Source: a candidate division WOR-1 bacterium RIFOXYB2_FULL_36_35 (GTDB taxonomy: Bacteria; Margulisbacteria; WOR-1; XYC2-FULL-46-14; XYC2-FULL-37-10). From it: a DNA stretch of 53,766 bases. Below the pieces are notes generated by a model. That model saw only the letters and a list, made by a program, of their open reading frames with translations, did no database searches and was not told where the DNA came from. The stretch lies in contig MEUA01000018.1 of assembly GCA_001771505.1 (NCBI GenBank), forward strand, positions 1-53,766, given 5' to 3'. The first letter of the stretch is position 1; every line of letters begins with the position of its first letter. The position numbers and the translations under genes are program-made. Shown one piece after another: positions 1 to 53,766 of the stretch.

Positions 1-2
1 AA

Positions 3-158
3 GATTGGGTGAGGGCAGAGAAATCCAGGATGGAAAATTCACAAAGTCATTATTTTATGTATCACAAAACTTTTCTTGCACAGCGTTTTTTTGGCTTAAT
101 GACAATAATTATTGAAAAATGCTTTTTTCTAGGAGAAAGTCAGGAGAACAAAAAATAA
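3..158 (+). CDS. C-terminal end of an unidentified protein (partial)
   Basis: An open frame of 51 codons enters from the left edge and stops at TAA 156-158. The visible tail is rich in aromatic and basic residues (SHYFMYHKTFLAQRFF) and looks like real protein, not noise. Such tails occur at the C-terminus of some GT2 glycosyltransferases, which would fit a polysaccharide locus, but that is only an impression. A hairpin overlaps the end of the frame. There is too little to assign a function. Confidence 0.45.
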   Translation, partial: DWVRAEKSRMENSQSHYFMYHKTFLAQRFFGLMTIIIEKCFFLGESQENKK

Positions 159-176
159 CTCTAATTACCTGACTTT
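136..176 (+). terminator. possible intrinsic terminator hairpin
   Basis: The nine-base arms AAAGTCAGG (136-144) and CCTGACTTT (168-176) are exact inverted complements around a 23-base loop. The second arm runs into TTTTGTTTT. The hairpin overlaps the stop codon of the upstream partial gene and lies before the promoter of the Wzz-like gene. The loop is long for a classical terminator. Confidence 0.4.
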
Positions 177-224
177 TGTTTTGCAAACTTTCTTGAAACT
201 CTTCCTAATTTGATCCTAAGGTTG

Positions 225-230
225 TATAAT
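225..230 (+). promoter_or_regulatory. -10 element before the chain-length gene
   Basis: There is a perfect TATAAT at 225-230. At normal spacing only a weak -35 (TTCCTA, 202-207) is visible. The ATG at 245 is 14 bases after the -10, so the predicted leader is about 8 bases with no Shine-Dalgarno sequence. Confidence 0.5.
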
Positions 231-244
231 ATAACAATATAGCT

Positions 245-985
245 ATGGTTAAAGAGGAACTTTTTGCTGAAGGCGAAATAAGTCTGTCAGACATAATCAG
301 AATTTTAAATAAATATAAGTTTTTTATATTGTTGGTTTTTGTTGTCGCAGTTACATTTATTCATTTTTCCGCTGTTCGGCAGCCTAAAATGTATAAAGCG
401 ACTGCAACTATATTAACTTTAGGTTCAAAAGAGACTTCTACAGGAGGGTTTTCCAATCTTTTCAGTGGAACTCCTTTTGGTTTTGGTGGAGGACAGGGGA
501 CGGCGTTGAAATCACTTTTAACTAGCAGGGTTTTAGCTGAATCTGTTGCAAAAGAACTTGATTTACTAAAAGCTCTTAAGAAGGGTCAATGGGATGATAA
601 AAAACATGGTTGGGTTGGAGGGGTTACTCCTTCGTTGGAATCAGTTGCCTTAGATTTGATTGGTATGCTGAATATTTCGCAAGATGGAGTTGTTTTAAAT
701 ATCACTGTGACTGGGAATGATCCTATTTTAGTTACAAAAATTGCCAATGCTTATGTAGATAAATTGGGTGATTTTTTAGCTCAAAGGTCTCTAGATATAT
801 CTTTTCAAAAACTTGATTCTGCCCTTTCTCCAAACGGTCCTTTTAATTCTGATGTAAAAAAGAGTGTAATGACAGCAGGAATTATATCTTTTTTTGGGGC
901 TGTTTTCCTTTCTTTTATAATAGAATATTTGGTTGAATTTAAAACTAATATTAAAAATAACAATAGAAAAGAGGTTTTTAAATGA
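245..985 (+). CDS. Wzz-like polysaccharide chain-length determinant (PCP)
   Basis: This inner-membrane polysaccharide co-polymerase would set glycan chain length and work with the export protein encoded next. The 246 residues show the Wzz layout: a short cytoplasmic N-end with a conserved-looking LSDIIRILNKYKFFI lead-in, a first membrane helix at about 28-46, a periplasmic domain with the usual YKATATIL motif, and a second helix at about 209-228. It is short for the family because the long coiled-coil part is reduced. It lacks the C-terminal tyrosine-kinase domain of BY-kinases. The gene overlaps the following ORF by 4 bases (ATGA), so the two are coupled. It has no Shine-Dalgarno and lies just after a TATAAT box. 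Confidence 0.8.
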   Translation: MVKEELFAEGEISLSDIIRILNKYKFFILLVFVVAVTFIHFSAVRQPKMYKATATILTLGSKETSTGGFSNLFSGTPFGFGGGQGTALKSLLTSRVLAESVAKELDLLKALKKGQWDDKKHGWVGGVTPSLESVALDLIGMLNISQDGVVLNITVTGNDPILVTKIANAYVDKLGDFLAQRSLDISFQKLDSALSPNGPFNSDVKKSVMTAGIISFFGAVFLSFIIEYLVEFKTNIKNNNRKEVFK

Positions 986-3585
986 TAGGAAAATATATTA
1001 AAAAGATATCGTTTTTTCTGCTGATTTGTTTTGTTTCAAGCTTATTGCCAGAGCCTGCTTTAGCGGCAAGCATTGATGATGTTTTTAATAAATTAACTCC
1101 TCAACAAAAAAATCAGGCGGAATCTTTAATTCAAGAAAAAGGGAATCAAGATCAAATAAAAAATTTGCTGGAAAAAGATAATTCTTTGGAAAATGAGGAT
1201 AAAAATAAGGAGCAAGACAAAGATAAAGATAAAGAAGTACTTATAACTAAATCGATAACAGATGAAATTAAGGCTTTAATTGATAATTTATCTCCCATTG
1301 AAAAGAGTTTTAACGATGAAGAGATAAGAAAAATAAAAGAACAGCAAAGAAATAAGAAGAATTATAATGAGGCGGAACCGACAGAAGAAGTTTTTGATAA
1401 ATCTTATGTTGAACAAAAACTTTTAAGGCAATATGGTTATGAAGTTTTCAAAAAAGCGGTAGACGATAAGTTTTCTTTAGTCCCTAGTATTCCGATAGGG
1501 CCTGATTATCGCATAAATCCTGGTGATAAATTGTTGGTAACCATTTGGGGAAATGTAAATGACTCTTTTTCTCTCTTGGTTGATGAGAGAGGATCTGTAA
1601 CTATTCCAAAGGTTGGAGTTGTTACTGTTGTTGGATTAACGATATTGGAAGCCCGAGATCTGTTGTATCAGAGATTAGCTAAAATTTTTGTTGCTGATTT
1701 TAATATTGATTTGACAATAAAAGAGATAGGATCGATTAAAGTATATATGGTAGGAGAATTTAAAAATCCGGGAGCCTATACAATTTTAGCTAATACTTCG
1801 CTATACGATGCTGTTTTTATTGGTGGTGGCCCGACAAAAAATGGAACTTTAAGGAAAATCGAGCTAATTCGTAATGGCATGAAAATTGTTACTGTTGATT
1901 TTTATGATTTTATCCTTAAAGGGAAAAATCAAAATGACATTTTATTAGAGAGCGGTGATGTGATTAAAATTTCTCCCATACAAAAGGTTGTTGCTGTAAG
2001 TGGAAATATTAATCGTTCTGCTATATATGAATTAAAAAATAAAACGGAATTAAGTGATCTTATAAGTTTAGCAGGAGGAGTCACCCCCACTTCTTATCTG
2101 CAAAGAATACAGATTGGGAGAAAGGTTAATAATGTTAAAGAGACGGTTGTTGACATTAATTATGCTGATTATTTGAAAACTAAAAATTATAAACCTATTT
2201 ATGTGGATAGCTTGGATTATGTTTCTATTTTCTCAATTGAGCCTGAGATTAGAAATGTGGTTTATCTTAAGGGGAATGTTAAAAGACCTGGACGTTATGA
2301 ACTTTCAAATGGCATGAATCTTATGGATTTGTTTATAAAAGCGGACGGGCTTGCTCCTTATACTTATATGGAACGCGCCCAAATTTATCGTGCCGCGCCG
2401 CCAAAAAGGGAACCGGAAATTTTGGTTGTAAATTTAAACAAGATGAAGGCTGGTGACCCTCAGAATAATCCATTACTTAAAGAGTTTGATCAGATCCGTG
2501 TTTATGCTGATTCTGAAATTAAAGGAGAGCCAAAGGTTTATATAAGCGGAGAAATTAATGATGAAGCTGTAAATGAGGGAACTGGGGCATTTCCTCTTGT
2601 AAAAAATATGAGGATTAGTGACTTAATCTTTTTGGCTGGCGGAGTAAAAAGTAGCGCATTTTTAAATAAAGCTGAACTTGTTAGAACCGATGAAAAAAAT
2701 ATTTCTAAGTCTTACGAAATTAATCTTTCGAAGATATTAAAAGAAAAAGATAAGAAAGAAGATTTCTTGTTGCAAGAAAATGATTATCTTTTTATAAGAA
2801 AAATTCCGGATTACGGATTTAATGAAAAGGTAACAATCAAAGGAAATGTTTTATATCCTGGGAAATATGTTATTTCTCGAGGAGAACGCCTAAGCGTTTT
2901 AATTGAAAGGGCGGGAGGGCTCACGGAAAAAGCTTTTTTAGCGGGGGCAGTATTTATTCGTGAATCTGTTAAACTACAGCAGACGGAAAAGGCTGCTAAA
3001 ATGATTAAAGAGCTAGAGATCAGAAAAGGTTGGGAATTTGCGCAAATTCCTGTAGGATTGCCTAAGGAAGAGAGAGATTTTAGACATCAACAGGTTGAAG
3101 GGGCTTATGAATTTTCGTTGAAAAAGATATCTATGGAAGCCTCCGGAAGAATTATTTTAAATTTGTCTGATTTAAAAAGCGGCGCTAATAATGATATTAT
3201 TCTTCAAGATGGCGACTATCTGGAAATCCCTGAGAAGATTTATTCTGTTGATGTGATGGGAGAGGTATACTTTCCTGGCTCCATCTTGTATGAGAATGGA
3301 AAATCTGTCGATTATTATATAGATGCGTGTGGAGGAAGGACCGATTTTGCAGATAGAGGTCGGATTTTGGTTCTTAAAGCCAATGGTAAAATTGAAAACA
3401 GTTATTCTGTTGGGATGGGAGATACCGTTTTTATTCCTGCAAAAACAATTGAATTAGTACGTTACCAGGATCCATTTGACTGGAATAAGTTCTGGGAATC
3501 TGCTGCGAATGCAACAAATTCTTTTGCTCAGGCAGCTACTGCCTTGGTAACTGTATATTTATTGTACAAAGAGGTCAATAAATAG
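982..3585 (+). CDS. Wza-like outer-membrane polysaccharide export protein with six SLBB domains
   Basis: This is a periplasmic/outer-membrane polysaccharide export (OPX) protein of 867 residues. A signal peptide ends near ALA-A at about residue 29, and no lipobox Cys is visible. A highly charged, probably coiled segment at about 35-140 follows. The poly-export domain is marked by YRINPGDKLLVTIWG near 174-188. Six SLBB-type repeats then follow, recognisable by VxGxVxxPGxY and AGG motifs (KVYMVGEFKNPGAY, VVYLKGNVKRPGRY, KVTIKGNVLYPGKY and others). The hydrophobic C-terminal helix (SFAQAATALVTVYLLY) recalls the Wza membrane-spanning helix. At more than twice the length of Wza, it belongs with the large multi-SLBB forms. 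It overlaps the Wzz-like gene, as expected for a PCP-OPX pair. Confidence 0.88.
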   Translation: MIGKYIKKISFFLLICFVSSLLPEPALAASIDDVFNKLTPQQKNQAESLIQEKGNQDQIKNLLEKDNSLENEDKNKEQDKDKDKEVLITKSITDEIKALIDNLSPIEKSFNDEEIRKIKEQQRNKKNYNEAEPTEEVFDKSYVEQKLLRQYGYEVFKKAVDDKFSLVPSIPIGPDYRINPGDKLLVTIWGNVNDSFSLLVDERGSVTIPKVGVVTVVGLTILEARDLLYQRLAKIFVADFNIDLTIKEIGSIKVYMVGEFKNPGAYTILANTSLYDAVFIGGGPTKNGTLRKIELIRNGMKIVTVDFYDFILKGKNQNDILLESGDVIKISPIQKVVAVSGNINRSAIYELKNKTELSDLISLAGGVTPTSYLQRIQIGRKVNNVKETVVDINYADYLKTKNYKPIYVDSLDYVSIFSIEPEIRNVVYLKGNVKRPGRYELSNGMNLMDLFIKADGLAPYTYMERAQIYRAAPPKREPEILVVNLNKMKAGDPQNNPLLKEFDQIRVYADSEIKGEPKVYISGEINDEAVNEGTGAFPLVKNMRISDLIFLAGGVKSSAFLNKAELVRTDEKNISKSYEINLSKILKEKDKKEDFLLQENDYLFIRKIPDYGFNEKVTIKGNVLYPGKYVISRGERLSVLIERAGGLTEKAFLAGAVFIRESVKLQQTEKAAKMIKELEIRKGWEFAQIPVGLPKEERDFRHQQVEGAYEFSLKKISMEASGRIILNLSDLKSGANNDIILQDGDYLEIPEKIYSVDVMGEVYFPGSILYENGKSVDYYIDACGGRTDFADRGRILVLKANGKIENSYSVGMGDTVFIPAKTIELVRYQDPFDWNKFWESAANATNSFAQAATALVTVYLLYKEVNK

Positions 3586-3608
3586 CTTTTGACAACTTTT
3601 GACTGCTA

Positions 3609-3636
3609 TTGAATAAATTTTATATTTTGATATACT
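3609..3636 (+). promoter_or_regulatory. sigma70-type promoter with extended -10 before the HTH gene
   Basis: TTGAAT (3609-3614) and TATACT (3631-3636) are separated by 16 bases, and a TG at 3628-3629 makes an extended -10. The start codon at 3650 is only 13 bases beyond the -10, predicting a transcript with a very short leader. It separates the export genes from the sugar-synthesis genes. Confidence 0.55.
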
Positions 3637-3649
3637 TAAAGGCAAGTAT

Positions 3650-3871
3650 ATGCAACTTAATGAATCTGAAGTTTATACCTCTGAAGAAGCGCAAAAACTC
3701 CTTAAAATAAGTGATTCAACTTTTCGTCGTCTTGTTAAAAAAGGTGTTCTTCGTGCGGCTAAAATTGGTGGGCAATACAGGGTTTTAGGCAGGGAAATTT
3801 TACTTCTTCTCAGCCCGAGTCTGCCTAAAAAAGTAAAGAGTGTTTATAAAAAAGTTATAGAAAGCTTATAA
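3650..3871 (+). CDS. small MerR/excisionase-type helix-turn-helix DNA-binding protein
   Basis: The 73-residue protein is almost entirely one winged-helix unit of the HTH_17/excisionase type. YTSEEAQKLLKISDSTFRRLVKKG is the helix-turn-helix and the following GGQYRVLGREILLLL forms the wing and last helix. Such proteins bind DNA as regulators or recombination directionality factors. No integrase or phage gene is nearby, so a local regulator of the polysaccharide locus is the likelier role, as an inference. It has its own promoter and lies 24 bases before gmd, so it may be co-transcribed with the nucleotide-sugar genes. Confidence 0.75.
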   Translation: MQLNESEVYTSEEAQKLLKISDSTFRRLVKKGVLRAAKIGGQYRVLGREILLLLSPSLPKKVKSVYKKVIESL

Positions 3872-3895
3872 ATAAGTATTTAAGAAGGAGTTTCT

Positions 3896-4951
3896 ATGCC
3901 TAAAAGAGCCTTTATAACCGGTATTACAGGTCAAGATGGAAGTTATTTGGCAGAATTTCTATTGTCAAAAGGATATGATGTCCATGGATTAATCAGACGG
4001 GCCAGTACTTTTAATACCCATAGAATCGATCATATTTATATTGATCCTCATTTGCCAAAAGCTAAATTTTTTTTGCATTATGGAGACCTTTCTGATTCAA
4101 GTCAATTAGTTAATCTGATTTATAATATTAAGCCTGATGAAGTTTATAATTTAGGAGCGCAAAGTCATGTTAGAGTTAGTTTTGATACTCCTGAGTATAC
4201 AGGTGATATAGCAGGGTTAGGGACTACAAGGTTACTGGAAGCTATAAAGAGCAGTGGAATAAAGACCAAATTATATCAGGCGTCGAGTTCTGAAATGTTT
4301 GGAGCCTCTCCCCCTCCCCAAAATGAAAAAACTCCATTTTATCCACGTAGTCCTTATGCTGTGGCAAAAGTTTATTCTTATTGGATGGTAGTTAATTATA
4401 GAGAAGGCTACGATATGTTTGCCTGTAATGGGATATTATTTAATCATGAAAGCCCTCGTCGAGGGGAGACTTTTGTTTCAAGAAAAATAACTCGTGCAGT
4501 TGCAAATATTGTAGCAGGGAAACAAAAAAAATTATATCTTGGAAATCTGAAAGCTAAAAGAGATTGGGGATATGCTCCTGAATACGTAGTTTGCCAGTGG
4601 CTTATATTGCAACAGGATAAGCCCGATGATTATGTTATAGGCACAGGAGAGAGTGTTACTGTTGAAGATTTTGTCAAAGAGGCTTTTTCTTATGTTAATT
4701 TGGATTGGAAGGAATATGTGGAGATTGATCCAAAATATTTTAGGCCGACAGAGGTTGATTTCCTTTGCGCGGATATTTCAAAGGCAAAAAATATTCTTAA
4801 ATGGGAACCGAAAGTAAAAGTTCATGAACTTGTAAAAATTATGGTTGATGCGGATATGGAACAGATAGGTTTAACGCCTATTGGTGATGGCGCAAAAATC
4901 TTGGAATCAAAAGGCATTACTTGGACAAAAAACAGGATAACAAGCGGGTAA
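3896..4951 (+). CDS. gmd: GDP-mannose 4,6-dehydratase
   Basis: This cytoplasmic enzyme converts GDP-D-mannose to GDP-4-keto-6-deoxymannose, the first step to GDP-L-fucose. The 351 residues match the family length. An NADP-binding [11 protein letters not shown] lies at 8-18, and a catalytic set of Ser132, Glu133, Tyr154 and Lys158 sits in SSEMFG and SPYAVAK. The characteristic [16 protein letters not shown] segment is present. A strong Shine-Dalgarno AAGGAG precedes the ATG by 8 bases. The next gene, fcl, starts 3 bases after the stop and completes the pathway. A fucosyltransferase further downstream would use the product. Confidence 0.96.
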
Positions 4952-7226
<2,275 letters not shown>

Positions 7227-7260
7227 TCCTTGAATCCTTTTTAAAAGGAGGTTGTTTCTA

Positions 7261-8046
7261 ATGAAAGTTGTTATTTTATGCGGTGGTCAGGGGATGAGGC
7301 TTAGAGAAGAGACCGAATATAGACCAAAGCCTCTTATTCCTGTTGGAGGTATGCCGATTTTATGGCATATAATGAAAATTTATTCATATTATGGTCATAA
7401 AGATTTTATTCTTTGTTTAGGCTATAAAGGTGACATGATAAAAGATTATTTTCTCAATTTTGAAGAGTTGATGAATGATTTTACTTTGAATTTAAGATCG
7501 AAAAAAGAGAGAATTATTCATCATAATAATTCAGCCCTTGAAGATTGGAATATAACGTTTGTAAATACGGGGCCTAAAGCGCAGACCGGAAGCCGTGTTG
7601 CCCAGATTAAACAATTTCTTGAGGATGAGGAAGAATTTTTGCTAACTTATGGAGATGGCTTAGCACAGATAAATATTGATACATTATTAGCCTTTCATAG
7701 AAAACATGGGAAGATAGGGACAATAACCGGTGTAAGCCCGCCATCAAGATTTGGTGAGATATCGTCGGACAATGATAAAATTGTTGGGTTTAATGAAAAG
7801 CCAAAAGTTTCAAATCGCCATATTAACGGCGGTTTTTTTGTTTTTAAAAAAGAGCTTTTTAATTATTTATCTTCTGATTGCAACTGTATCTTAGAAGACA
7901 AGCCTTTGGAAGAATTGGCAAAAAATAAAGAGCTTATGATGTTTTCTCATGAGGGATTTTGGCAATGTATGGATACTTACAGAGATCTTGTATTGCTAAA
8001 TGATATGTGGAACTGCAACGAGGCTTTATGGAAGGTTTGGGATTAA
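7261..8046 (+). CDS. rfbF: glucose-1-phosphate cytidylyltransferase
   Basis: This enzyme joins glucose-1-phosphate and CTP to make CDP-glucose, the entry to CDP-dideoxy sugars. The N-terminal nucleotidyltransferase signature VVILCGGQGMRLREET and the following RPKPLIPVGGMPILWH are diagnostic. LTYGDGLAQINI carries the metal-binding Asp, and the C-terminal MDTYRD matches the family. I chose ATG 7261 because AGGAGG at 7246-7251 sits 9 bases upstream; an in-frame TTG at 7252 directly abuts the Shine-Dalgarno. The protein is then 261 residues, near the family norm. It follows rfbH by 34 bases. Confidence 0.94.
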   Translation: MKVVILCGGQGMRLREETEYRPKPLIPVGGMPILWHIMKIYSYYGHKDFILCLGYKGDMIKDYFLNFEELMNDFTLNLRSKKERIIHHNNSALEDWNITFVNTGPKAQTGSRVAQIKQFLEDEEEFLLTYGDGLAQINIDTLLAFHRKHGKIGTITGVSPPSRFGEISSDNDKIVGFNEKPKVSNRHINGGFFVFKKELFNYLSSDCNCILEDKPLEELAKNKELMMFSHEGFWQCMDTYRDLVLLNDMWNCNEALWKVWD

Positions 8047-8049
8047 TTA

Positions 8050-8091
8050 TTAACCCCGATTATCATAATCGGGGTTAATAATCGGGGTTAA
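8050..8091. repeat. short CCCCGATTAT palindromic element
   Basis: TTAACCCCGATTAT (8050-8063), a single C, and ATAATCGGGGTTAA (8065-8078) form a perfect 29-base palindrome. A further half-site, AATAATCGGGGTTAA (8077-8091), follows. The same palindrome-plus-half-site layout occurs at 51134-51188. It begins 4 bases after the rfbF stop and could fold into a strong hairpin in the transcript. Confidence 0.9.
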
Positions 8092-8114
8092 CTTTGTTTT
8101 TTGGAGGTTTTTTA

Positions 8115-9623
8115 ATGAAAAATAATTTGTTTGATAAATTGTTTATTTTTGAAATGGCTAATAATCATATGGGAGATGTTGAGCATGGTTTGAAGATAAT
8201 AAAAGAGATAAAAAATGTAACCCAAGATTTTGATTTTCAGTTTGCGTTCAAGTTCCAATATCGCAATCTTGATTCTTTTATTCATCCTGATTACAAAGAG
8301 AGGAAAGATATTAAATATGTTAAACGATTTAGTGAAACAAGACTTAGTGAGTCTGATTTTTTACGCTTAAAAGAAGCTGTTGTGAACGCCGGCTTTATTA
8401 CAATTTGTACCCCATTTGATGAAGCATCTGTTGATTTGATTAAGAAGCATGGTTATGAAATTGTTAAAATAGCCAGTTGTTCTTTTACCGATTGGCCTCT
8501 CTTGGAAAGGATTGCGGGTACAGATAAGCCTATTATTGCATCAACAGCTGGCGCTTCACTGGAAAACATCGATAAAGTTGTTTCATTCTTCGAACACCGG
8601 AAAAAACAATTTGCCCTAATGCATTGTGTTGCGGCTTATCCCACACCGGACAAAGATATTGAGCTTAACCAGATAGATTTGTTTCAAGCTAGATACCCTG
8701 GAGTTGTTATCGGTTACTCAACCCATGAAGGGCCTCAGAATTTTGATGCTGTTAAAATAGCTATTGCTAAAGGGGCAAAAATTCTTGAGAGACATGTTGC
8801 TCTTTCTACAGATAAGTATCCAATCAATGGATATTCCAGCGCTCCTTCTCAAGTTAAAGAGTGGCTTTCTGCTGCGAAAAAAGCATATGAGATGTGCGGG
8901 GTTTCCGGCAAGAGATTGCAGTTTACTCCTGATGAAATTTCAAGCTTAAGGGCTTTGGGTCGGGGTCTTTTTGCAAAAAGAGAAATTAAAAAGGGGGAAC
9001 AGATTAATTCAGATGACCTGTTTTTTGCTATTCCGACAGTTGAAGATCAAATTACGGCGAATGATTTTTCAAAGTATATCGATTATTCTGTCAAACAGGA
9101 TATACATGTAAATCAGCCTATCCTTTTTTCTTCTGTCAGTCAGATTGATAATCGTGAAAAGATATATAAAATTGTTAAATTGGTAAAAAAGGTTTTGCAG
9201 GATGGACATATCAATGTCCCGGGGATGCTTGATCTTGAAATTTCCCATCATTATGGGGTTGACCGTTTTCATGAGGCGGGATGTACACTTATTAACTTTA
9301 TTAACAGGGAATATTGTAAAAAGCTTATAGTGTTGGTTCCGGGGCAAAGCCATCCCGAGCAGTATCATCAAAAGAAAGAGGAAACTTTCCATGTTTTACA
9401 TGGTGATGTCGATTTTGTCTTAGATGATAAAAAGTTTACCGGTAAACCAGGTGATATTGTTGTTGTGGAGAGAGGGATGAGGCATATTTTCAGCAGTAAG
9501 ACAGGGGCTGTGATTGAAGAGATATCATCTACCCATTATAAAGATGATTCTTTTTATACCGATCCTGATATTGCCAAAAACAAGCAGAGAAAGACGACTA
9601 TTACTTACTGGATGGATGTTTAA
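8115..9623 (+). CDS. NeuB-family synthase fused to SAF and cupin domains
   Basis: The 502-residue protein has three parts. The first 240 or so residues are a NeuB-type TIM barrel, the fold that condenses an N-acylated hexose with phosphoenolpyruvate (TPFDEAS, KIASCSFTDWPLL, HCVAAYPTP, GYSTHEGP, ERHVAL). Next is a SAF/antifreeze-like domain at about 275-345 (ALGRGLFAKREIKKGEQI). The C-terminus is a metal-binding cupin (HPEQYHQKKEETFHVLHGD) of the kind related to sugar-isomerase cupins. The fusion suggests that one polypeptide both prepares and condenses its sugar, but the substrate is unknown. No NeuA or NeuC homologue is seen. Start ATG 8115 has GGAGG 7 bases upstream. Confidence 0.85.
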   Translation: MKNNLFDKLFIFEMANNHMGDVEHGLKIIKEIKNVTQDFDFQFAFKFQYRNLDSFIHPDYKERKDIKYVKRFSETRLSESDFLRLKEAVVNAGFITICTPFDEASVDLIKKHGYEIVKIASCSFTDWPLLERIAGTDKPIIASTAGASLENIDKVVSFFEHRKKQFALMHCVAAYPTPDKDIELNQIDLFQARYPGVVIGYSTHEGPQNFDAVKIAIAKGAKILERHVALSTDKYPINGYSSAPSQVKEWLSAAKKAYEMCGVSGKRLQFTPDEISSLRALGRGLFAKREIKKGEQINSDDLFFAIPTVEDQITANDFSKYIDYSVKQDIHVNQPILFSSVSQIDNREKIYKIVKLVKKVLQDGHINVPGMLDLEISHHYGVDRFHEAGCTLINFINREYCKKLIVLVPGQSHPEQYHQKKEETFHVLHGDVDFVLDDKKFTGKPGDIVVVERGMRHIFSSKTGAVIEEISSTHYKDDSFYTDPDIAKNKQRKTTITYWMDV

Positions 9624-10195
9624 TGAAAACTATTGCTTGGGATGTTGATGACGTATTAAATGATTTAATGCGGGTCTGGTTTGAAAAAAAATGGAAGGTA
9701 GACCATCCGGAATGTAAGCTTAGTTATAAAGATATTAGAGAGAATCCGCCTTATAAGCTTTTGGGCGCTACCTTGGAAGAATATCAAAATTCCTTGGATG
9801 AATTTAGGGGTTCTCATTTATTTGCCGAGATGCTTCCTGTAAAAGAGAGTATGAATTGGTTAAAAGAAAACGGAAGTAATTTTCGGCATATTGCGCTGAC
9901 CGCTGTCCCTCTTGCTTGTGCTTCTGTTTCTGCTGGTTGGGTTTTTAAATATTTCGGAGAATGGATAAGGACATTTCATTTTGTCCCATCTAAAAGAAAA
10001 GATAAGAGACATCTCAGATATGATGATAATAAAGGTGATTTCTTAAAATGGATAAAAAAAGTTGATATAATAGTAGAAGATAATCTTGAAAATATTCGAT
10101 TGGCGAAAGAAGTGGGAGTTAAAACAGTTGTTATTCCAAGACCATGGAATAGCGAGAAGAAATCTATTAAAGAGGTTTTATTTTCAATTTTATGA
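9623..10195 (+). CDS. HAD-superfamily phosphatase-like protein
   Basis: The 190-residue protein opens with the HAD nucleophile motif, here WDVDDVLND (Asp7 and Asp9 by count), and ends with a matching IIVEDNLENI metal-binding motif after a conserved-looking basic segment (SKRKDKRHL). It would hydrolyse a small phosphate ester. Because it sits between the NeuB-cupin fusion and a TPP enzyme, a sugar-phosphate intermediate is the likely substrate, similar to the 9-phosphate phosphatase of nonulosonic acid pathways, by inference. Its ATG overlaps the preceding stop (TAATG) and its stop overlaps the next start. Confidence 0.7.
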   Translation: MKTIAWDVDDVLNDLMRVWFEKKWKVDHPECKLSYKDIRENPPYKLLGATLEEYQNSLDEFRGSHLFAEMLPVKESMNWLKENGSNFRHIALTAVPLACASVSAGWVFKYFGEWIRTFHFVPSKRKDKRHLRYDDNKGDFLKWIKKVDIIVEDNLENIRLAKEVGVKTVVIPRPWNSEKKSIKEVLFSIL

Positions 10196-11994
10196 TTAAA
10201 CTATCAGATTATGTAATAAAGTTTATTGCCGATCTTAAAGTAAAGCATATTTTTATCCTCCCCGGTGGGGGGTGTATGCATCTTGTTGATTCTATTGGTA
10301 AAAATAAGAATATAGAATTTATTGGATGCTTGCATGAACAGGCGGCTGCTGTTGCCGCGGATGGATATGCTCAATATAACGGGAATATTGGTGTTGCTCT
10401 TGTAACGACAGGGCCTGGCGGTACCAATGCTATAACAGGTGTTGCCGCGTCTTGGATTGATTCTACACCTCTTTTAGTATTGTCCGGACAGACTAAGAGA
10501 TCGGATCTTCTTAAGGGGCGGGGAGTTCGCCAAATGGGAATTCAAGAGGTGGATATTGTCTCTATAGTAAAGCCTATTACAAAATATGCTGTTACTGTTT
10601 TAGATCCGGGGAAGATAAGATATTATTTGGAAAAAGCTGTCTATACGGCACAAAATGACCGTCCAGGCCCTGTTTGGCTGGATATTCCCCTTGATGTTCA
10701 AGGTGCTATGATTGATGAAAATAATATTGAAGGATTTATCCCTCCTAAGGAATCAGAAAAAAATATTTCTAGCCAATTAGTAAAACAAGTTATTACCTTT
10801 TTAAATGATTCAAAAAGACCGGTTATTCTTGCTGGACGAGGGATACGTCTCGGAAAAGCTAATGCAGAGTTTTTAAAAGTAATTGAGATGTTAAAAATAC
10901 CGGTTCTTACCACGTGGAGATTGATGGATATATTGCCCGAGGAGCATGAACTGTTTTTTGGACGTCCCGGATCTATTGCTTCAAGATATGCTAATTTTGT
11001 ACAACAAAATGCAGATTTTATATTAGTGCTTGGCGCTCGTTTGGATTTACCTCAGGTGGGACATAATTATCCTAATTTTGCTTCTCATGCTAAAAAAGTT
11101 ATGGTTGATATAGATGAAAATGAAATAAAAAAGGTTGATACAAAAATTGATATTCCTATTGTGGCTGATATTAAAGCCTTTTTGGAAAAATTTATCCAAA
11201 AATTAGATGAAGTTGAACAAATCGACAGATCGAGCTGGATTGTAAAGTGTAAGGAGTGGAAAGATAAATATCCGATTGCCTTAAAAGAATATTTTGAGTT
11301 GAAAAATTTTGTAAACACCTATGCTCTAATAGATACCCTTTCGAACTTAATGAATTCAGATGATTTGCTTGTTCCTGAAAGTTCAGGAAGCGCTGCTGAA
11401 ATAACACCTCAGGCGTTTAAAGTAAAACAAGGACAAAGGATTTTAAATTCTCCGGGACTTGGGTCTATGGGGTTTGGTATTCCTCAGAGTATTGGAGCTT
11501 GTCTTGCAAGCGGAAAGAAGAGAACTGTTTGTATAATTGGTGATGGAGGATTACAGCACAATATTCAAGAATTTGAGACATTAAAAAGATTAGAGCTTCC
11601 CATAAAAGTTTTTGTTTTAAATAATAATGGATATGCCGCTATAAGAAATACGCATAGTAAATTTTTTGAAGGGCGTTTAGTCTGTTGTGATCCCTCAAGC
11701 GGGCTTACCTTTCCTGATACTTGCAAGGTTGCTTCTGCGTATGGATTACAGACAATGAGGATTTCCAGCCAGAAGCATTTAAGAGAAGATGTCCAAAACG
11801 TGCTTAATATGGAAGGGACAGTTATTTGTGAAGTTATGGTTGATCCTGATTTGCAGATGGCTCCCAAGTTGGCATCAAAAGCAATGCCTGACGGCAGAAT
11901 GGTATCAAGACCTCTTGAAGATTTATGGCCATTTTTGGATGAAGAAGAACAAAAAAACAATATGATTGTAGAGTCTGATTTTAACAAAGAATAA
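10192..11994 (+). CDS. thiamine-diphosphate enzyme of the acetolactate-synthase-like family
   Basis: The 600-residue protein has the three-domain build of acetohydroxyacid synthase. The N-terminal PYR domain has the catalytic Glu49 in CLHEQAAA and the TTGPGGTNAITG motif. The middle domain carries PVILAGRGIR. The C-terminal PP domain has the ThDP/Mg motif GDGGLQHN...LNNNGYAA. AHAS-like enzymes in polysaccharide loci are not for valine synthesis; YerE of the yersiniose pathway adds a two-carbon unit from pyruvate to C4 of a CDP-dideoxyketosugar. With RfbF and RfbH just upstream, a YerE-like role is a reasoned guess. It overlaps the genes on both sides. Confidence 0.82.
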   Translation: MIKLSDYVIKFIADLKVKHIFILPGGGCMHLVDSIGKNKNIEFIGCLHEQAAAVAADGYAQYNGNIGVALVTTGPGGTNAITGVAASWIDSTPLLVLSGQTKRSDLLKGRGVRQMGIQEVDIVSIVKPITKYAVTVLDPGKIRYYLEKAVYTAQNDRPGPVWLDIPLDVQGAMIDENNIEGFIPPKESEKNISSQLVKQVITFLNDSKRPVILAGRGIRLGKANAEFLKVIEMLKIPVLTTWRLMDILPEEHELFFGRPGSIASRYANFVQQNADFILVLGARLDLPQVGHNYPNFASHAKKVMVDIDENEIKKVDTKIDIPIVADIKAFLEKFIQKLDEVEQIDRSSWIVKCKEWKDKYPIALKEYFELKNFVNTYALIDTLSNLMNSDDLLVPESSGSAAEITPQAFKVKQGQRILNSPGLGSMGFGIPQSIGACLASGKKRTVCIIGDGGLQHNIQEFETLKRLELPIKVFVLNNNGYAAIRNTHSKFFEGRLVCCDPSSGLTFPDTCKVASAYGLQTMRISSQKHLREDVQNVLNMEGTVICEVMVDPDLQMAPKLASKAMPDGRMVSRPLEDLWPFLDEEEQKNNMIVESDFNKE

Positions 11995-12857
11995 TGAAAA
12001 AGATATTAATAACAGGTGGATATGGGTTTATTGCGAAAAACTTACTTGAACAATTAGGAGAAGAATATAATATCTTTTCTTATAATAGACAACAGCTTGA
12101 TCTTTTAGATTCATCTAAAGTTTTGGCTGTTATAAAAAAATCAAAATTTGATGTAATAATACACACTGCTACTTATGATGCCGCACCAAAACATTCTAAA
12201 AAAGATCCCTCAAAAGTTTTGGAAAATAACTTAAGGATGTTTTTTAACATAGTAAGATGTAAAGATTATTTTGGGAAAATGATTTATTTCGGATCCGGCG
12301 CAGAATATAGCCGTGAACATTGGAAGCCTAAGATGAAAGAAGCTTATTTTGACAAACATGTGCCTTCAGATCAATATGGGTATTCAAAATATCTTATGAG
12401 TAAATATGTAGAATTGAACAACAATTTATATAATTTAAGGCTTTTTGCTGTTTTTGGCAAGTATGAAGATTGGCGTGTACGTGTTATTTCCAGCATTTGC
12501 AGGGATGCAGTTTTAGATTTACCTATTATCATAAACCAGAACAAATATTATGATTTTATGTATATTGATGATCTTATTAAAATTATTAAATGGTTCATTG
12601 AAAATAAACCTCTTCACAAGATACACAATATTTGTTCGGGAAATGTCATAGATTTTAAAACAATAGCTCAAAAAGTTTGCAAAATATCAGGCAAAAAGCT
12701 AAAGATAGTGATTAAAGAGCGAAAACTTGGAAAAGAGTATAGTGGAGATAATTTATTGTTGTTATCTGAAATTAAAAGATCTGATTTTACTTTGATGGAT
12801 AAAGCTCTTGAAAAATTATATCGTTTTTATGATACAAATAGGAGTCTTTTAGAATGA
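11994..12857 (+). CDS. SDR-type NAD(P)-dependent sugar epimerase/reductase
   Basis: A short-chain dehydrogenase of the extended type, 287 residues. It has a glycine-rich GGYGFIAKN at 7-15 and an active-site pair in DQYGYSKYLMSK; its SGAEYS strand stands where others have SSxxVYG. It most resembles sugar-nucleotide 4-ketoreductases. In a yersiniose-like pathway a reductase must act on the new side chain, and this protein or the next one could do so, by inference. The ATG shares a base with the preceding stop and its own end overlaps the next gene by 4 bases. Confidence 0.72.
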   Translation: MKKILITGGYGFIAKNLLEQLGEEYNIFSYNRQQLDLLDSSKVLAVIKKSKFDVIIHTATYDAAPKHSKKDPSKVLENNLRMFFNIVRCKDYFGKMIYFGSGAEYSREHWKPKMKEAYFDKHVPSDQYGYSKYLMSKYVELNNNLYNLRLFAVFGKYEDWRVRVISSICRDAVLDLPIIINQNKYYDFMYIDDLIKIIKWFIENKPLHKIHNICSGNVIDFKTIAQKVCKISGKKLKIVIKERKLGKEYSGDNLLLLSEIKRSDFTLMDKALEKLYRFYDTNRSLLE

Positions 12858-13912
12858 CAAATTTCATGAACAAGATTATTGCAAAAGATTTGGATTTTAT
12901 TGTAAACAGTAATATTATCGATTGGAAAAAGTTTAGAGACAAAACTTTTTTAATAACCGGCGCTTACGGAATGCTTTTATCATATATGGCATATGTTTTA
13001 TTATGGTTAAATAAAAAAGATCCTTCTTTTAACATAAAAGTTATTGCTTTAGTGCGTAATAAAGAAAAGGCGAAACAAAGATTTAAAGATTTTATAAACA
13101 GCAAAGATTTAAAGATTTTTGAACATGATCTATCTTCTTCGATTGATATTTCAGACGACATAGATTTTATTGTTCATGGTGCAAGTTATGCGAGTCCGCA
13201 TTATTTTAAAACAAAGCCTGTTGATGTCCTTTTGCCGAATGTTATAGGAACGTATAATTTGCTTGAGCTTGCAAAAGCCAAGAAGGTTGAAGGTTTTCTG
13301 TTTTTTAGCAGCGGAGCTGTTTATGGGAAGAATGCAACTGAAGTTGTGACAGAGAATGATTATGGTTTTTTAAATCCTCTTGATATGGTAAGTTGTTATA
13401 GTGAGAGTAAAAGAATGGCTGAAAATATGTGCAAATGTTGGCATGACCAGTTTGGTCTTCCTGTTAAAATCGTAAGACCGGCTCATATATACGGACCTAC
13501 CATGGATATAGATAATGACAGCAGAGTCTTTGCTAGTTTTGTAAGGAACATTGTCAAAAAGGAAAACATTGTAATGAAAAGCAATGGTTCTGCTTGGAGA
13601 TCCTTTTGTTACATCGCTGATGCTACTGTGGCTTTTTTCAAGGTTCTATTTGATGGCGCAGGAGGGGAAGCATACAATATAGGCAATGACAATGCTTATA
13701 TGTCTGTGAAAAAACTTGCGGAAATATTTATTTCAACTTTTAAAGACAATAAGTTAAGCCTTATCATGCAGAATGATAATACTGTTATTGATAAGCGGGA
13801 AAATAAAATGTTAATGTCCTCAAAAAAAATTGAGCGACTTGGATGGCAATGTTTTTTTCCCATCCCTGAGGGGCTTAAGCGTACAGTAGAAAGTTTTTTG
13901 TCTGATTGTTAG
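12854..13912 (+). CDS. SDR-type nucleotide-sugar epimerase/dehydratase
   Basis: The 352-residue protein has an N-terminal extension of about 30 residues before its Rossmann motif (FLITGAYGMLLSYM). FFSSGAVYG and SCYSESKRMAE provide the Ser and Tyr-xxx-Lys of the active site. This style, with a Cys before the catalytic Tyr, recalls UDP-glucuronate decarboxylase relatives. The Asp-Glu pair that marks 4,6-dehydratases after the Ser is absent, so it is a poor candidate for the missing CDP-glucose dehydratase. It is coupled to the previous gene by ATGA. Confidence 0.72.
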   Translation: MTNFMNKIIAKDLDFIVNSNIIDWKKFRDKTFLITGAYGMLLSYMAYVLLWLNKKDPSFNIKVIALVRNKEKAKQRFKDFINSKDLKIFEHDLSSSIDISDDIDFIVHGASYASPHYFKTKPVDVLLPNVIGTYNLLELAKAKKVEGFLFFSSGAVYGKNATEVVTENDYGFLNPLDMVSCYSESKRMAENMCKCWHDQFGLPVKIVRPAHIYGPTMDIDNDSRVFASFVRNIVKKENIVMKSNGSAWRSFCYIADATVAFFKVLFDGAGGEAYNIGNDNAYMSVKKLAEIFISTFKDNKLSLIMQNDNTVIDKRENKMLMSSKKIERLGWQCFFPIPEGLKRTVESFLSDC

Positions 13913-13926
13913 GAGGAAATTACACT

Positions 13927-14865
13927 TTGTTCTTAGAAAAAAAAGAAGAATATATTAAAGGAAAAATCGATAAAAATAAATATATGGAAGAGATGTTTAA
14001 ATCTCATAGACATCTTTTTGAATATCCTCTTTTAATAAAAGATTCTCCTATAGAAAAAATAGAAATAACACAAGATCAGGTAGTATTTATGATTCAGGGA
14101 GCAAACAAAGATATAAAAATTTGCTGTGATAAAAACGATTCACATTCTCTTCCGATGTCATATCTTAATTTTTCAGCATATGAAACAGTTGAAACTAACA
14201 TGATACTTAGACTTGTTAAAGAAGGGGATGTTGTTTTCGATATCGGCGCCAATATAGGCTGGTACACACTCAATATCCTTTTTTCTCATAATGATATAGT
14301 TGTATATTCTTTTGAGCCTATAAAATCATCATATCAGCTTTTAAAAAAGAATCTTGAGCTTAATAATCAGAGGGCGGATCGGACATACAACTTTGGGTTG
14401 TCAGATGAAAACAAAAAAGTTAAATTTTACTTTGATATGGAATGTACGGCTGCTTCATCTATGGCAGATCTCAGGGAGAGAGGGTCGACAATTATGGAAG
14501 AATGCGAAGTTAAAAAAATGGATGATTTTATATTGTCGATATCAGGTTTCAATAAACTCGATTTTATTAAATGTGATGTGGAAGGTTCGGAGCTTTTTGT
14601 TTTTAAAGGGGCGATTGAGACTATAAAGAGATATAAACCTATTGTATTTTCTGAAATATTAAGGAAATGGTCCAAGAAATTTAGTTATCATCCTAATGAT
14701 ATTATTAATTTATTTTTAGACCTTGATTATGACTGTTATGTTATTAATAATGATAAGCTTGAAAAGTTTGGATATGTTGACGAAGCAACAATCCAGACAA
14801 ATTATCTTTTTTTTCATAAAGATAAACATGCAGAGGTTGTTAGGAAGTTACTTTTGTTGTCTTGA
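13927..14865 (+). CDS. FkbM-family methyltransferase
   Basis: This SAM-dependent methyltransferase probably O-methylates a sugar of the glycan. The SAM-binding motif I is VVFDIGANIGWYTLNIL, followed by the acidic FEP strand and later FIKCDVEGSE, which are typical FkbM signatures. I place the start at TTG 13927, with AGGAGG at 13911-13916 ending 10 bases upstream; an earlier TTG at 13906 would leave no binding site. The protein then has 312 residues. The first 70 residues form a separate lead-in region of unknown role. Confidence 0.82.
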   Translation: MFLEKKEEYIKGKIDKNKYMEEMFKSHRHLFEYPLLIKDSPIEKIEITQDQVVFMIQGANKDIKICCDKNDSHSLPMSYLNFSAYETVETNMILRLVKEGDVVFDIGANIGWYTLNILFSHNDIVVYSFEPIKSSYQLLKKNLELNNQRADRTYNFGLSDENKKVKFYFDMECTAASSMADLRERGSTIMEECEVKKMDDFILSISGFNKLDFIKCDVEGSELFVFKGAIETIKRYKPIVFSEILRKWSKKFSYHPNDIINLFLDLDYDCYVINNDKLEKFGYVDEATIQTNYLFFHKDKHAEVVRKLLLLS

Positions 14866-14881
14866 TGGTTTGACGAGCTTG

Positions 14882-14936
14882 GCTTCGACAGGCTCAGCCT
14901 GACACCCTTGTCATCCTGAGCTAGTCGAAGGGTGAC
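14882..14936. repeat. palindromic intergenic repeat of the CTTCGACaGGCTCAG type
   Basis: Two imperfect inverted halves lie between the FkbM and Nudix genes. The left half reads CTTCGACAGGCTCAGCCTGAC, and the complement of the right half reads CTTCGACTAGCTCAGGATGAC. Similar REP-like sequences are widespread in bacterial genomes. It is unrelated to the CCCCGATTAT family, and I see one copy in this window. Confidence 0.7.
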
Positions 14937-14951
14937 TTAATATTAAATTAT

Positions 14952-15446
14952 ATGAATATACACGAAGCAATTAAATATTTAGAAAAAGAGATACCTGATC
15001 CTTCAAAGGGGTTGGCTGAGGAGCTCTTTTCCTTCTTCTCCAAAATAGTTCCGATGGTAAATGTTGACCTTCTTATAAAAGATGAAAAGGGGAGAACCCT
15101 TTTATCGTGGAGGGATGATCCTATTCATGGAAAAGGTTGGCATATACCCGGTGGAATTATAAGATTCAAAGAGACCCTTGAAAACAGAATCCTAAAAGTT
15201 GCAGAGACAGAAATTGGAGCTAAGATTGAATTTGATCCTGTTCCTATTACAATTAAGCAGATTATAAGTGAAAAGAGGACATTACGGGGGCATTTTATCT
15301 CTATATTGTATAAGTGTTTTCTTTCAGGCGAATATCTCCTTGAAAATAAAGGGTTATCGATAAATGACGCGGGGTATCTTTTGTGGCACGATGTTTGTCC
15401 CAAAAATCTGATAAAAGTACATGAGACATATAGGGAGTACATATAG
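14952..15446 (+). CDS. Nudix hydrolase, GDP-mannose mannosyl hydrolase-like
   Basis: The 164-residue protein has the Nudix region HIPGGIIRFKETLENRIL followed by KVAETEIGA. The box departs from GX5EX7REUXEEXGU in the REUXEE part, keeping only some acidic residues. The same kind of departure marks GDP-mannose mannosyl hydrolases (NudD/Gmm), which cleave GDP-sugars to the free sugar and GDP. That substrate suits a locus with GDP-mannose and GDP-fucose genes. No clear Shine-Dalgarno precedes the ATG, and a REP-like repeat occupies the gap upstream. Confidence 0.78.
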   Translation: MNIHEAIKYLEKEIPDPSKGLAEELFSFFSKIVPMVNVDLLIKDEKGRTLLSWRDDPIHGKGWHIPGGIIRFKETLENRILKVAETEIGAKIEFDPVPITIKQIISEKRTLRGHFISILYKCFLSGEYLLENKGLSINDAGYLLWHDVCPKNLIKVHETYREYI

Positions 15447-15451
15447 ATATT

Positions 15452-16591
15452 ATGACAAAGAGAAATAACTGCAGAGTATGTGGTAATAAATTTTTTAAAG
15501 AGCCACTCCTTCAATATAAGAACATGCCAAAGGGGGCTCAATTTTTGCCTGGGACAAACGATCTCAAAGATGAGTTCGGGGTAAATCTTGATATTTATCA
15601 ATGCTCAGGTTGTGGTTTGGTCCAATTAGATTGTGAGCCTGTCTTTTATTATAAAGATGTTATCCGCGCTGCCGCCTTTTCGGATGAAATGAAAACCTTT
15701 AGACTTCAGCAGTTTGATTCTTTTGTAAAAAAGTATTCTTTGCGAGGGAAAAAGGTTGTTGAAATTGGTTGTGGCGCTGGAGAGTATCTTTCTCTTATGA
15801 AAGAGTGTAATGTTACAGCTTATGGGTTAGAGCATTTAAGTGAATCTGTTACAAAATGTATAAAAAAAGGGCTAACTGTTTCTGAGGGATTTATTGATAA
15901 TGAAGTATATTTCATAAAAAATACCCCATTTGCTGCTTTTTATATACTTAATTTTTTTGAACATCTTCCTGATCCAAATTCAATACTTAAAGGGATCTAT
16001 AATAACTTGGAACAAGGTGGTGTAGGTCTTGTTGAGGTTCCAAACTTTGACATGATCTTAAGGAAAAAACTTTTTTCCGAGTTTATACCAGACCACCTTT
16101 TTTATTTTACCAAAGAGACTTTGAGTCTTGCATTAAATCTTAATGGTTTTGATATTCTTGAGTGTAATGAGATTTGGTACGATTACATAATTTCTGCAGT
16201 TGTAAAAAAACGTGGCAAAATAAATATATCTCCGTTCTATAAATATCAGGAAAGCTTGAAAGCTGAAATAGAAAAATATATTGATCAGTTTGGGCATAAA
16301 AATGTAGCTATTTGGGGGGCAGGACATCAGGCCCTTGCAATTATTTCTATGACTAATATTTCTGATAAAATTAGATATGTTGTTGATTCTGCTACATTTA
16401 AACAGGGTAAATATACCCCGGCGACACATCTTCCTATTGTTTCTCCTGATGTGCTTCAAGCTGATCCTGTAAAAGCAATAATAGTTATGGCCGCAAGTTA
16501 TTCTGATGAGGTTGCAAAGCTTATAAAAAATAAGTTTGGCATAAATATTAATATTGCGATATTAAGAGATTTTGGATTGGAGGTTTTTTAA
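15452..16591 (+). CDS. three-domain sugar C-methyltransferase-like protein
   Basis: The 379-residue protein has an N-terminal zinc-binding domain with two Cys-x-x-Cys pairs (CRVCG and CSGCG). A central SAM-binding domain (VVEIGCGAGEYLSLM) follows, then a C-terminal domain that starts with a nucleotide-binding-like VAIWGAGHQALAI. This arrangement is that of TylC3/NovU-type methyltransferases, which add a methyl group to a sugar carbon. It would produce a branched deoxysugar, consistent with the CDP-deoxysugar genes upstream. It starts 5 bases after the Nudix stop. Confidence 0.82.
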   Translation: MTKRNNCRVCGNKFFKEPLLQYKNMPKGAQFLPGTNDLKDEFGVNLDIYQCSGCGLVQLDCEPVFYYKDVIRAAAFSDEMKTFRLQQFDSFVKKYSLRGKKVVEIGCGAGEYLSLMKECNVTAYGLEHLSESVTKCIKKGLTVSEGFIDNEVYFIKNTPFAAFYILNFFEHLPDPNSILKGIYNNLEQGGVGLVEVPNFDMILRKKLFSEFIPDHLFYFTKETLSLALNLNGFDILECNEIWYDYIISAVVKKRGKINISPFYKYQESLKAEIEKYIDQFGHKNVAIWGAGHQALAIISMTNISDKIRYVVDSATFKQGKYTPATHLPIVSPDVLQADPVKAIIVMAASYSDEVAKLIKNKFGININIAILRDFGLEVF

Positions 16592-16606
16592 CGTTATTAA
16601 ATGGGT

Positions 16607-16612
16607 TATAAT
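16607..16612 (+). promoter_or_regulatory. -10 element before the radical SAM gene
   Basis: TATAAT at 16607-16612 lies 8 bases before ATG 16621. Transcription from it would begin almost at that start codon, giving a leaderless message. No convincing -35 is visible. Confidence 0.4.
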
Positions 16613-16620
16613 TAAATAAA

Positions 16621-17733
16621 ATGGGGGTACTTATTATGTCAAATCAACCAGAACAATTAAAACCTACTGAAACAGATAAAAGAAATCAGCTTAAAAAGGA
16701 GAAACCTTATGTTTATGAAAAAATAATGAAGTATGATGATAAGCTTAAGAATGGAGAAAGCATTGCCATATTGCAATTTCAATATGATTATACATGTAAC
16801 TTTGCTTGTCAGCACTGTGATATAACACGATTGCGAGGGAAAAATCCGAACAGATATTTTACAATTAATGATGTTAAAGAGCTTTCAAGACAGGCAGATG
16901 AAATGGGACTAGCTCATATAGTAATTACAGGAGGCGAGCCGCTCATTTTCCCTGATTTTGATGATATTGTTAAAGCTATTGATCCTCAGAAATTTTATAT
17001 ATCCTCAGATACTAACGGTTGGAATTTGGATTATGAAAGAGCAAAACATATTAAAAGTATAGGTGTCGATAAAATTCAACTGAGCCTTGATAGCCTTTCA
17101 GTAACAGAACATGATGAATTTAGACGCAAACCTGGATCGCATGAAAAGTGTTTAATAGCAATTGATGCGGCGCTTGATGCAGGACTAAACATTATAGTCC
17201 AGACTGTAGTTACAAAACAGCGAATCAGGTCTGAAGAATTTATTAATTTTCTGGAGTTTTTAAACGGGAAAGGGGTTGGGGTGTTTGTAACTTATGCTAA
17301 GCCTGTCGGGGAATGGGAAGGCAAATATGACATTCTGATAAATAAGGATGATATGGACTACATGCGGGGACTTGAAAAGAAATATAATGTTTTTACTCAC
17401 TTAACACCTTCTTATGGACTTGATATAGGTTGTATTGCTGTTAAAAGAATGGTTTCAATCACAAAATATGGAGATGTAATGCCATGCCCTTATATACATG
17501 TTTCACTTGGAAACTTTTTTGAAGAGCCGTTGAAAGATATTATTGAAAGAGGTTTAGATATTAAGTTTTTCGGTAAATATTGTGATACGTGTTTTATAGC
17601 TGAAGATAGAGATTTTATTGAAAACTATGAGGCCAAGAAGGTATATGGGAAACCTCTTCCTGTACCTTATAATAAAGTTTTTACTAAAGAAGATTTTATT
17701 AGCAAAAAAGATCGACAATTACATCGGGGATAA
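16621..17733 (+). CDS. radical SAM enzyme with SPASM/twitch-like C-terminus
   Basis: The 370-residue protein binds a [4Fe-4S] cluster through Cys59-X3-Cys63-X2-Cys66 (YTCNFACQHCD). The ITGGEP motif for SAM follows. Further Cys residues near the C-terminus (IGCIAVK, MPCPYIHVSLGN, YCDTC) form a SPASM- or twitch-type auxiliary-cluster site. Its neighbours suggest modification of a sugar or glycan, but peptide modification cannot be excluded. A second possible start lies at ATG 16636, with GGGG upstream. Confidence 0.8.
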   Translation: MGVLIMSNQPEQLKPTETDKRNQLKKEKPYVYEKIMKYDDKLKNGESIAILQFQYDYTCNFACQHCDITRLRGKNPNRYFTINDVKELSRQADEMGLAHIVITGGEPLIFPDFDDIVKAIDPQKFYISSDTNGWNLDYERAKHIKSIGVDKIQLSLDSLSVTEHDEFRRKPGSHEKCLIAIDAALDAGLNIIVQTVVTKQRIRSEEFINFLEFLNGKGVGVFVTYAKPVGEWEGKYDILINKDDMDYMRGLEKKYNVFTHLTPSYGLDIGCIAVKRMVSITKYGDVMPCPYIHVSLGNFFEEPLKDIIERGLDIKFFGKYCDTCFIAEDRDFIENYEAKKVYGKPLPVPYNKVFTKEDFISKKDRQLHRG

Positions 17734-17794
17734 AATTCAACTTTTGACTACTTTTAAAAAAAACAACTGTTTTTAATGGTTTTTACTTATAGCT

Positions 17795-17800
17795 TATAAT
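17795..17800 (+). promoter_or_regulatory. -10 element before the ABC exporter genes
   Basis: TATAAT at 17795-17800 lies in the 106-base gap after the radical SAM gene. The -35 is weak at the right spacing (TTTAAT, 17772-17777). The gap suggests that the ABC exporter and the glycosyltransferases behind it form a separate transcription unit. Confidence 0.4.
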
Positions 17801-17839
17801 ATAAGGGTGTTATGCAAATAGACATGGGAGAGATATTAA

Positions 17840-18670
17840 TTGAACAGTAAAGATTTTGAGCTGATAATAGAACCGGGTAGGGGTTTTAAAAATTATTGGA
17901 GTGATCTTTGGCTTTATAGAGAATTGTTTTATTTTCTTGCCTGGCGTGATATTTTAGTTCGTTATAAACAGACAATTATCGGTGTTGCATGGAGTGTTAT
18001 TCGTCCTCTTTTGACAATGGTTGTTTTTACAATTATTTTTGGCGGATTGGCAAAACTTCCTTCAAATGGCGTTCCTTATCCGATTTTAGTTTATTCCGCA
18101 ATGCTGCCATGGCAGCTTTTTGCCAATTCATTGACAGAGAGCAGCAATTCGTTGATTGCTAATGCAAATATGTTGACCAAAGTCTATTTCCCAAGATTAA
18201 TTATGCCAACAAGCTCAATTATTGTAAGTTTAGTAGATTTTTTGATTTCATTTGTTATGTTGGCTTTTCTTATGATCTGGTTCCATTTTATCCCAAGCTG
18301 GAGAATAATAATGTTACCACTCTTTTTAATTCTTGCATTAATTACCTCACTTGGGGTTGGCCTATGGATTGCTGCCCTTAATGTAAAATATCGTGATTTT
18401 CGTTATATCATCCCTTTTATTGTTCAGTTTGGATTATATATTTCACCGGTCGGTTTTAGCAGTAGTGTTGTTCCTGCAAACTGGCGTTTGATTTATTCTT
18501 TAAATCCTATGGTGGGAGTAATTGATGGTTTTCGCTGGGCGATTTTAGGAGGTAATTCCTTTATTTATTTGCCAGGGTTTTTGCTGTCAATGCTTATCGC
18601 TTTTTTATTTTTAGTGTTTGGTGTTTGGTATTTTAGAAAAATGGAACAGACATTTGCGGATGTGATTTAA
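17840..18670 (+). CDS. wzm: O-antigen/teichoic-acid ABC exporter permease (Wzm type)
   Basis: This inner-membrane permease half would flip a complete lipid-linked polysaccharide to the periplasm. The 276 residues show the ABC-2 pattern: a cytoplasmic lead-in with YRELFYFLAWRDILVRYKQT, then about six membrane helices, with a characteristic LPSNGVPYPILVYSAMLPWQLF loop. The start is TTG 17840, preceded by GGGAGAGA at 17826-17833. Its ATPase partner follows 16 bases later. Its presence argues for ABC-dependent export, not the Wzx/Wzy route. Confidence 0.93.
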   Translation: MNSKDFELIIEPGRGFKNYWSDLWLYRELFYFLAWRDILVRYKQTIIGVAWSVIRPLLTMVVFTIIFGGLAKLPSNGVPYPILVYSAMLPWQLFANSLTESSNSLIANANMLTKVYFPRLIMPTSSIIVSLVDFLISFVMLAFLMIWFHFIPSWRIIMLPLFLILALITSLGVGLWIAALNVKYRDFRYIIPFIVQFGLYISPVGFSSSVVPANWRLIYSLNPMVGVIDGFRWAILGGNSFIYLPGFLLSMLIAFLFLVFGVWYFRKMEQTFADVI

Positions 18671-18686
18671 TTTTAACAGGAGAGAT

Positions 18687-19973
18687 ATGAATACTGTTAT
18701 TAAAGTAGAAAACTTAGGGAAAAAATATATTATAGGGCATCAACAGGAAAAATACATTGCATTGCGTGATGTGATTGCAAATGGCTTTAGCAACATTTTT
18801 AAACGTGGAAATAAGAATAGTTTTTCAAAAGAAGAATTTTGGGCGTTAAAAGATATAAATTTTGAGGTTAAAAAAGGAGACAGGCTTGGAATTATTGGTA
18901 AAAATGGGGCAGGAAAGTCGACAATTTTAAAAATCTTAAGCCGTATTACAGAACCTTCCATCGGCCGAGTATCGATTAATGGGCGAGTTGCTAGCCTTTT
19001 AGAAGTTGGCACAGGTTTTCACCCGGAACTTACCGGAAGGGAAAATATTTATTTAAATGGAGCCGTCCTTGGAATGAGTCGCAGTGAAATTAAACATAAG
19101 TTTGACGAAATTGTAGCTTTCGCGGAGGTTGAAAAGTTTTTAGATACACCGGTTAAAAGATATTCTTCAGGAATGTATGTAAGATTGGCGTTTGCTGTCG
19201 CTTCTCACCTTGAACCTGAGATTATGGTTGTAGATGAGGTGTTAGCTGTAGGAGATGTACAATTTCAGAAGAAATGTCTAGGGAAAATGGAAAATGTTTC
19301 AAAGAAAGAAGGAAGGACGATTTTATTTGTAAGCCATGATATGCGTGCAATTCAAACTTTATGTGAAAGATGTATTGTTTTGGAACAGGGAAGAATTATA
19401 TATGCCGGAGAAGTTTCTGAAGCAGTTAATTTTTACCTTGCTTCAGCCTCAGGAGAAAAAAACAATACTTTAATGGAATGGGCGGCGTCGCCAGAGAGAG
19501 TTTTTCCGCTAAACAAGTATTTACGCGTTGAAAAATTTTATATTCATAATCAAGAAGGGGCCAGGTATCATGGGGCAATGCTTGTCAGTAAATCTTATAA
19601 AGCTGTTATCGAATTTAAACTGATACGTCCTGATCCAAATATTATTATTGCAATTGGATATTACGCTCTAAACGGATCATTGATATTCTTAAATAATTTA
19701 ATAGATGAAAAAAACATAGAAATTGATGAATTAGTGCCTGGGCAATATAGATTGGAAACTGATATACCTGTTGAATTGTTTGCCACGGGTCATTGTTATA
19801 TGGAAGTATTATGTGTTGTGCATATGGCAGGGTGGATATTACCTGTAGATAATGAATCAAGAATTAAGATTGAATTTTATCGTGATGTTATGCCTACCAC
19901 TGAAATAGCATTGGGATATCAGCAACCTTTGATGCCTGCCTTTTCCTGGACTATAAAATCTCTTAAAAAGTGA
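18687..19973 (+). CDS. wzt: ABC exporter ATPase with C-terminal carbohydrate-binding domain (Wzt type)
   Basis: This cytoplasmic ATPase powers the preceding permease. Walker A is GKNGAGKST (71-79), the signature is RYSSGMYVRL and Walker B is IMVVDEVLAVGD. The N-terminus contains the insertion typical of the family between strand one and Walker A. Residues from about 265 to 428 form an extra beta-rich domain of the Wzt-C type, which in characterised systems recognises the modified non-reducing end of the glycan before export. The methyltransferases in this locus could provide such a cap. Confidence 0.93.
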   Translation: MNTVIKVENLGKKYIIGHQQEKYIALRDVIANGFSNIFKRGNKNSFSKEEFWALKDINFEVKKGDRLGIIGKNGAGKSTILKILSRITEPSIGRVSINGRVASLLEVGTGFHPELTGRENIYLNGAVLGMSRSEIKHKFDEIVAFAEVEKFLDTPVKRYSSGMYVRLAFAVASHLEPEIMVVDEVLAVGDVQFQKKCLGKMENVSKKEGRTILFVSHDMRAIQTLCERCIVLEQGRIIYAGEVSEAVNFYLASASGEKNNTLMEWAASPERVFPLNKYLRVEKFYIHNQEGARYHGAMLVSKSYKAVIEFKLIRPDPNIIIAIGYYALNGSLIFLNNLIDEKNIEIDELVPGQYRLETDIPVELFATGHCYMEVLCVVHMAGWILPVDNESRIKIEFYRDVMPTTEIALGYQQPLMPAFSWTIKSLKK

Positions 19974-19979
19974 TTATTT

Positions 19980-20921
19980 ATGACAGAAGAATTATTATCA
20001 ATATCGATTCCCACAAGAAATAGATCTATATATTTAAAAGAATTATTAGAGTCTATAAAAATTAATTTAAAAGAGTTGATAAAAGCAGAAGGCTGTCAAA
20101 AGGTTGGGGTATATGTCTATGACAACGATTCTGATGATTCCACTAAAGAGATTGTTGATTCTGCAGGGTTTGAAATTTGTTATGAAAAACATGAAAAGGA
20201 TATTGGCGGAGATCCGAATATATTCCACGCATATACAAAGCCTAAAGGAAAATATATTTGGGTTATAGGGGATGATGAGCTTATTCCACCAAATATGCTT
20301 ACCTATTTACTAGATTTAATTAAAAAGTATGAACCTGGTTTGATTGTAAATAAATCTATAGAGTATAATACCTTGGTTAAAATACCTCATTATTTTAAAA
20401 ATTATAAAGAATTTTGCTTGTTTGCAGAGAAAAATAATCCGCATTTATTAATAGCACACTCACTTATTTCTGCAAATATTATCAGAAAAGATTGTTTTAA
20501 TAAAGAAATAGCATTGAAAATGATTAAACAAAATTATGGTCATTTTTATGGGATGATCGATGGTTTATATCAAACAGATGCGTCAATTACATTTGCTCAA
20601 GCGCCAACATTGATTGTAAGGGATACACGTGCAACACAAGACGCGCCCGAACCTGAATATGTTGCAAGGCTTGAGATGAATCAAATAAATTATTTAAATT
20701 GGCTTAAAAACAGGTATGATTTATTATCTCTGCAGCCTGAAAGAGTTAATCCCGATTATTCTCAAAGAATTAACTGGTTTAACTTTAAAAGAAAACCATT
20801 CTCTTTTCTTGCGGGTTATGTGTATCGTTTTTTATTTAATCTCTTTCCATTTATGCAGCCCGTGCTTAAAAGTATTATTAATTATTATAGACTAATGCGA
20901 TATGGAGAGCCTAAATGTTAA
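19980..20921 (+). CDS. family 2 glycosyltransferase
   Basis: An inverting GT-A transferase of 313 residues. The N-terminal SISIPTRNRSIYLKELLESI is the nucleotide-sugar binding strand, DNDSDDST follows, and the metal-binding acidic cluster is WVIGDDEL. The C-terminal 60 residues contain amphipathic, aromatic segments that may touch the membrane. It starts 6 bases after wzt and overlaps the next gene by 7 bases. The sugar donor cannot be told from sequence. Confidence 0.85.
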   Translation: MTEELLSISIPTRNRSIYLKELLESIKINLKELIKAEGCQKVGVYVYDNDSDDSTKEIVDSAGFEICYEKHEKDIGGDPNIFHAYTKPKGKYIWVIGDDELIPPNMLTYLLDLIKKYEPGLIVNKSIEYNTLVKIPHYFKNYKEFCLFAEKNNPHLLIAHSLISANIIRKDCFNKEIALKMIKQNYGHFYGMIDGLYQTDASITFAQAPTLIVRDTRATQDAPEPEYVARLEMNQINYLNWLKNRYDLLSLQPERVNPDYSQRINWFNFKRKPFSFLAGYVYRFLFNLFPFMQPVLKSIINYYRLMRYGEPKC

Positions 20922-21967
20922 TTGCTGTTTCCAATGTGCATGAAAATATTACTACTGATAACTATTTGTTTAAAAACGTAAATGTTTCAGCAGGAGATAA
21001 TCTTTTGGAATCTTGGCATGATCTTTATTCTTATGCTCAAACTTTTGGCATTGATGTTTGTACTCCGGATACTGTTGATTTGGCAGAAATAGACGCCTTC
21101 ATTTTTAATGATATGCCGCATAGAAAAAATAAATATTTTAAGTTTGCCATAGAGAAGAATGTTCCCAGTTATTTGCTGGTTTCAGAAAATGGACTTATGG
21201 CATCTGATAATCTTAATCCAAAGTGTCATATTTATTTTAAAAAGATTTTTACTTATTATGACAAACAGGTGGACAATGTCAAATATTTTAAAATTAATTA
21301 TTCGTTTAGATTGCCCGCCAAAATAAATAAAGATTTATCCGCTAGATCTAATTTTTGTATAATGATCGCGGGGAATAAATATTTTCTTCATCCTCAGGAG
21401 CTTTATTCTGAGCGTTTAAAAGCTATCAGATGGTTTGAAAAATATCATCCGGATGAATTTGATCTCTATGGAATTGATTGGGATGGGAAATTAATTTGGA
21501 CAAAGAATCGTACCCTAAACAAGGCTATAAAAATCCTTTCGCGTTTCTCTTTTATAAAGAAAATTTTAACTGCAAAATATCCTTCTTATAAAGGGTTTGT
21601 TGAGCGGAAAGCTCCACTTTTGTCAAAATATCGTTTTTCGATTTGTTACGAAAACTGTCGTGATATATCCGGGTATATAACAGAAAAGATACTTGATTGT
21701 TTATTCGCAGGATGTGTACCTATATATTTAGGGGCCGATAATGTTTCAAGTCATATTCCTGATAATTGTTTTATAGATAAAAGAAACTTTTCAGATTATG
21801 ATAAACTATATTGTTATTTGAAACAAATGTCGGAGGGTGATTATTTGAGATATCTTGATAATATTGAGAATTTTTTAAAGAGTGAAAAGGCAAGGCAATT
21901 TTCTACTCAATATTTTTCAGAGGCAATAGTTAATGAAATAAAGAAGGATTTAATGCATGACAGATGA
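20915..21967 (+). CDS. GT10-family fucosyltransferase
   Basis: The 350-residue protein carries the family 10 alpha-1,3/4-fucosyltransferase signature in its C-terminal half. YRFSICYENC, then GYITEKILDCLFAGCVPIYLG, then a following acidic turn match the GDP-fucose binding region of bacterial and animal enzymes. The N-terminal half is divergent, as usual for the acceptor domain. Gmd and Fcl upstream would supply GDP-L-fucose. The predicted product is a fucosylated side branch. It overlaps GT2 genes on both sides. Confidence 0.87.
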   Translation: MLIAVSNVHENITTDNYLFKNVNVSAGDNLLESWHDLYSYAQTFGIDVCTPDTVDLAEIDAFIFNDMPHRKNKYFKFAIEKNVPSYLLVSENGLMASDNLNPKCHIYFKKIFTYYDKQVDNVKYFKINYSFRLPAKINKDLSARSNFCIMIAGNKYFLHPQELYSERLKAIRWFEKYHPDEFDLYGIDWDGKLIWTKNRTLNKAIKILSRFSFIKKILTAKYPSYKGFVERKAPLLSKYRFSICYENCRDISGYITEKILDCLFAGCVPIYLGADNVSSHIPDNCFIDKRNFSDYDKLYCYLKQMSEGDYLRYLDNIENFLKSEKARQFSTQYFSEAIVNEIKKDLMHDR

Positions 21968-22976
21968 TAAATTAATGCCAAAGGTTTCTATCGCAATACC
22001 AACTTATAATCGCGCTTCTTATCTGGAACAAGCAATAGAAAGTGCATTAGCGCAAGATTACTGTAATTTAGAGGTTATTGTTTCTGATAATGCTTCGGAT
22101 GATGGAACAGAAGCACTTGTAAGAAAGTATATAGGAGATAAACGTTTTGTCTATCATAGGCAGAAAATTAACATAGGACCGCAGAAGAACTGGCAAAAAC
22201 TTGTATATGAGTATGTTTCGGGTGAATGGATGATGATCTTGGGAAGTGACGATTATTTAATTGATCATAATTTTATTTCAAAGTGTGTTGAGTCAATTAA
22301 TAAAGTCTCAAATTGTGTAATATGCTATGGGAATATAAGAATTTTATATGAAGATGGCGGGAGCAGTTTTGATAGGATAAATAAATCTCCTGCTGTGATG
22401 GACGGGACATGGTACTTTTGGGATTATGAAAAGGGCTCAAGTATCCATGTTGTTTGTATGTTGTTTGATCGTTGTAAGGCGATAGAAAACAAAGCTTTTG
22501 CACTGGATGTTATTGGGGCTGAAACGGAATTAATCTCAAAACTATTATTGTCAGGAACGGTTTGTTTTGTTGATACTGTTGCTGTTGCATATAGAATTCA
22601 TAGTGAAGGGGACAGCTATAATGTCAATTTTGAACGTCTTTACGGGAACTATCAATCTTATGTTAATATTTTTAACTTTGCATTACAACTACATCCTACT
22701 TGGAAAAAAAAATTATTAAAGTTGAGAAAGGAGCGGCTGCAGGGTTTTTTTAAAACAGCGTTTTATAATTTTTTATCAGACAACAAAAAGACAGCCTTTA
22801 AGTTTCTTTTAAAATCAAAAAACGACTATCCCTCAGAAATAATTCCTCTCTTCTTTCAGTTGAAAATTATTTTAGCCGTAATACTAGGGATGTTATTTAG
22901 TGAACAAACCTTTAAGAAAATAAGGAATGTTTTTTACAAGAGAGCTTATGGAAAAGAGGCAAAGCCGTATGCTTAA
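21957..22976 (+). CDS. family 2 glycosyltransferase
   Basis: A GT-A glycosyltransferase of 339 residues with VSIAIPTYNRASYLEQAIES at the start, DNASDDGT and the acidic LGSDDYL motif near residue 100. The C-terminal part ends in a hydrophobic helix (IIPLFFQLKIILAVILGMLF), which could anchor it to the inner membrane. An AAGGA motif lies at a suitable distance before its ATG inside the fucosyltransferase gene. It is clearly a paralogue of the next gene. Confidence 0.85.
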   Translation: MTDDKLMPKVSIAIPTYNRASYLEQAIESALAQDYCNLEVIVSDNASDDGTEALVRKYIGDKRFVYHRQKINIGPQKNWQKLVYEYVSGEWMMILGSDDYLIDHNFISKCVESINKVSNCVICYGNIRILYEDGGSSFDRINKSPAVMDGTWYFWDYEKGSSIHVVCMLFDRCKAIENKAFALDVIGAETELISKLLLSGTVCFVDTVAVAYRIHSEGDSYNVNFERLYGNYQSYVNIFNFALQLHPTWKKKLLKLRKERLQGFFKTAFYNFLSDNKKTAFKFLLKSKNDYPSEIIPLFFQLKIILAVILGMLFSEQTFKKIRNVFYKRAYGKEAKPYA

Positions 22977-23973
22977 ACTATCAATTTGTATACCAACTTA
23001 TAATCGGGCTATCTATTTAAAACAATGTTTACAGTATCTATTTCCTCAAGTAAAAAATTTAAGCAGTGTTGAAGTTGTTATTTCAGATAATGCTTCTACA
23101 GATGAAACAGCTTTAATTGTCAAAGAATATATTGGAGAAAATATAAAATATTTCCGCAATTCTAGAAATTTTGGCTATGCTGGCAATCAGATTGAATGTA
23201 TTAAACATGCCCAAGGGAACTATCTTGCGATTTTATGTGATGATGATATTTATACTCATGGATTAGTCCAAAAAATTTTGGAAGTTATAAAAAAAAATGA
23301 ATATGCATTTATTGCTTTGAATTATTATTCATTTAGGGAAAATGTTGATAAGCCGCATCTTATTAACTTTGCCCCTGAAAAAGATGTTATATTCCAAAGG
23401 GCTTATGATATTATGAACTATCCTTCGGTAGGACATTTTTCCGGATTTATTTTTAACACAAAGTTAGCCAAGGAAATGCTTCCTAAAATATTAATTGTTC
23501 ACCCTCTTACTTATTATGAAAAACATAGAGGGATAATTTCTAGTATAGTTGTTAGACTTACACTAGGGACAAACTTGCCGTCTTTTTTTATTGGTGAACG
23601 TAAGTTGGCAACTAGGGATCCTCAAACGGTTGATTATAATGTCTTAAAAAACGGATGTCTTGATTACTATGAGTTCTATGAAGAATTTTATTCTGAAGGA
23701 TTAATTACTCGAAAAGATTTGGAATATCGTAAAAAACTAGTTTTATCATGGATCCCCTTTGCTATTGCCAAAGATTCCTATGTTTTTACTGATCGGGAAA
23801 TCGCTGTGATGCGTCGTACGTTTTTTAAATATTTCAAAAGAGAACTAAAATTTATTTTATATATTTATCCATTATTGTTATTAGCTTCATTTTGGCCGAT
23901 TAGAAGGTTTTATCGATTGATTTTTGATCTAAAACAGATACTAAGACATATAAAAAAGAGGTTTTTCTCGTGA
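22969..23973 (+). CDS. family 2 glycosyltransferase
   Basis: A GT-A transferase beginning LKLSICIPTYNRAIYLKQC with the DNASTDET and CDDDIYT motifs. I place the start at ATG 22969, where AGAGG (22955-22959) lies 9 bases upstream, giving 334 residues; ATGs at 22927 and 22948 are in frame but would add residues before the conserved first strand. It overlaps the previous gene by 8 bases and the next by 4. A hydrophobic stretch near the C-terminus (FILYIYPLLLLASFWPI) suggests membrane association. Confidence 0.84.
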   Translation: MLKLSICIPTYNRAIYLKQCLQYLFPQVKNLSSVEVVISDNASTDETALIVKEYIGENIKYFRNSRNFGYAGNQIECIKHAQGNYLAILCDDDIYTHGLVQKILEVIKKNEYAFIALNYYSFRENVDKPHLINFAPEKDVIFQRAYDIMNYPSVGHFSGFIFNTKLAKEMLPKILIVHPLTYYEKHRGIISSIVVRLTLGTNLPSFFIGERKLATRDPQTVDYNVLKNGCLDYYEFYEEFYSEGLITRKDLEYRKKLVLSWIPFAIAKDSYVFTDREIAVMRRTFFKYFKRELKFILYIYPLLLLASFWPIRRFYRLIFDLKQILRHIKKRFFS

Positions 23974-24674
23974 AGAAAGAAATAGTCGATTATTTTAAGT
24001 TAAGAAATCTTTCTGATGAGGCTTATGCTAACTTTAAAATTCCTTTGTCAATAAAAAAAGTATTACCAATAGATAAACAGTCTGAGATTTTGGAAATAGG
24101 GTGTGGGTTCGGACAATTATTGCGAGAGTTAAAAGCCTTAGGATATTTTAATTTAACTGGCATTGATTTATCGGATCAAGCAGTTAAACATTGCCAGGTA
24201 AATAAAATAAGAGCGTTAAAGGTGGATTTACTTAACTATGTAAAACAGAATGATAAAAAATTTGATTTTATCATTATGAGTCATGTGCTTGAGCATATGG
24301 AAAAAAATGAAATTATTGATATTTTATTTTCAATTAAAGATAATTTATTGTCAGAAAAAGGACAACTATTGTTGATAGTTCCTAATGCGCAGTCAGAGAC
24401 AGGCGCTTATTGGCGTTATGAAGATTTTACTCACACAACAATATTTACCTCCGGAAGTTTATTTTATGTATTGAAGGCTTCAGGCTTTAAAACCATCTTA
24501 TTTATTGACCCCGATTGTTTAGAAGGGCTTTCTTTATCTAAGAAGATATTTAAATCTATAATGCTTAAACTTTATAAATTAAATAAAGCTTTTTGGTTGA
24601 GAATTACATCTACTGCATACCACAAAAGCAGTCCTCAGATTTTTAGCTATGAAATCAAGGCTCTGGCATCTTGA
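23970..24674 (+). CDS. class I SAM-dependent methyltransferase
   Basis: The 234-residue protein has a full methyltransferase fold: motif I ILEIGCGFGQLL, motif II near LTGIDLSDQAV, and FDFIIMSHVLEHM for motif IV. It starts with GTG and overlaps the previous glycosyltransferase. Small methyltransferases of this type among glycosyltransferases usually modify a sugar hydroxyl, here perhaps a chain cap. The acceptor is unknown. Confidence 0.85.
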   Translation: MKKEIVDYFKLRNLSDEAYANFKIPLSIKKVLPIDKQSEILEIGCGFGQLLRELKALGYFNLTGIDLSDQAVKHCQVNKIRALKVDLLNYVKQNDKKFDFIIMSHVLEHMEKNEIIDILFSIKDNLLSEKGQLLLIVPNAQSETGAYWRYEDFTHTTIFTSGSLFYVLKASGFKTILFIDPDCLEGLSLSKKIFKSIMLKLYKLNKAFWLRITSTAYHKSSPQIFSYEIKALAS

Positions 24675-24698
24675 TTACTCAGGAATTATAATAAATAT

Positions 24699-25658
24699 AT
24701 GTATGACTTAACAATTGCTATCCCAACCATAGGACGTAGTGAACATCTTGAAAAGATGTTAAATAAGCTTATTCCGGCTTGTTATGGTAACAACATAGAG
24801 GTATTAGTGTCAGACAATGCTTCCGTTGACGGAACAAAGGCCCTTCTTAATAATTTTAAAAAGCAAGCTTTCTTTAGATCATTACGTAGTGAAAATCATC
24901 TTAGTTTCGATGAAAACGTATTAAAACTTTTAGGTGAAGTCAGGGGGAAATTTGTCTGGTTACTTGGGGATGATGATGATATTGATTTTTTGTTTTTTGA
25001 TCAAATTATCGATTTAGTGAGAGAGAGAAGTGATATCGGAATCTTTTTTCTGTCATTTATCTATCCCCATAAAAATGCGCATAAAAAAGAGGAGAATAGT
25101 TTAAAGATAGAGGAAATATCTTCTCGAGAGTATTTGGATGTATATTTGCATAAGGCTACTCTTATCTCTTCGAATATTATTAACATGAAGTATTTTTACG
25201 ATATTAAACTTAATTCCGAGACCATTTCCAAAGAATGGATACAGGTGCAAATATTAATAAAAATCTTAGAATTATTAAACAGGCATAAAAAAAATGTTTT
25301 GATAGTTAAAACCGAAGTTATATTTCCCGCTGTCGGGAACACTAACTATTCTTTTAAAAAATTTTGGAGTACCTTTGTGGATCAATTTTCTTTTGTTGTT
25401 GATCGATCTTCCCAAAGCTTAGATCTTGTCCGTTTTAAAAAGAATTTTTATCGATTAAATCTTCGAAGACGGTTTTTAACTATTGGAAGGGATTTTTGTT
25501 GGGCAAGGGTTTTCCCTATTTACAAGTTTGTTGCAGTTTATTTTTATATTTCACTTTACGATAAGATTTTATTTTGGTTATCTTTTATCATTTTTAGGGT
25601 TTTTAGTTATTCGTCCTTGAAAAAGATGAAAGACTTTGTGCTTAGGGAGAGAAAATGA
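24699..25658 (+). CDS. family 2 glycosyltransferase
   Basis: A 319-residue GT-A transferase. TIAIPTIGRSEHLEKML, DNASVDGT and LLGDDDDIDF are the expected donor and metal sites, although the first strand is less typical than in the neighbouring paralogues. The C-terminal region has a hydrophobic helix pair (VYFYISLYDKILFWLSFIIF), so it probably sits at the inner membrane. It overlaps the next gene by 4 bases. Confidence 0.82.
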   Translation: MYDLTIAIPTIGRSEHLEKMLNKLIPACYGNNIEVLVSDNASVDGTKALLNNFKKQAFFRSLRSENHLSFDENVLKLLGEVRGKFVWLLGDDDDIDFLFFDQIIDLVRERSDIGIFFLSFIYPHKNAHKKEENSLKIEEISSREYLDVYLHKATLISSNIINMKYFYDIKLNSETISKEWIQVQILIKILELLNRHKKNVLIVKTEVIFPAVGNTNYSFKKFWSTFVDQFSFVVDRSSQSLDLVRFKKNFYRLNLRRRFLTIGRDFCWARVFPIYKFVAVYFYISLYDKILFWLSFIIFRVFSYSSLKKMKDFVLRERK

Positions 25659-26881
25659 AACGACTAATTTCTTTTTTATTGCATATGTTTTTTCCTGTTC
25701 GGTCAGGTTTTGATAAATCAAAAATCAAAAGTATTGTTGTTTTACAGTTTGGACATATCGGGGATATAGTTCTTTCTTTTCCTTTTCTTAAGGAGCTGCG
25801 TAAAATATTTCCCCATGCCAAAATAACTTTTGTATGCGGAGACTGGGGGGGGGATTTTGTTACGATTAATAAGAATATTGATGAAATAATAATCTTTGAT
25901 CATCCATGGCAAATAAGAAAAGAACAAAATTTTTTTACGGCCGCAAGAGCAACTTTCAGTTTTTTAAAAGTTTTAAGGCATAAAAAGTTTGATTTAGCGG
26001 TTGATCTAAAAGGGAATCTAAATAGTGCTTTAATTAATCTTTTTTCCGGGAGCAGATTCAAAATAGGTCGTGATTTTGGAGGGTATGATTTCCCTTACAG
26101 CTATGTATCAGGAGCTTATGATGATTATGAGGCATTGAATTTGTTAGCTTTATTGGAAAAGATTAAACCTCGATTATGCATAGACGAACAGAATTCTAGC
26201 AGAGTGTTGGAAATTTCCCCAGGTATGAATCCCGATTTCCTAATCGGGGTGAATAATCGGGGTAAAGGGTCAAAAATTGATTTTCCTGGATATGAGTTTC
26301 CTGTTCCAGAAAAGGAGTTAAGAACAATCACAAACAAACTGTTAAAATCAAATATTAATCGTTTTGTTGTAATTCACCCTACAACTTTATGGAAACCCAG
26401 AAATTGGGGAATAAATAATTATAAAAAATTGATTGAGAAAATGTTGGATAATATAAATAATTTAACAGTTATCATCATAGGTAGTAATGCTGAGATAGAA
26501 GAAAATAATAAGTTGATAGCGACTGATCCTAAACGCGTAAGAAATTTTTCAGGTGAGCTGAGTTTGATTGAAACAGCTGCTTTAATAAGTAGAGCCGATT
26601 TATTCATCGGCAGTGATAGCGGGCCTGCACATTTGGCGGCAGCTATTGGAAGCAAGCTAGTTGTATTAATGGGGCCCGGAGAATATCCAAGGTTTGCCCC
26701 TTATAATCCTTTTAATATGCCTAAGATAATCAGGCATGAAACGTGTGAATATCAGACAAATAACAATTGTAAACAGAAATATGGCGTTGATAAATGTGCA
26801 AAAGAAAATAATGTTTGCATGGACTCTATCAAGGTAGATGAAGTTTTTACTGTTGTGAAAGGCTTATTATCATGCAGATAA
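25655..26881 (+). CDS. family 9 (heptosyltransferase-like) glycosyltransferase with an in-frame palindromic insert
   Basis: A GT-B transferase of the LPS heptosyltransferase family, 408 residues. The N-domain starts IVVLQFGHIGDIVLSFPFL. The C-domain has FVVIHPTTLWKPRNW, FSGELSLIETAALI and GSDSGPAHLAAAIG, the usual donor site. Residues 172-204 are encoded by a 102-base repeat (26166-26267) with a near-identical copy in the htrA-like gene. This segment (LCIDEQNSSRVLEIS and onward) falls in the linker between the two Rossmann domains and keeps the reading frame. Without it the length would be close to typical. The enzyme is probably still active, as both domains are intact. Confidence 0.88.
   Translation: MKRLISFLLHMFFPVRSGFDKSKIKSIVVLQFGHIGDIVLSFPFLKELRKIFPHAKITFVCGDWGGDFVTINKNIDEIIIFDHPWQIRKEQNFFTAARATFSFLKVLRHKKFDLAVDLKGNLNSALINLFSGSRFKIGRDFGGYDFPYSYVSGAYDDYEALNLLALLEKIKPRLCIDEQNSSRVLEISPGMNPDFLIGVNNRGKGSKIDFPGYEFPVPEKELRTITNKLLKSNINRFVVIHPTTLWKPRNWGINNYKKLIEKMLDNINNLTVIIIGSNAEIEENNKLIATDPKRVRNFSGELSLIETAALISRADLFIGSDSGPAHLAAAIGSKLVVLMGPGEYPRFAPYNPFNMPKIIRHETCEYQTNNNCKQKYGVDKCAKENNVCMDSIKVDEVFTVVKGLLSCR
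26166..26267 (+). repeat. long palindromic element, copy 1, inside the GT9 gene
   Basis: The layout is: a 5' half-site (ACCTCGATTAT, one change from ACCCCGATTAT), a unique stretch of about 50 bases containing GACGAACAGAATT, the small palindrome CCCGATTTCCTAATCGGGG, then the 3' half-site GAATAATCGGGGT. The core 26167-26263 is 97 bases. It is nearly identical to 42592-42693 in the same orientation and resembles 53269-53370 in the opposite one. It is translated as part of the GT9 protein. Confidence 0.95.
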
Positions 26882-28332
26882 CATTAATAGGTATAGTTAC
26901 AATAATATTAAGTTTTTTATTTTTTGGAAAAAGCGAGAAACTCTTATATCTGCTTATTTTCCTTTCTGCCTTTACGGCTTCTTCTGTTGTGGTGATTCAT
27001 AATTCCGATTTTGGAATACAGCCATCTTATTTTGTTGGTGTCATTTTTATATTAGTTACATTTATAAAATTAGCCAAGAAAAAAATTAGTATTACTAATA
27101 CGCAAAAACAATTTTTATTGTTAATAATTATCTTTTGGGGGATAAATATAATCAGCCTGTTTTTTCCTATAATTTTATCAGCATTAAACGTTAAGGCTTT
27201 TTTAATTAGTCCTGCCGCCCCTCCTTTTAGCAGTGTTTCTGACTTTCATTTTTATGTGGTTAATGCGATTATTTATTTGACCTTTGATTTGATGATTTTA
27301 GTGTCGGTGATGTTTGAAGTTGATTCCATAAATAAACTCATCAATGCTTTGAAGTATATCTTGTTTGCCGGTTTTTTCTCTGCTGTCTGGGGGCTTTTTG
27401 TCCAATTTCCTAGCGTTATTTTTGGGTATGAATATCCACACTGGTTATTTAATAATCATATGGGGTATGGACAATTATGGCAAGGTGTGCAGGGAAGGCC
27501 TGTTGGATTTTATTTCCCCAGAATATCTTCTATTGCTCCTGAACCTTCATTTTATGCGTTTTTTGTTATGGTTATAATTGCGATATTGATTGTTTTAAAA
27601 ATTGAAAATATATATTTTCTACCTAAATGGTTTCAAAATTTATCTTTTTTCCTTTTAATGTTGGCTGGGCTAATAAGTGGAAGCACCACAGCTTATTTTG
27701 CCTATGTTTTTTTATTTGTGCTTCTTTTTATATATCTTTTGAGTTCTCAAAAATTAGAATATTTATTTCGACTTAAAGTGACTGGGCAAATGATAAGATT
27801 TGCCAAATTAATAGGGTTTACTTTTATTGTTTTGTTTTTTGCTTTTATTTTAATAATAAATATATTTAATATGCAAATGGATTCTTTGCTCAATATATTT
27901 AGATCCCTGACTATTACTAAAATGCAGGACAGTTCGGGATGCGTTCGTTTTTCTTATTTTTTAATAGGAATGAACAATTTTTTTGACACCTATTTTTTGG
28001 GTAGTGGATGGGCAAGCAACCGGACTCAAGATATGGGGAGCACCCTTTTGGCGGATATTGGCTTAACGGGTTTTGTAGTGTTTATTCTTATGGTTTTTTT
28101 TATTTCAAAATACTCTTGGCAAACTTATAAAAAGCATAAGGATGATCTTCCGTTTTTTTCAAAAATCATAATAGCTGTTCTTTTTGCATTTTTAGTTGAG
28201 ATTTTTATGATGTTTACATCTGTTCCTGATTTTACTTTCCTTTATTTTTGGATAATATGGGGTATGTTGCTTGCTTTACCTAAGGTGCAAAGTAAACTAA
28301 TTAAAGAAAGACCATATTCAAAAGGAACTTAG
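26872..28332 (+). CDS. multi-spanning membrane protein, O-antigen polymerase/ligase-like
   Basis: The 486-residue protein has about 11-12 hydrophobic helices and a long extracytoplasmic loop with GRPVGFYFPRISSIAPEPS near residues 205-222. Wzy polymerases and WaaL ligases share this topology, with an Arg-rich periplasmic loop. Because the locus exports through an ABC transporter, a ligase is at least as likely as a polymerase. No sequence motif settles it. The ATG lies within the end of the GT9 gene. Confidence 0.65.
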   Translation: MQITLIGIVTIILSFLFFGKSEKLLYLLIFLSAFTASSVVVIHNSDFGIQPSYFVGVIFILVTFIKLAKKKISITNTQKQFLLLIIIFWGINIISLFFPIILSALNVKAFLISPAAPPFSSVSDFHFYVVNAIIYLTFDLMILVSVMFEVDSINKLINALKYILFAGFFSAVWGLFVQFPSVIFGYEYPHWLFNNHMGYGQLWQGVQGRPVGFYFPRISSIAPEPSFYAFFVMVIIAILIVLKIENIYFLPKWFQNLSFFLLMLAGLISGSTTAYFAYVFLFVLLFIYLLSSQKLEYLFRLKVTGQMIRFAKLIGFTFIVLFFAFILIINIFNMQMDSLLNIFRSLTITKMQDSSGCVRFSYFLIGMNNFFDTYFLGSGWASNRTQDMGSTLLADIGLTGFVVFILMVFFISKYSWQTYKKHKDDLPFFSKIIIAVLFAFLVEIFMMFTSVPDFTFLYFWIIWGMLLALPKVQSKLIKERPYSKGT

Positions 28333-28337
28333 TCATC

Positions 28338-29867
28338 ATGAGCCAAAAAGCAAAAGTTTTATATTTTTCTTTTTATGCAGTAATAATTGGATATTTGATT
28401 TTTATCCATTATTTTTCTTATAAAATATCAATTGATGCTGCTATTTTTAATAATATTTTATTTAATTCGTTACATGGGAATATAGGTTTTTCTTCTATAG
28501 AAGGGATAAACCATTTTTCTATGCACTTTTCCCCGTTTCTTTTGATTCTTTTGCCCTTCTATCCTTTATTATCAAATTATACTCTAATCATTGCATCATA
28601 TTTATCATTTTTATTTTCTGTAATAGGTGTTTATTTTATAGTAAATCAAGTTTCAAAAAATGGTAAACTCTCATTTTTGATTGGCTTGACATTTATTTGT
28701 TATGCTCCGTTTTTGCATAATATAGTTTGGGATTTTCATGAAATAATTTTAGCATTGCCATTTTTTGTTTTCTCGTTTTATCTTCTTATGAAAAATAAAG
28801 TATGGTTATCTCTGTTTTTATTTATGTTTACATTCTTAATCAAAGAAGAAACTTTTTTACTTGGTATCGCTTTTGGTTTGTATATGTTTTTCTTCCATAG
28901 AAAAAAACAGGGTTTATGGCTTGTTGTGTTTTCTGTTTTAGGGTTTATTCTTGTTGTTAAGTTTATTATGCCGGTTTTATTTGGTGGGGGACAAAGCAAT
29001 CTCCTTTGGGAAAGATATGATTATTTAGGATCAAGTTTATCTGTGATCTTAACCAAAATCCTCAGGGAACCTTTTTCTGTTTTTTTTCCGCCTTTTTATA
29101 TGAGAAAATTAATTGCTTTAATTTGTTTGTTTTTACCATTATTCTTTTTGCCTTTTATGAGTTTATCTGTTTTATTTATACCCCTGGTTACTATTGCATA
29201 CTCATATTTTTCTAAACTACCTCAATTGGACTACGCAGATCATTATGCCCTGCCTGTTATTCCATATATTTTTATTGCTTATATATTTGCCATGGAAAAG
29301 TTGAACATTTTTTTGAAAAACAAGAAACTAATAATATATGGCTTAACTTTTTTTGTTTTAATTTTTAACATGATTTTCTCCTTATTTTCATTTTATATGA
29401 GGGGTTCTTATGAAAGATTAAAGCCTTTGGACAATAAAAAGGCCTTTTTTAGCGTTGTAAAATTAATTCCTTATGATGCGTCTGTTTTAACTCATTCGAT
29501 ATCAAGCTTTTACTGTTCTGACAGAAAGAACATATATGTTACTTACAATTTTAACCCTGCTGATGTTGCAAAGTATGATCCGGATTATATACTGATTAAT
29601 TTTAGAGTTGTTTTTTATGATGGAGGAGAGAGAACTAATGAATTAGATAAGCGCGCAAATAATTTGAAAAAAATAGTATTTAACAGTAAATATAAGCCAA
29701 TATTTTTCGAGAACGATGTTCTTTTGTTAAGCAGACAAACCTTAAGTAATAATGATATGAAATCAAATTTATCTCTATTTAAGGAATATGATTTTAATAA
29801 ATACAAAAACTCAAATTATTTAAACTTTGTACCTGGCTTTATAAAGCAGATTGCTACAAAACAATGA
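28338..29867 (+). CDS. DUF2079-type membrane protein (probable GT-C fold)
   Basis: The 509-residue protein has about ten membrane helices. The first loop has ISIDAAIFNNILFNSLHG and then HFSMHFSPFLLILLPFYPL, which is the recognisable DUF2079 pattern, related to polyprenyl-phosphate-dependent glycosyltransferases. A soluble C-terminal region of about 120 residues follows. A role in adding a sugar on the periplasmic side is the likely reading. It begins 5 bases after the previous stop. Confidence 0.75.
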   Translation: MSQKAKVLYFSFYAVIIGYLIFIHYFSYKISIDAAIFNNILFNSLHGNIGFSSIEGINHFSMHFSPFLLILLPFYPLLSNYTLIIASYLSFLFSVIGVYFIVNQVSKNGKLSFLIGLTFICYAPFLHNIVWDFHEIILALPFFVFSFYLLMKNKVWLSLFLFMFTFLIKEETFLLGIAFGLYMFFFHRKKQGLWLVVFSVLGFILVVKFIMPVLFGGGQSNLLWERYDYLGSSLSVILTKILREPFSVFFPPFYMRKLIALICLFLPLFFLPFMSLSVLFIPLVTIAYSYFSKLPQLDYADHYALPVIPYIFIAYIFAMEKLNIFLKNKKLIIYGLTFFVLIFNMIFSLFSFYMRGSYERLKPLDNKKAFFSVVKLIPYDASVLTHSISSFYCSDRKNIYVTYNFNPADVAKYDPDYILINFRVVFYDGGERTNELDKRANNLKKIVFNSKYKPIFFENDVLLLSRQTLSNNDMKSNLSLFKEYDFNKYKNSNYLNFVPGFIKQIATKQ

Positions 29868-29883
29868 TTTTGGAGAGAGATAT

Positions 29884-31023
29884 ATGAGAATAGGAATTGA
29901 CGCAAGGCCTTTATCTTCACAAAGATCAGGGATCGGAAGATATTTGTATGGTTTAATTAACGCTTTAGAAGAGATTGATAAACAAAATGAGTATTTTTTA
30001 TATTCTCATAAGGAGTTTTCTCTTCCTTTTAAAAATTTGCGTTGGCATAAAAGAGTCGGAAGCAAGTTCTTTTCAAAAATTGGTACATTATATTTATTGT
30101 TAGCAATGCCTCGACAAATTAAAAAAGATCAAATTGATGTTTTTTGGGGGACGCAAAATATTTTGCCGTTTTTCTTGCCGTGTAAAAAAATTTTGACTGT
30201 TCATGATTTTGTTTGGCGCTTTTTTCCTAAGACTATGACTTTTTATAACTTATATGTGAATAGATTATTTGCCGGAAAATCCATACAAATATCGGATTGT
30301 TTTATGGCTGTTTCCCAATCTACTGCAGATGATCTTATCAGATTATTTAATATCAAAAGAGATTGTATTTCGGTAGTTCATAATGGAATTGAATTATCTT
30401 TTGGCGCTACCAGGAGGAGGAACTTAATCGAAGGTAAATTTAATATTTCTTGTAAATATATATTAACAGTTGGCACTATTGAACCAAGGAAGAATATTAT
30501 TTCATTGGTAAAAGCCTTTAAAAAATATCAGGAAAGAGTTGATTCTGAGGTTCAGCTTGTTGTTGTAGGCGCCAGAGGTTGGGCTAATTCGTCACTTTTC
30601 GACACAATAAGAAAATTTAATTTTAAGGATGACGCCATAAGATTTTTAGGACACATTTCAGATGATGACCTAAAAAGACTTTATTCTTCTGCAGAAGTAT
30701 TTGTTTTTCCATCGCTTTATGAAGGATTTGGATTTCCTCCACTTGAGGCTATGGCTTGCGGTTGTCCGGTGATTGTTTCAAATACTTCTTCAATGCCCGA
30801 GGTTTGTGGAGATGCGGCTTTCTACATCAATCCTTATGATATAGAAAATATTGTTAATGCTTTAAATTCAGTACTATCAAATCAAAATTTAAGAAATTTA
30901 TTAATAGAAAAAGGCCTTAATAGGGTAAAGCTTTTTACCTGGGAAGAATCAGCGCAAAAAGTTTTGGATTTGTTTAATTCTGTGCATAATTTGCCCAAAG
31001 TAGATGAGTTAGTTAATACATGA
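29884..31023 (+). CDS. family 4 glycosyltransferase
   Basis: A retaining GT-B transferase of 379 residues with start ATG 29884 (GGAGAGAG just upstream; an in-frame ATG at 29851 is inside the previous gene). [19 protein letters not shown] is the N-terminal acceptor-side motif. The C-domain has [12 protein letters not shown], and [25 protein letters not shown] contains the E-X7-E donor-binding motif. It resembles mannosyl- and rhamnosyltransferases of polysaccharide loci. It overlaps the next gene by 4 bases. Confidence 0.9.
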
Positions 31024-32084
31024 ATAAGATCTTATTAATTAAATTAGGAAGCTTAGGAGATGTTTTACTTACTACTCCTCTGATAACTGTATTAAAAAAA
31101 AATGAACCTTTGATTGAAATTGATTATCTTACCTCCTGTCCCCAAGTTTTGCAGAATAATCCTTTTACTAATAAAATTATTAAAATAGATCCTATTTTAA
31201 CCTCAAAAAATTTATTCTTAGAAATTTTTAAGATAATAAAACTATTTATCATGCTTTTTAAATTTAGAAAAAAATATAGTTCTGTTTTTATTTTTCATAG
31301 ATCGGGGCTTTTAAACATTATTCTAAGACTGATTTTTGGAAATATAATATATTCTTATTCTCTTTCTCCTTTTTTAAACATTTTTCTGAAAAAACACGTT
31401 TTATTTGACCTAAAACAACATAGAATATTAAGATCTTTTGAACTTATTAAATTAGAATTTTCTAATCTAAGGTGGAAAGAAAAAGATTTAAAGTTGATTT
31501 TTGAACCTCAGAATAAAGAAGATTTTTTAAATATTAAGGATTTTTATGTGGTAATTGCTCCTGGAGGAGGGAATAATCTCTGGTCGCAGATGGAAACCCG
31601 TAAATGGCCAATTGAAAACTATGCAGAGCTAACAGGAAGAATAATAGTCGAATTAAAAACTACTGTTGTTATGCTTGGTGACAAAAATGATCTTCAATAT
31701 GCCAAACAGATTGCTTCTGCGGTCAATTCAGAAAGATTTATAAGCCTGACAGGCAAAACTTCAATAAATCAAAGCGCTTTGATTCTAAAAAGAGCCAAAT
31801 TGTTTATTGGGAATGATTCTTTCCCTCTTTTTTTAGCGTCGGCTGTTGATATTCCTACGATTGGCTTGTTTGGTCCCACGAATGCAGAATTGATTAATCC
31901 TTTTTTAGACAAACATATAGCTGTCCAATCTACATTAGATTGTTCTCCTTGTTACAATCCTGTTGATGGGGTAAAGGGGTGTGCGTATGTATGTGAACAA
32001 GGCAAATGTATGATGGCTATTTCAGTAGATTCTGTTTTTGGTAAGGTGAAAGATATTTTTTCTGTTATAAAGGAGGATTCTTGA
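31020..32084 (+). CDS. family 9 (heptosyltransferase-like) glycosyltransferase
   Basis: The second GT9 protein of the locus, 354 residues. ILLIKLGSLGDVLLTTPL starts the N-domain. FYVVIAPGGGNN, SLTGKTSINQSALIL and FIGNDSFPLFLASAVDIPTIGLFG form the donor site. The C-terminal Cys-rich tail (CSPCYNPVDGVKGCAYVCEQGKC) is common in this family. Its interdomain linker lacks the repeat-derived insert seen in the GT9 paralogue at 25655. Confidence 0.9.
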   Translation: MNKILLIKLGSLGDVLLTTPLITVLKKNEPLIEIDYLTSCPQVLQNNPFTNKIIKIDPILTSKNLFLEIFKIIKLFIMLFKFRKKYSSVFIFHRSGLLNIILRLIFGNIIYSYSLSPFLNIFLKKHVLFDLKQHRILRSFELIKLEFSNLRWKEKDLKLIFEPQNKEDFLNIKDFYVVIAPGGGNNLWSQMETRKWPIENYAELTGRIIVELKTTVVMLGDKNDLQYAKQIASAVNSERFISLTGKTSINQSALILKRAKLFIGNDSFPLFLASAVDIPTIGLFGPTNAELINPFLDKHIAVQSTLDCSPCYNPVDGVKGCAYVCEQGKCMMAISVDSVFGKVKDIFSVIKEDS

Positions 32085-33025
32085 AACTTTCAAGTATCAT
32101 AAAAAAGGGATTTAATTTCATCAATATTCTGGGGCTGAAAAAGCATAAAGTAGATGATAATCTTTTTTTCCTTGGGGATAGAAACCTTATTTCTTCATTT
32201 AAAAAGATTGTGTTGTATTTTCCTGATTACGAGTATATGCACTTTGGCGATCATCTCTTTTTTGAGCCATTGGTTCGTTTTTTGAAAGAAAAGGGATTTA
32301 ATCTAAAAGTGATCCCGACCTCAAAAATGGAGTTTTATTTTATTAGTGCCGGTGCATTAATAGGAACAAGTGAAGATATAAAAAATGCTGATTTATTAAT
32401 TACTCGTCTTGAGTTTTTCCCTGCTGTTAAGAGGTTAAAAAATAATATTTTATTTATAGATACCACTTCTTTGGAAATTAAAAAACATCTTTGTCAGGAT
32501 ATTGTTGATAAAGTTGCAAAATTTTTGTCGTTAAATGCCGATGGGTTTTATGCAAAGCCCTCAAAGTTAGCTGAATGTGTAGGTAATATAAAGCTCGATG
32601 ATAGCTACAAATATATTCTCTTTAATAATTATATTGATTCTGGTTTTCATCGGGTTACAAAACGGCATTACGATAAACTGGCAATATTCTGTAAGAAATT
32701 TGCGGAGGAGAAAAACTTAAAAGTAATTCATGTAGGGACACAAAGAGATAAAGAAAAAGACATAAATAAATACGATTTTGTTTTTCTGGATTTAAGAGGG
32801 AAAACAACTCCTCAAGATTTATTCTATTTGCTTTCACAAAAAAGCGTAAAGTATGGTGTTTCTTTTGACTCATTTATTATGCATCTTTTTTTTATTTATG
32901 ATAAGAAGGTTTTTGTTTTGTTTAGAGGAAGGTTCATAAAAAAAGCAAAGGATTATATATTAAAATATGTTAATCCTCCATTTGATCCTAAAAAATCGTT
33001 ATTTGATGTTATAGAATATATTTAA
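32081..33025 (+). CDS. divergent GT9-like protein
   Basis: The 314-residue protein is not clearly recognisable. Its last third has GKTTPQDLFYLLSQKSVKYGVSFDSFIMHLFF, which aligns in spirit with the GKTS...DSGxxHLA donor site of GT9 enzymes, but the His-Leu-Ala is altered. The first half has FGDHLFFEPLVRFLKEKG, like the acceptor-domain strand. A GT-B fold with lost or changed activity is possible. The start is TTG 32081 with AGGAGG 4 bases upstream. The stop codon lies in the first bases of a palindromic element. Confidence 0.5.
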   Translation: MKLSSIIKKGFNFINILGLKKHKVDDNLFFLGDRNLISSFKKIVLYFPDYEYMHFGDHLFFEPLVRFLKEKGFNLKVIPTSKMEFYFISAGALIGTSEDIKNADLLITRLEFFPAVKRLKNNILFIDTTSLEIKKHLCQDIVDKVAKFLSLNADGFYAKPSKLAECVGNIKLDDSYKYILFNNYIDSGFHRVTKRHYDKLAIFCKKFAEEKNLKVIHVGTQRDKEKDINKYDFVFLDLRGKTTPQDLFYLLSQKSVKYGVSFDSFIMHLFFIYDKKVFVLFRGRFIKKAKDYILKYVNPPFDPKKSLFDVIEYI

Positions 33026-33091
33026 CCCCGATTATCGCTTGCTGATTTTACCCCGAGGCCATCGGAGTTTGCTATAAATAATCGGGGTTAA
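33022..33091. repeat. CCCCGATTAT palindromic element, medium form
   Basis: TTAACCCCGATTAT at the left and ATAATCGGGGTTAA at the right enclose about 42 bases with a small internal palindrome (CCGAGGCCATCGG). The left end supplies the TAA stop of the preceding gene. The right end lies 2 bases from an extended -10 promoter for the next gene. Confidence 0.88.
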
Positions 33092-33093
33092 CA

Positions 33094-33102
33094 TGGTATA
33101 AT
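33094..33102 (+). promoter_or_regulatory. extended -10 promoter before the UbiA-type gene
   Basis: TGGTATAAT at 33094-33102 is a perfect extended -10. The ATG at 33111 is 8 bases downstream, so a transcript from here would be nearly leaderless. The -35 region would fall inside the palindromic element. Confidence 0.55.
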
Positions 33103-33110
33103 CAATAAAA

Positions 33111-33989
33111 ATGAATCAATTTTTCTATTTATTTGAATCTCTTCGACCGAAACAATGGGTTAAAAATTTAATTGTTTTTGCCGCGCTTATTTTCGCTCAA
33201 AAAGCTTTAGTTTTAAAATTGAGTTTAAGGGCAGTTTTTGCTTTTGTTGTTTTTTGTGGAATTTCTAGTTGTATTTATTTAATTAATGATCTTAAAGACA
33301 TAAAAAAAGATAAATTGCATCCAGATAAAAGCAGAAGACCCTTAGCATCGGGAAAATTATCAAAAAGTCCAGCCCTTTTATTTCTTATTTGTTTTACCCC
33401 CTTATTTTTGTTTTTGGCTTTTTGGTTTAATTTGTTTTTTGGTATTGTTGTGTTTATTTACTTTGTTTTAATGCTTGCCTATACCTTTTACCTAAAAGAG
33501 ATAGTTATTTTAGATGCTTTTATTATTTCCACAGGCTATGTTCTCCGTGGTGTTGCGGGCGCTGTTATTGTAAGCGTTGAAATATCTTTCTGGTTTTTTA
33601 TTTGCGCTTCCCTTTTAGCTCTTTTTATAGTCTTTTGCAAAAGAAGGCATGAGCTTTTGATCTTAGATGCAGAATCCATTAAACATAGAAGAGTACTTGT
33701 TGAATATAATACGCTCCTTTTGGATCAATTTATTTCGATTGTTGCCGCCTCAACCGTTGTGGCTTACTCTTTATATACTGTGGCTCCTGAAACAATTTTG
33801 AAGTTTCATACCGAGAACTTGATTTTTACAATCCCATTTGTTTTATTTGGGTTATTTCGTTATCTTTATCTGGTTTATAAAAAAGATGGGGGGGGGAGCG
33901 CAGAAAAAATTATGCTTTCTGACAAACCATTAATTTTTGATATGTTTGCATGGCTTCTTGTTGTTTTTCTTGTTCTTTATTATAGGTAG
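33111..33989 (+). CDS. UbiA-family prenyltransferase, decaprenyl-phosphate phosphoribosyltransferase-like
   Basis: An integral membrane protein of 292 residues with about eight helices. RPKQWVKNLIVFAALIF opens the protein. The metal-diphosphate motif is NDLKDIKKD at about 61-69 followed by HPDKSRRPLASG, and the cytosolic KRRHEL occurs near 180. This combination is typical of enzymes that transfer 5-phosphoribose to polyprenyl phosphate, the first step to decaprenyl-phosphate arabinose in mycobacteria. The next gene, an SDR, could act on the product. No DprE1-like oxidase is seen here. Confidence 0.8.
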   Translation: MNQFFYLFESLRPKQWVKNLIVFAALIFAQKALVLKLSLRAVFAFVVFCGISSCIYLINDLKDIKKDKLHPDKSRRPLASGKLSKSPALLFLICFTPLFLFLAFWFNLFFGIVVFIYFVLMLAYTFYLKEIVILDAFIISTGYVLRGVAGAVIVSVEISFWFFICASLLALFIVFCKRRHELLILDAESIKHRRVLVEYNTLLLDQFISIVAASTVVAYSLYTVAPETILKFHTENLIFTIPFVLFGLFRYLYLVYKKDGGGSAEKIMLSDKPLIFDMFAWLLVVFLVLYYR

Positions 33990-34061
33990 GGTTGGTGTTA
34001 GATGATAGAATATATTTGTTATGTTAATCCGTTCTCTAATTCCTAAGAAAGGAGTATTTTT

Positions 34062-35099
34062 ATGAAGGTTTTAATAACCGGGGGTGCCGGGTTCTTGGGA
34101 ATTAATCTGATAAGACACCTTTTAAATAAAGGGATTACTAATATTATTTCTCTTGATATTGTTGACTTTGATTATCCGGAAAAGGATAAAATAACAGTTG
34201 TTAGGGGAGATATAAGGGACAAAAAAACAATTTCTGAAATTATGAAGGGGGTTAATATTGTTATTCATACCGCGGCTGCTCTTCCTTTGTATAAAAAAGA
34301 AGATATATTTTCTACAGATATTTACGGGACTAAAAATCTTTTAGAAGAAGCTTTTACAAATAGGGTTGATAGGTTTATACATATTTCTTCAACAGCAGTT
34401 TATGGTATTCCGGATCATCATCCTTTACTTGAAGAAGATATGTTAGATGGGGTAGGGCCTTACGGAGAAGCTAAAATAAAGGCGGAAGAAGTATGTCTTG
34501 CCTTTAGAAAAAAGGGGATGATTGTTTCAATAATAAGGCCGAAATCTTTTATAGGGCCGGAACGATTAGGTGTTTTTGCCCTTTTTTACGATTGGGCTAA
34601 AGACGGACGAAATTTTCCAATGATTGGAAGCGGTAAAAACCGTTATCAGCTTTTAGATGTTGAAGATTTGTGTGACGCTATTTATCTTTGCATGGTAAAG
34701 GATAAAAAAGTAGCAAATGATACATATAATATAGGCGCAAAAGTTTTTGCTACAATGAAGGAAGACTATCAGGCAGTCCTTGATAAAGCGGGTTTTAATA
34801 AAAGGATAATCCCTTTTCCGTCTTGGCCGTTAATTTGGACATTAAGAATTCTTGAGCTTTTGCGTTTGTCTCCCCTTTATAAATGGGTGTATGAAACAGC
34901 CGCTAAAGATTCTTTTGTTTCTATTTACAAGGCAGAAAAGCAACTCGGATTTTCTCCAAAGCATTCAAATAAAGATGCCTTAATTAGAAATTTTAAATGG
35001 TATCTTGAAAACCTTGAAAATTTCAAAGGAAGATCTGGCATCTCTCACAGAGTTCCATGGAAACAGGGGATATTGGGCTTGTTAAAAATATTTTTTTAG
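34062..35099 (+). CDS. SDR-type NAD-dependent epimerase/dehydratase
   Basis: The 345-residue protein has a Rossmann motif ITGGAGFLGINL at 5-16 and the active-site strand HISSTAVYG. A GPYGEAKIKAEE segment provides Tyr-x-x-x-Lys. The C-terminal part (about 265-300) contains LELLRLSPLYKWVYE, a longer hydrophobic region than in soluble sugar epimerases, seen in SDRs that act on lipid-linked or hydroxysteroid-like substrates. Together with the UbiA gene upstream, a polyprenyl-linked sugar is one possible substrate. AAAGGAG precedes the ATG. Confidence 0.72.
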   Translation: MKVLITGGAGFLGINLIRHLLNKGITNIISLDIVDFDYPEKDKITVVRGDIRDKKTISEIMKGVNIVIHTAAALPLYKKEDIFSTDIYGTKNLLEEAFTNRVDRFIHISSTAVYGIPDHHPLLEEDMLDGVGPYGEAKIKAEEVCLAFRKKGMIVSIIRPKSFIGPERLGVFALFYDWAKDGRNFPMIGSGKNRYQLLDVEDLCDAIYLCMVKDKKVANDTYNIGAKVFATMKEDYQAVLDKAGFNKRIIPFPSWPLIWTLRILELLRLSPLYKWVYETAAKDSFVSIYKAEKQLGFSPKHSNKDALIRNFKWYLENLENFKGRSGISHRVPWKQGILGLLKIFF

Positions 35100-35106
35100 G
35101 ATTTTA

Positions 35107-35119
35107 AATAATCGGGGTT
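35107..35119 (+). repeat. solitary half-site of the palindromic family
   Basis: AATAATCGGGGTT appears 8 bases after the SDR stop codon, without a matching left arm. It is the same as the 3' half-site of the full elements and may be a remnant. Confidence 0.6.
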
Positions 35120-35183
35120 CAGAAGTTTTCTGCTGTCAAAAAATTCTTACTTGGAACAACTAAATAGGTTACGCGGGAATCTA

Positions 35184-35212
35184 TTGAAGAGATCGGACAA
35201 TTAAGATAAAAT
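35184..35212 (+). promoter_or_regulatory. sigma70-type promoter before the glycosylphosphotransferase gene
   Basis: TTGAAG (35184-35189) and TAAAAT (35207-35212) are separated by 17 bases. The start codon at 35222 lies 9 bases beyond the -10, predicting a leader of only a few bases. Confidence 0.5.
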
Positions 35213-35221
35213 ATAGACCAT

Positions 35222-36577
35222 ATGTTCATTTTAATTAAGTTTTTTTTTGATATTATTTTCATTTTATTATCTTATGTGACAGCTTATCTTATAAAATTTA
35301 ATCTTTTAAATTTATCCGGACTTCTTTTACTCCCCTTCAGTTATTATTGGAATTATCTGTTGATTGTTTCAATAATTTATCTTTTATCTTTTTATTTTTG
35401 GGGATTGTATAAATCTAAAAGAGGATTTTTTCTATACGTTGATGAATTTATAGGGGTTTTGTTTTCTGTTTTTACCGCATGGATTGCCTTAATTGTTTTT
35501 ACTTTTTTTAGAGGTGAATATGAGTTTGCAAGGCCGATTATCCTGCGCAGCTTTCCGCTCTCTTTTTTGTTTATACTAATTTCAAGAGAGATTATTTTAA
35601 GGCTTGAAATAATAGCTAGGGCAAAAGGTTATGGAGCAAAAAAAGCGTCTGTAATTGGTTCTGGAGAATTAGCAAAATCAGTTGCGGATAAAATAAAACA
35701 GCATCCATCGTATGGATTTTATTTTGTAGGATTTATAAATGGGGAGGCCGAAGATACCTTGGGCAACCTTGAAAACCTGGAAAAAATTATCGATGAAAAC
35801 AATATAAAGGCTTTATATGTTACAGATAAAACTATAAGCAGAGAAAAATTAGCTCATATTGCGGCTTTGTGCGATGAAAAGGATCTGGAGTTAGGGACCA
35901 TTCCTGATGTTTTTCAGATTTTAACTACATCTCCTTCTGTTGAGGATATAGATGGAATGCCTCTTGTAAAACTAAAACATACAAGATTTACTTATTTTAA
36001 TCGACTCTTAAAAAGAGTCTTTGATTTTTTACTCTCTTTGTTTGGAATTATTGTTTTTTCTTTGCCAATTTTTATTATTGTTTTTCTTGTAAAATTTTTA
36101 TCTCCTGGGGCTCCGTCTATATATGCCCAGGATAGGGTAGGCTTGCATGGAAAAATATTTAAACTTTATAAACTTAGGACGATGATCCCTGATGCGGAAA
36201 AAAGGACAGGCCCTGTTTTTGCTACAGAAGATGATACAAGGAAAACTCCTATTGGCAAAATTTTGCGGTCCACAAACCTAGATGAACTCCCTCAGCTTTT
36301 TAACATTCTAAAAGGAGATATGAGCTTTGTGGGACCGAGGCCTGAGCGGCCGGTATTTGTTGAGCAGTTTAAAAGTTTTATACCCAAGTATATGGATAGA
36401 CATCAGATTAGACCAGGTCTTGCCGGTTGGGCTCAATTACATGGTGGTTATAACATGCCGACAGAGGAAAAGATAAAGTATGATTTATATTATATAGAAA
36501 ACTGGTCTTTTCTACTTGATATAAAGATAATAATAAGATATATTTTAATAGCCTTTACTTTTCAACGAAGGAATTGA
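35222..36577 (+). CDS. polyprenyl-phosphate glycosylphosphotransferase (WbaP/WcaJ-type)
   Basis: This membrane enzyme starts glycan assembly by moving a sugar-1-phosphate from a nucleotide sugar to undecaprenyl phosphate. In its 451 residues there are four N-terminal helices, then a Rossmann-like CoA-binding-type domain (KASVIGSGELAKSV) at about 140-250. The catalytic sugar-transferase domain follows, with KRVFDFLLSLFGIIVF, YKLRTM, the DELPQL motif and SFVGPRPERPVF. It is the classical initiating enzyme for exopolysaccharide. A WecA/MraY-type enzyme follows 40 bases on, so two initiating activities are adjacent. Confidence 0.93.
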   Translation: MFILIKFFFDIIFILLSYVTAYLIKFNLLNLSGLLLLPFSYYWNYLLIVSIIYLLSFYFWGLYKSKRGFFLYVDEFIGVLFSVFTAWIALIVFTFFRGEYEFARPIILRSFPLSFLFILISREIILRLEIIARAKGYGAKKASVIGSGELAKSVADKIKQHPSYGFYFVGFINGEAEDTLGNLENLEKIIDENNIKALYVTDKTISREKLAHIAALCDEKDLELGTIPDVFQILTTSPSVEDIDGMPLVKLKHTRFTYFNRLLKRVFDFLLSLFGIIVFSLPIFIIVFLVKFLSPGAPSIYAQDRVGLHGKIFKLYKLRTMIPDAEKRTGPVFATEDDTRKTPIGKILRSTNLDELPQLFNILKGDMSFVGPRPERPVFVEQFKSFIPKYMDRHQIRPGLAGWAQLHGGYNMPTEEKIKYDLYYIENWSFLLDIKIIIRYILIAFTFQRRN

Positions 36578-36617
36578 TGTTAATTGAACTTGATATAAGG
36601 AGCTTTTTAAAAGAATT

Positions 36618-37655
36618 ATGATGCTTAAATATATTATATCTTTTCTTATTGCTTTTATATCTTCCCTTTTACTGGTTCCAGTTATTAAATTTCTTGCTTA
36701 TAAATTTAATGTTCTTGACCACCCGGGGTTTCGAAAAATACATCAACATCCTGTCCCTTTAATGGGCGGTTTCGTTGTTTTCCCCTCATTTTTATTGGCA
36801 AATTGGTTTGGAAGAGAAGCTTTGCCCGGACAATTTTGGAATATTTCCATAATCGGATGTTTTTTGATTTTTTTTGGACTTTTTGATGATGCAGGGATAA
36901 AAATAAAAGCTAGATATAAAATATGGACTCACTTAGCGTTTTCATTTTTGCTGATTTACTTAACAGGTATGTCATTTGATTTTTTCAGGTTAGATCTGAT
37001 AAATATTGTTATAACGGCCTGTTTTATTACCTTTATGACAAACTCAATGAATATGCTAGATGGTATGGATGGACTTGTTTCAGGGCTTTCCTTTTTTATG
37101 TTTATATTTTTTGGTTTTTTGGCTTTAAACAGCGGGCAATTAGGCCTTTTGACTATAGCGGCATCTGGAATGGGGGCAACTTTAGGATTTTTAAAATATA
37201 ATTTTGCTTCTGCTTCTATTTTCTTGGGAGAATCCGGATCTACGTGGCTGGGTTTTATTCTTGCTGTTTTTGCAATTAATATTAATTTGTATGACCTGTG
37301 GAAAATTGCAATTCCTTTGGGGATTGAGCGTTTGCAGTTAATATCTTTTTTTATACCTTTAATTATTTTAGGGATCCCTATTTTTGATACATATTTTGTT
37401 TTTGCAAATCGTTTTTTTCACAGGATAAAATTCAGTCAGCCTGGGAAAGACCATTCTCATCATAGAATTCACCTTATGGGATTTTCTCATAGAGATACAG
37501 TTTTGTCTCTTTATGCAATTCAAATAATATTAGGTGCAATAGCATTATCCATGGTGCGGGCTAATTTACAACAGTTTATCGCTTTGTCGATGATTGTGGT
37601 TGTTTTTTTTGTCGGGTTTACTTTTTTTCTTACAAGGATCAAAGTCTATTCGTAG
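36618..37655 (+). CDS. WecA/MraY-family polyprenyl-phosphate sugar-1-phosphate transferase
   Basis: This integral membrane enzyme of about ten helices transfers HexNAc-1-phosphate to undecaprenyl phosphate. Its 345 residues show the family hallmarks: an HPVPLMGG segment near the N-terminus, the acidic FFGLFDDAG motif, NSMNMLDGMDGLVSG, and the cytoplasmic HSHHRIHLMGFSHRD loop. It is more like WecA/TagO than MraY, as peptidoglycan genes are not adjacent. Either ATG 36618 or the one just after it could be the start. The gene is convergent with the minus-strand operon. Confidence 0.92.
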   Translation: MMLKYIISFLIAFISSLLLVPVIKFLAYKFNVLDHPGFRKIHQHPVPLMGGFVVFPSFLLANWFGREALPGQFWNISIIGCFLIFFGLFDDAGIKIKARYKIWTHLAFSFLLIYLTGMSFDFFRLDLINIVITACFITFMTNSMNMLDGMDGLVSGLSFFMFIFFGFLALNSGQLGLLTIAASGMGATLGFLKYNFASASIFLGESGSTWLGFILAVFAININLYDLWKIAIPLGIERLQLISFFIPLIILGIPIFDTYFVFANRFFHRIKFSQPGKDHSHHRIHLMGFSHRDTVLSLYAIQIILGAIALSMVRANLQQFIALSMIVVVFFVGFTFFLTRIKVYS

Positions 37656-37674
37656 TATCAGAAAAAATGATAAG

Positions 37675-37737
37675 TTCACCCCGATTATTCACGATAAAAC
37701 CAGAAGTCAGCCTCGATTATGATAATCTAGGGGTGAA
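37675..37737. repeat. CCCCGATTAT palindromic element between convergent genes
   Basis: TTCACCCCGATTATTC at the left and GGGGTGAA at the right enclose a central part with TCGATTATGATAATCTA, a degenerate inner palindrome. It occupies most of the 86-base gap between two genes that point at each other, so it may act as a hairpin for both transcripts. Confidence 0.8.
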
Positions 37738-37741
37738 TATT

Positions 37742-38698
37742 TTAAATGGTTGTCCAATAACTTAGAACATCCTTCAGACTATTTTCTAAAGAAATTTGAT
37801 TTATCCAGCCAGTCTCTCTTTTTATTTTTTCGTTAGAACCTACTATTTCATCAATTTCGTTGGGCCTTATAAGCTCCGGATTTATTTTAATTTCTATATT
37901 TAAATCAAGAATTTTACACATCATATTTATTATATTTTCCAATGATGTAGATTTTCCGCTGCACACATTATAAATTTTTCCTTTCCCCCCTTTTTTTAAT
38001 AGTTTATAATAAGCGTCTACAACATCTCTTACATCAAGAAAGTCTCTTTTTATGTGAATATTGCCAACATACAAGGCTTTGTTTTTTGTTTTTCCTTTCT
38101 TTATTTCTATCAATTGCTTGGCAATTGAGGCTATTACAAAGCTGCTTTTTTGCCCCGGGCCCAAGTGGTTAAATGATCTTGTCATTACAACGTCAAGGCC
38201 GAGACCCTCAACATAAATTTTAGATAAAAGCTCTTGAGAGACTCTTGCTACAGCATAGGGGCTTAAAGGTTTTAGTATTGTTTCTTCTTTTAGGGGCACT
38301 CCTGTTGCGGATTTTCCATATTCTTCAGAAGAACCGACAGATAAAATTCTGCAGGTTATGTTTGTTTTTCTTACACTCTCCAGCAGGTTTAAAAATATAT
38401 TAGTATTGTTTCTAAAGCTTATTGTCGGGTTCTCCCAGCTAAATTTAACACTGCTGTGAGATGCCAGATGTAAAATATAATCTGGATTGAAATTGTCAAC
38501 CAAATCATTTAACCCTTTTTCATTTAAAAGGTCTAATTTTTTTAATTTACATTTTATTGATTTAAAATTATTTATATTAAATTCAGGGGCAACTAAATCA
38601 GTTCCTAATACAAAGGCGCTGATGTTGTTTTTTTCAAGGTATTCTATGAAATGTTTAGCTACGAATCCGGAAAACCCTGTTATTAAATATTTTTCCAT
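37742..38698 (-). CDS. GDP-4-keto-6-deoxymannose reductase-like SDR (Rmd family)
   Basis: The 318-residue protein resembles Rmd, which makes GDP-D-rhamnose from the Gmd product. ITGFSGFVAKH is the cofactor loop. KSSFVIASIAKQL, YVGNIHIKRDFLDVRDVVDAY and YNVCSGKS are typical Rmd segments. The usual catalytic Tyr-x-x-x-Lys reads Tyr148-Ala-Val-Ala-Arg152 here, so the lysine is replaced by arginine (codon AGA). Activity is therefore uncertain, though a positive charge remains. It follows guaA by 12 bases and ends the minus-strand operon, far from gmd, which would share its substrate. Confidence 0.8.
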   Translation of the reverse strand: MEKYLITGFSGFVAKHFIEYLEKNNISAFVLGTDLVAPEFNINNFKSIKCKLKKLDLLNEKGLNDLVDNFNPDYILHLASHSSVKFSWENPTISFRNNTNIFLNLLESVRKTNITCRILSVGSSEEYGKSATGVPLKEETILKPLSPYAVARVSQELLSKIYVEGLGLDVVMTRSFNHLGPGQKSSFVIASIAKQLIEIKKGKTKNKALYVGNIHIKRDFLDVRDVVDAYYKLLKKGGKGKIYNVCSGKSTSLENIINMMCKILDLNIEIKINPELIRPNEIDEIVGSNEKIKRETGWINQISLENSLKDVLSYWTTI

Positions 38699-38710
38699 TT
38701 TAACTTTGCG

Positions 38711-40267
38711 TTACTCCCATTCGATTGTGGCAGGCGGTTTGGAAGATATATCATATACGACACGATTAATTTCCGGAGTTTCATTTATTATTCTGTTTGA
38801 AATTTTTTCTAAAAGATCATATGGCAGTTGGGCCCAATCAGCAGTCATCGCATCAGTTGACGAAACAGCGCGAATAGCCACCGTATTAAGATAAGTTCGT
38901 TTATCGCCCATAACGCCGACGGTTCTAATGGGGAGAAGAACTCCGAAAGACTGCCATACTTTTTTGTAAAAACCGGCTGTTTTTATCTCTGAAACTACAA
39001 TATCATCGACTTCTTGCAAGATTTTAACTCTTTCGGGCGTTACTTCCCCGATAATCCTTATAGCAAGACCGGGACCGGGAAAAGGCTGGCGGGAGATAAT
39101 CTCTTCCGGAACGCCAAGTTCACTTCCAAGAGCTCTTACTTCATCTTTAAAGAGTTTTCTTAGAGGTTCTATCAGCTTAAACTTTATATCTTTTGGAAGA
39201 CCTCCAACATTGTGGTGTGTTTTAATTCTAGCTGCCTTTTTTGATGTTCCGGTTCCGGGAGCGGCAGATTCAATAACATCAGGATAGAGCGTTCCTTGTG
39301 CCAAAAAAGGGAGATCTCCCAGTTTTTTTGCTTCTTCTTCAAAAACCCTTATAAATTCATTTCCTATCCTGTGTCTCTTTTCTTCAGGGTCGGTTATCCC
39401 TTTGAGCTTTGCAAAAAATCTTTCTGAGGCGTCTATATGAATAAAGTTTATCTGAAACTTTTCCGTAAAAAGCTTTTTTATTTTTTGAGCCTCATTTTTG
39501 CGCATAAAACCCTGGTCAATAAACATACATGTTAATTGTTCTCCAACAGCTTTATGGACAAGCGCTGCAACGGTTGTAGAGTCAACGCCTCCTGAAAGAG
39601 CGCAAAGGATTCTCTCTTTTCCTATTGTTGTTTTTATCTTTTCAAGAGCTCTCTCTATAAAATTCTTTGTTGTCCAAGTGGGTTTACAACTGCAAACAAC
39701 ATAGGTGAAATTTTTAATTATTTCAATCCCTTTTGGAGTATGGACTACTTCCGGATGGAATTGGACGCCATAAATTTTTTTGTCGTGATTGCCGATTGCG
39801 GCATTTGGAGTATTTGCCGTATGAGCAAGACTCTTAAAACCCTCGGGCATTTTAAGCACCGAATCACCATGACTCATCCAGACCCCAGTCTCTTTTGGTA
39901 GCCCCGCAAAAAGGTTTGATTCGTCGTCTATTGTAATAGGGGTTTTACCATATTCGCGCTTTGTCTCCGGTTTTACCTCCCCACCAAAATCTTTTGCTAT
40001 AAGCTGAAGCCCGTAACATATCCCCAGAATCGGTATTCCGCTTTTAATAAGATTAATATCAGGCATAGGGGCGGAAGCTTCATAAACAGATGCGGGCCCG
40101 CCGGAAAGAATAATTCCTTTTACATCTCTTTTTTTAAGTTCAGAAATCGGTGTGTCGTATGGCAGCACCTCACAATAGACGTTACATTCACGAACACGAC
40201 GAGCAATAAGGAGTGAATACTGTGCGCCAAAATCGAGGACTACTATCAAGTCATGTTTTTTTTCCAT
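38711..40267 (-). CDS. guaA: GMP synthase (glutamine-hydrolysing)
   Basis: Cytoplasmic enzyme that aminates XMP to GMP with ATP and glutamine. The 518 residues contain a class I amidotransferase domain with the nucleophile Cys84 in GICYGLQL and the HPE of QFHPEVVHT. The ATP-pyrophosphatase domain has the P-loop [10 protein letters not shown] near residue 225, and the dimerisation domain ends in the characteristic [11 protein letters not shown]. The start has GGAGAG just upstream. It follows the IMP dehydrogenase homologue by 67 bases, giving a two-step IMP-to-GMP route in one operon. Confidence 0.98.
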
Positions 40268-40334
40268 AGCTCTCCTTTTTCACATTAATTACCAAAAAGT
40301 TAACAGTCTTCTTTGTAGTGAAATACTGGTTATT

Positions 40335-41498
40335 TTATTTATACATACCAAGTTGTTGTGCTTTTTGATAAACTTTACCTTCTGTTAAAATTGACGGGGC
40401 AATTGCAATTTGAATTTTTTGCATCTCTTTTAAGTTTTCAGCGCCAAGAGTTCCCATTGAGGTTTTTAATGCCCCTATTAAATTCATTGATCCGTCATCA
40501 TGTTTTGCGGGACCATAGAGTATCTCTTTTAATGTTCCTAAAGTTCCAACTTTTATTCTTGATCCGCGGGGGAGGGTGGCATTTGGAGTCGCCATTCCCC
40601 AGTGAAATCCGCGGCCTGGAGCTTCTCTTGATTTTGCTATTTGAGATCCCGTCATTACGGCATCTGCTCCACATGCAATCGCTTTGCAAATATCCCCTCC
40701 GGAAACCAAACCCCCGTCGGCAATTATAGGGACATAAATTCCGTTTTCTTTATAAAAAGAATCTCTTGCGGCTGCGCAATCTGCTATTGCTGTTGCCATT
40801 GGAACTCCGACTCCCAAGACCCCTCGTGAGGTGCAGGCTGCTCCGGGGCCTATGCCTACCATGACACCTTTAACGCCTGTTCCCATAAGAGTTAGAGCTA
40901 CTTCATAAGTTACGCAGTTGCCTACTATTACAGGAATTTTTATCTCTTCACAGAATTTTTTTAAATCTAACGGGGGCGACGATTGTGATTTGTGTTTTGT
41001 GGAAATTACAGTTGATTGGAGGACAAACATATCTGCCCCTGAATCCTTTACGATTTTTCCAAACTCTGTTGCTTGTTGAGGGATGGATGATGCAGCAGCA
41101 AATCCTCCGTTTTCTTTAATTTGTTTTATTCTTTTAATAATCAATTCTTTTTTTATAGGTTCTTCGTAAAGCTTTTGCATAAGCGCCACATATTCATCTT
41201 TTTCGACTGCGGCGATTTGATCTAATATTTTTTCCGCATTTTCATATCTTGTCCAGACTCCCTGAAGATTAAGAGGTCCAAATGTCCCTAGATTGGTTAA
41301 TTCTACTGCCATTTTAGGGCTGACAACAGAATCCATAGCGGAGGCAATGATGGGAATTTTAAATTTCTTTTCTGCTAGTTCCCATGATACATCTGTGTCG
41401 TCAGGATTTATTGTTACAATCGATGGGACAAGAGATATTTCATCAAAACCGTATACCCTGCGAACCGATCTTCCTCTTCCCAATTCAAAATTTGTCAT
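40335..41498 (-). CDS. guaB3: GuaB3-type IMP dehydrogenase-family protein
   Basis: The family oxidises IMP to XMP or acts on related purine nucleotides. This 387-residue form has no CBS domains, which separates it from standard GuaB. It matches the GuaB3 group known from Cyanobacteria and Actinobacteria, with GRGRSVRRVYGFDEISLVP at the start and APGRGFHWGMATP and LTEGKVYQKAQQLGM near the end. The catalytic Cys222 is in GPGAACTSRGV. No standard guaB is in the window. With guaA next in the operon, it probably supplies XMP. AGGAG lies 8 bases before the ATG. Confidence 0.93.
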   Translation of the reverse strand: MTNFELGRGRSVRRVYGFDEISLVPSIVTINPDDTDVSWELAEKKFKIPIIASAMDSVVSPKMAVELTNLGTFGPLNLQGVWTRYENAEKILDQIAAVEKDEYVALMQKLYEEPIKKELIIKRIKQIKENGGFAAASSIPQQATEFGKIVKDSGADMFVLQSTVISTKHKSQSSPPLDLKKFCEEIKIPVIVGNCVTYEVALTLMGTGVKGVMVGIGPGAACTSRGVLGVGVPMATAIADCAAARDSFYKENGIYVPIIADGGLVSGGDICKAIACGADAVMTGSQIAKSREAPGRGFHWGMATPNATLPRGSRIKVGTLGTLKEILYGPAKHDDGSMNLIGALKTSMGTLGAENLKEMQKIQIAIAPSILTEGKVYQKAQQLGMYK

Positions 41499-41518
41499 TT
41501 ATATAACTCCTCTCTATT

Positions 41519-42733
41519 CTAATTATTTTTTTCGCCCAGTCTTCCTTCTAAATTAATATTTTTCCCACCGCGATAAACCATCATTGAAATTTTTTCTCCG
41601 GGCCGCATCTCTGCGAGGATTTCTTGCAAATCTGAAGTATTTAAAACATCGTTTGAGTTTATTTTCTTTACAACATCATATTGTTTAATTCCCATTTTAT
41701 CCGCAGGACTGTCTTGAACTATATTCATGGCAACAACCCCTTCGGTCTCTGCTAGGTTTAAGTAGGAGGCAATTTTTTCATTTACATCCCTCATGTATAT
41801 GCCGAGCCATGGGCGAGAGACTCTCCCCTTTATTATTAAATCTTGTAATATATCTTTTACTACATTTATTGGTATTGCAAAACCGATTCCTTGCGCTTGA
41901 GCTATGATTGCGACGTTGATTCCGATTACTTTTCCCTTTATATTAAGCAATGGGCCTCCTGAATTTCCGGGATTAATGGCCGCATCTGTTTGTATTAAAT
42001 CTCTTTTTCCTAAATCTTTTAAATTTCTGCCTGTTGCGCTTATTATTCCTGCTGTTACTGTATTGGAAAACCCATAAGGATTTCCTATGGAAACAACCCA
42101 TTCTCCTGGTCTTATCAGGTTAGAATCTCCCATTTCCACAATAGGAAGGTCATGCGCGTCAATTTTTATTACAGCAATATCTAGGGTTATATCTTTTCCA
42201 ATTAATTTTGCGTCAAAATTTCTGCCGTCTTTTAGTGTAACTTTAATTTTATTTGCATCCTGTACAACATGTTCGTTTGTTAAAATATATCCTTCTTTAT
42301 TTATAATAAAACCTGAACCCGCTCCTTTTAAAGGGATAATCTTATCGCTAAAAAAATCTTTATATTTGGGATTCAAGTCAAAACCAAATTCATTGTCAAA
42401 ATGTGAGAGAGGGTTGAAAAAACTATATTTTTCTAGTTTTACTACATCAATATTTACCACTGCCGGTCCGACCTCTGTAACTACGTTTGCAATAGTGTCA
42501 GCATTAAGAAAAATTTCAAGAGAAGAAGATTGTGCCGGTAAAATATTTTGCAACGAGAAGATAATAATTATTGATATAAAGAAAAATAATAAACCCCGAT
42601 TATTCATAGACGAACAGAATTTTAGCAGAGTGCTGGAAATTTCCCCAGGTATGAACCCCGATTTCCTAATCGGGGTGAATAATCGGGGTAAAGTTTGTTT
42701 AAATTCTAGCTTTGGAACGTTAAAAAAATACAC
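41519..42733 (-). CDS. HtrA/DegP-like serine protease with PDZ domain and a repeat-derived N-terminus
   Basis: A periplasmic, membrane-anchored quality-control protease of 404 residues. The catalytic triad is His155 (TNEHVV), Asp185 (TLDIAV) and Ser258 (PGNSGGPL). One PDZ domain occupies about 305-398. A membrane anchor lies at about 48-62 (LLFFFISIIIIFSLQ). Residues 14-47 come from a palindromic element (42592-42693) read in frame, opposite in sense to the copy in the GT9 gene. I keep GTG 42733 as the start because AAGGAG lies 9 bases upstream and a good promoter precedes it. ATG 42607, inside the element, lacks a binding site. Confidence 0.9.
   Translation of the reverse strand: MYFFNVPKLEFKQTLPRLFTPIRKSGFIPGEISSTLLKFCSSMNNRGLLFFFISIIIIFSLQNILPAQSSSLEIFLNADTIANVVTEVGPAVVNIDVVKLEKYSFFNPLSHFDNEFGFDLNPKYKDFFSDKIIPLKGAGSGFIINKEGYILTNEHVVQDANKIKVTLKDGRNFDAKLIGKDITLDIAVIKIDAHDLPIVEMGDSNLIRPGEWVVSIGNPYGFSNTVTAGIISATGRNLKDLGKRDLIQTDAAINPGNSGGPLLNIKGKVIGINVAIIAQAQGIGFAIPINVVKDILQDLIIKGRVSRPWLGIYMRDVNEKIASYLNLAETEGVVAMNIVQDSPADKMGIKQYDVVKKINSNDVLNTSDLQEILAEMRPGEKISMMVYRGGKNINLEGRLGEKNN
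42592..42693 (+). repeat. long palindromic element, copy 2, inside the htrA-like gene
   Basis: 102 bases running from AACCCCGATTATTC to AATAATCGGGGTAAAG, nearly identical to 26166-26267. The core (42593-42689) is 97 bases. It is read from the complementary strand as LPRLFTPIRKSGFIPGEIS and onward in the HtrA-like protein, just before its membrane helix. Confidence 0.95.
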
Positions 42734-42771
42734 CTAAACCTTCTCCTTATGCTTTTTGGGAAATTTGAAAA

Positions 42772-42801
42772 ATTTTAACATAAAGAGACATGTATAGTCA
42801 A
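42772..42801 (-). promoter_or_regulatory. promoter of the htrA-guaB3-guaA operon
   Basis: On the minus strand, TTGACT (42801-42796) and TAAAAT (42777-42772) are 18 bases apart, with a TG making an extended -10. The predicted start leaves about 32 bases of leader containing the Shine-Dalgarno for GTG 42733. Confidence 0.7.
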
Positions 42802-42810
42802 ATTTTCCGC

Positions 42811-42840
42811 TTGACTCTTGTCTTCTATTCATTGTAAAAT
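42811..42840 (+). promoter_or_regulatory. promoter of the SPOR-mreBCD unit
   Basis: TTGACT (42811-42816) and TAAAAT (42835-42840) are 18 bases apart. The -35 box faces that of the divergent operon with only 9 bases between them. The ATG at 42855 lies 14 bases after the -10. Confidence 0.65.
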
Positions 42841-42854
42841 TTCCGCACATACAA

Positions 42855-43409
42855 ATGAAAGTAATTAAAAATATATTTTTAGTCTTTATTCTTATAATAA
42901 TTATAGCTTTTAGTTTCTGGATCAGTTTTTTGCTTGGAAAAAACATTTTGAATCCAGTTGTAAAAGAGCCTGAAACTATTGATTCTTTAACAAAAGAAGC
43001 AAGTGAAATATTAGAAGAGATAGGCCCTATATCTTTTGAAGTGGAAACAGAACCCTTTGATGCCTCTTTAAATGATTATAACGAAGGGAGCAATGAGTCT
43101 GTCACATTTGATACAATATCCACTAGTACAACATCTAAGCTAACTAATAATTCCAATAGCGGAAATGTTTCTGTAAGTAAAGTGGTTTCTCCCAGCTATA
43201 AGTATAAAGTTCAAATAGGGGTCTTCTCTGCTTACAAGAATGCGGTTGACTTGAAAGATCTTCTTTTAAAAAATGAATTTAACCCTGAAATTGAAAAGTA
43301 CAGATACTATTTTCGGGTCTTCTTACATGCTACAGATCGGGCAGATGCTAAGAGACTTTTAAGCCACTTGAAAAATAAAGGATTTGAAGCTATCATTAAG
43401 TCAGACTAA
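42855..43409 (+). CDS. membrane-anchored SPOR-domain protein
   Basis: The 184-residue protein has a single N-terminal membrane helix (about 6-27) and a low-complexity, Ser/Thr/Asn-rich linker. Its C-terminal SPOR domain at about 112-183 begins YKVQIGVFSAYKNA and ends LLSHLKNKGFEAII. SPOR domains bind denuded peptidoglycan at division sites, so this is probably a cell-wall or division-associated protein. It heads the transcription unit that continues with mreB 31 bases later. Confidence 0.88.
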   Translation: MKVIKNIFLVFILIIIIAFSFWISFLLGKNILNPVVKEPETIDSLTKEASEILEEIGPISFEVETEPFDASLNDYNEGSNESVTFDTISTSTTSKLTNNSNSGNVSVSKVVSPSYKYKVQIGVFSAYKNAVDLKDLLLKNEFNPEIEKYRYYFRVFLHATDRADAKRLLSHLKNKGFEAIIKSD

Positions 43410-43440
43410 CAAGGTCAAAAAAGAATAGGAGAATTTAATT

Positions 43441-44484
43441 ATGGGTCTTTATGATGCTATTTTTGGTAAGTTTTCAAGAGATTTGGGCATTGATTTGGGG
43501 ACTGCGACTACACTTGTCTTTGCCAGAGGTGAAGGGATTATTTTATGTGAACCCAGTGTAGTGGCATTAGATAAAAATACCAATAAGATTTTAGCCATTG
43601 GAAATGAAGCGAAAGGGATGTTAGGAAGAACTCCCGGGAACATTGTCGCTGTTCGCCCCATGAGAGATGGTGTTATTGCTGATTTTGAAGTTACGGAGAT
43701 GATGCTTAGACATTTTATAAACAAGAGCCACAACAGATCAACTTTTGTAAGGCCTCGTATAGTGGTTGGTGTCCCTTCGGGTATTACGGGAGTTGAAAAG
43801 AGAGCAGTTCTTGATGCTGCCATGCATGCTGGAGCTAGAGAAGCTTATTTAGTAGAAGAGCCTATGGCGGCTGCAATTGGAGCCAACCTTCCCGTTTCTG
43901 AGGCGGCAGGTTCTATGATAGTAGATATAGGGGGCGGAACTACTGAAGTTGCTGTTTTAGCTTTAGGTGGGATTGTTGTCAGTAAATCTATTCGTGTTGC
44001 GGGCGATGAAATGGACGAAGCGATAGTAGCCCATTGCCGTAAAAACTATAATTTACTTATAGGCGAGAGGACCGCTGAACAGATTAAGATTGATATTGGC
44101 TCTGCCTACCCATTGGCAGAAGAAAAAACCGTTGAAGTAAGAGGGCGGGATTTGGTTACGGGACTTCCAAAAACGTTAACATTGACTTCATCGGAGATAA
44201 GAGATGCTCTTGCAGAACCTGTTGCCACTGTTGTTGATGCTGTTAGAATGACTCTTGAAAAAACACCTCCTGAACTTGCCTCTGATATAATGGACAGGGG
44301 GATTGTAATGGCTGGAGGGGGGTCTCTTCTTAGGGGGCTTGATAAACACCTTTCGCAGGAAACTGATATGTCTGTTTATGTTGTGGATGATCCTGTTTCT
44401 TGTGTTGCTTATGGCACAGGGAAAATTTTGGAAGAGATAGATACTTTAAAAAGAGTTTTGATGATGCCTAAAAAAGGGTCGTAA
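43441..44484 (+). CDS. mreB: rod-shape actin homologue MreB
   Basis: A cytoplasmic, membrane-associated actin-like ATPase that directs lateral wall synthesis. The 347 residues match the family. [16 protein letters not shown] is the phosphate-1 loop, [18 protein letters not shown] is phosphate 2, and [18 protein letters not shown] is the adenosine motif. AATAGGAG precedes the ATG. It is followed directly by mreC, mreD and a class B PBP, the standard elongasome order. Confidence 0.97.
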
Positions 44485-44495
44485 AAAAAGATTCA

Positions 44496-45296
44496 GTGAG
44501 TTATCGCTTTTTCTTAATTTTATTTTTAAGTTTAGCCCTAATATTAAATTTACAATTTATTGGGTCTTCACCTCTTATGCAATTTGTGCAATTAACAATC
44601 AGATGGGTATTTTATCCTGTGCAATTTGTGTTTAATTCTATTGTAGATGTAATCCCTCGCTCATTTATTTTTTTAGCAACCGCCTATAAATTTGAAAATA
44701 TATCCAGGGAGATGACTTTAGAAAAAAAAGAGTTAAAAGCTGAATTGCTTGTGCTTGAAGGGATAAAAAACGAAAATGCAGAACTTAAAAAAGCTTTAAA
44801 TTTTTCTCACAATTCAGCTTATAACTTTAAGTTAATCCCTGCTTTTGTTTACGAACGTGCAAGTGAAAGTTGGAATAATATTATAGTTATAAATGTTGGG
44901 ATAAAAAACGGAGTAAGGATTGGCAATACTGTTATAGCTGAAGAAGGGCTTGTTGGTAGAGTTGTTGCTGTGGATGATTTTTCTTCCAAAGTTATGCTTA
45001 TAACCTCGCTCCGCAGTTCGGTAAGTGTCATTATGGTAAATAAAAAAACGTTTGGAATTGCAAGAGGTGGATTTGGCGCTGATAAATTGATTATAGATTA
45101 TGTATCTGAAGGAGCAGATGTTTCTCTCGGCGAAAAAATCATGGTTTCTCCCGCAAGCAACGTTTTTATACCAGGGGTTCCTCTTGCTTATGTTTCAAAA
45201 GTTGAAAACAGCGTAAACAACATATTTCAATTTATTGAAGCAAAACCTATTGTTAACTTTTCCGGGTTAAGAGTTGTATTTGTATGCAAACCTTAA
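44496..45296 (+). CDS. mreC: rod-shape-determining protein MreC
   Basis: A bitopic inner-membrane scaffold that links MreB to the wall-synthesis enzymes. The 266 residues have an N-terminal helix (about 6-23), a periplasmic coiled coil around 65-95, and the beta-rich MreC core with VINVGIKNGVRIGNTVIAEEGLVGRVV. It starts with GTG 44496, 11 bases after mreB, and overlaps mreD by 13 bases. Confidence 0.94.
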   Translation: MSYRFFLILFLSLALILNLQFIGSSPLMQFVQLTIRWVFYPVQFVFNSIVDVIPRSFIFLATAYKFENISREMTLEKKELKAELLVLEGIKNENAELKKALNFSHNSAYNFKLIPAFVYERASESWNNIIVINVGIKNGVRIGNTVIAEEGLVGRVVAVDDFSSKVMLITSLRSSVSVIMVNKKTFGIARGGFGADKLIIDYVSEGADVSLGEKIMVSPASNVFIPGVPLAYVSKVENSVNNIFQFIEAKPIVNFSGLRVVFVCKP

Positions 45297-45745
45297 AATT
45301 ATTTTTTATATTAATATTTGTTTTACTTCTTCAGGGGAGGATGGGATTTTGGACAAATCCCGATTTTCTGTTGATTTTTATTGTTTTTTTGGCTGTTAAA
45401 GAAGATAAGACAAAAACAATTTCCTTTGCTTTTTGGGGCGGATTTTTGCGGGACATCCTTTTTTCTTTGGGTTTTGTTTTTACTTTTGTAAGCACTCTTA
45501 TTGGTATTATTATTATATATATTAGGACTTTTTTTGTTTTAGAAGAAAAACAATTGATTGTAATTTTAACTGCAATATTTACGCCTTGTTCTTTTATCTT
45601 TTCTTTTTTTATTACACATTATTTTTATTCATCGGGAACAGCTTATTTTCCTTTTTGGGAGATGATTGTTTCTACTATGCTAAATGTTTTATTTACTCCT
45701 TTATGTTATTTTTTGTTTGACAGGTTTATAACAAATGATGAATAA
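45284..45745 (+). CDS. mreD: rod-shape-determining protein MreD
   Basis: A small polytopic inner-membrane protein of 153 residues with five or so hydrophobic helices. The internal FWGGFLRDILFSLG, a Gly-Arg-Asp turn between helices, is typical of MreD. Sequence conservation in this family is weak, so its place between mreC and the class B PBP is part of the evidence. It overlaps both neighbours. Confidence 0.88.
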   Translation: MQTLKLFFILIFVLLLQGRMGFWTNPDFLLIFIVFLAVKEDKTKTISFAFWGGFLRDILFSLGFVFTFVSTLIGIIIIYIRTFFVLEEKQLIVILTAIFTPCSFIFSFFITHYFYSSGTAYFPFWEMIVSTMLNVLFTPLCYFLFDRFITNDE

Positions 45746-47465
45746 ATCGAGGATTTTTTTACTTCTCCTTGTTTTGATGTTTATTTTTTTTACTTTTAGA
45801 TTAATTCAACTGCAAATTTTAGATTATGAAAAAAATTCCAAGTTGGCTTTGGATAATGCTGCTCGTTTGATTCCCGTTCTTGCTCCTCGTGGAGTTATTT
45901 TTGACAGAAATGGAAACATTCTCGTTCAAAACAGACCTGTTTTTATGGTATATGTTTTGCCTCATCTATTGCCGAAAAATCCCAATCCTGTTTTTGAAAA
46001 ACTGGGAAATATACTTAGAATTCCCAAGGGAGTTATATTAAAGCGTTTTAAGGAGAGAAAAACCCCTATTTTTGAGGGGATTTTAATCGCACGAGATGTT
46101 CCTGTTTCTGTTGTTTCTGAAATAGACGAGATGAGTTTTGATTTGCCGGGGGTTGAAGTTTTAAAGTATCCGCTTCGTTCCTATCCAAACAAACAATTAG
46201 CAGCCCATGTATTAGGCTTTGTAGGGGAGATTACAAAAGAGGAGTTGTCATTACTTAAAGATGATGGTTATAGGTTGGGGGATTTAATTGGCAAAGATGG
46301 CGTGGATAAGGTTTATGATGAATACTTAAGAGGAACCCCGGGAGGAAAAAGATTAGAGGTGGATGCCTTAGGTTATCCCGTAAGGATTTTGGAGAAATTA
46401 AACCCGATACCGGGAGATAGTCTTGTTTTGACAATAGATAATGACCTTCAAAAAAAAGTTGAGGATTTGCTTGGTTATAAAGAAGGGGCTGTTGTTGTTC
46501 TTGATCCAAACAATGGTGAAATACTGGCAATGGCATCAAGCCCTACTTATGATTCAAGTAAAAAATGGGAGGAAATAAGCAAAAAAAATCACCCATTTAT
46601 GAATAGGGCTATATCTTCATATCCTCCGGGGTCAACATTTAAGCCTGTTACACTATCTGCTGCGTTGGAAGAAAAAGTGACTCGAAGCGATGAAATGTTT
46701 TATTGCAGCGGAGCATATAGACTTGGAACTCGAATTGCAAAATGCTGGAAACTTGAGGGGCATAAAAGTATTTCTGTTTTGGAGGGGTTGGTTCAATCTT
46801 GTGATGTTGTTTTTTATGAGTTGGGAAGAAGGCTTGGTCCGACAAAACTAAAAAAATATGCAAAAGCATTTGGTTTGGGAGAAAAAATAGGGGTGGATCT
46901 TCCCGGGGAAAAAAATGGTTTTATTCCTGACCCTGAATGGAAAGAAGAAAGGTTTGGAGAAAAGTGGTATGTGGGGGATTCCATAAATATCGGAATAGGA
47001 CAGGGCTATATCCAGGTAACTCCGCTTCAGCTGGCATGTATGTATGGCCAGATAGCGTTGGGCAAGAGAATGAAACCGTTTGTTGTTAAAAAGATTATCA
47101 CTTCTTCCGGTGAAGCTGTGTTTGAAAATAAGCCATATGAAATATCTCCTATTGAAATTTCAAGTGGTACCTTGGGATTAATAAGGGATGCTTTACATAA
47201 AGTTGTTATTCGAGGAACAGGGATTAATGCTTTTGTTGCTAGCATGGAAGCGGCGGGAAAAACAGGGACGGCAGAAAACAGGGGCGTCGCACATGCATGG
47301 TTTGTCGCTTATGCCCCTTATAATAATCCAAAAATTGTTGTTGTAGCTTTTATTGCGCATGGAGCCCATGGCGATAGGGTTTCTGCTCTTATTACAAGAG
47401 ATATTTTTGAATGGTATCTAAAAAATCGCACTCTCAAAACAGCTTTACAAAATAACTTGCTGTAA
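45735..47465 (+). CDS. mrdA: penicillin-binding protein 2 (elongasome transpeptidase)
   Basis: A class B PBP of 576 residues that crosslinks peptidoglycan during elongation. A single N-terminal membrane helix (about 6-24) is followed by the PBP dimerisation region with APRGVIFDRNG, then the transpeptidase domain. Its active-site motifs are Ser300-Thr-Phe-Lys303, Ser355-Cys-Asp357 and KTG near residue 512. The usual long C-terminal tail is short. It overlaps mreD by 11 bases. Confidence 0.95.
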   Translation: MMNKSRIFLLLLVLMFIFFTFRLIQLQILDYEKNSKLALDNAARLIPVLAPRGVIFDRNGNILVQNRPVFMVYVLPHLLPKNPNPVFEKLGNILRIPKGVILKRFKERKTPIFEGILIARDVPVSVVSEIDEMSFDLPGVEVLKYPLRSYPNKQLAAHVLGFVGEITKEELSLLKDDGYRLGDLIGKDGVDKVYDEYLRGTPGGKRLEVDALGYPVRILEKLNPIPGDSLVLTIDNDLQKKVEDLLGYKEGAVVVLDPNNGEILAMASSPTYDSSKKWEEISKKNHPFMNRAISSYPPGSTFKPVTLSAALEEKVTRSDEMFYCSGAYRLGTRIAKCWKLEGHKSISVLEGLVQSCDVVFYELGRRLGPTKLKKYAKAFGLGEKIGVDLPGEKNGFIPDPEWKEERFGEKWYVGDSINIGIGQGYIQVTPLQLACMYGQIALGKRMKPFVVKKIITSSGEAVFENKPYEISPIEISSGTLGLIRDALHKVVIRGTGINAFVASMEAAGKTGTAENRGVAHAWFVAYAPYNNPKIVVVAFIAHGAHGDRVSALITRDIFEWYLKNRTLKTALQNNLL

Positions 47466-47496
47466 GTAATCACCTGCCGGTAGACGGGTATTTTTA

Positions 47497-47505
47497 TGTT
47501 ATAAT
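47497..47505 (+). promoter_or_regulatory. extended -10 promoter before mutS
   Basis: TGTTATAAT at 47497-47505 is a perfect extended -10 with no clear -35. The leader to ATG 47563 is about 50 bases and contains AGGAG at 47543-47547, which is farther from the start than usual. Confidence 0.5.
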
Positions 47506-47562
47506 TATTTATTATAAAATTCATCCGCAACGCTGTATAAATAGGAGATCTGAAGTTAAAAA

Positions 47563-50100
47563 ATGGATCAACAAACCCCCATGGTAAAGCAATATCTTGA
47601 GATTAAATCTAAAAATAAAGATTCTATCCTTTTTTTCCGTCTCGGTGATTTTTATGAAATGTTTTATGAAGATGCTGATCTCGCGTCACGTGAACTTGAA
47701 CTTACCTTGACAGGTAGGGGGCAGGGAGAGAACAAAATGCCGATGTGCGGAGTCCCTTACCACGCGGCAGAAAACTATATAGCCCGCCTTGTTACCAAGG
47801 GCTATAAAGTGGCAATTTGCGAACAGGTTGAAGATCCCGCGCTTGCTAAAGGGCTTGTTAAACGAGAAATCATAAAGGTTTACACTCCAGGAACGGTTAT
47901 TGAATCTTCTATGTTGTTACAAAAGGCAAATAATTATCTTTTGGCGGTATCTTATGAAAAAGGGAAATTTGGAATTTCTTATGTCGATGTTTCAACTGGA
48001 GAATTTAAAGTAACGGAAATAGAAGAGAATAAGATTTTATTTGATGAGATAAACAGGATAAATCCTTCCGAAATCTTATTTTCCGATATGTGGCAGGAGG
48101 AAGTTCCGGAAAATCTTGCTCTAAGAATCAGTAAATTTAAGGATAATTATGATGCACAGACGGCATCAGACAGATTAAAAAAACATTTTAATGTTGTTTC
48201 TCTTGCTTCTTTTGGGATAGATAACTACTCGGTTGGATTATCTGCCGCTGCTTATGTTGTAGATTACCTTGAAGAGACTCAAAAAACAGCTCTTTTACAT
48301 ATAAATAAAATTGTTCCATATAGGATAGGGGAATACATGTTTATTGACTCTAGCGCAAGGAGAAACCTTGAACTTGTTCAAACAATGAAAGACAAATCTT
48401 TCAGGGGGAGCCTTTTGTGGGTGTTGGACCATTGCTGCACAAACATGGGGAGCCGTCTTTTGCGGAATTGGTTGCTTATGCCCCTTATGAACGTTGATGA
48501 AATAAATAAGAGACTTGATGCTGTTTCTGATTTAAAAGAAAATACGATTTTGCGCGCTGAACTTTCGGAAAAACTAAAAAAAGTTTTCGATATAGAGCGG
48601 CTTACCACCAAGATTGCGTCATCATCTGCCAACGCAAAAGATTTGGTCGCGCTAAGAGATTCCTTAAACGAGATCCCATTTATAAAAAACCTTATTTTGG
48701 AAGCCATCCCTACGTTTTCCTGTTCCAAAGATTCTTTATCTGTTTTATCAAGAGCTTCTTGTATTTCTGATCTTCCGGAAGTCAAAGAACTTGTAAATTT
48801 GGCGATAGTCAACAATCCCCCTTTTCAAATAAAAGATGGAGGATTAATTAGGGATGGATATAATCTGGAACTCGATGAGTTAAGAACAGTGACGCGTGGG
48901 GGGAAGAGCTTTATTGCGGAACTTGAAAATAGTGAAAGGATAAAGACGGGCATTAAATCTTTAAAAGTCGGATTTAACAGAGTTTTTGGTTATTACATTG
49001 AAGTTACAACTTCCAATCTGTCCCAGGTTCCTCAAAATTATATAAGAAAACAGACTCTTACAAACTGTGAAAGATATATTACTCCGGAGTTAAAAGAGAA
49101 GGAAGCTCTTGTTTTAAACGCCGATGAAAAGATAAAAGAACTTGAATATAATTTGTTTTGTGAAATAAGAGAGGAGGTTTCTAAATATACATTGAGGTTA
49201 CAGGAGATAGCGCATATTTTGGCTGCCCTTGATGTTTTTATTGCTTTTGCGGATATTGCATCATACGGAAAATATTGCAGACCGAAATTTTCTTCTGATG
49301 CTGATAATTTACATCCTTATATTCATTTGATAGATTCCAGGCACCCTGTTGTCGAAAAGAGCATAGGGGAACATAATTTTATTTCAAACAATATTGAGAT
49401 AAATGAAGAGAGCCGGTTTTTATTAATTACTGGCCCCAACATGGCAGGCAAGAGTACTATAATGAAACAGGCGGCCCTGATTTTAATTATGGCACAGATG
49501 GGATCTTTTGTTCCAGCAAAAGAGGCAAATTTGTCCGTTACTGACAGAATCTTTACAAGGATAGGCGCCATGGATGATATATTTTCAGGCCAATCTACTT
49601 TTATGCTGGAGATGACAGAGACTGCCAATATTTTAAACAATGCAACTAATAGAAGTTTTATTATTCTTGATGAGATAGGGCGGGGGACTTCTACATTTGA
49701 CGGCATGTCAATTGCCGCTGCAGTTGCGGAATATATTCATAAAAACATTAAGGCCAGAACAATGTTTGCCACCCATTATCATGAAATTACCCAGCTTGCG
49801 GACAAGCATCGCGGAATGAAAAATTTTAATGTAGCAGTTAAAGAGGAGAATGATCATATAACATTTTTACATAAAATTATAAACGGGCCTGCAGACAAAT
49901 CTTATGGCATACAAGTGGCAAGGTTAGCCGGGTTGCCTGTGGAAGTTGTGTTACGGTCAAAAGAGATATATTCGACCCTTGAGATGGTAGAAAATAATTT
50001 AGGAGAAAACTCTTCAAGATCAAAAGAAGCATTTACATTAAAAAAAATCGGAAAATCCAGGTTTAAACGTGAAGAAGACAATCAAGTAAGTCTATTTTAG
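47563..50100 (+). CDS. mutS: DNA mismatch repair protein MutS
   Basis: A mismatch-recognising ATPase of 845 residues. The N-terminal domain has the mismatch-contacting Phe30 and Glu32 in RLGDFYEMF. Connector, lever and clamp domains follow, then the ATPase with Walker A GPNMAGKST, FTRIGAMDDIFSGQSTFMLEM, ILDEIGRGTSTFDG and FATHYHEI. The C-terminal tail is shorter than in E. coli MutS, and the last residues (NQVSLF) resemble a clamp-binding peptide (QxSLF type), which would bind the replication clamp. Confidence 0.97.
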   Translation: MDQQTPMVKQYLEIKSKNKDSILFFRLGDFYEMFYEDADLASRELELTLTGRGQGENKMPMCGVPYHAAENYIARLVTKGYKVAICEQVEDPALAKGLVKREIIKVYTPGTVIESSMLLQKANNYLLAVSYEKGKFGISYVDVSTGEFKVTEIEENKILFDEINRINPSEILFSDMWQEEVPENLALRISKFKDNYDAQTASDRLKKHFNVVSLASFGIDNYSVGLSAAAYVVDYLEETQKTALLHINKIVPYRIGEYMFIDSSARRNLELVQTMKDKSFRGSLLWVLDHCCTNMGSRLLRNWLLMPLMNVDEINKRLDAVSDLKENTILRAELSEKLKKVFDIERLTTKIASSSANAKDLVALRDSLNEIPFIKNLILEAIPTFSCSKDSLSVLSRASCISDLPEVKELVNLAIVNNPPFQIKDGGLIRDGYNLELDELRTVTRGGKSFIAELENSERIKTGIKSLKVGFNRVFGYYIEVTTSNLSQVPQNYIRKQTLTNCERYITPELKEKEALVLNADEKIKELEYNLFCEIREEVSKYTLRLQEIAHILAALDVFIAFADIASYGKYCRPKFSSDADNLHPYIHLIDSRHPVVEKSIGEHNFISNNIEINEESRFLLITGPNMAGKSTIMKQAALILIMAQMGSFVPAKEANLSVTDRIFTRIGAMDDIFSGQSTFMLEMTETANILNNATNRSFIILDEIGRGTSTFDGMSIAAAVAEYIHKNIKARTMFATHYHEITQLADKHRGMKNFNVAVKEENDHITFLHKIINGPADKSYGIQVARLAGLPVEVVLRSKEIYSTLEMVENNLGENSSRSKEAFTLKKIGKSRFKREEDNQVSLF

Positions 50101-50145
50101 TGACTGTTGCGAAAGATTAAAATGCCTGCCTGATCCCCTGAATTT

Positions 50146-50154
50146 TGGTATAAT
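50146..50154 (+). promoter_or_regulatory. extended -10 promoter before the aldolase-type gene
   Basis: TGGTATAAT at 50146-50154 has no obvious -35. The leader carries AAGGAG at 50166-50171, 6 bases before ATG 50178. Confidence 0.55.
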
Positions 50155-50177
50155 ATAATAAAACAAAGGAGATTTGC

Positions 50178-51122
50178 ATGTTCAGAGAAAAAATCAGAGT
50201 CTTTGATTGCACTATAAGGGATGGAGGGCTTATAAATAAGCACAATTTTGATATTCGATTCGTCAAAGAAGTTTATAAAGCTCTTTCCTCTTCAGGGGTT
50301 GATTACATAGAATTGGGATATAAGAATTCCAGAAAATTATTTTCTCCTAAAGAGTATGGGCAATGGAAGTTTTGTGATGATGAAGATATAAAAGAGGTAA
50401 TTGACGGAGTTGAATCAAAAACTAAGATCTCAGTAATGGTTGATATTGGACGAGTAGATATAGATGATGTTAAACCTGCAAGTGAGAGCCCTGTTGATAT
50501 GATAAGAGTTGCGTGTTATGTAAAAGATACGGACAAGGCAATTGCGATGGTCAATCATTTTGCCGATAAGGGATATGAAACAACTGTTAATATTATGGCT
50601 ATTTCAAAAGTGCAGGACAGCGAATTGGATGAGGCATTACATCAATTTGAGAGAGAGAGCCGCGCGAATGTAATATATATAGTTGATAGTTTTGGTTATT
50701 TATACCAGGAGACAGTAGAACATCTAGTAAAGAAGGCAAAAAGAATAATAAAAACAAAAGAGATAGGATTTCATGGTCACAACAACCAGCAACTTGGTTT
50801 TTCAAATACCATAGAGGCGATTATTCATGGAGCAAATTATTTGGATGCCACGGTTTTTGGCATTGGCAGGGCGGCAGGAAACTGTCCGATGGAATTGCTT
50901 TTGGGTTTCTTAAAAAATCCGAAATTTGATATCAGGCCTGTTCTTGATCTTATATCAAAAGAGTTTATCCCTTTAAGGGAAAAGATAGAGTGGGGCTATA
51001 TAATTCCTTATGCTATAACAGGTATGTTAAACGAACATCCAAACACTGCGATGGCTTTACGTAATAGCGCAAACAAGGAAGATTACAGAGAATTTTACGA
51101 AAAAGCAAGAGGCATAGATTAA
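50178..51122 (+). CDS. DRE-TIM metallolyase (aldolase-type, HMGL-like)
   Basis: The 314-residue TIM-barrel enzyme has the family's DCTIRDGGLIN motif at about 10-20 and a metal-binding GFHGHNNQQLG near 197-207. Such enzymes perform aldol or Claisen chemistry on keto acids, as in 4-hydroxy-2-oxovalerate aldolase, isopropylmalate synthase and homocitrate synthase. It lacks the regulatory domains of the latter two. Proteins of this length are often found in polysaccharide or nonulosonic-acid-like loci, but here it stands apart with its own promoter, so its substrate is open. Confidence 0.8.
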   Translation: MFREKIRVFDCTIRDGGLINKHNFDIRFVKEVYKALSSSGVDYIELGYKNSRKLFSPKEYGQWKFCDDEDIKEVIDGVESKTKISVMVDIGRVDIDDVKPASESPVDMIRVACYVKDTDKAIAMVNHFADKGYETTVNIMAISKVQDSELDEALHQFERESRANVIYIVDSFGYLYQETVEHLVKKAKRIIKTKEIGFHGHNNQQLGFSNTIEAIIHGANYLDATVFGIGRAAGNCPMELLLGFLKNPKFDIRPVLDLISKEFIPLREKIEWGYIIPYAITGMLNEHPNTAMALRNSANKEDYREFYEKARGID

Positions 51123-51133
51123 CCTTTTTTATA

Positions 51134-51188
51134 TTAACCCCGATTATGATAATCGGGGCTTAAAATTCCTCCTAATAATTGGGGTTAA
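51134..51188. repeat. short CCCCGATTAT palindromic element
   Basis: TTAACCCCGATTAT, G and ATAATCGGGG form a palindrome at 51134-51158. A spacer of 15 bases and a half-site AATAATTGGGGTTAA (51174-51188) follow. The architecture is the same as at 8050-8091, with one substitution in the half-site. Confidence 0.88.
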
Positions 51189-51248
51189 TAATTTGAAATT
51201 CTGAATTTTTTAAATCGATAAAATAGTATAGTAAGATCAAGTGTTAAA

Positions 51249-51704
51249 ATGATCAAATTTAAAATAATTTCATTTGAAATAGATGTAGCAGTAGAGAGGT
51301 CTTCTCTTGATAATTTAATAGCATCTTTACGGATGTTAGATGTTACATTAACTGCTGATTTGGAAAGATGTGCAAATGATATAAAACGTTTCGGTCTTCC
51401 TGTTACAACCTCTCGCATAAAAAAAATGATTGAGGAATCAAAAGAGGGATTAATAGGCTGGCTGGAAAGGTTGAAAAGGTTAAACATCCCACAGCCAAGT
51501 ATAGCGAGGCAATCAGTCTCCTATCAACCGAACTCACCATTTGATGATTCTTCTCCTCTTCTCGTAGTCGCCGATAGAATAATTTTAACCTCATTAAAGA
51601 AAAAGTATGACAGATTTAATAACGAAAGCCTTAAACTTCTTTCATATGTCTTAATAAATTCTTACAGGCAAAAAAAATACTTCATAAAGAATAATTGGGG
51701 TTAA
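51249..51704 (+). CDS. uncharacterised protein ending in a repeat half-site
   Basis: A 151-residue, charged protein that I do not recognise. The N-terminal 75 residues look helical (NLIASLRMLDVTLTADLERC, RIKKMIEESKEGLIGWLERL). A Pro/Ser-rich linker at about 78-100 follows, then a second helical part. Its last four residues and stop (NNWG, TAA) are encoded by AATAATTGGGGTTAA, a half-site of the palindromic family, so the C-terminus may have been reset by the repeat. A TATAGT lies at 51227-51232; no clear Shine-Dalgarno is visible. Confidence 0.6.
   Translation: MIKFKIISFEIDVAVERSSLDNLIASLRMLDVTLTADLERCANDIKRFGLPVTTSRIKKMIEESKEGLIGWLERLKRLNIPQPSIARQSVSYQPNSPFDDSSPLLVVADRIILTSLKKKYDRFNNESLKLLSYVLINSYRQKKYFIKNNWG
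51690..51704 (+). repeat. solitary half-site supplying a stop codon
   Basis: AATAATTGGGGTTAA is identical to the half-site at 51174-51188. It is read as Asn-Asn-Trp-Gly-stop at the end of the gene starting at 51249. Confidence 0.7.
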
Positions 51705-51722
51705 ACTATTGACGGGAGATAT

Positions 51723-53063
51723 TTATTTATATTGCGCTGAATATATTCTATAGTATGACCCGTCAGATTGGGTCCAGACAACAATGGCATCTCCTTTTTC
51801 ATCCATAACAATTTGAGGTTGATCAATATTTCCGAGTGTATTGTTGCTAATTAATTTTTCTTCCCCCCATTTCCCTGAAGAATAATTATTTGCATAGACT
51901 TTATATAATGAGCCATCCAATACTTTCCAAACGACAATAACATTGTTATTGTTATCAATGACTACTTTTGGAATATACGCATTTCCGAGTTTATTATTGC
52001 TTATAATTTCTTCTTTCTGCCAAGAGTTTTCAAAAAAAGTTCTGGCATATATTCTATAATAATCTCCTTCCCATTGCATCCAGACAACTACAAAATCCCC
52101 GCTTGAATTGACGGCAATTTGCGGAGAATACGCACTTCCCAAAGAATTTGAGCTGATTTCTTTTGGAGGGGTCCAATTTCCAAGAGAGCAGGTACTTGTA
52201 TAAATTTTATAAAAATTGTCTTTCCATTGTGTCCAAACGACAAAAACATTCCCATTTTTATCAATTGCCAGTTGTTGGTCGTAAGCATGTCCTGTAGTGT
52301 TATTGCTTATTGTTTTAGGGGTTTGAAAGCGGCCGCCTGAGGAAGAGTTGACAAAGACTTTATACACGTCTTTGTCAAGCTGATCCCAGACAACAAACGC
52401 ATCTCCTTTTGAGTTAATTGCTATTTGTGGATTGTAAGAATCTTTAACGTTAATATCGCTTATAAGTTCGGATTTTTCCCATTTACCTTTAGCATAATGA
52501 TTGGAAAAAATATGTTTATTAGGAGTTGTTGTTTGCATCCAAACGGCAAACGCATCTCCTTTTGGGTCAATCGCGATTGCCGGCGAAAAAACACCATCCC
52601 ATGTCATATTGGAACTGATTTTTTTTAAAGGTGACCATTCTTTACCCGAAAGAAAAGCGGAGAATACGTTAATCTGACCATAAGATAAATCGTCCTCTTT
52701 ATGACTTTGTGTAAAAACAAGAGCAGCATTTCCCATATCATTAATTGCAACTTTTGGCAAATCCGCGATATTAATGCCATCGGTTAGCAAAGTTTTAACT
52801 TCTTTCAGTTGTTTCCAATTATTTTTTGTATAATAGCTTCCGCAGATTTTAAATCTTTCCGAATATCCGTCTTGCTGAGCCCAAACTACAATTGCGTCTC
52901 CATTCCTGTTTATCGATATTTGAGGTTGATACGCATCTCCCTCATAGCTGCTTAAAGGTTTTGCCAAAGTCCAATTTTTTAAAGAAGTTGATCCATCTAC
53001 AAAGTTAATAAAAATAATAAGAAACGCAACAAGTATTAAAATAGATTTAACAGTTAATTTCAT
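51723..53063 (-). CDS. secreted eight-repeat beta-propeller-like protein
   Basis: The 446-residue protein has a signal peptide (about 1-24, ending VDG-S) and eight tandem units of about 50 residues. Each unit carries a version of YxPQIAINxxGDAxVVWxQxDG, then an aromatic Y-x-x-Y strand, then W-x-x-x-x-x-I-S. The first unit begins with NWTLAKPLSS and the last breaks off at IYSAQYK, so the N-terminal strand could complete the last blade (velcro closure). No catalytic motif such as an Asp-box is evident. It may bind a glycan or protein outside the cytoplasm. The neighbouring plus-strand gene converges on it with 18 bases between. Confidence 0.75.
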   Translation of the reverse strand: MKLTVKSILILVAFLIIFINFVDGSTSLKNWTLAKPLSSYEGDAYQPQISINRNGDAIVVWAQQDGYSERFKICGSYYTKNNWKQLKEVKTLLTDGINIADLPKVAINDMGNAALVFTQSHKEDDLSYGQINVFSAFLSGKEWSPLKKISSNMTWDGVFSPAIAIDPKGDAFAVWMQTTTPNKHIFSNHYAKGKWEKSELISDINVKDSYNPQIAINSKGDAFVVWDQLDKDVYKVFVNSSSGGRFQTPKTISNNTTGHAYDQQLAIDKNGNVFVVWTQWKDNFYKIYTSTCSLGNWTPPKEISSNSLGSAYSPQIAVNSSGDFVVVWMQWEGDYYRIYARTFFENSWQKEEIISNNKLGNAYIPKVVIDNNNNVIVVWKVLDGSLYKVYANNYSSGKWGEEKLISNNTLGNIDQPQIVMDEKGDAIVVWTQSDGSYYRIYSAQYK

Positions 53064-53268
53064 ATAATTTTCTTTGAAAATATAATTTTATAACCTCACC
53101 TAAGAATGCCATTATTATAACTTATTTACTTTTATTATTCATCCTTAAAAAAATTCGTACAGGAATTATCTCTTTGCCTGTGAGAAAGTAGAATTTCCGT
53201 ATAAATACAAATTTTCATTGTTTTGTTGGTGTATAATATCTTTTATAGGTTTAGCTTTGCAGAAAATA
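53064..53268. other. AT-rich divergent intergenic region
   Basis: This stretch separates the minus-strand propeller gene from the plus-strand small gene. On the minus strand TATAAT occurs at 53119-53114, 50 bases before the propeller start, with a poor -35. On the plus strand TATAAT occurs at 53232-53237. I see no coding frame or structured RNA in it. Confidence 0.45.
53232..53237 (+). promoter_or_regulatory. -10 element before the small gene at 53371
   Basis: TATAAT at 53232-53237 with no clear -35. A transcript from here would carry the full palindromic element (53269-53370) in its leader, directly before the start codon. Confidence 0.4.
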
Positions 53269-53370
53269 AACCCCGATAATTCACCCCGATTAGAAAATCG
53301 GGGTTCATACCTGGGAAAATTTTCAACACTCTGCTAGAATTATGTTAGTCTATGAATAATCGGGGTAAAG
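53269..53370 (-). repeat. long palindromic element, copy 3, in a 5' leader
   Basis: This is 102 bases in the orientation opposite to copies 1 and 2, and more diverged (for example ATTATGTTAGTCTATG in place of ATTCTGTTCGTCTATG). The inner palindrome and both half-sites are preserved. The core 53270-53366 is again 97 bases. The element ends exactly at the base before ATG 53371. Confidence 0.92.
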
Positions 53371-53637
53371 ATGATCAGCATTAAAAAAAATATAGATCAA
53401 GAATTAAAAAAGGCTATAAAAATCGCTTTAAAAACAAAGATTGGTATATCTTTTGATATATTGGGGTGTTTATACATAAGAGAACTTGAAAACGGTAAAA
53501 TTGCTGTTGGAAGTGATCTTAAAAAAACTTTCGAAAGATTATTTTCGTCGAACAAACTCGATGAAGCGATAGATCTTTTTATTCAAAAAAGAAAAGAATT
53601 CCAGCTGGGTTTTGATTTTGAGGATGATAGGAGATGA
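53371..53637 (+). CDS. small uncharacterised protein
   Basis: An 88-residue charged protein, not recognised. It appears to be alpha/beta: a Lys-rich N-terminal helix, KIGISFDILGCLYIRELENGKIAVGSDL as possible strands, then a helix ending in acidic residues (FDFEDDRR). The ATG immediately follows the palindromic element, so the ribosome-binding region (GGGGTAAAG) is part of the repeat. The tail resembles type II toxin-antitoxin components in size and charge, but nothing specific supports that. Confidence 0.55.
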   Translation: MISIKKNIDQELKKAIKIALKTKIGISFDILGCLYIRELENGKIAVGSDLKKTFERLFSSNKLDEAIDLFIQKRKEFQLGFDFEDDRR

Positions 53638-53681
53638 TATGAACTTACTGAAAATGATCCCTATAAGTAAAAATGCTGATG

Positions 53682-53766
53682 TCAAGAAAGTTGTGTAAAT
53701 TTGTTGGGTACCTCTCCATTGTTTAATGTATAAACTAAAGCATAAATGATTCTATTAACAGATTTG
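53682..53766 (-). CDS. possible C-terminal end of a gene entering from the right (partial)
   Basis: On the minus strand 28 codons are open to a TGA at 53684-53682. The reading VNRIIYALVYTLNNGEVPNK has plausible protein composition. It is too short to be sure. If real, the gene converges on the small plus-strand gene. Confidence 0.25.
   Translation of the reverse strand, partial: KSVNRIIYALVYTLNNGEVPNKFTQLS

Follow-up and report, generated by a model that had tools for sequence, protein, structure and literature searches.

The window, a 53,766-nt stretch that is the whole of contig C18 in a draft genome of 1.95 Mb and 67 contigs, carries a polysaccharide locus in which genes for an SLBB-repeat export protein, gmd, fcl, RfbH and RfbF lead into a block of five genes, followed by genes for an FkbM methyltransferase, a NUDIX protein, a C-methyltransferase-type protein, a radical SAM protein, an ABC transporter and glycosyltransferases. 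The relevant features are listed below. Counts out of 80 refer throughout to NeuB-cupin loci found by a scan of genome contigs, from which the best 80 of 226 relatives were kept.

5883..7226 (+), RfbH-type CDP-6-deoxy-4-hexulose 3-dehydrase (E1); NF011936 744.5 bits, cut-off 423
7261..8046 (+), RfbF glucose-1-phosphate cytidylyltransferase; TIGR02623 325.6 bits, cut-off 300.25
8052..8076 (no strand), 25-nt palindrome in the RfbF-NeuB gap; the genome has 142 copies
8115..9623 (+), NeuB-SAF-cupin fusion, predicted PEP-condensing 3-deoxy-2-ulosonate synthase; NeuB about 8115-8906, SAF about 8961-9137, D-lyxose-isomerase-like cupin about 9234-9620
9623..10195 (+), HAD-superfamily phosphatase, proposed to act on a sugar phosphate
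10192..11994 (+), YerE-like ThDP carboligase, the proposed decarboxylative coupling enzyme
11994..12857 (+), SDR1, NAD-dependent epimerase/reductase family; PF01370 99.6 bits
12854..13912 (+), SDR2, NAD-dependent epimerase/dehydratase family, Epimerase-type
13928..14865 (+), FkbM-family methyltransferase; PF05050 64.8 bits
14952..15446 (+), NUDIX hydrolase, recurrent tail gene; 32 of the best 80 of 226 loci
15452..16591 (+), zinc-domain C-methyltransferase-type protein (Methyltransf_13/14), tail gene; 36 of the same 80
16621..17733 (+), radical SAM/SPASM protein, tail gene; 32 of the same 80

A sequence-only reading of this DNA had described the five genes at 8115-13912 (+) as overlapping by 1 or 4 bases at every junction, and the gaps are indeed -1, -4, -1 and -4. 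The block is flanked by gaps of 68 nt upstream, where the palindrome lies, and 15 nt downstream. It is tighter than its immediate neighbours, as had been proposed, but not tighter than other parts of the window such as 29851-32081 (gaps -17, -4 and -4); because other runs overlap equally tightly, junction tightness alone is not special. The 4-nt overlaps support cotranscription of the five genes rather than a special unit. A simple terminator scan performed at chance level (8 found, 8.2 expected), a promoter scan was only about 2 standard deviations above it, and the palindrome is probably not module-specific. Domain and structure matches bore out the gene content that had been read (NeuB-SAF-cupin fusion, HAD, TPP enzyme and two SDRs). 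The idea of a conserved five-gene module fared differently: looked for in other genomes, the exact order occurred in 0/80 related loci (best 80 of 226), which rules out the block as the functional unit.

The fusion matches NeuB (PF03102, 147.6 bits), SAF and Cupin_2, and the closest structure to its NeuB barrel and SAF domain is 3g8r (402 bits). The NeuB active-site residues E13, K46, Q48, K118, H204 and H227 are conserved in the 80 genome sequences (best 80 of 226). In Neisseria NeuB, Arg314 contacts the N-acetyl group. We placed its equivalent using the R314A mutant structure 4ipi and found that this position is I, F, M or W in the same 80 sequences, is never Arg in 21 viral fusions, and is Arg in all ordinary NeuB controls with the region aligned (n = 22). 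The fusion also missed the equivalog cut-offs for NeuB (NnaB; 157.5 vs 399.65 bits) and PseI (130.5 vs 340.25 bits), and in a midpoint-rooted tree the NeuB-cupin clade separates from ordinary NeuB with 100/100 support. Another PF03102 match, on contig C17, was rejected as a second NeuB, being DAHP-synthase-like by sequence and position. With the fusion as query, phage and plasmid record collections gave nothing at 1e-30.

The cupin groups with the D-lyxose isomerases by sequence and by AlphaFold2 model (fusion pLDDT 91.5), with a fold match to Bacillus subtilis D-lyxose isomerase 2y0o (2.5e-12, rmsd 2.4). Residues H418, K421, E423 and H457 do not vary across the 80 genome sequences (best 80 of 226), and position 416, the first metal position, is Q or H, with Gln in about half of the sequences. 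The fold and metal residues of a D-lyxose isomerase are thus kept, in agreement with the earlier assignment to a sugar-isomerase type. The HAD protein had no Pfam match; its AlphaFold2 model (pLDDT 96) was matched by Foldseek to 3bwv (1.5e-08), of the HAD 5'(3')-deoxyribonucleotidases, and of its catalytic quartet D7, D9, K137 and D153 are invariant in 28 homologues, with T93 near-invariant.

All three domains of the ThDP enzyme (N, M and C) were matched, and catalytic Glu49 and a GDG motif are present. The protein scores 395.7 bits with 8rph vs 279.6 with the best acetolactate synthase and misses the acetolactate synthase equivalog cut-off (TIGR00118, 389.3 vs 538.35 bits), and of 84 ThDP homologues, 83 resemble JanthE more than either of two acetolactate synthases. 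We take 8rph to be JanthE because it shows the CDG motif reported for JanthE in PMC12247030. By score with JanthE (8rph), on which the name "YerE-like" rests, the enzyme is nearer to JanthE than to acetolactate synthase.

RfbH has the iron-sulphur motif of E1 enzymes, C-X57-C-X-C-X7-C at residue 196, together with the segment [14 protein letters not shown], in which a His stands where related aminotransferases carry the PLP Lys. RfbG has a single true copy in the genome, on contig C10 (480.5 bits, cut-off 278), and the pathway proposed below needs this gene together with RfbF and RfbH just upstream of the block. A genome search for the RfbH partner reductase (E3/DdhD) gave two FAD_binding_6 matches, whose matched parts resemble PyrK and a hydrogenase gamma subunit, and no clear candidate. 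Downstream, SDR1 follows the ThDP gene in 12/80 loci (best 80 of 226), SDR2 has an FkbM methyltransferase as its neighbour in 7 other loci, and neither is a constant partner of NeuB-cupin loci. The NUDIX, C-methyltransferase and radical-SAM tail often accompanies the pathway genes.

Across the best 80 of 226 NeuB-cupin loci, a ThDP gene is found in 76, within 1.5 kb in 69, and the order NeuB-(HAD)-ThDP occurs in 63; RfbH is present in 64, RfbG in 56, RfbF in 54 and HAD in 38, so that HAD is missing from about half. Around ordinary NeuB (n = 22 loci), ThDP, RfbG and RfbH were each found 0 times at comparable scores and RfbF once. Because every locus was picked for its similarity to four ThDP-linked sequences, and because many contigs stop close by, the figures are counts for a chosen set, not natural rates. 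The conserved core is RfbF, RfbG, RfbH, NeuB-cupin, often HAD, and ThDP, and it turns up again across many bacterial phyla and in some viruses. Between-protein identity correlations, uncorrected for the species tree, are no more than suggestive: 0.53 for NeuB with ThDP and 0.61 for NeuB with RfbH, against 0.05 for RfbF with the radical SAM protein.

A scan of viral contigs gave 25 loci with 21 near-full-length fusions. ThDP lies nearby in 13, and one viral contig (L035) carries a T4-type portal and terminase. Genes for CMP-sugar synthetases were compared in all locus sets by a motif whose pattern also covers SpsF-type enzymes. It occurs in 0/13 ThDP-type viral loci; four genome loci matched, and L084 and L119 were judged false by eye, leaving 2/80 (best 80 of 226). 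Eight other viral fusions, 38-40% identical, have no ThDP. Near 6/8 of them lies a gene with the CMP-synthetase motif, which would be expected of a branch whose acid sugar is displayed; two of these were checked and are CTP_transf_3.

The Mycobacterium gastri locus (L085) contains RfbF, a glycosyltransferase, NeuB-SAF-cupin, ThDP, HAD_2, two methyltransferases, an SDR2-like gene, RfbH and RfbG, with the NeuB-cupin and ThDP genes overlapping by 4 nt. According to Gilleron et al., M. gastri reportedly makes a sugar with a 1,3-dimethoxy-4,5,6,7-tetrahydroxyheptyl branch at C4. By analogy, this branch is what a C8 3-deoxy-2-ulosonic acid would give once decarboxylated, ketone-reduced and doubly methylated. 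Paper titles describe the M. gastri sugar as a C4-branched 3,6-dideoxyhexose. According to the review PMC12247030, YerE-like enzymes join alpha-keto acids to CDP-4-keto-3,6-dideoxyglucose; pyruvate is the substrate of YerE, JanthE and MygE take a range of alpha-keto acids, and ErwE and MMAR_2332 prefer hydroxylated ones. The same review assigns MygE to gastriose in M. gastri and reports no ketone activity for it in vitro. From organism and context, we infer that the L085 ThDP gene is mygE. The caryophyllose branch is 1,3,4,5-tetrahydroxyhexyl (PMC5706390), which fits a decarboxylated 3-deoxyulosonic acid, here a C7 acid.

Among 297 Mycobacterium genomes sampled, 5 have a NeuB-cupin at >=85% identity and 2 (G140 and G200) a cupin-less NeuB, which lies inside the NeuB-cupin clade of the same tree (98/91; midpoint root, one long control branch flagged). 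In G140 and G200, RfbF, RfbH and RfbG are 84-92% identical to those of M. gastri, while the ThDP enzyme has 34-35% and NeuB 42-43% identity to the window proteins. With RfbF/H/G constant and both NeuB and ThDP differing, the latter two therefore appear, by sequence, to have been exchanged as a pair while the acceptor genes stayed. Mutants of M. marinum MMAR_2331, MMAR_2332 and MMAR_2333 accumulate a precursor without caryophyllose (PMC5706390), and NeuB, ThDP and GT are consecutive in G140; from position, mutant phenotype and the G140 order, our guess is that MMAR_2331 is a cupin-less NeuB.

We consider it probable that the product of the locus is a C4-branched higher sugar destined for the surface polysaccharide, with a ulosonic acid as the donor intermediate that the ThDP enzyme joins to a CDP-4-ketosugar. 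Families, conserved catalytic residues, linkage and the presence of RfbG were computed; every reaction, substrate and side-chain length is our inference. On the acceptor branch, RfbF, RfbG and RfbH would yield CDP-3,6-dideoxy-4-ketohexose. On the donor branch, the HAD protein may take the phosphate off a ketose phosphate before condensation or off a ulosonate phosphate after it, the cupin would turn a ketose into its aldose and back (xylulose/lyxose or fructose/mannose type), and the NeuB domain of the same protein would join PEP to the aldose, producing a 3-deoxy-2-ulosonic acid. The ThDP enzyme would then decarboxylate this acid, and attack of the resulting acyl anion on C4 of the CDP-4-ketosugar would leave a tertiary alcohol that bears a long polyhydroxy side chain. 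An SDR may afterwards reduce the new ketone, for which SDR1 is proposed, and methyltransferases and other enzymes may trim the branched sugar, O-methylation by the FkbM-family protein being possible. After M. gastri, our best guess is a side chain of seven carbons from a C8 acid. The suggestion that the genes make an unusual acid sugar holds in part: a PEP-condensed acid is the likely NeuB product, but the pathway probably does not stop there, since 76/80 loci (best 80 of 226) also have a YerE-like ThDP enzyme expected to decarboxylate the acid.

A standard nonulosonic-acid route, in which a CMP-sugar synthetase activates the NeuB product as an acidic sugar and ThDP and SDR serve another sugar, would draw on the core fold and PEP residues of the fusion, which are of the sialic/pseudaminic acid synthase type, and on the ThDP-less viral branch with its CMP-synthetase-motif genes. 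That route is nevertheless very unlikely here. NeuA/SpsF-motif genes are all but missing around the genome loci and absent from the ThDP-type viral ones, in line with the non-sialic setting previously suggested for the synthase; no NeuA or NeuC was named among the scanned window proteins, a scan that covered part of the ORFs and agrees with the absence noted earlier; and the fusion lacks the Arg314 equivalent and falls below both equivalog cut-offs. With NeuA lacking, Arg314 replaced and ThDP and RfbFGH linked, we reject the standard sialic-acid route as the main reading. We give equally little credence to two pathways lying side by side, in which ThDP would use pyruvate to attach an acetyl branch of two carbons, as in yersiniose, and what NeuB makes would be used elsewhere. 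The pyruvate use of YerE and the broad acceptance of alpha-keto acids by JanthE and MygE are compatible with it, but NeuB and ThDP adjoin in most loci from many phyla (best 80 of 226), G140 and G200 replace both while keeping RfbF/H/G, and two known relatives, ErwE and MMAR_2332, act on alpha-keto acids that are hydroxylated.

A version compatible with the donor-acid mechanism, and a minor though real prospect, starts from a six-carbon aldose (mannose type), so that the acid would be C9 and the branch eight carbons long, and/or has a cupin that only binds sugar. In its favour, two structures with D-fructose, 7nzp and 3mpb, belong to the matched fold family of D-lyxose isomerases and a related sugar isomerase, and about half of the sequences have Gln at the first metal position; against it stand the seven-carbon branch reported for M. 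gastri gastriose and the invariance of K421, E423, H418 and H457 in the genome sequences (best 80 of 226).

Beyond this locus, we lean, somewhat less firmly, towards a branch of the NeuB family turned donor-maker, in which one polypeptide would generate an aldose and condense it with PEP, and a ThDP enzyme would use up the resulting ulosonic acid, instead of its being displayed, to place a long polyol chain on a CDP-deoxysugar. Clusters that are otherwise conserved would swap donor cassettes (NeuB, whether or not it has a cupin, and the matching ThDP), and the same cassette would be present in at least one T4-like phage. If so, many "N-acetylneuraminate synthase" and "spore coat polysaccharide synthase" lookalikes, across many bacterial phyla and mycobacteria, would be reassigned to branched-sugar synthesis, a source of long alpha-keto acid donors for some YerE-like enzymes would be given, and the substrates and products of these biocatalysts would become directly testable.

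Among known synthases, 3g8r from Chromobacterium violaceum is a close structural match (54% identity). The fusion shares the TIM barrel, SAF domain and active-site Lys, Gln and His with NeuB, PseI and SpsE, but lacks the Arg314 equivalent, adds a C-terminal isomerase cupin and is linked to ThDP, with no NeuA or NeuC partners seen. Its cupin has the fold, HxxKxEE motif and His457 in common with D-lyxose isomerase 2y0o, and differs in being fused to a PEP-condensing synthase and in a first metal residue that varies between Gln and His. The M. gastri locus resembles the window in the 4-nt NeuB-SAF-cupin/ThDP overlap, the HAD gene next to it, and RfbF/G/H and an SDR2-like gene nearby; it differs in a HAD of the HAD_2 family, a glycosyltransferase between RfbF and NeuB, and RfbG and RfbH on the opposite strand. 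With the yersiniose, erwiniose, caryophyllose and gastriose systems the locus shares, by score with JanthE, the ThDP subfamily, and also the RfbF/RfbG/RfbH acceptor route. Long hydroxylated donors are already known for ErwE and MMAR_2332 (PMC12247030); the passages of that review consulted here do not name a NeuB-type synthase as the source of the donor acid or contain the word "neuraminate". What sets the window apart from these YerE-like systems is the proposed origin of its donor acid, a linked PEP synthase of NeuB type that carries a sugar-isomerase cupin in the same chain.

Genes for the NeuB-cupin fusion, the ThDP enzyme, SDR1 and a C-methyltransferase were found on the virus contig of locus L035 and also on those of loci L031, L034, L038, L039 and L041. 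The L035 contig, a 116.8-kb IMG/VR sequence, encodes a T4-type portal and terminase, and we therefore conclude that the cassette is carried by at least one phage. Loci L043-L050 form a separate NeuB-cupin branch on virus contigs that lacks the ThDP gene, and genes with a CMP-sugar-synthetase motif were present in six of these eight loci. Among the best 80 of 226 NeuB-cupin relatives in genome contigs, counterparts of the tail genes (14952-17733) repeatedly accompany the module, namely NUDIX (32/80), C-methyltransferase-type (36/80) and radical SAM (32/80) genes.

The GDG motif of the ThDP enzyme reads SDG, with the first Gly replaced by Ser, in 16 of the 84 homologues compared, a variant that recalls the unusual CDG of the YerE-like enzyme JanthE. 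Another alpha-keto acid donor could be supplied by enzymes such as the following, whose gene is distant from the module:

50178-51122, HMGL-like aldolase, similar to 4-hydroxy-2-oxovalerate aldolases

A 25-nt palindrome at 8052-8076, AACCCCGATT-N5-AATCGGGGTT, has 142 copies (≤2 mismatches) across the 1.95-Mb genome, compared with 0 for the reversed pattern, and looks like a REP-type element. A dispersed repeat of ~111 nt with the same ends occurs at the following positions:

26157-26267, repeat copy
42583-42693, repeat copy
53256-53366, repeat copy

The copy at 26157 lies within a heptosyltransferase-like ORF (25655-26881), which stays unbroken and gains a peptide stretch. In its position inside an ORF, with the frame intact and extra peptide added, this copy resembles the Rickettsia palindromic elements.
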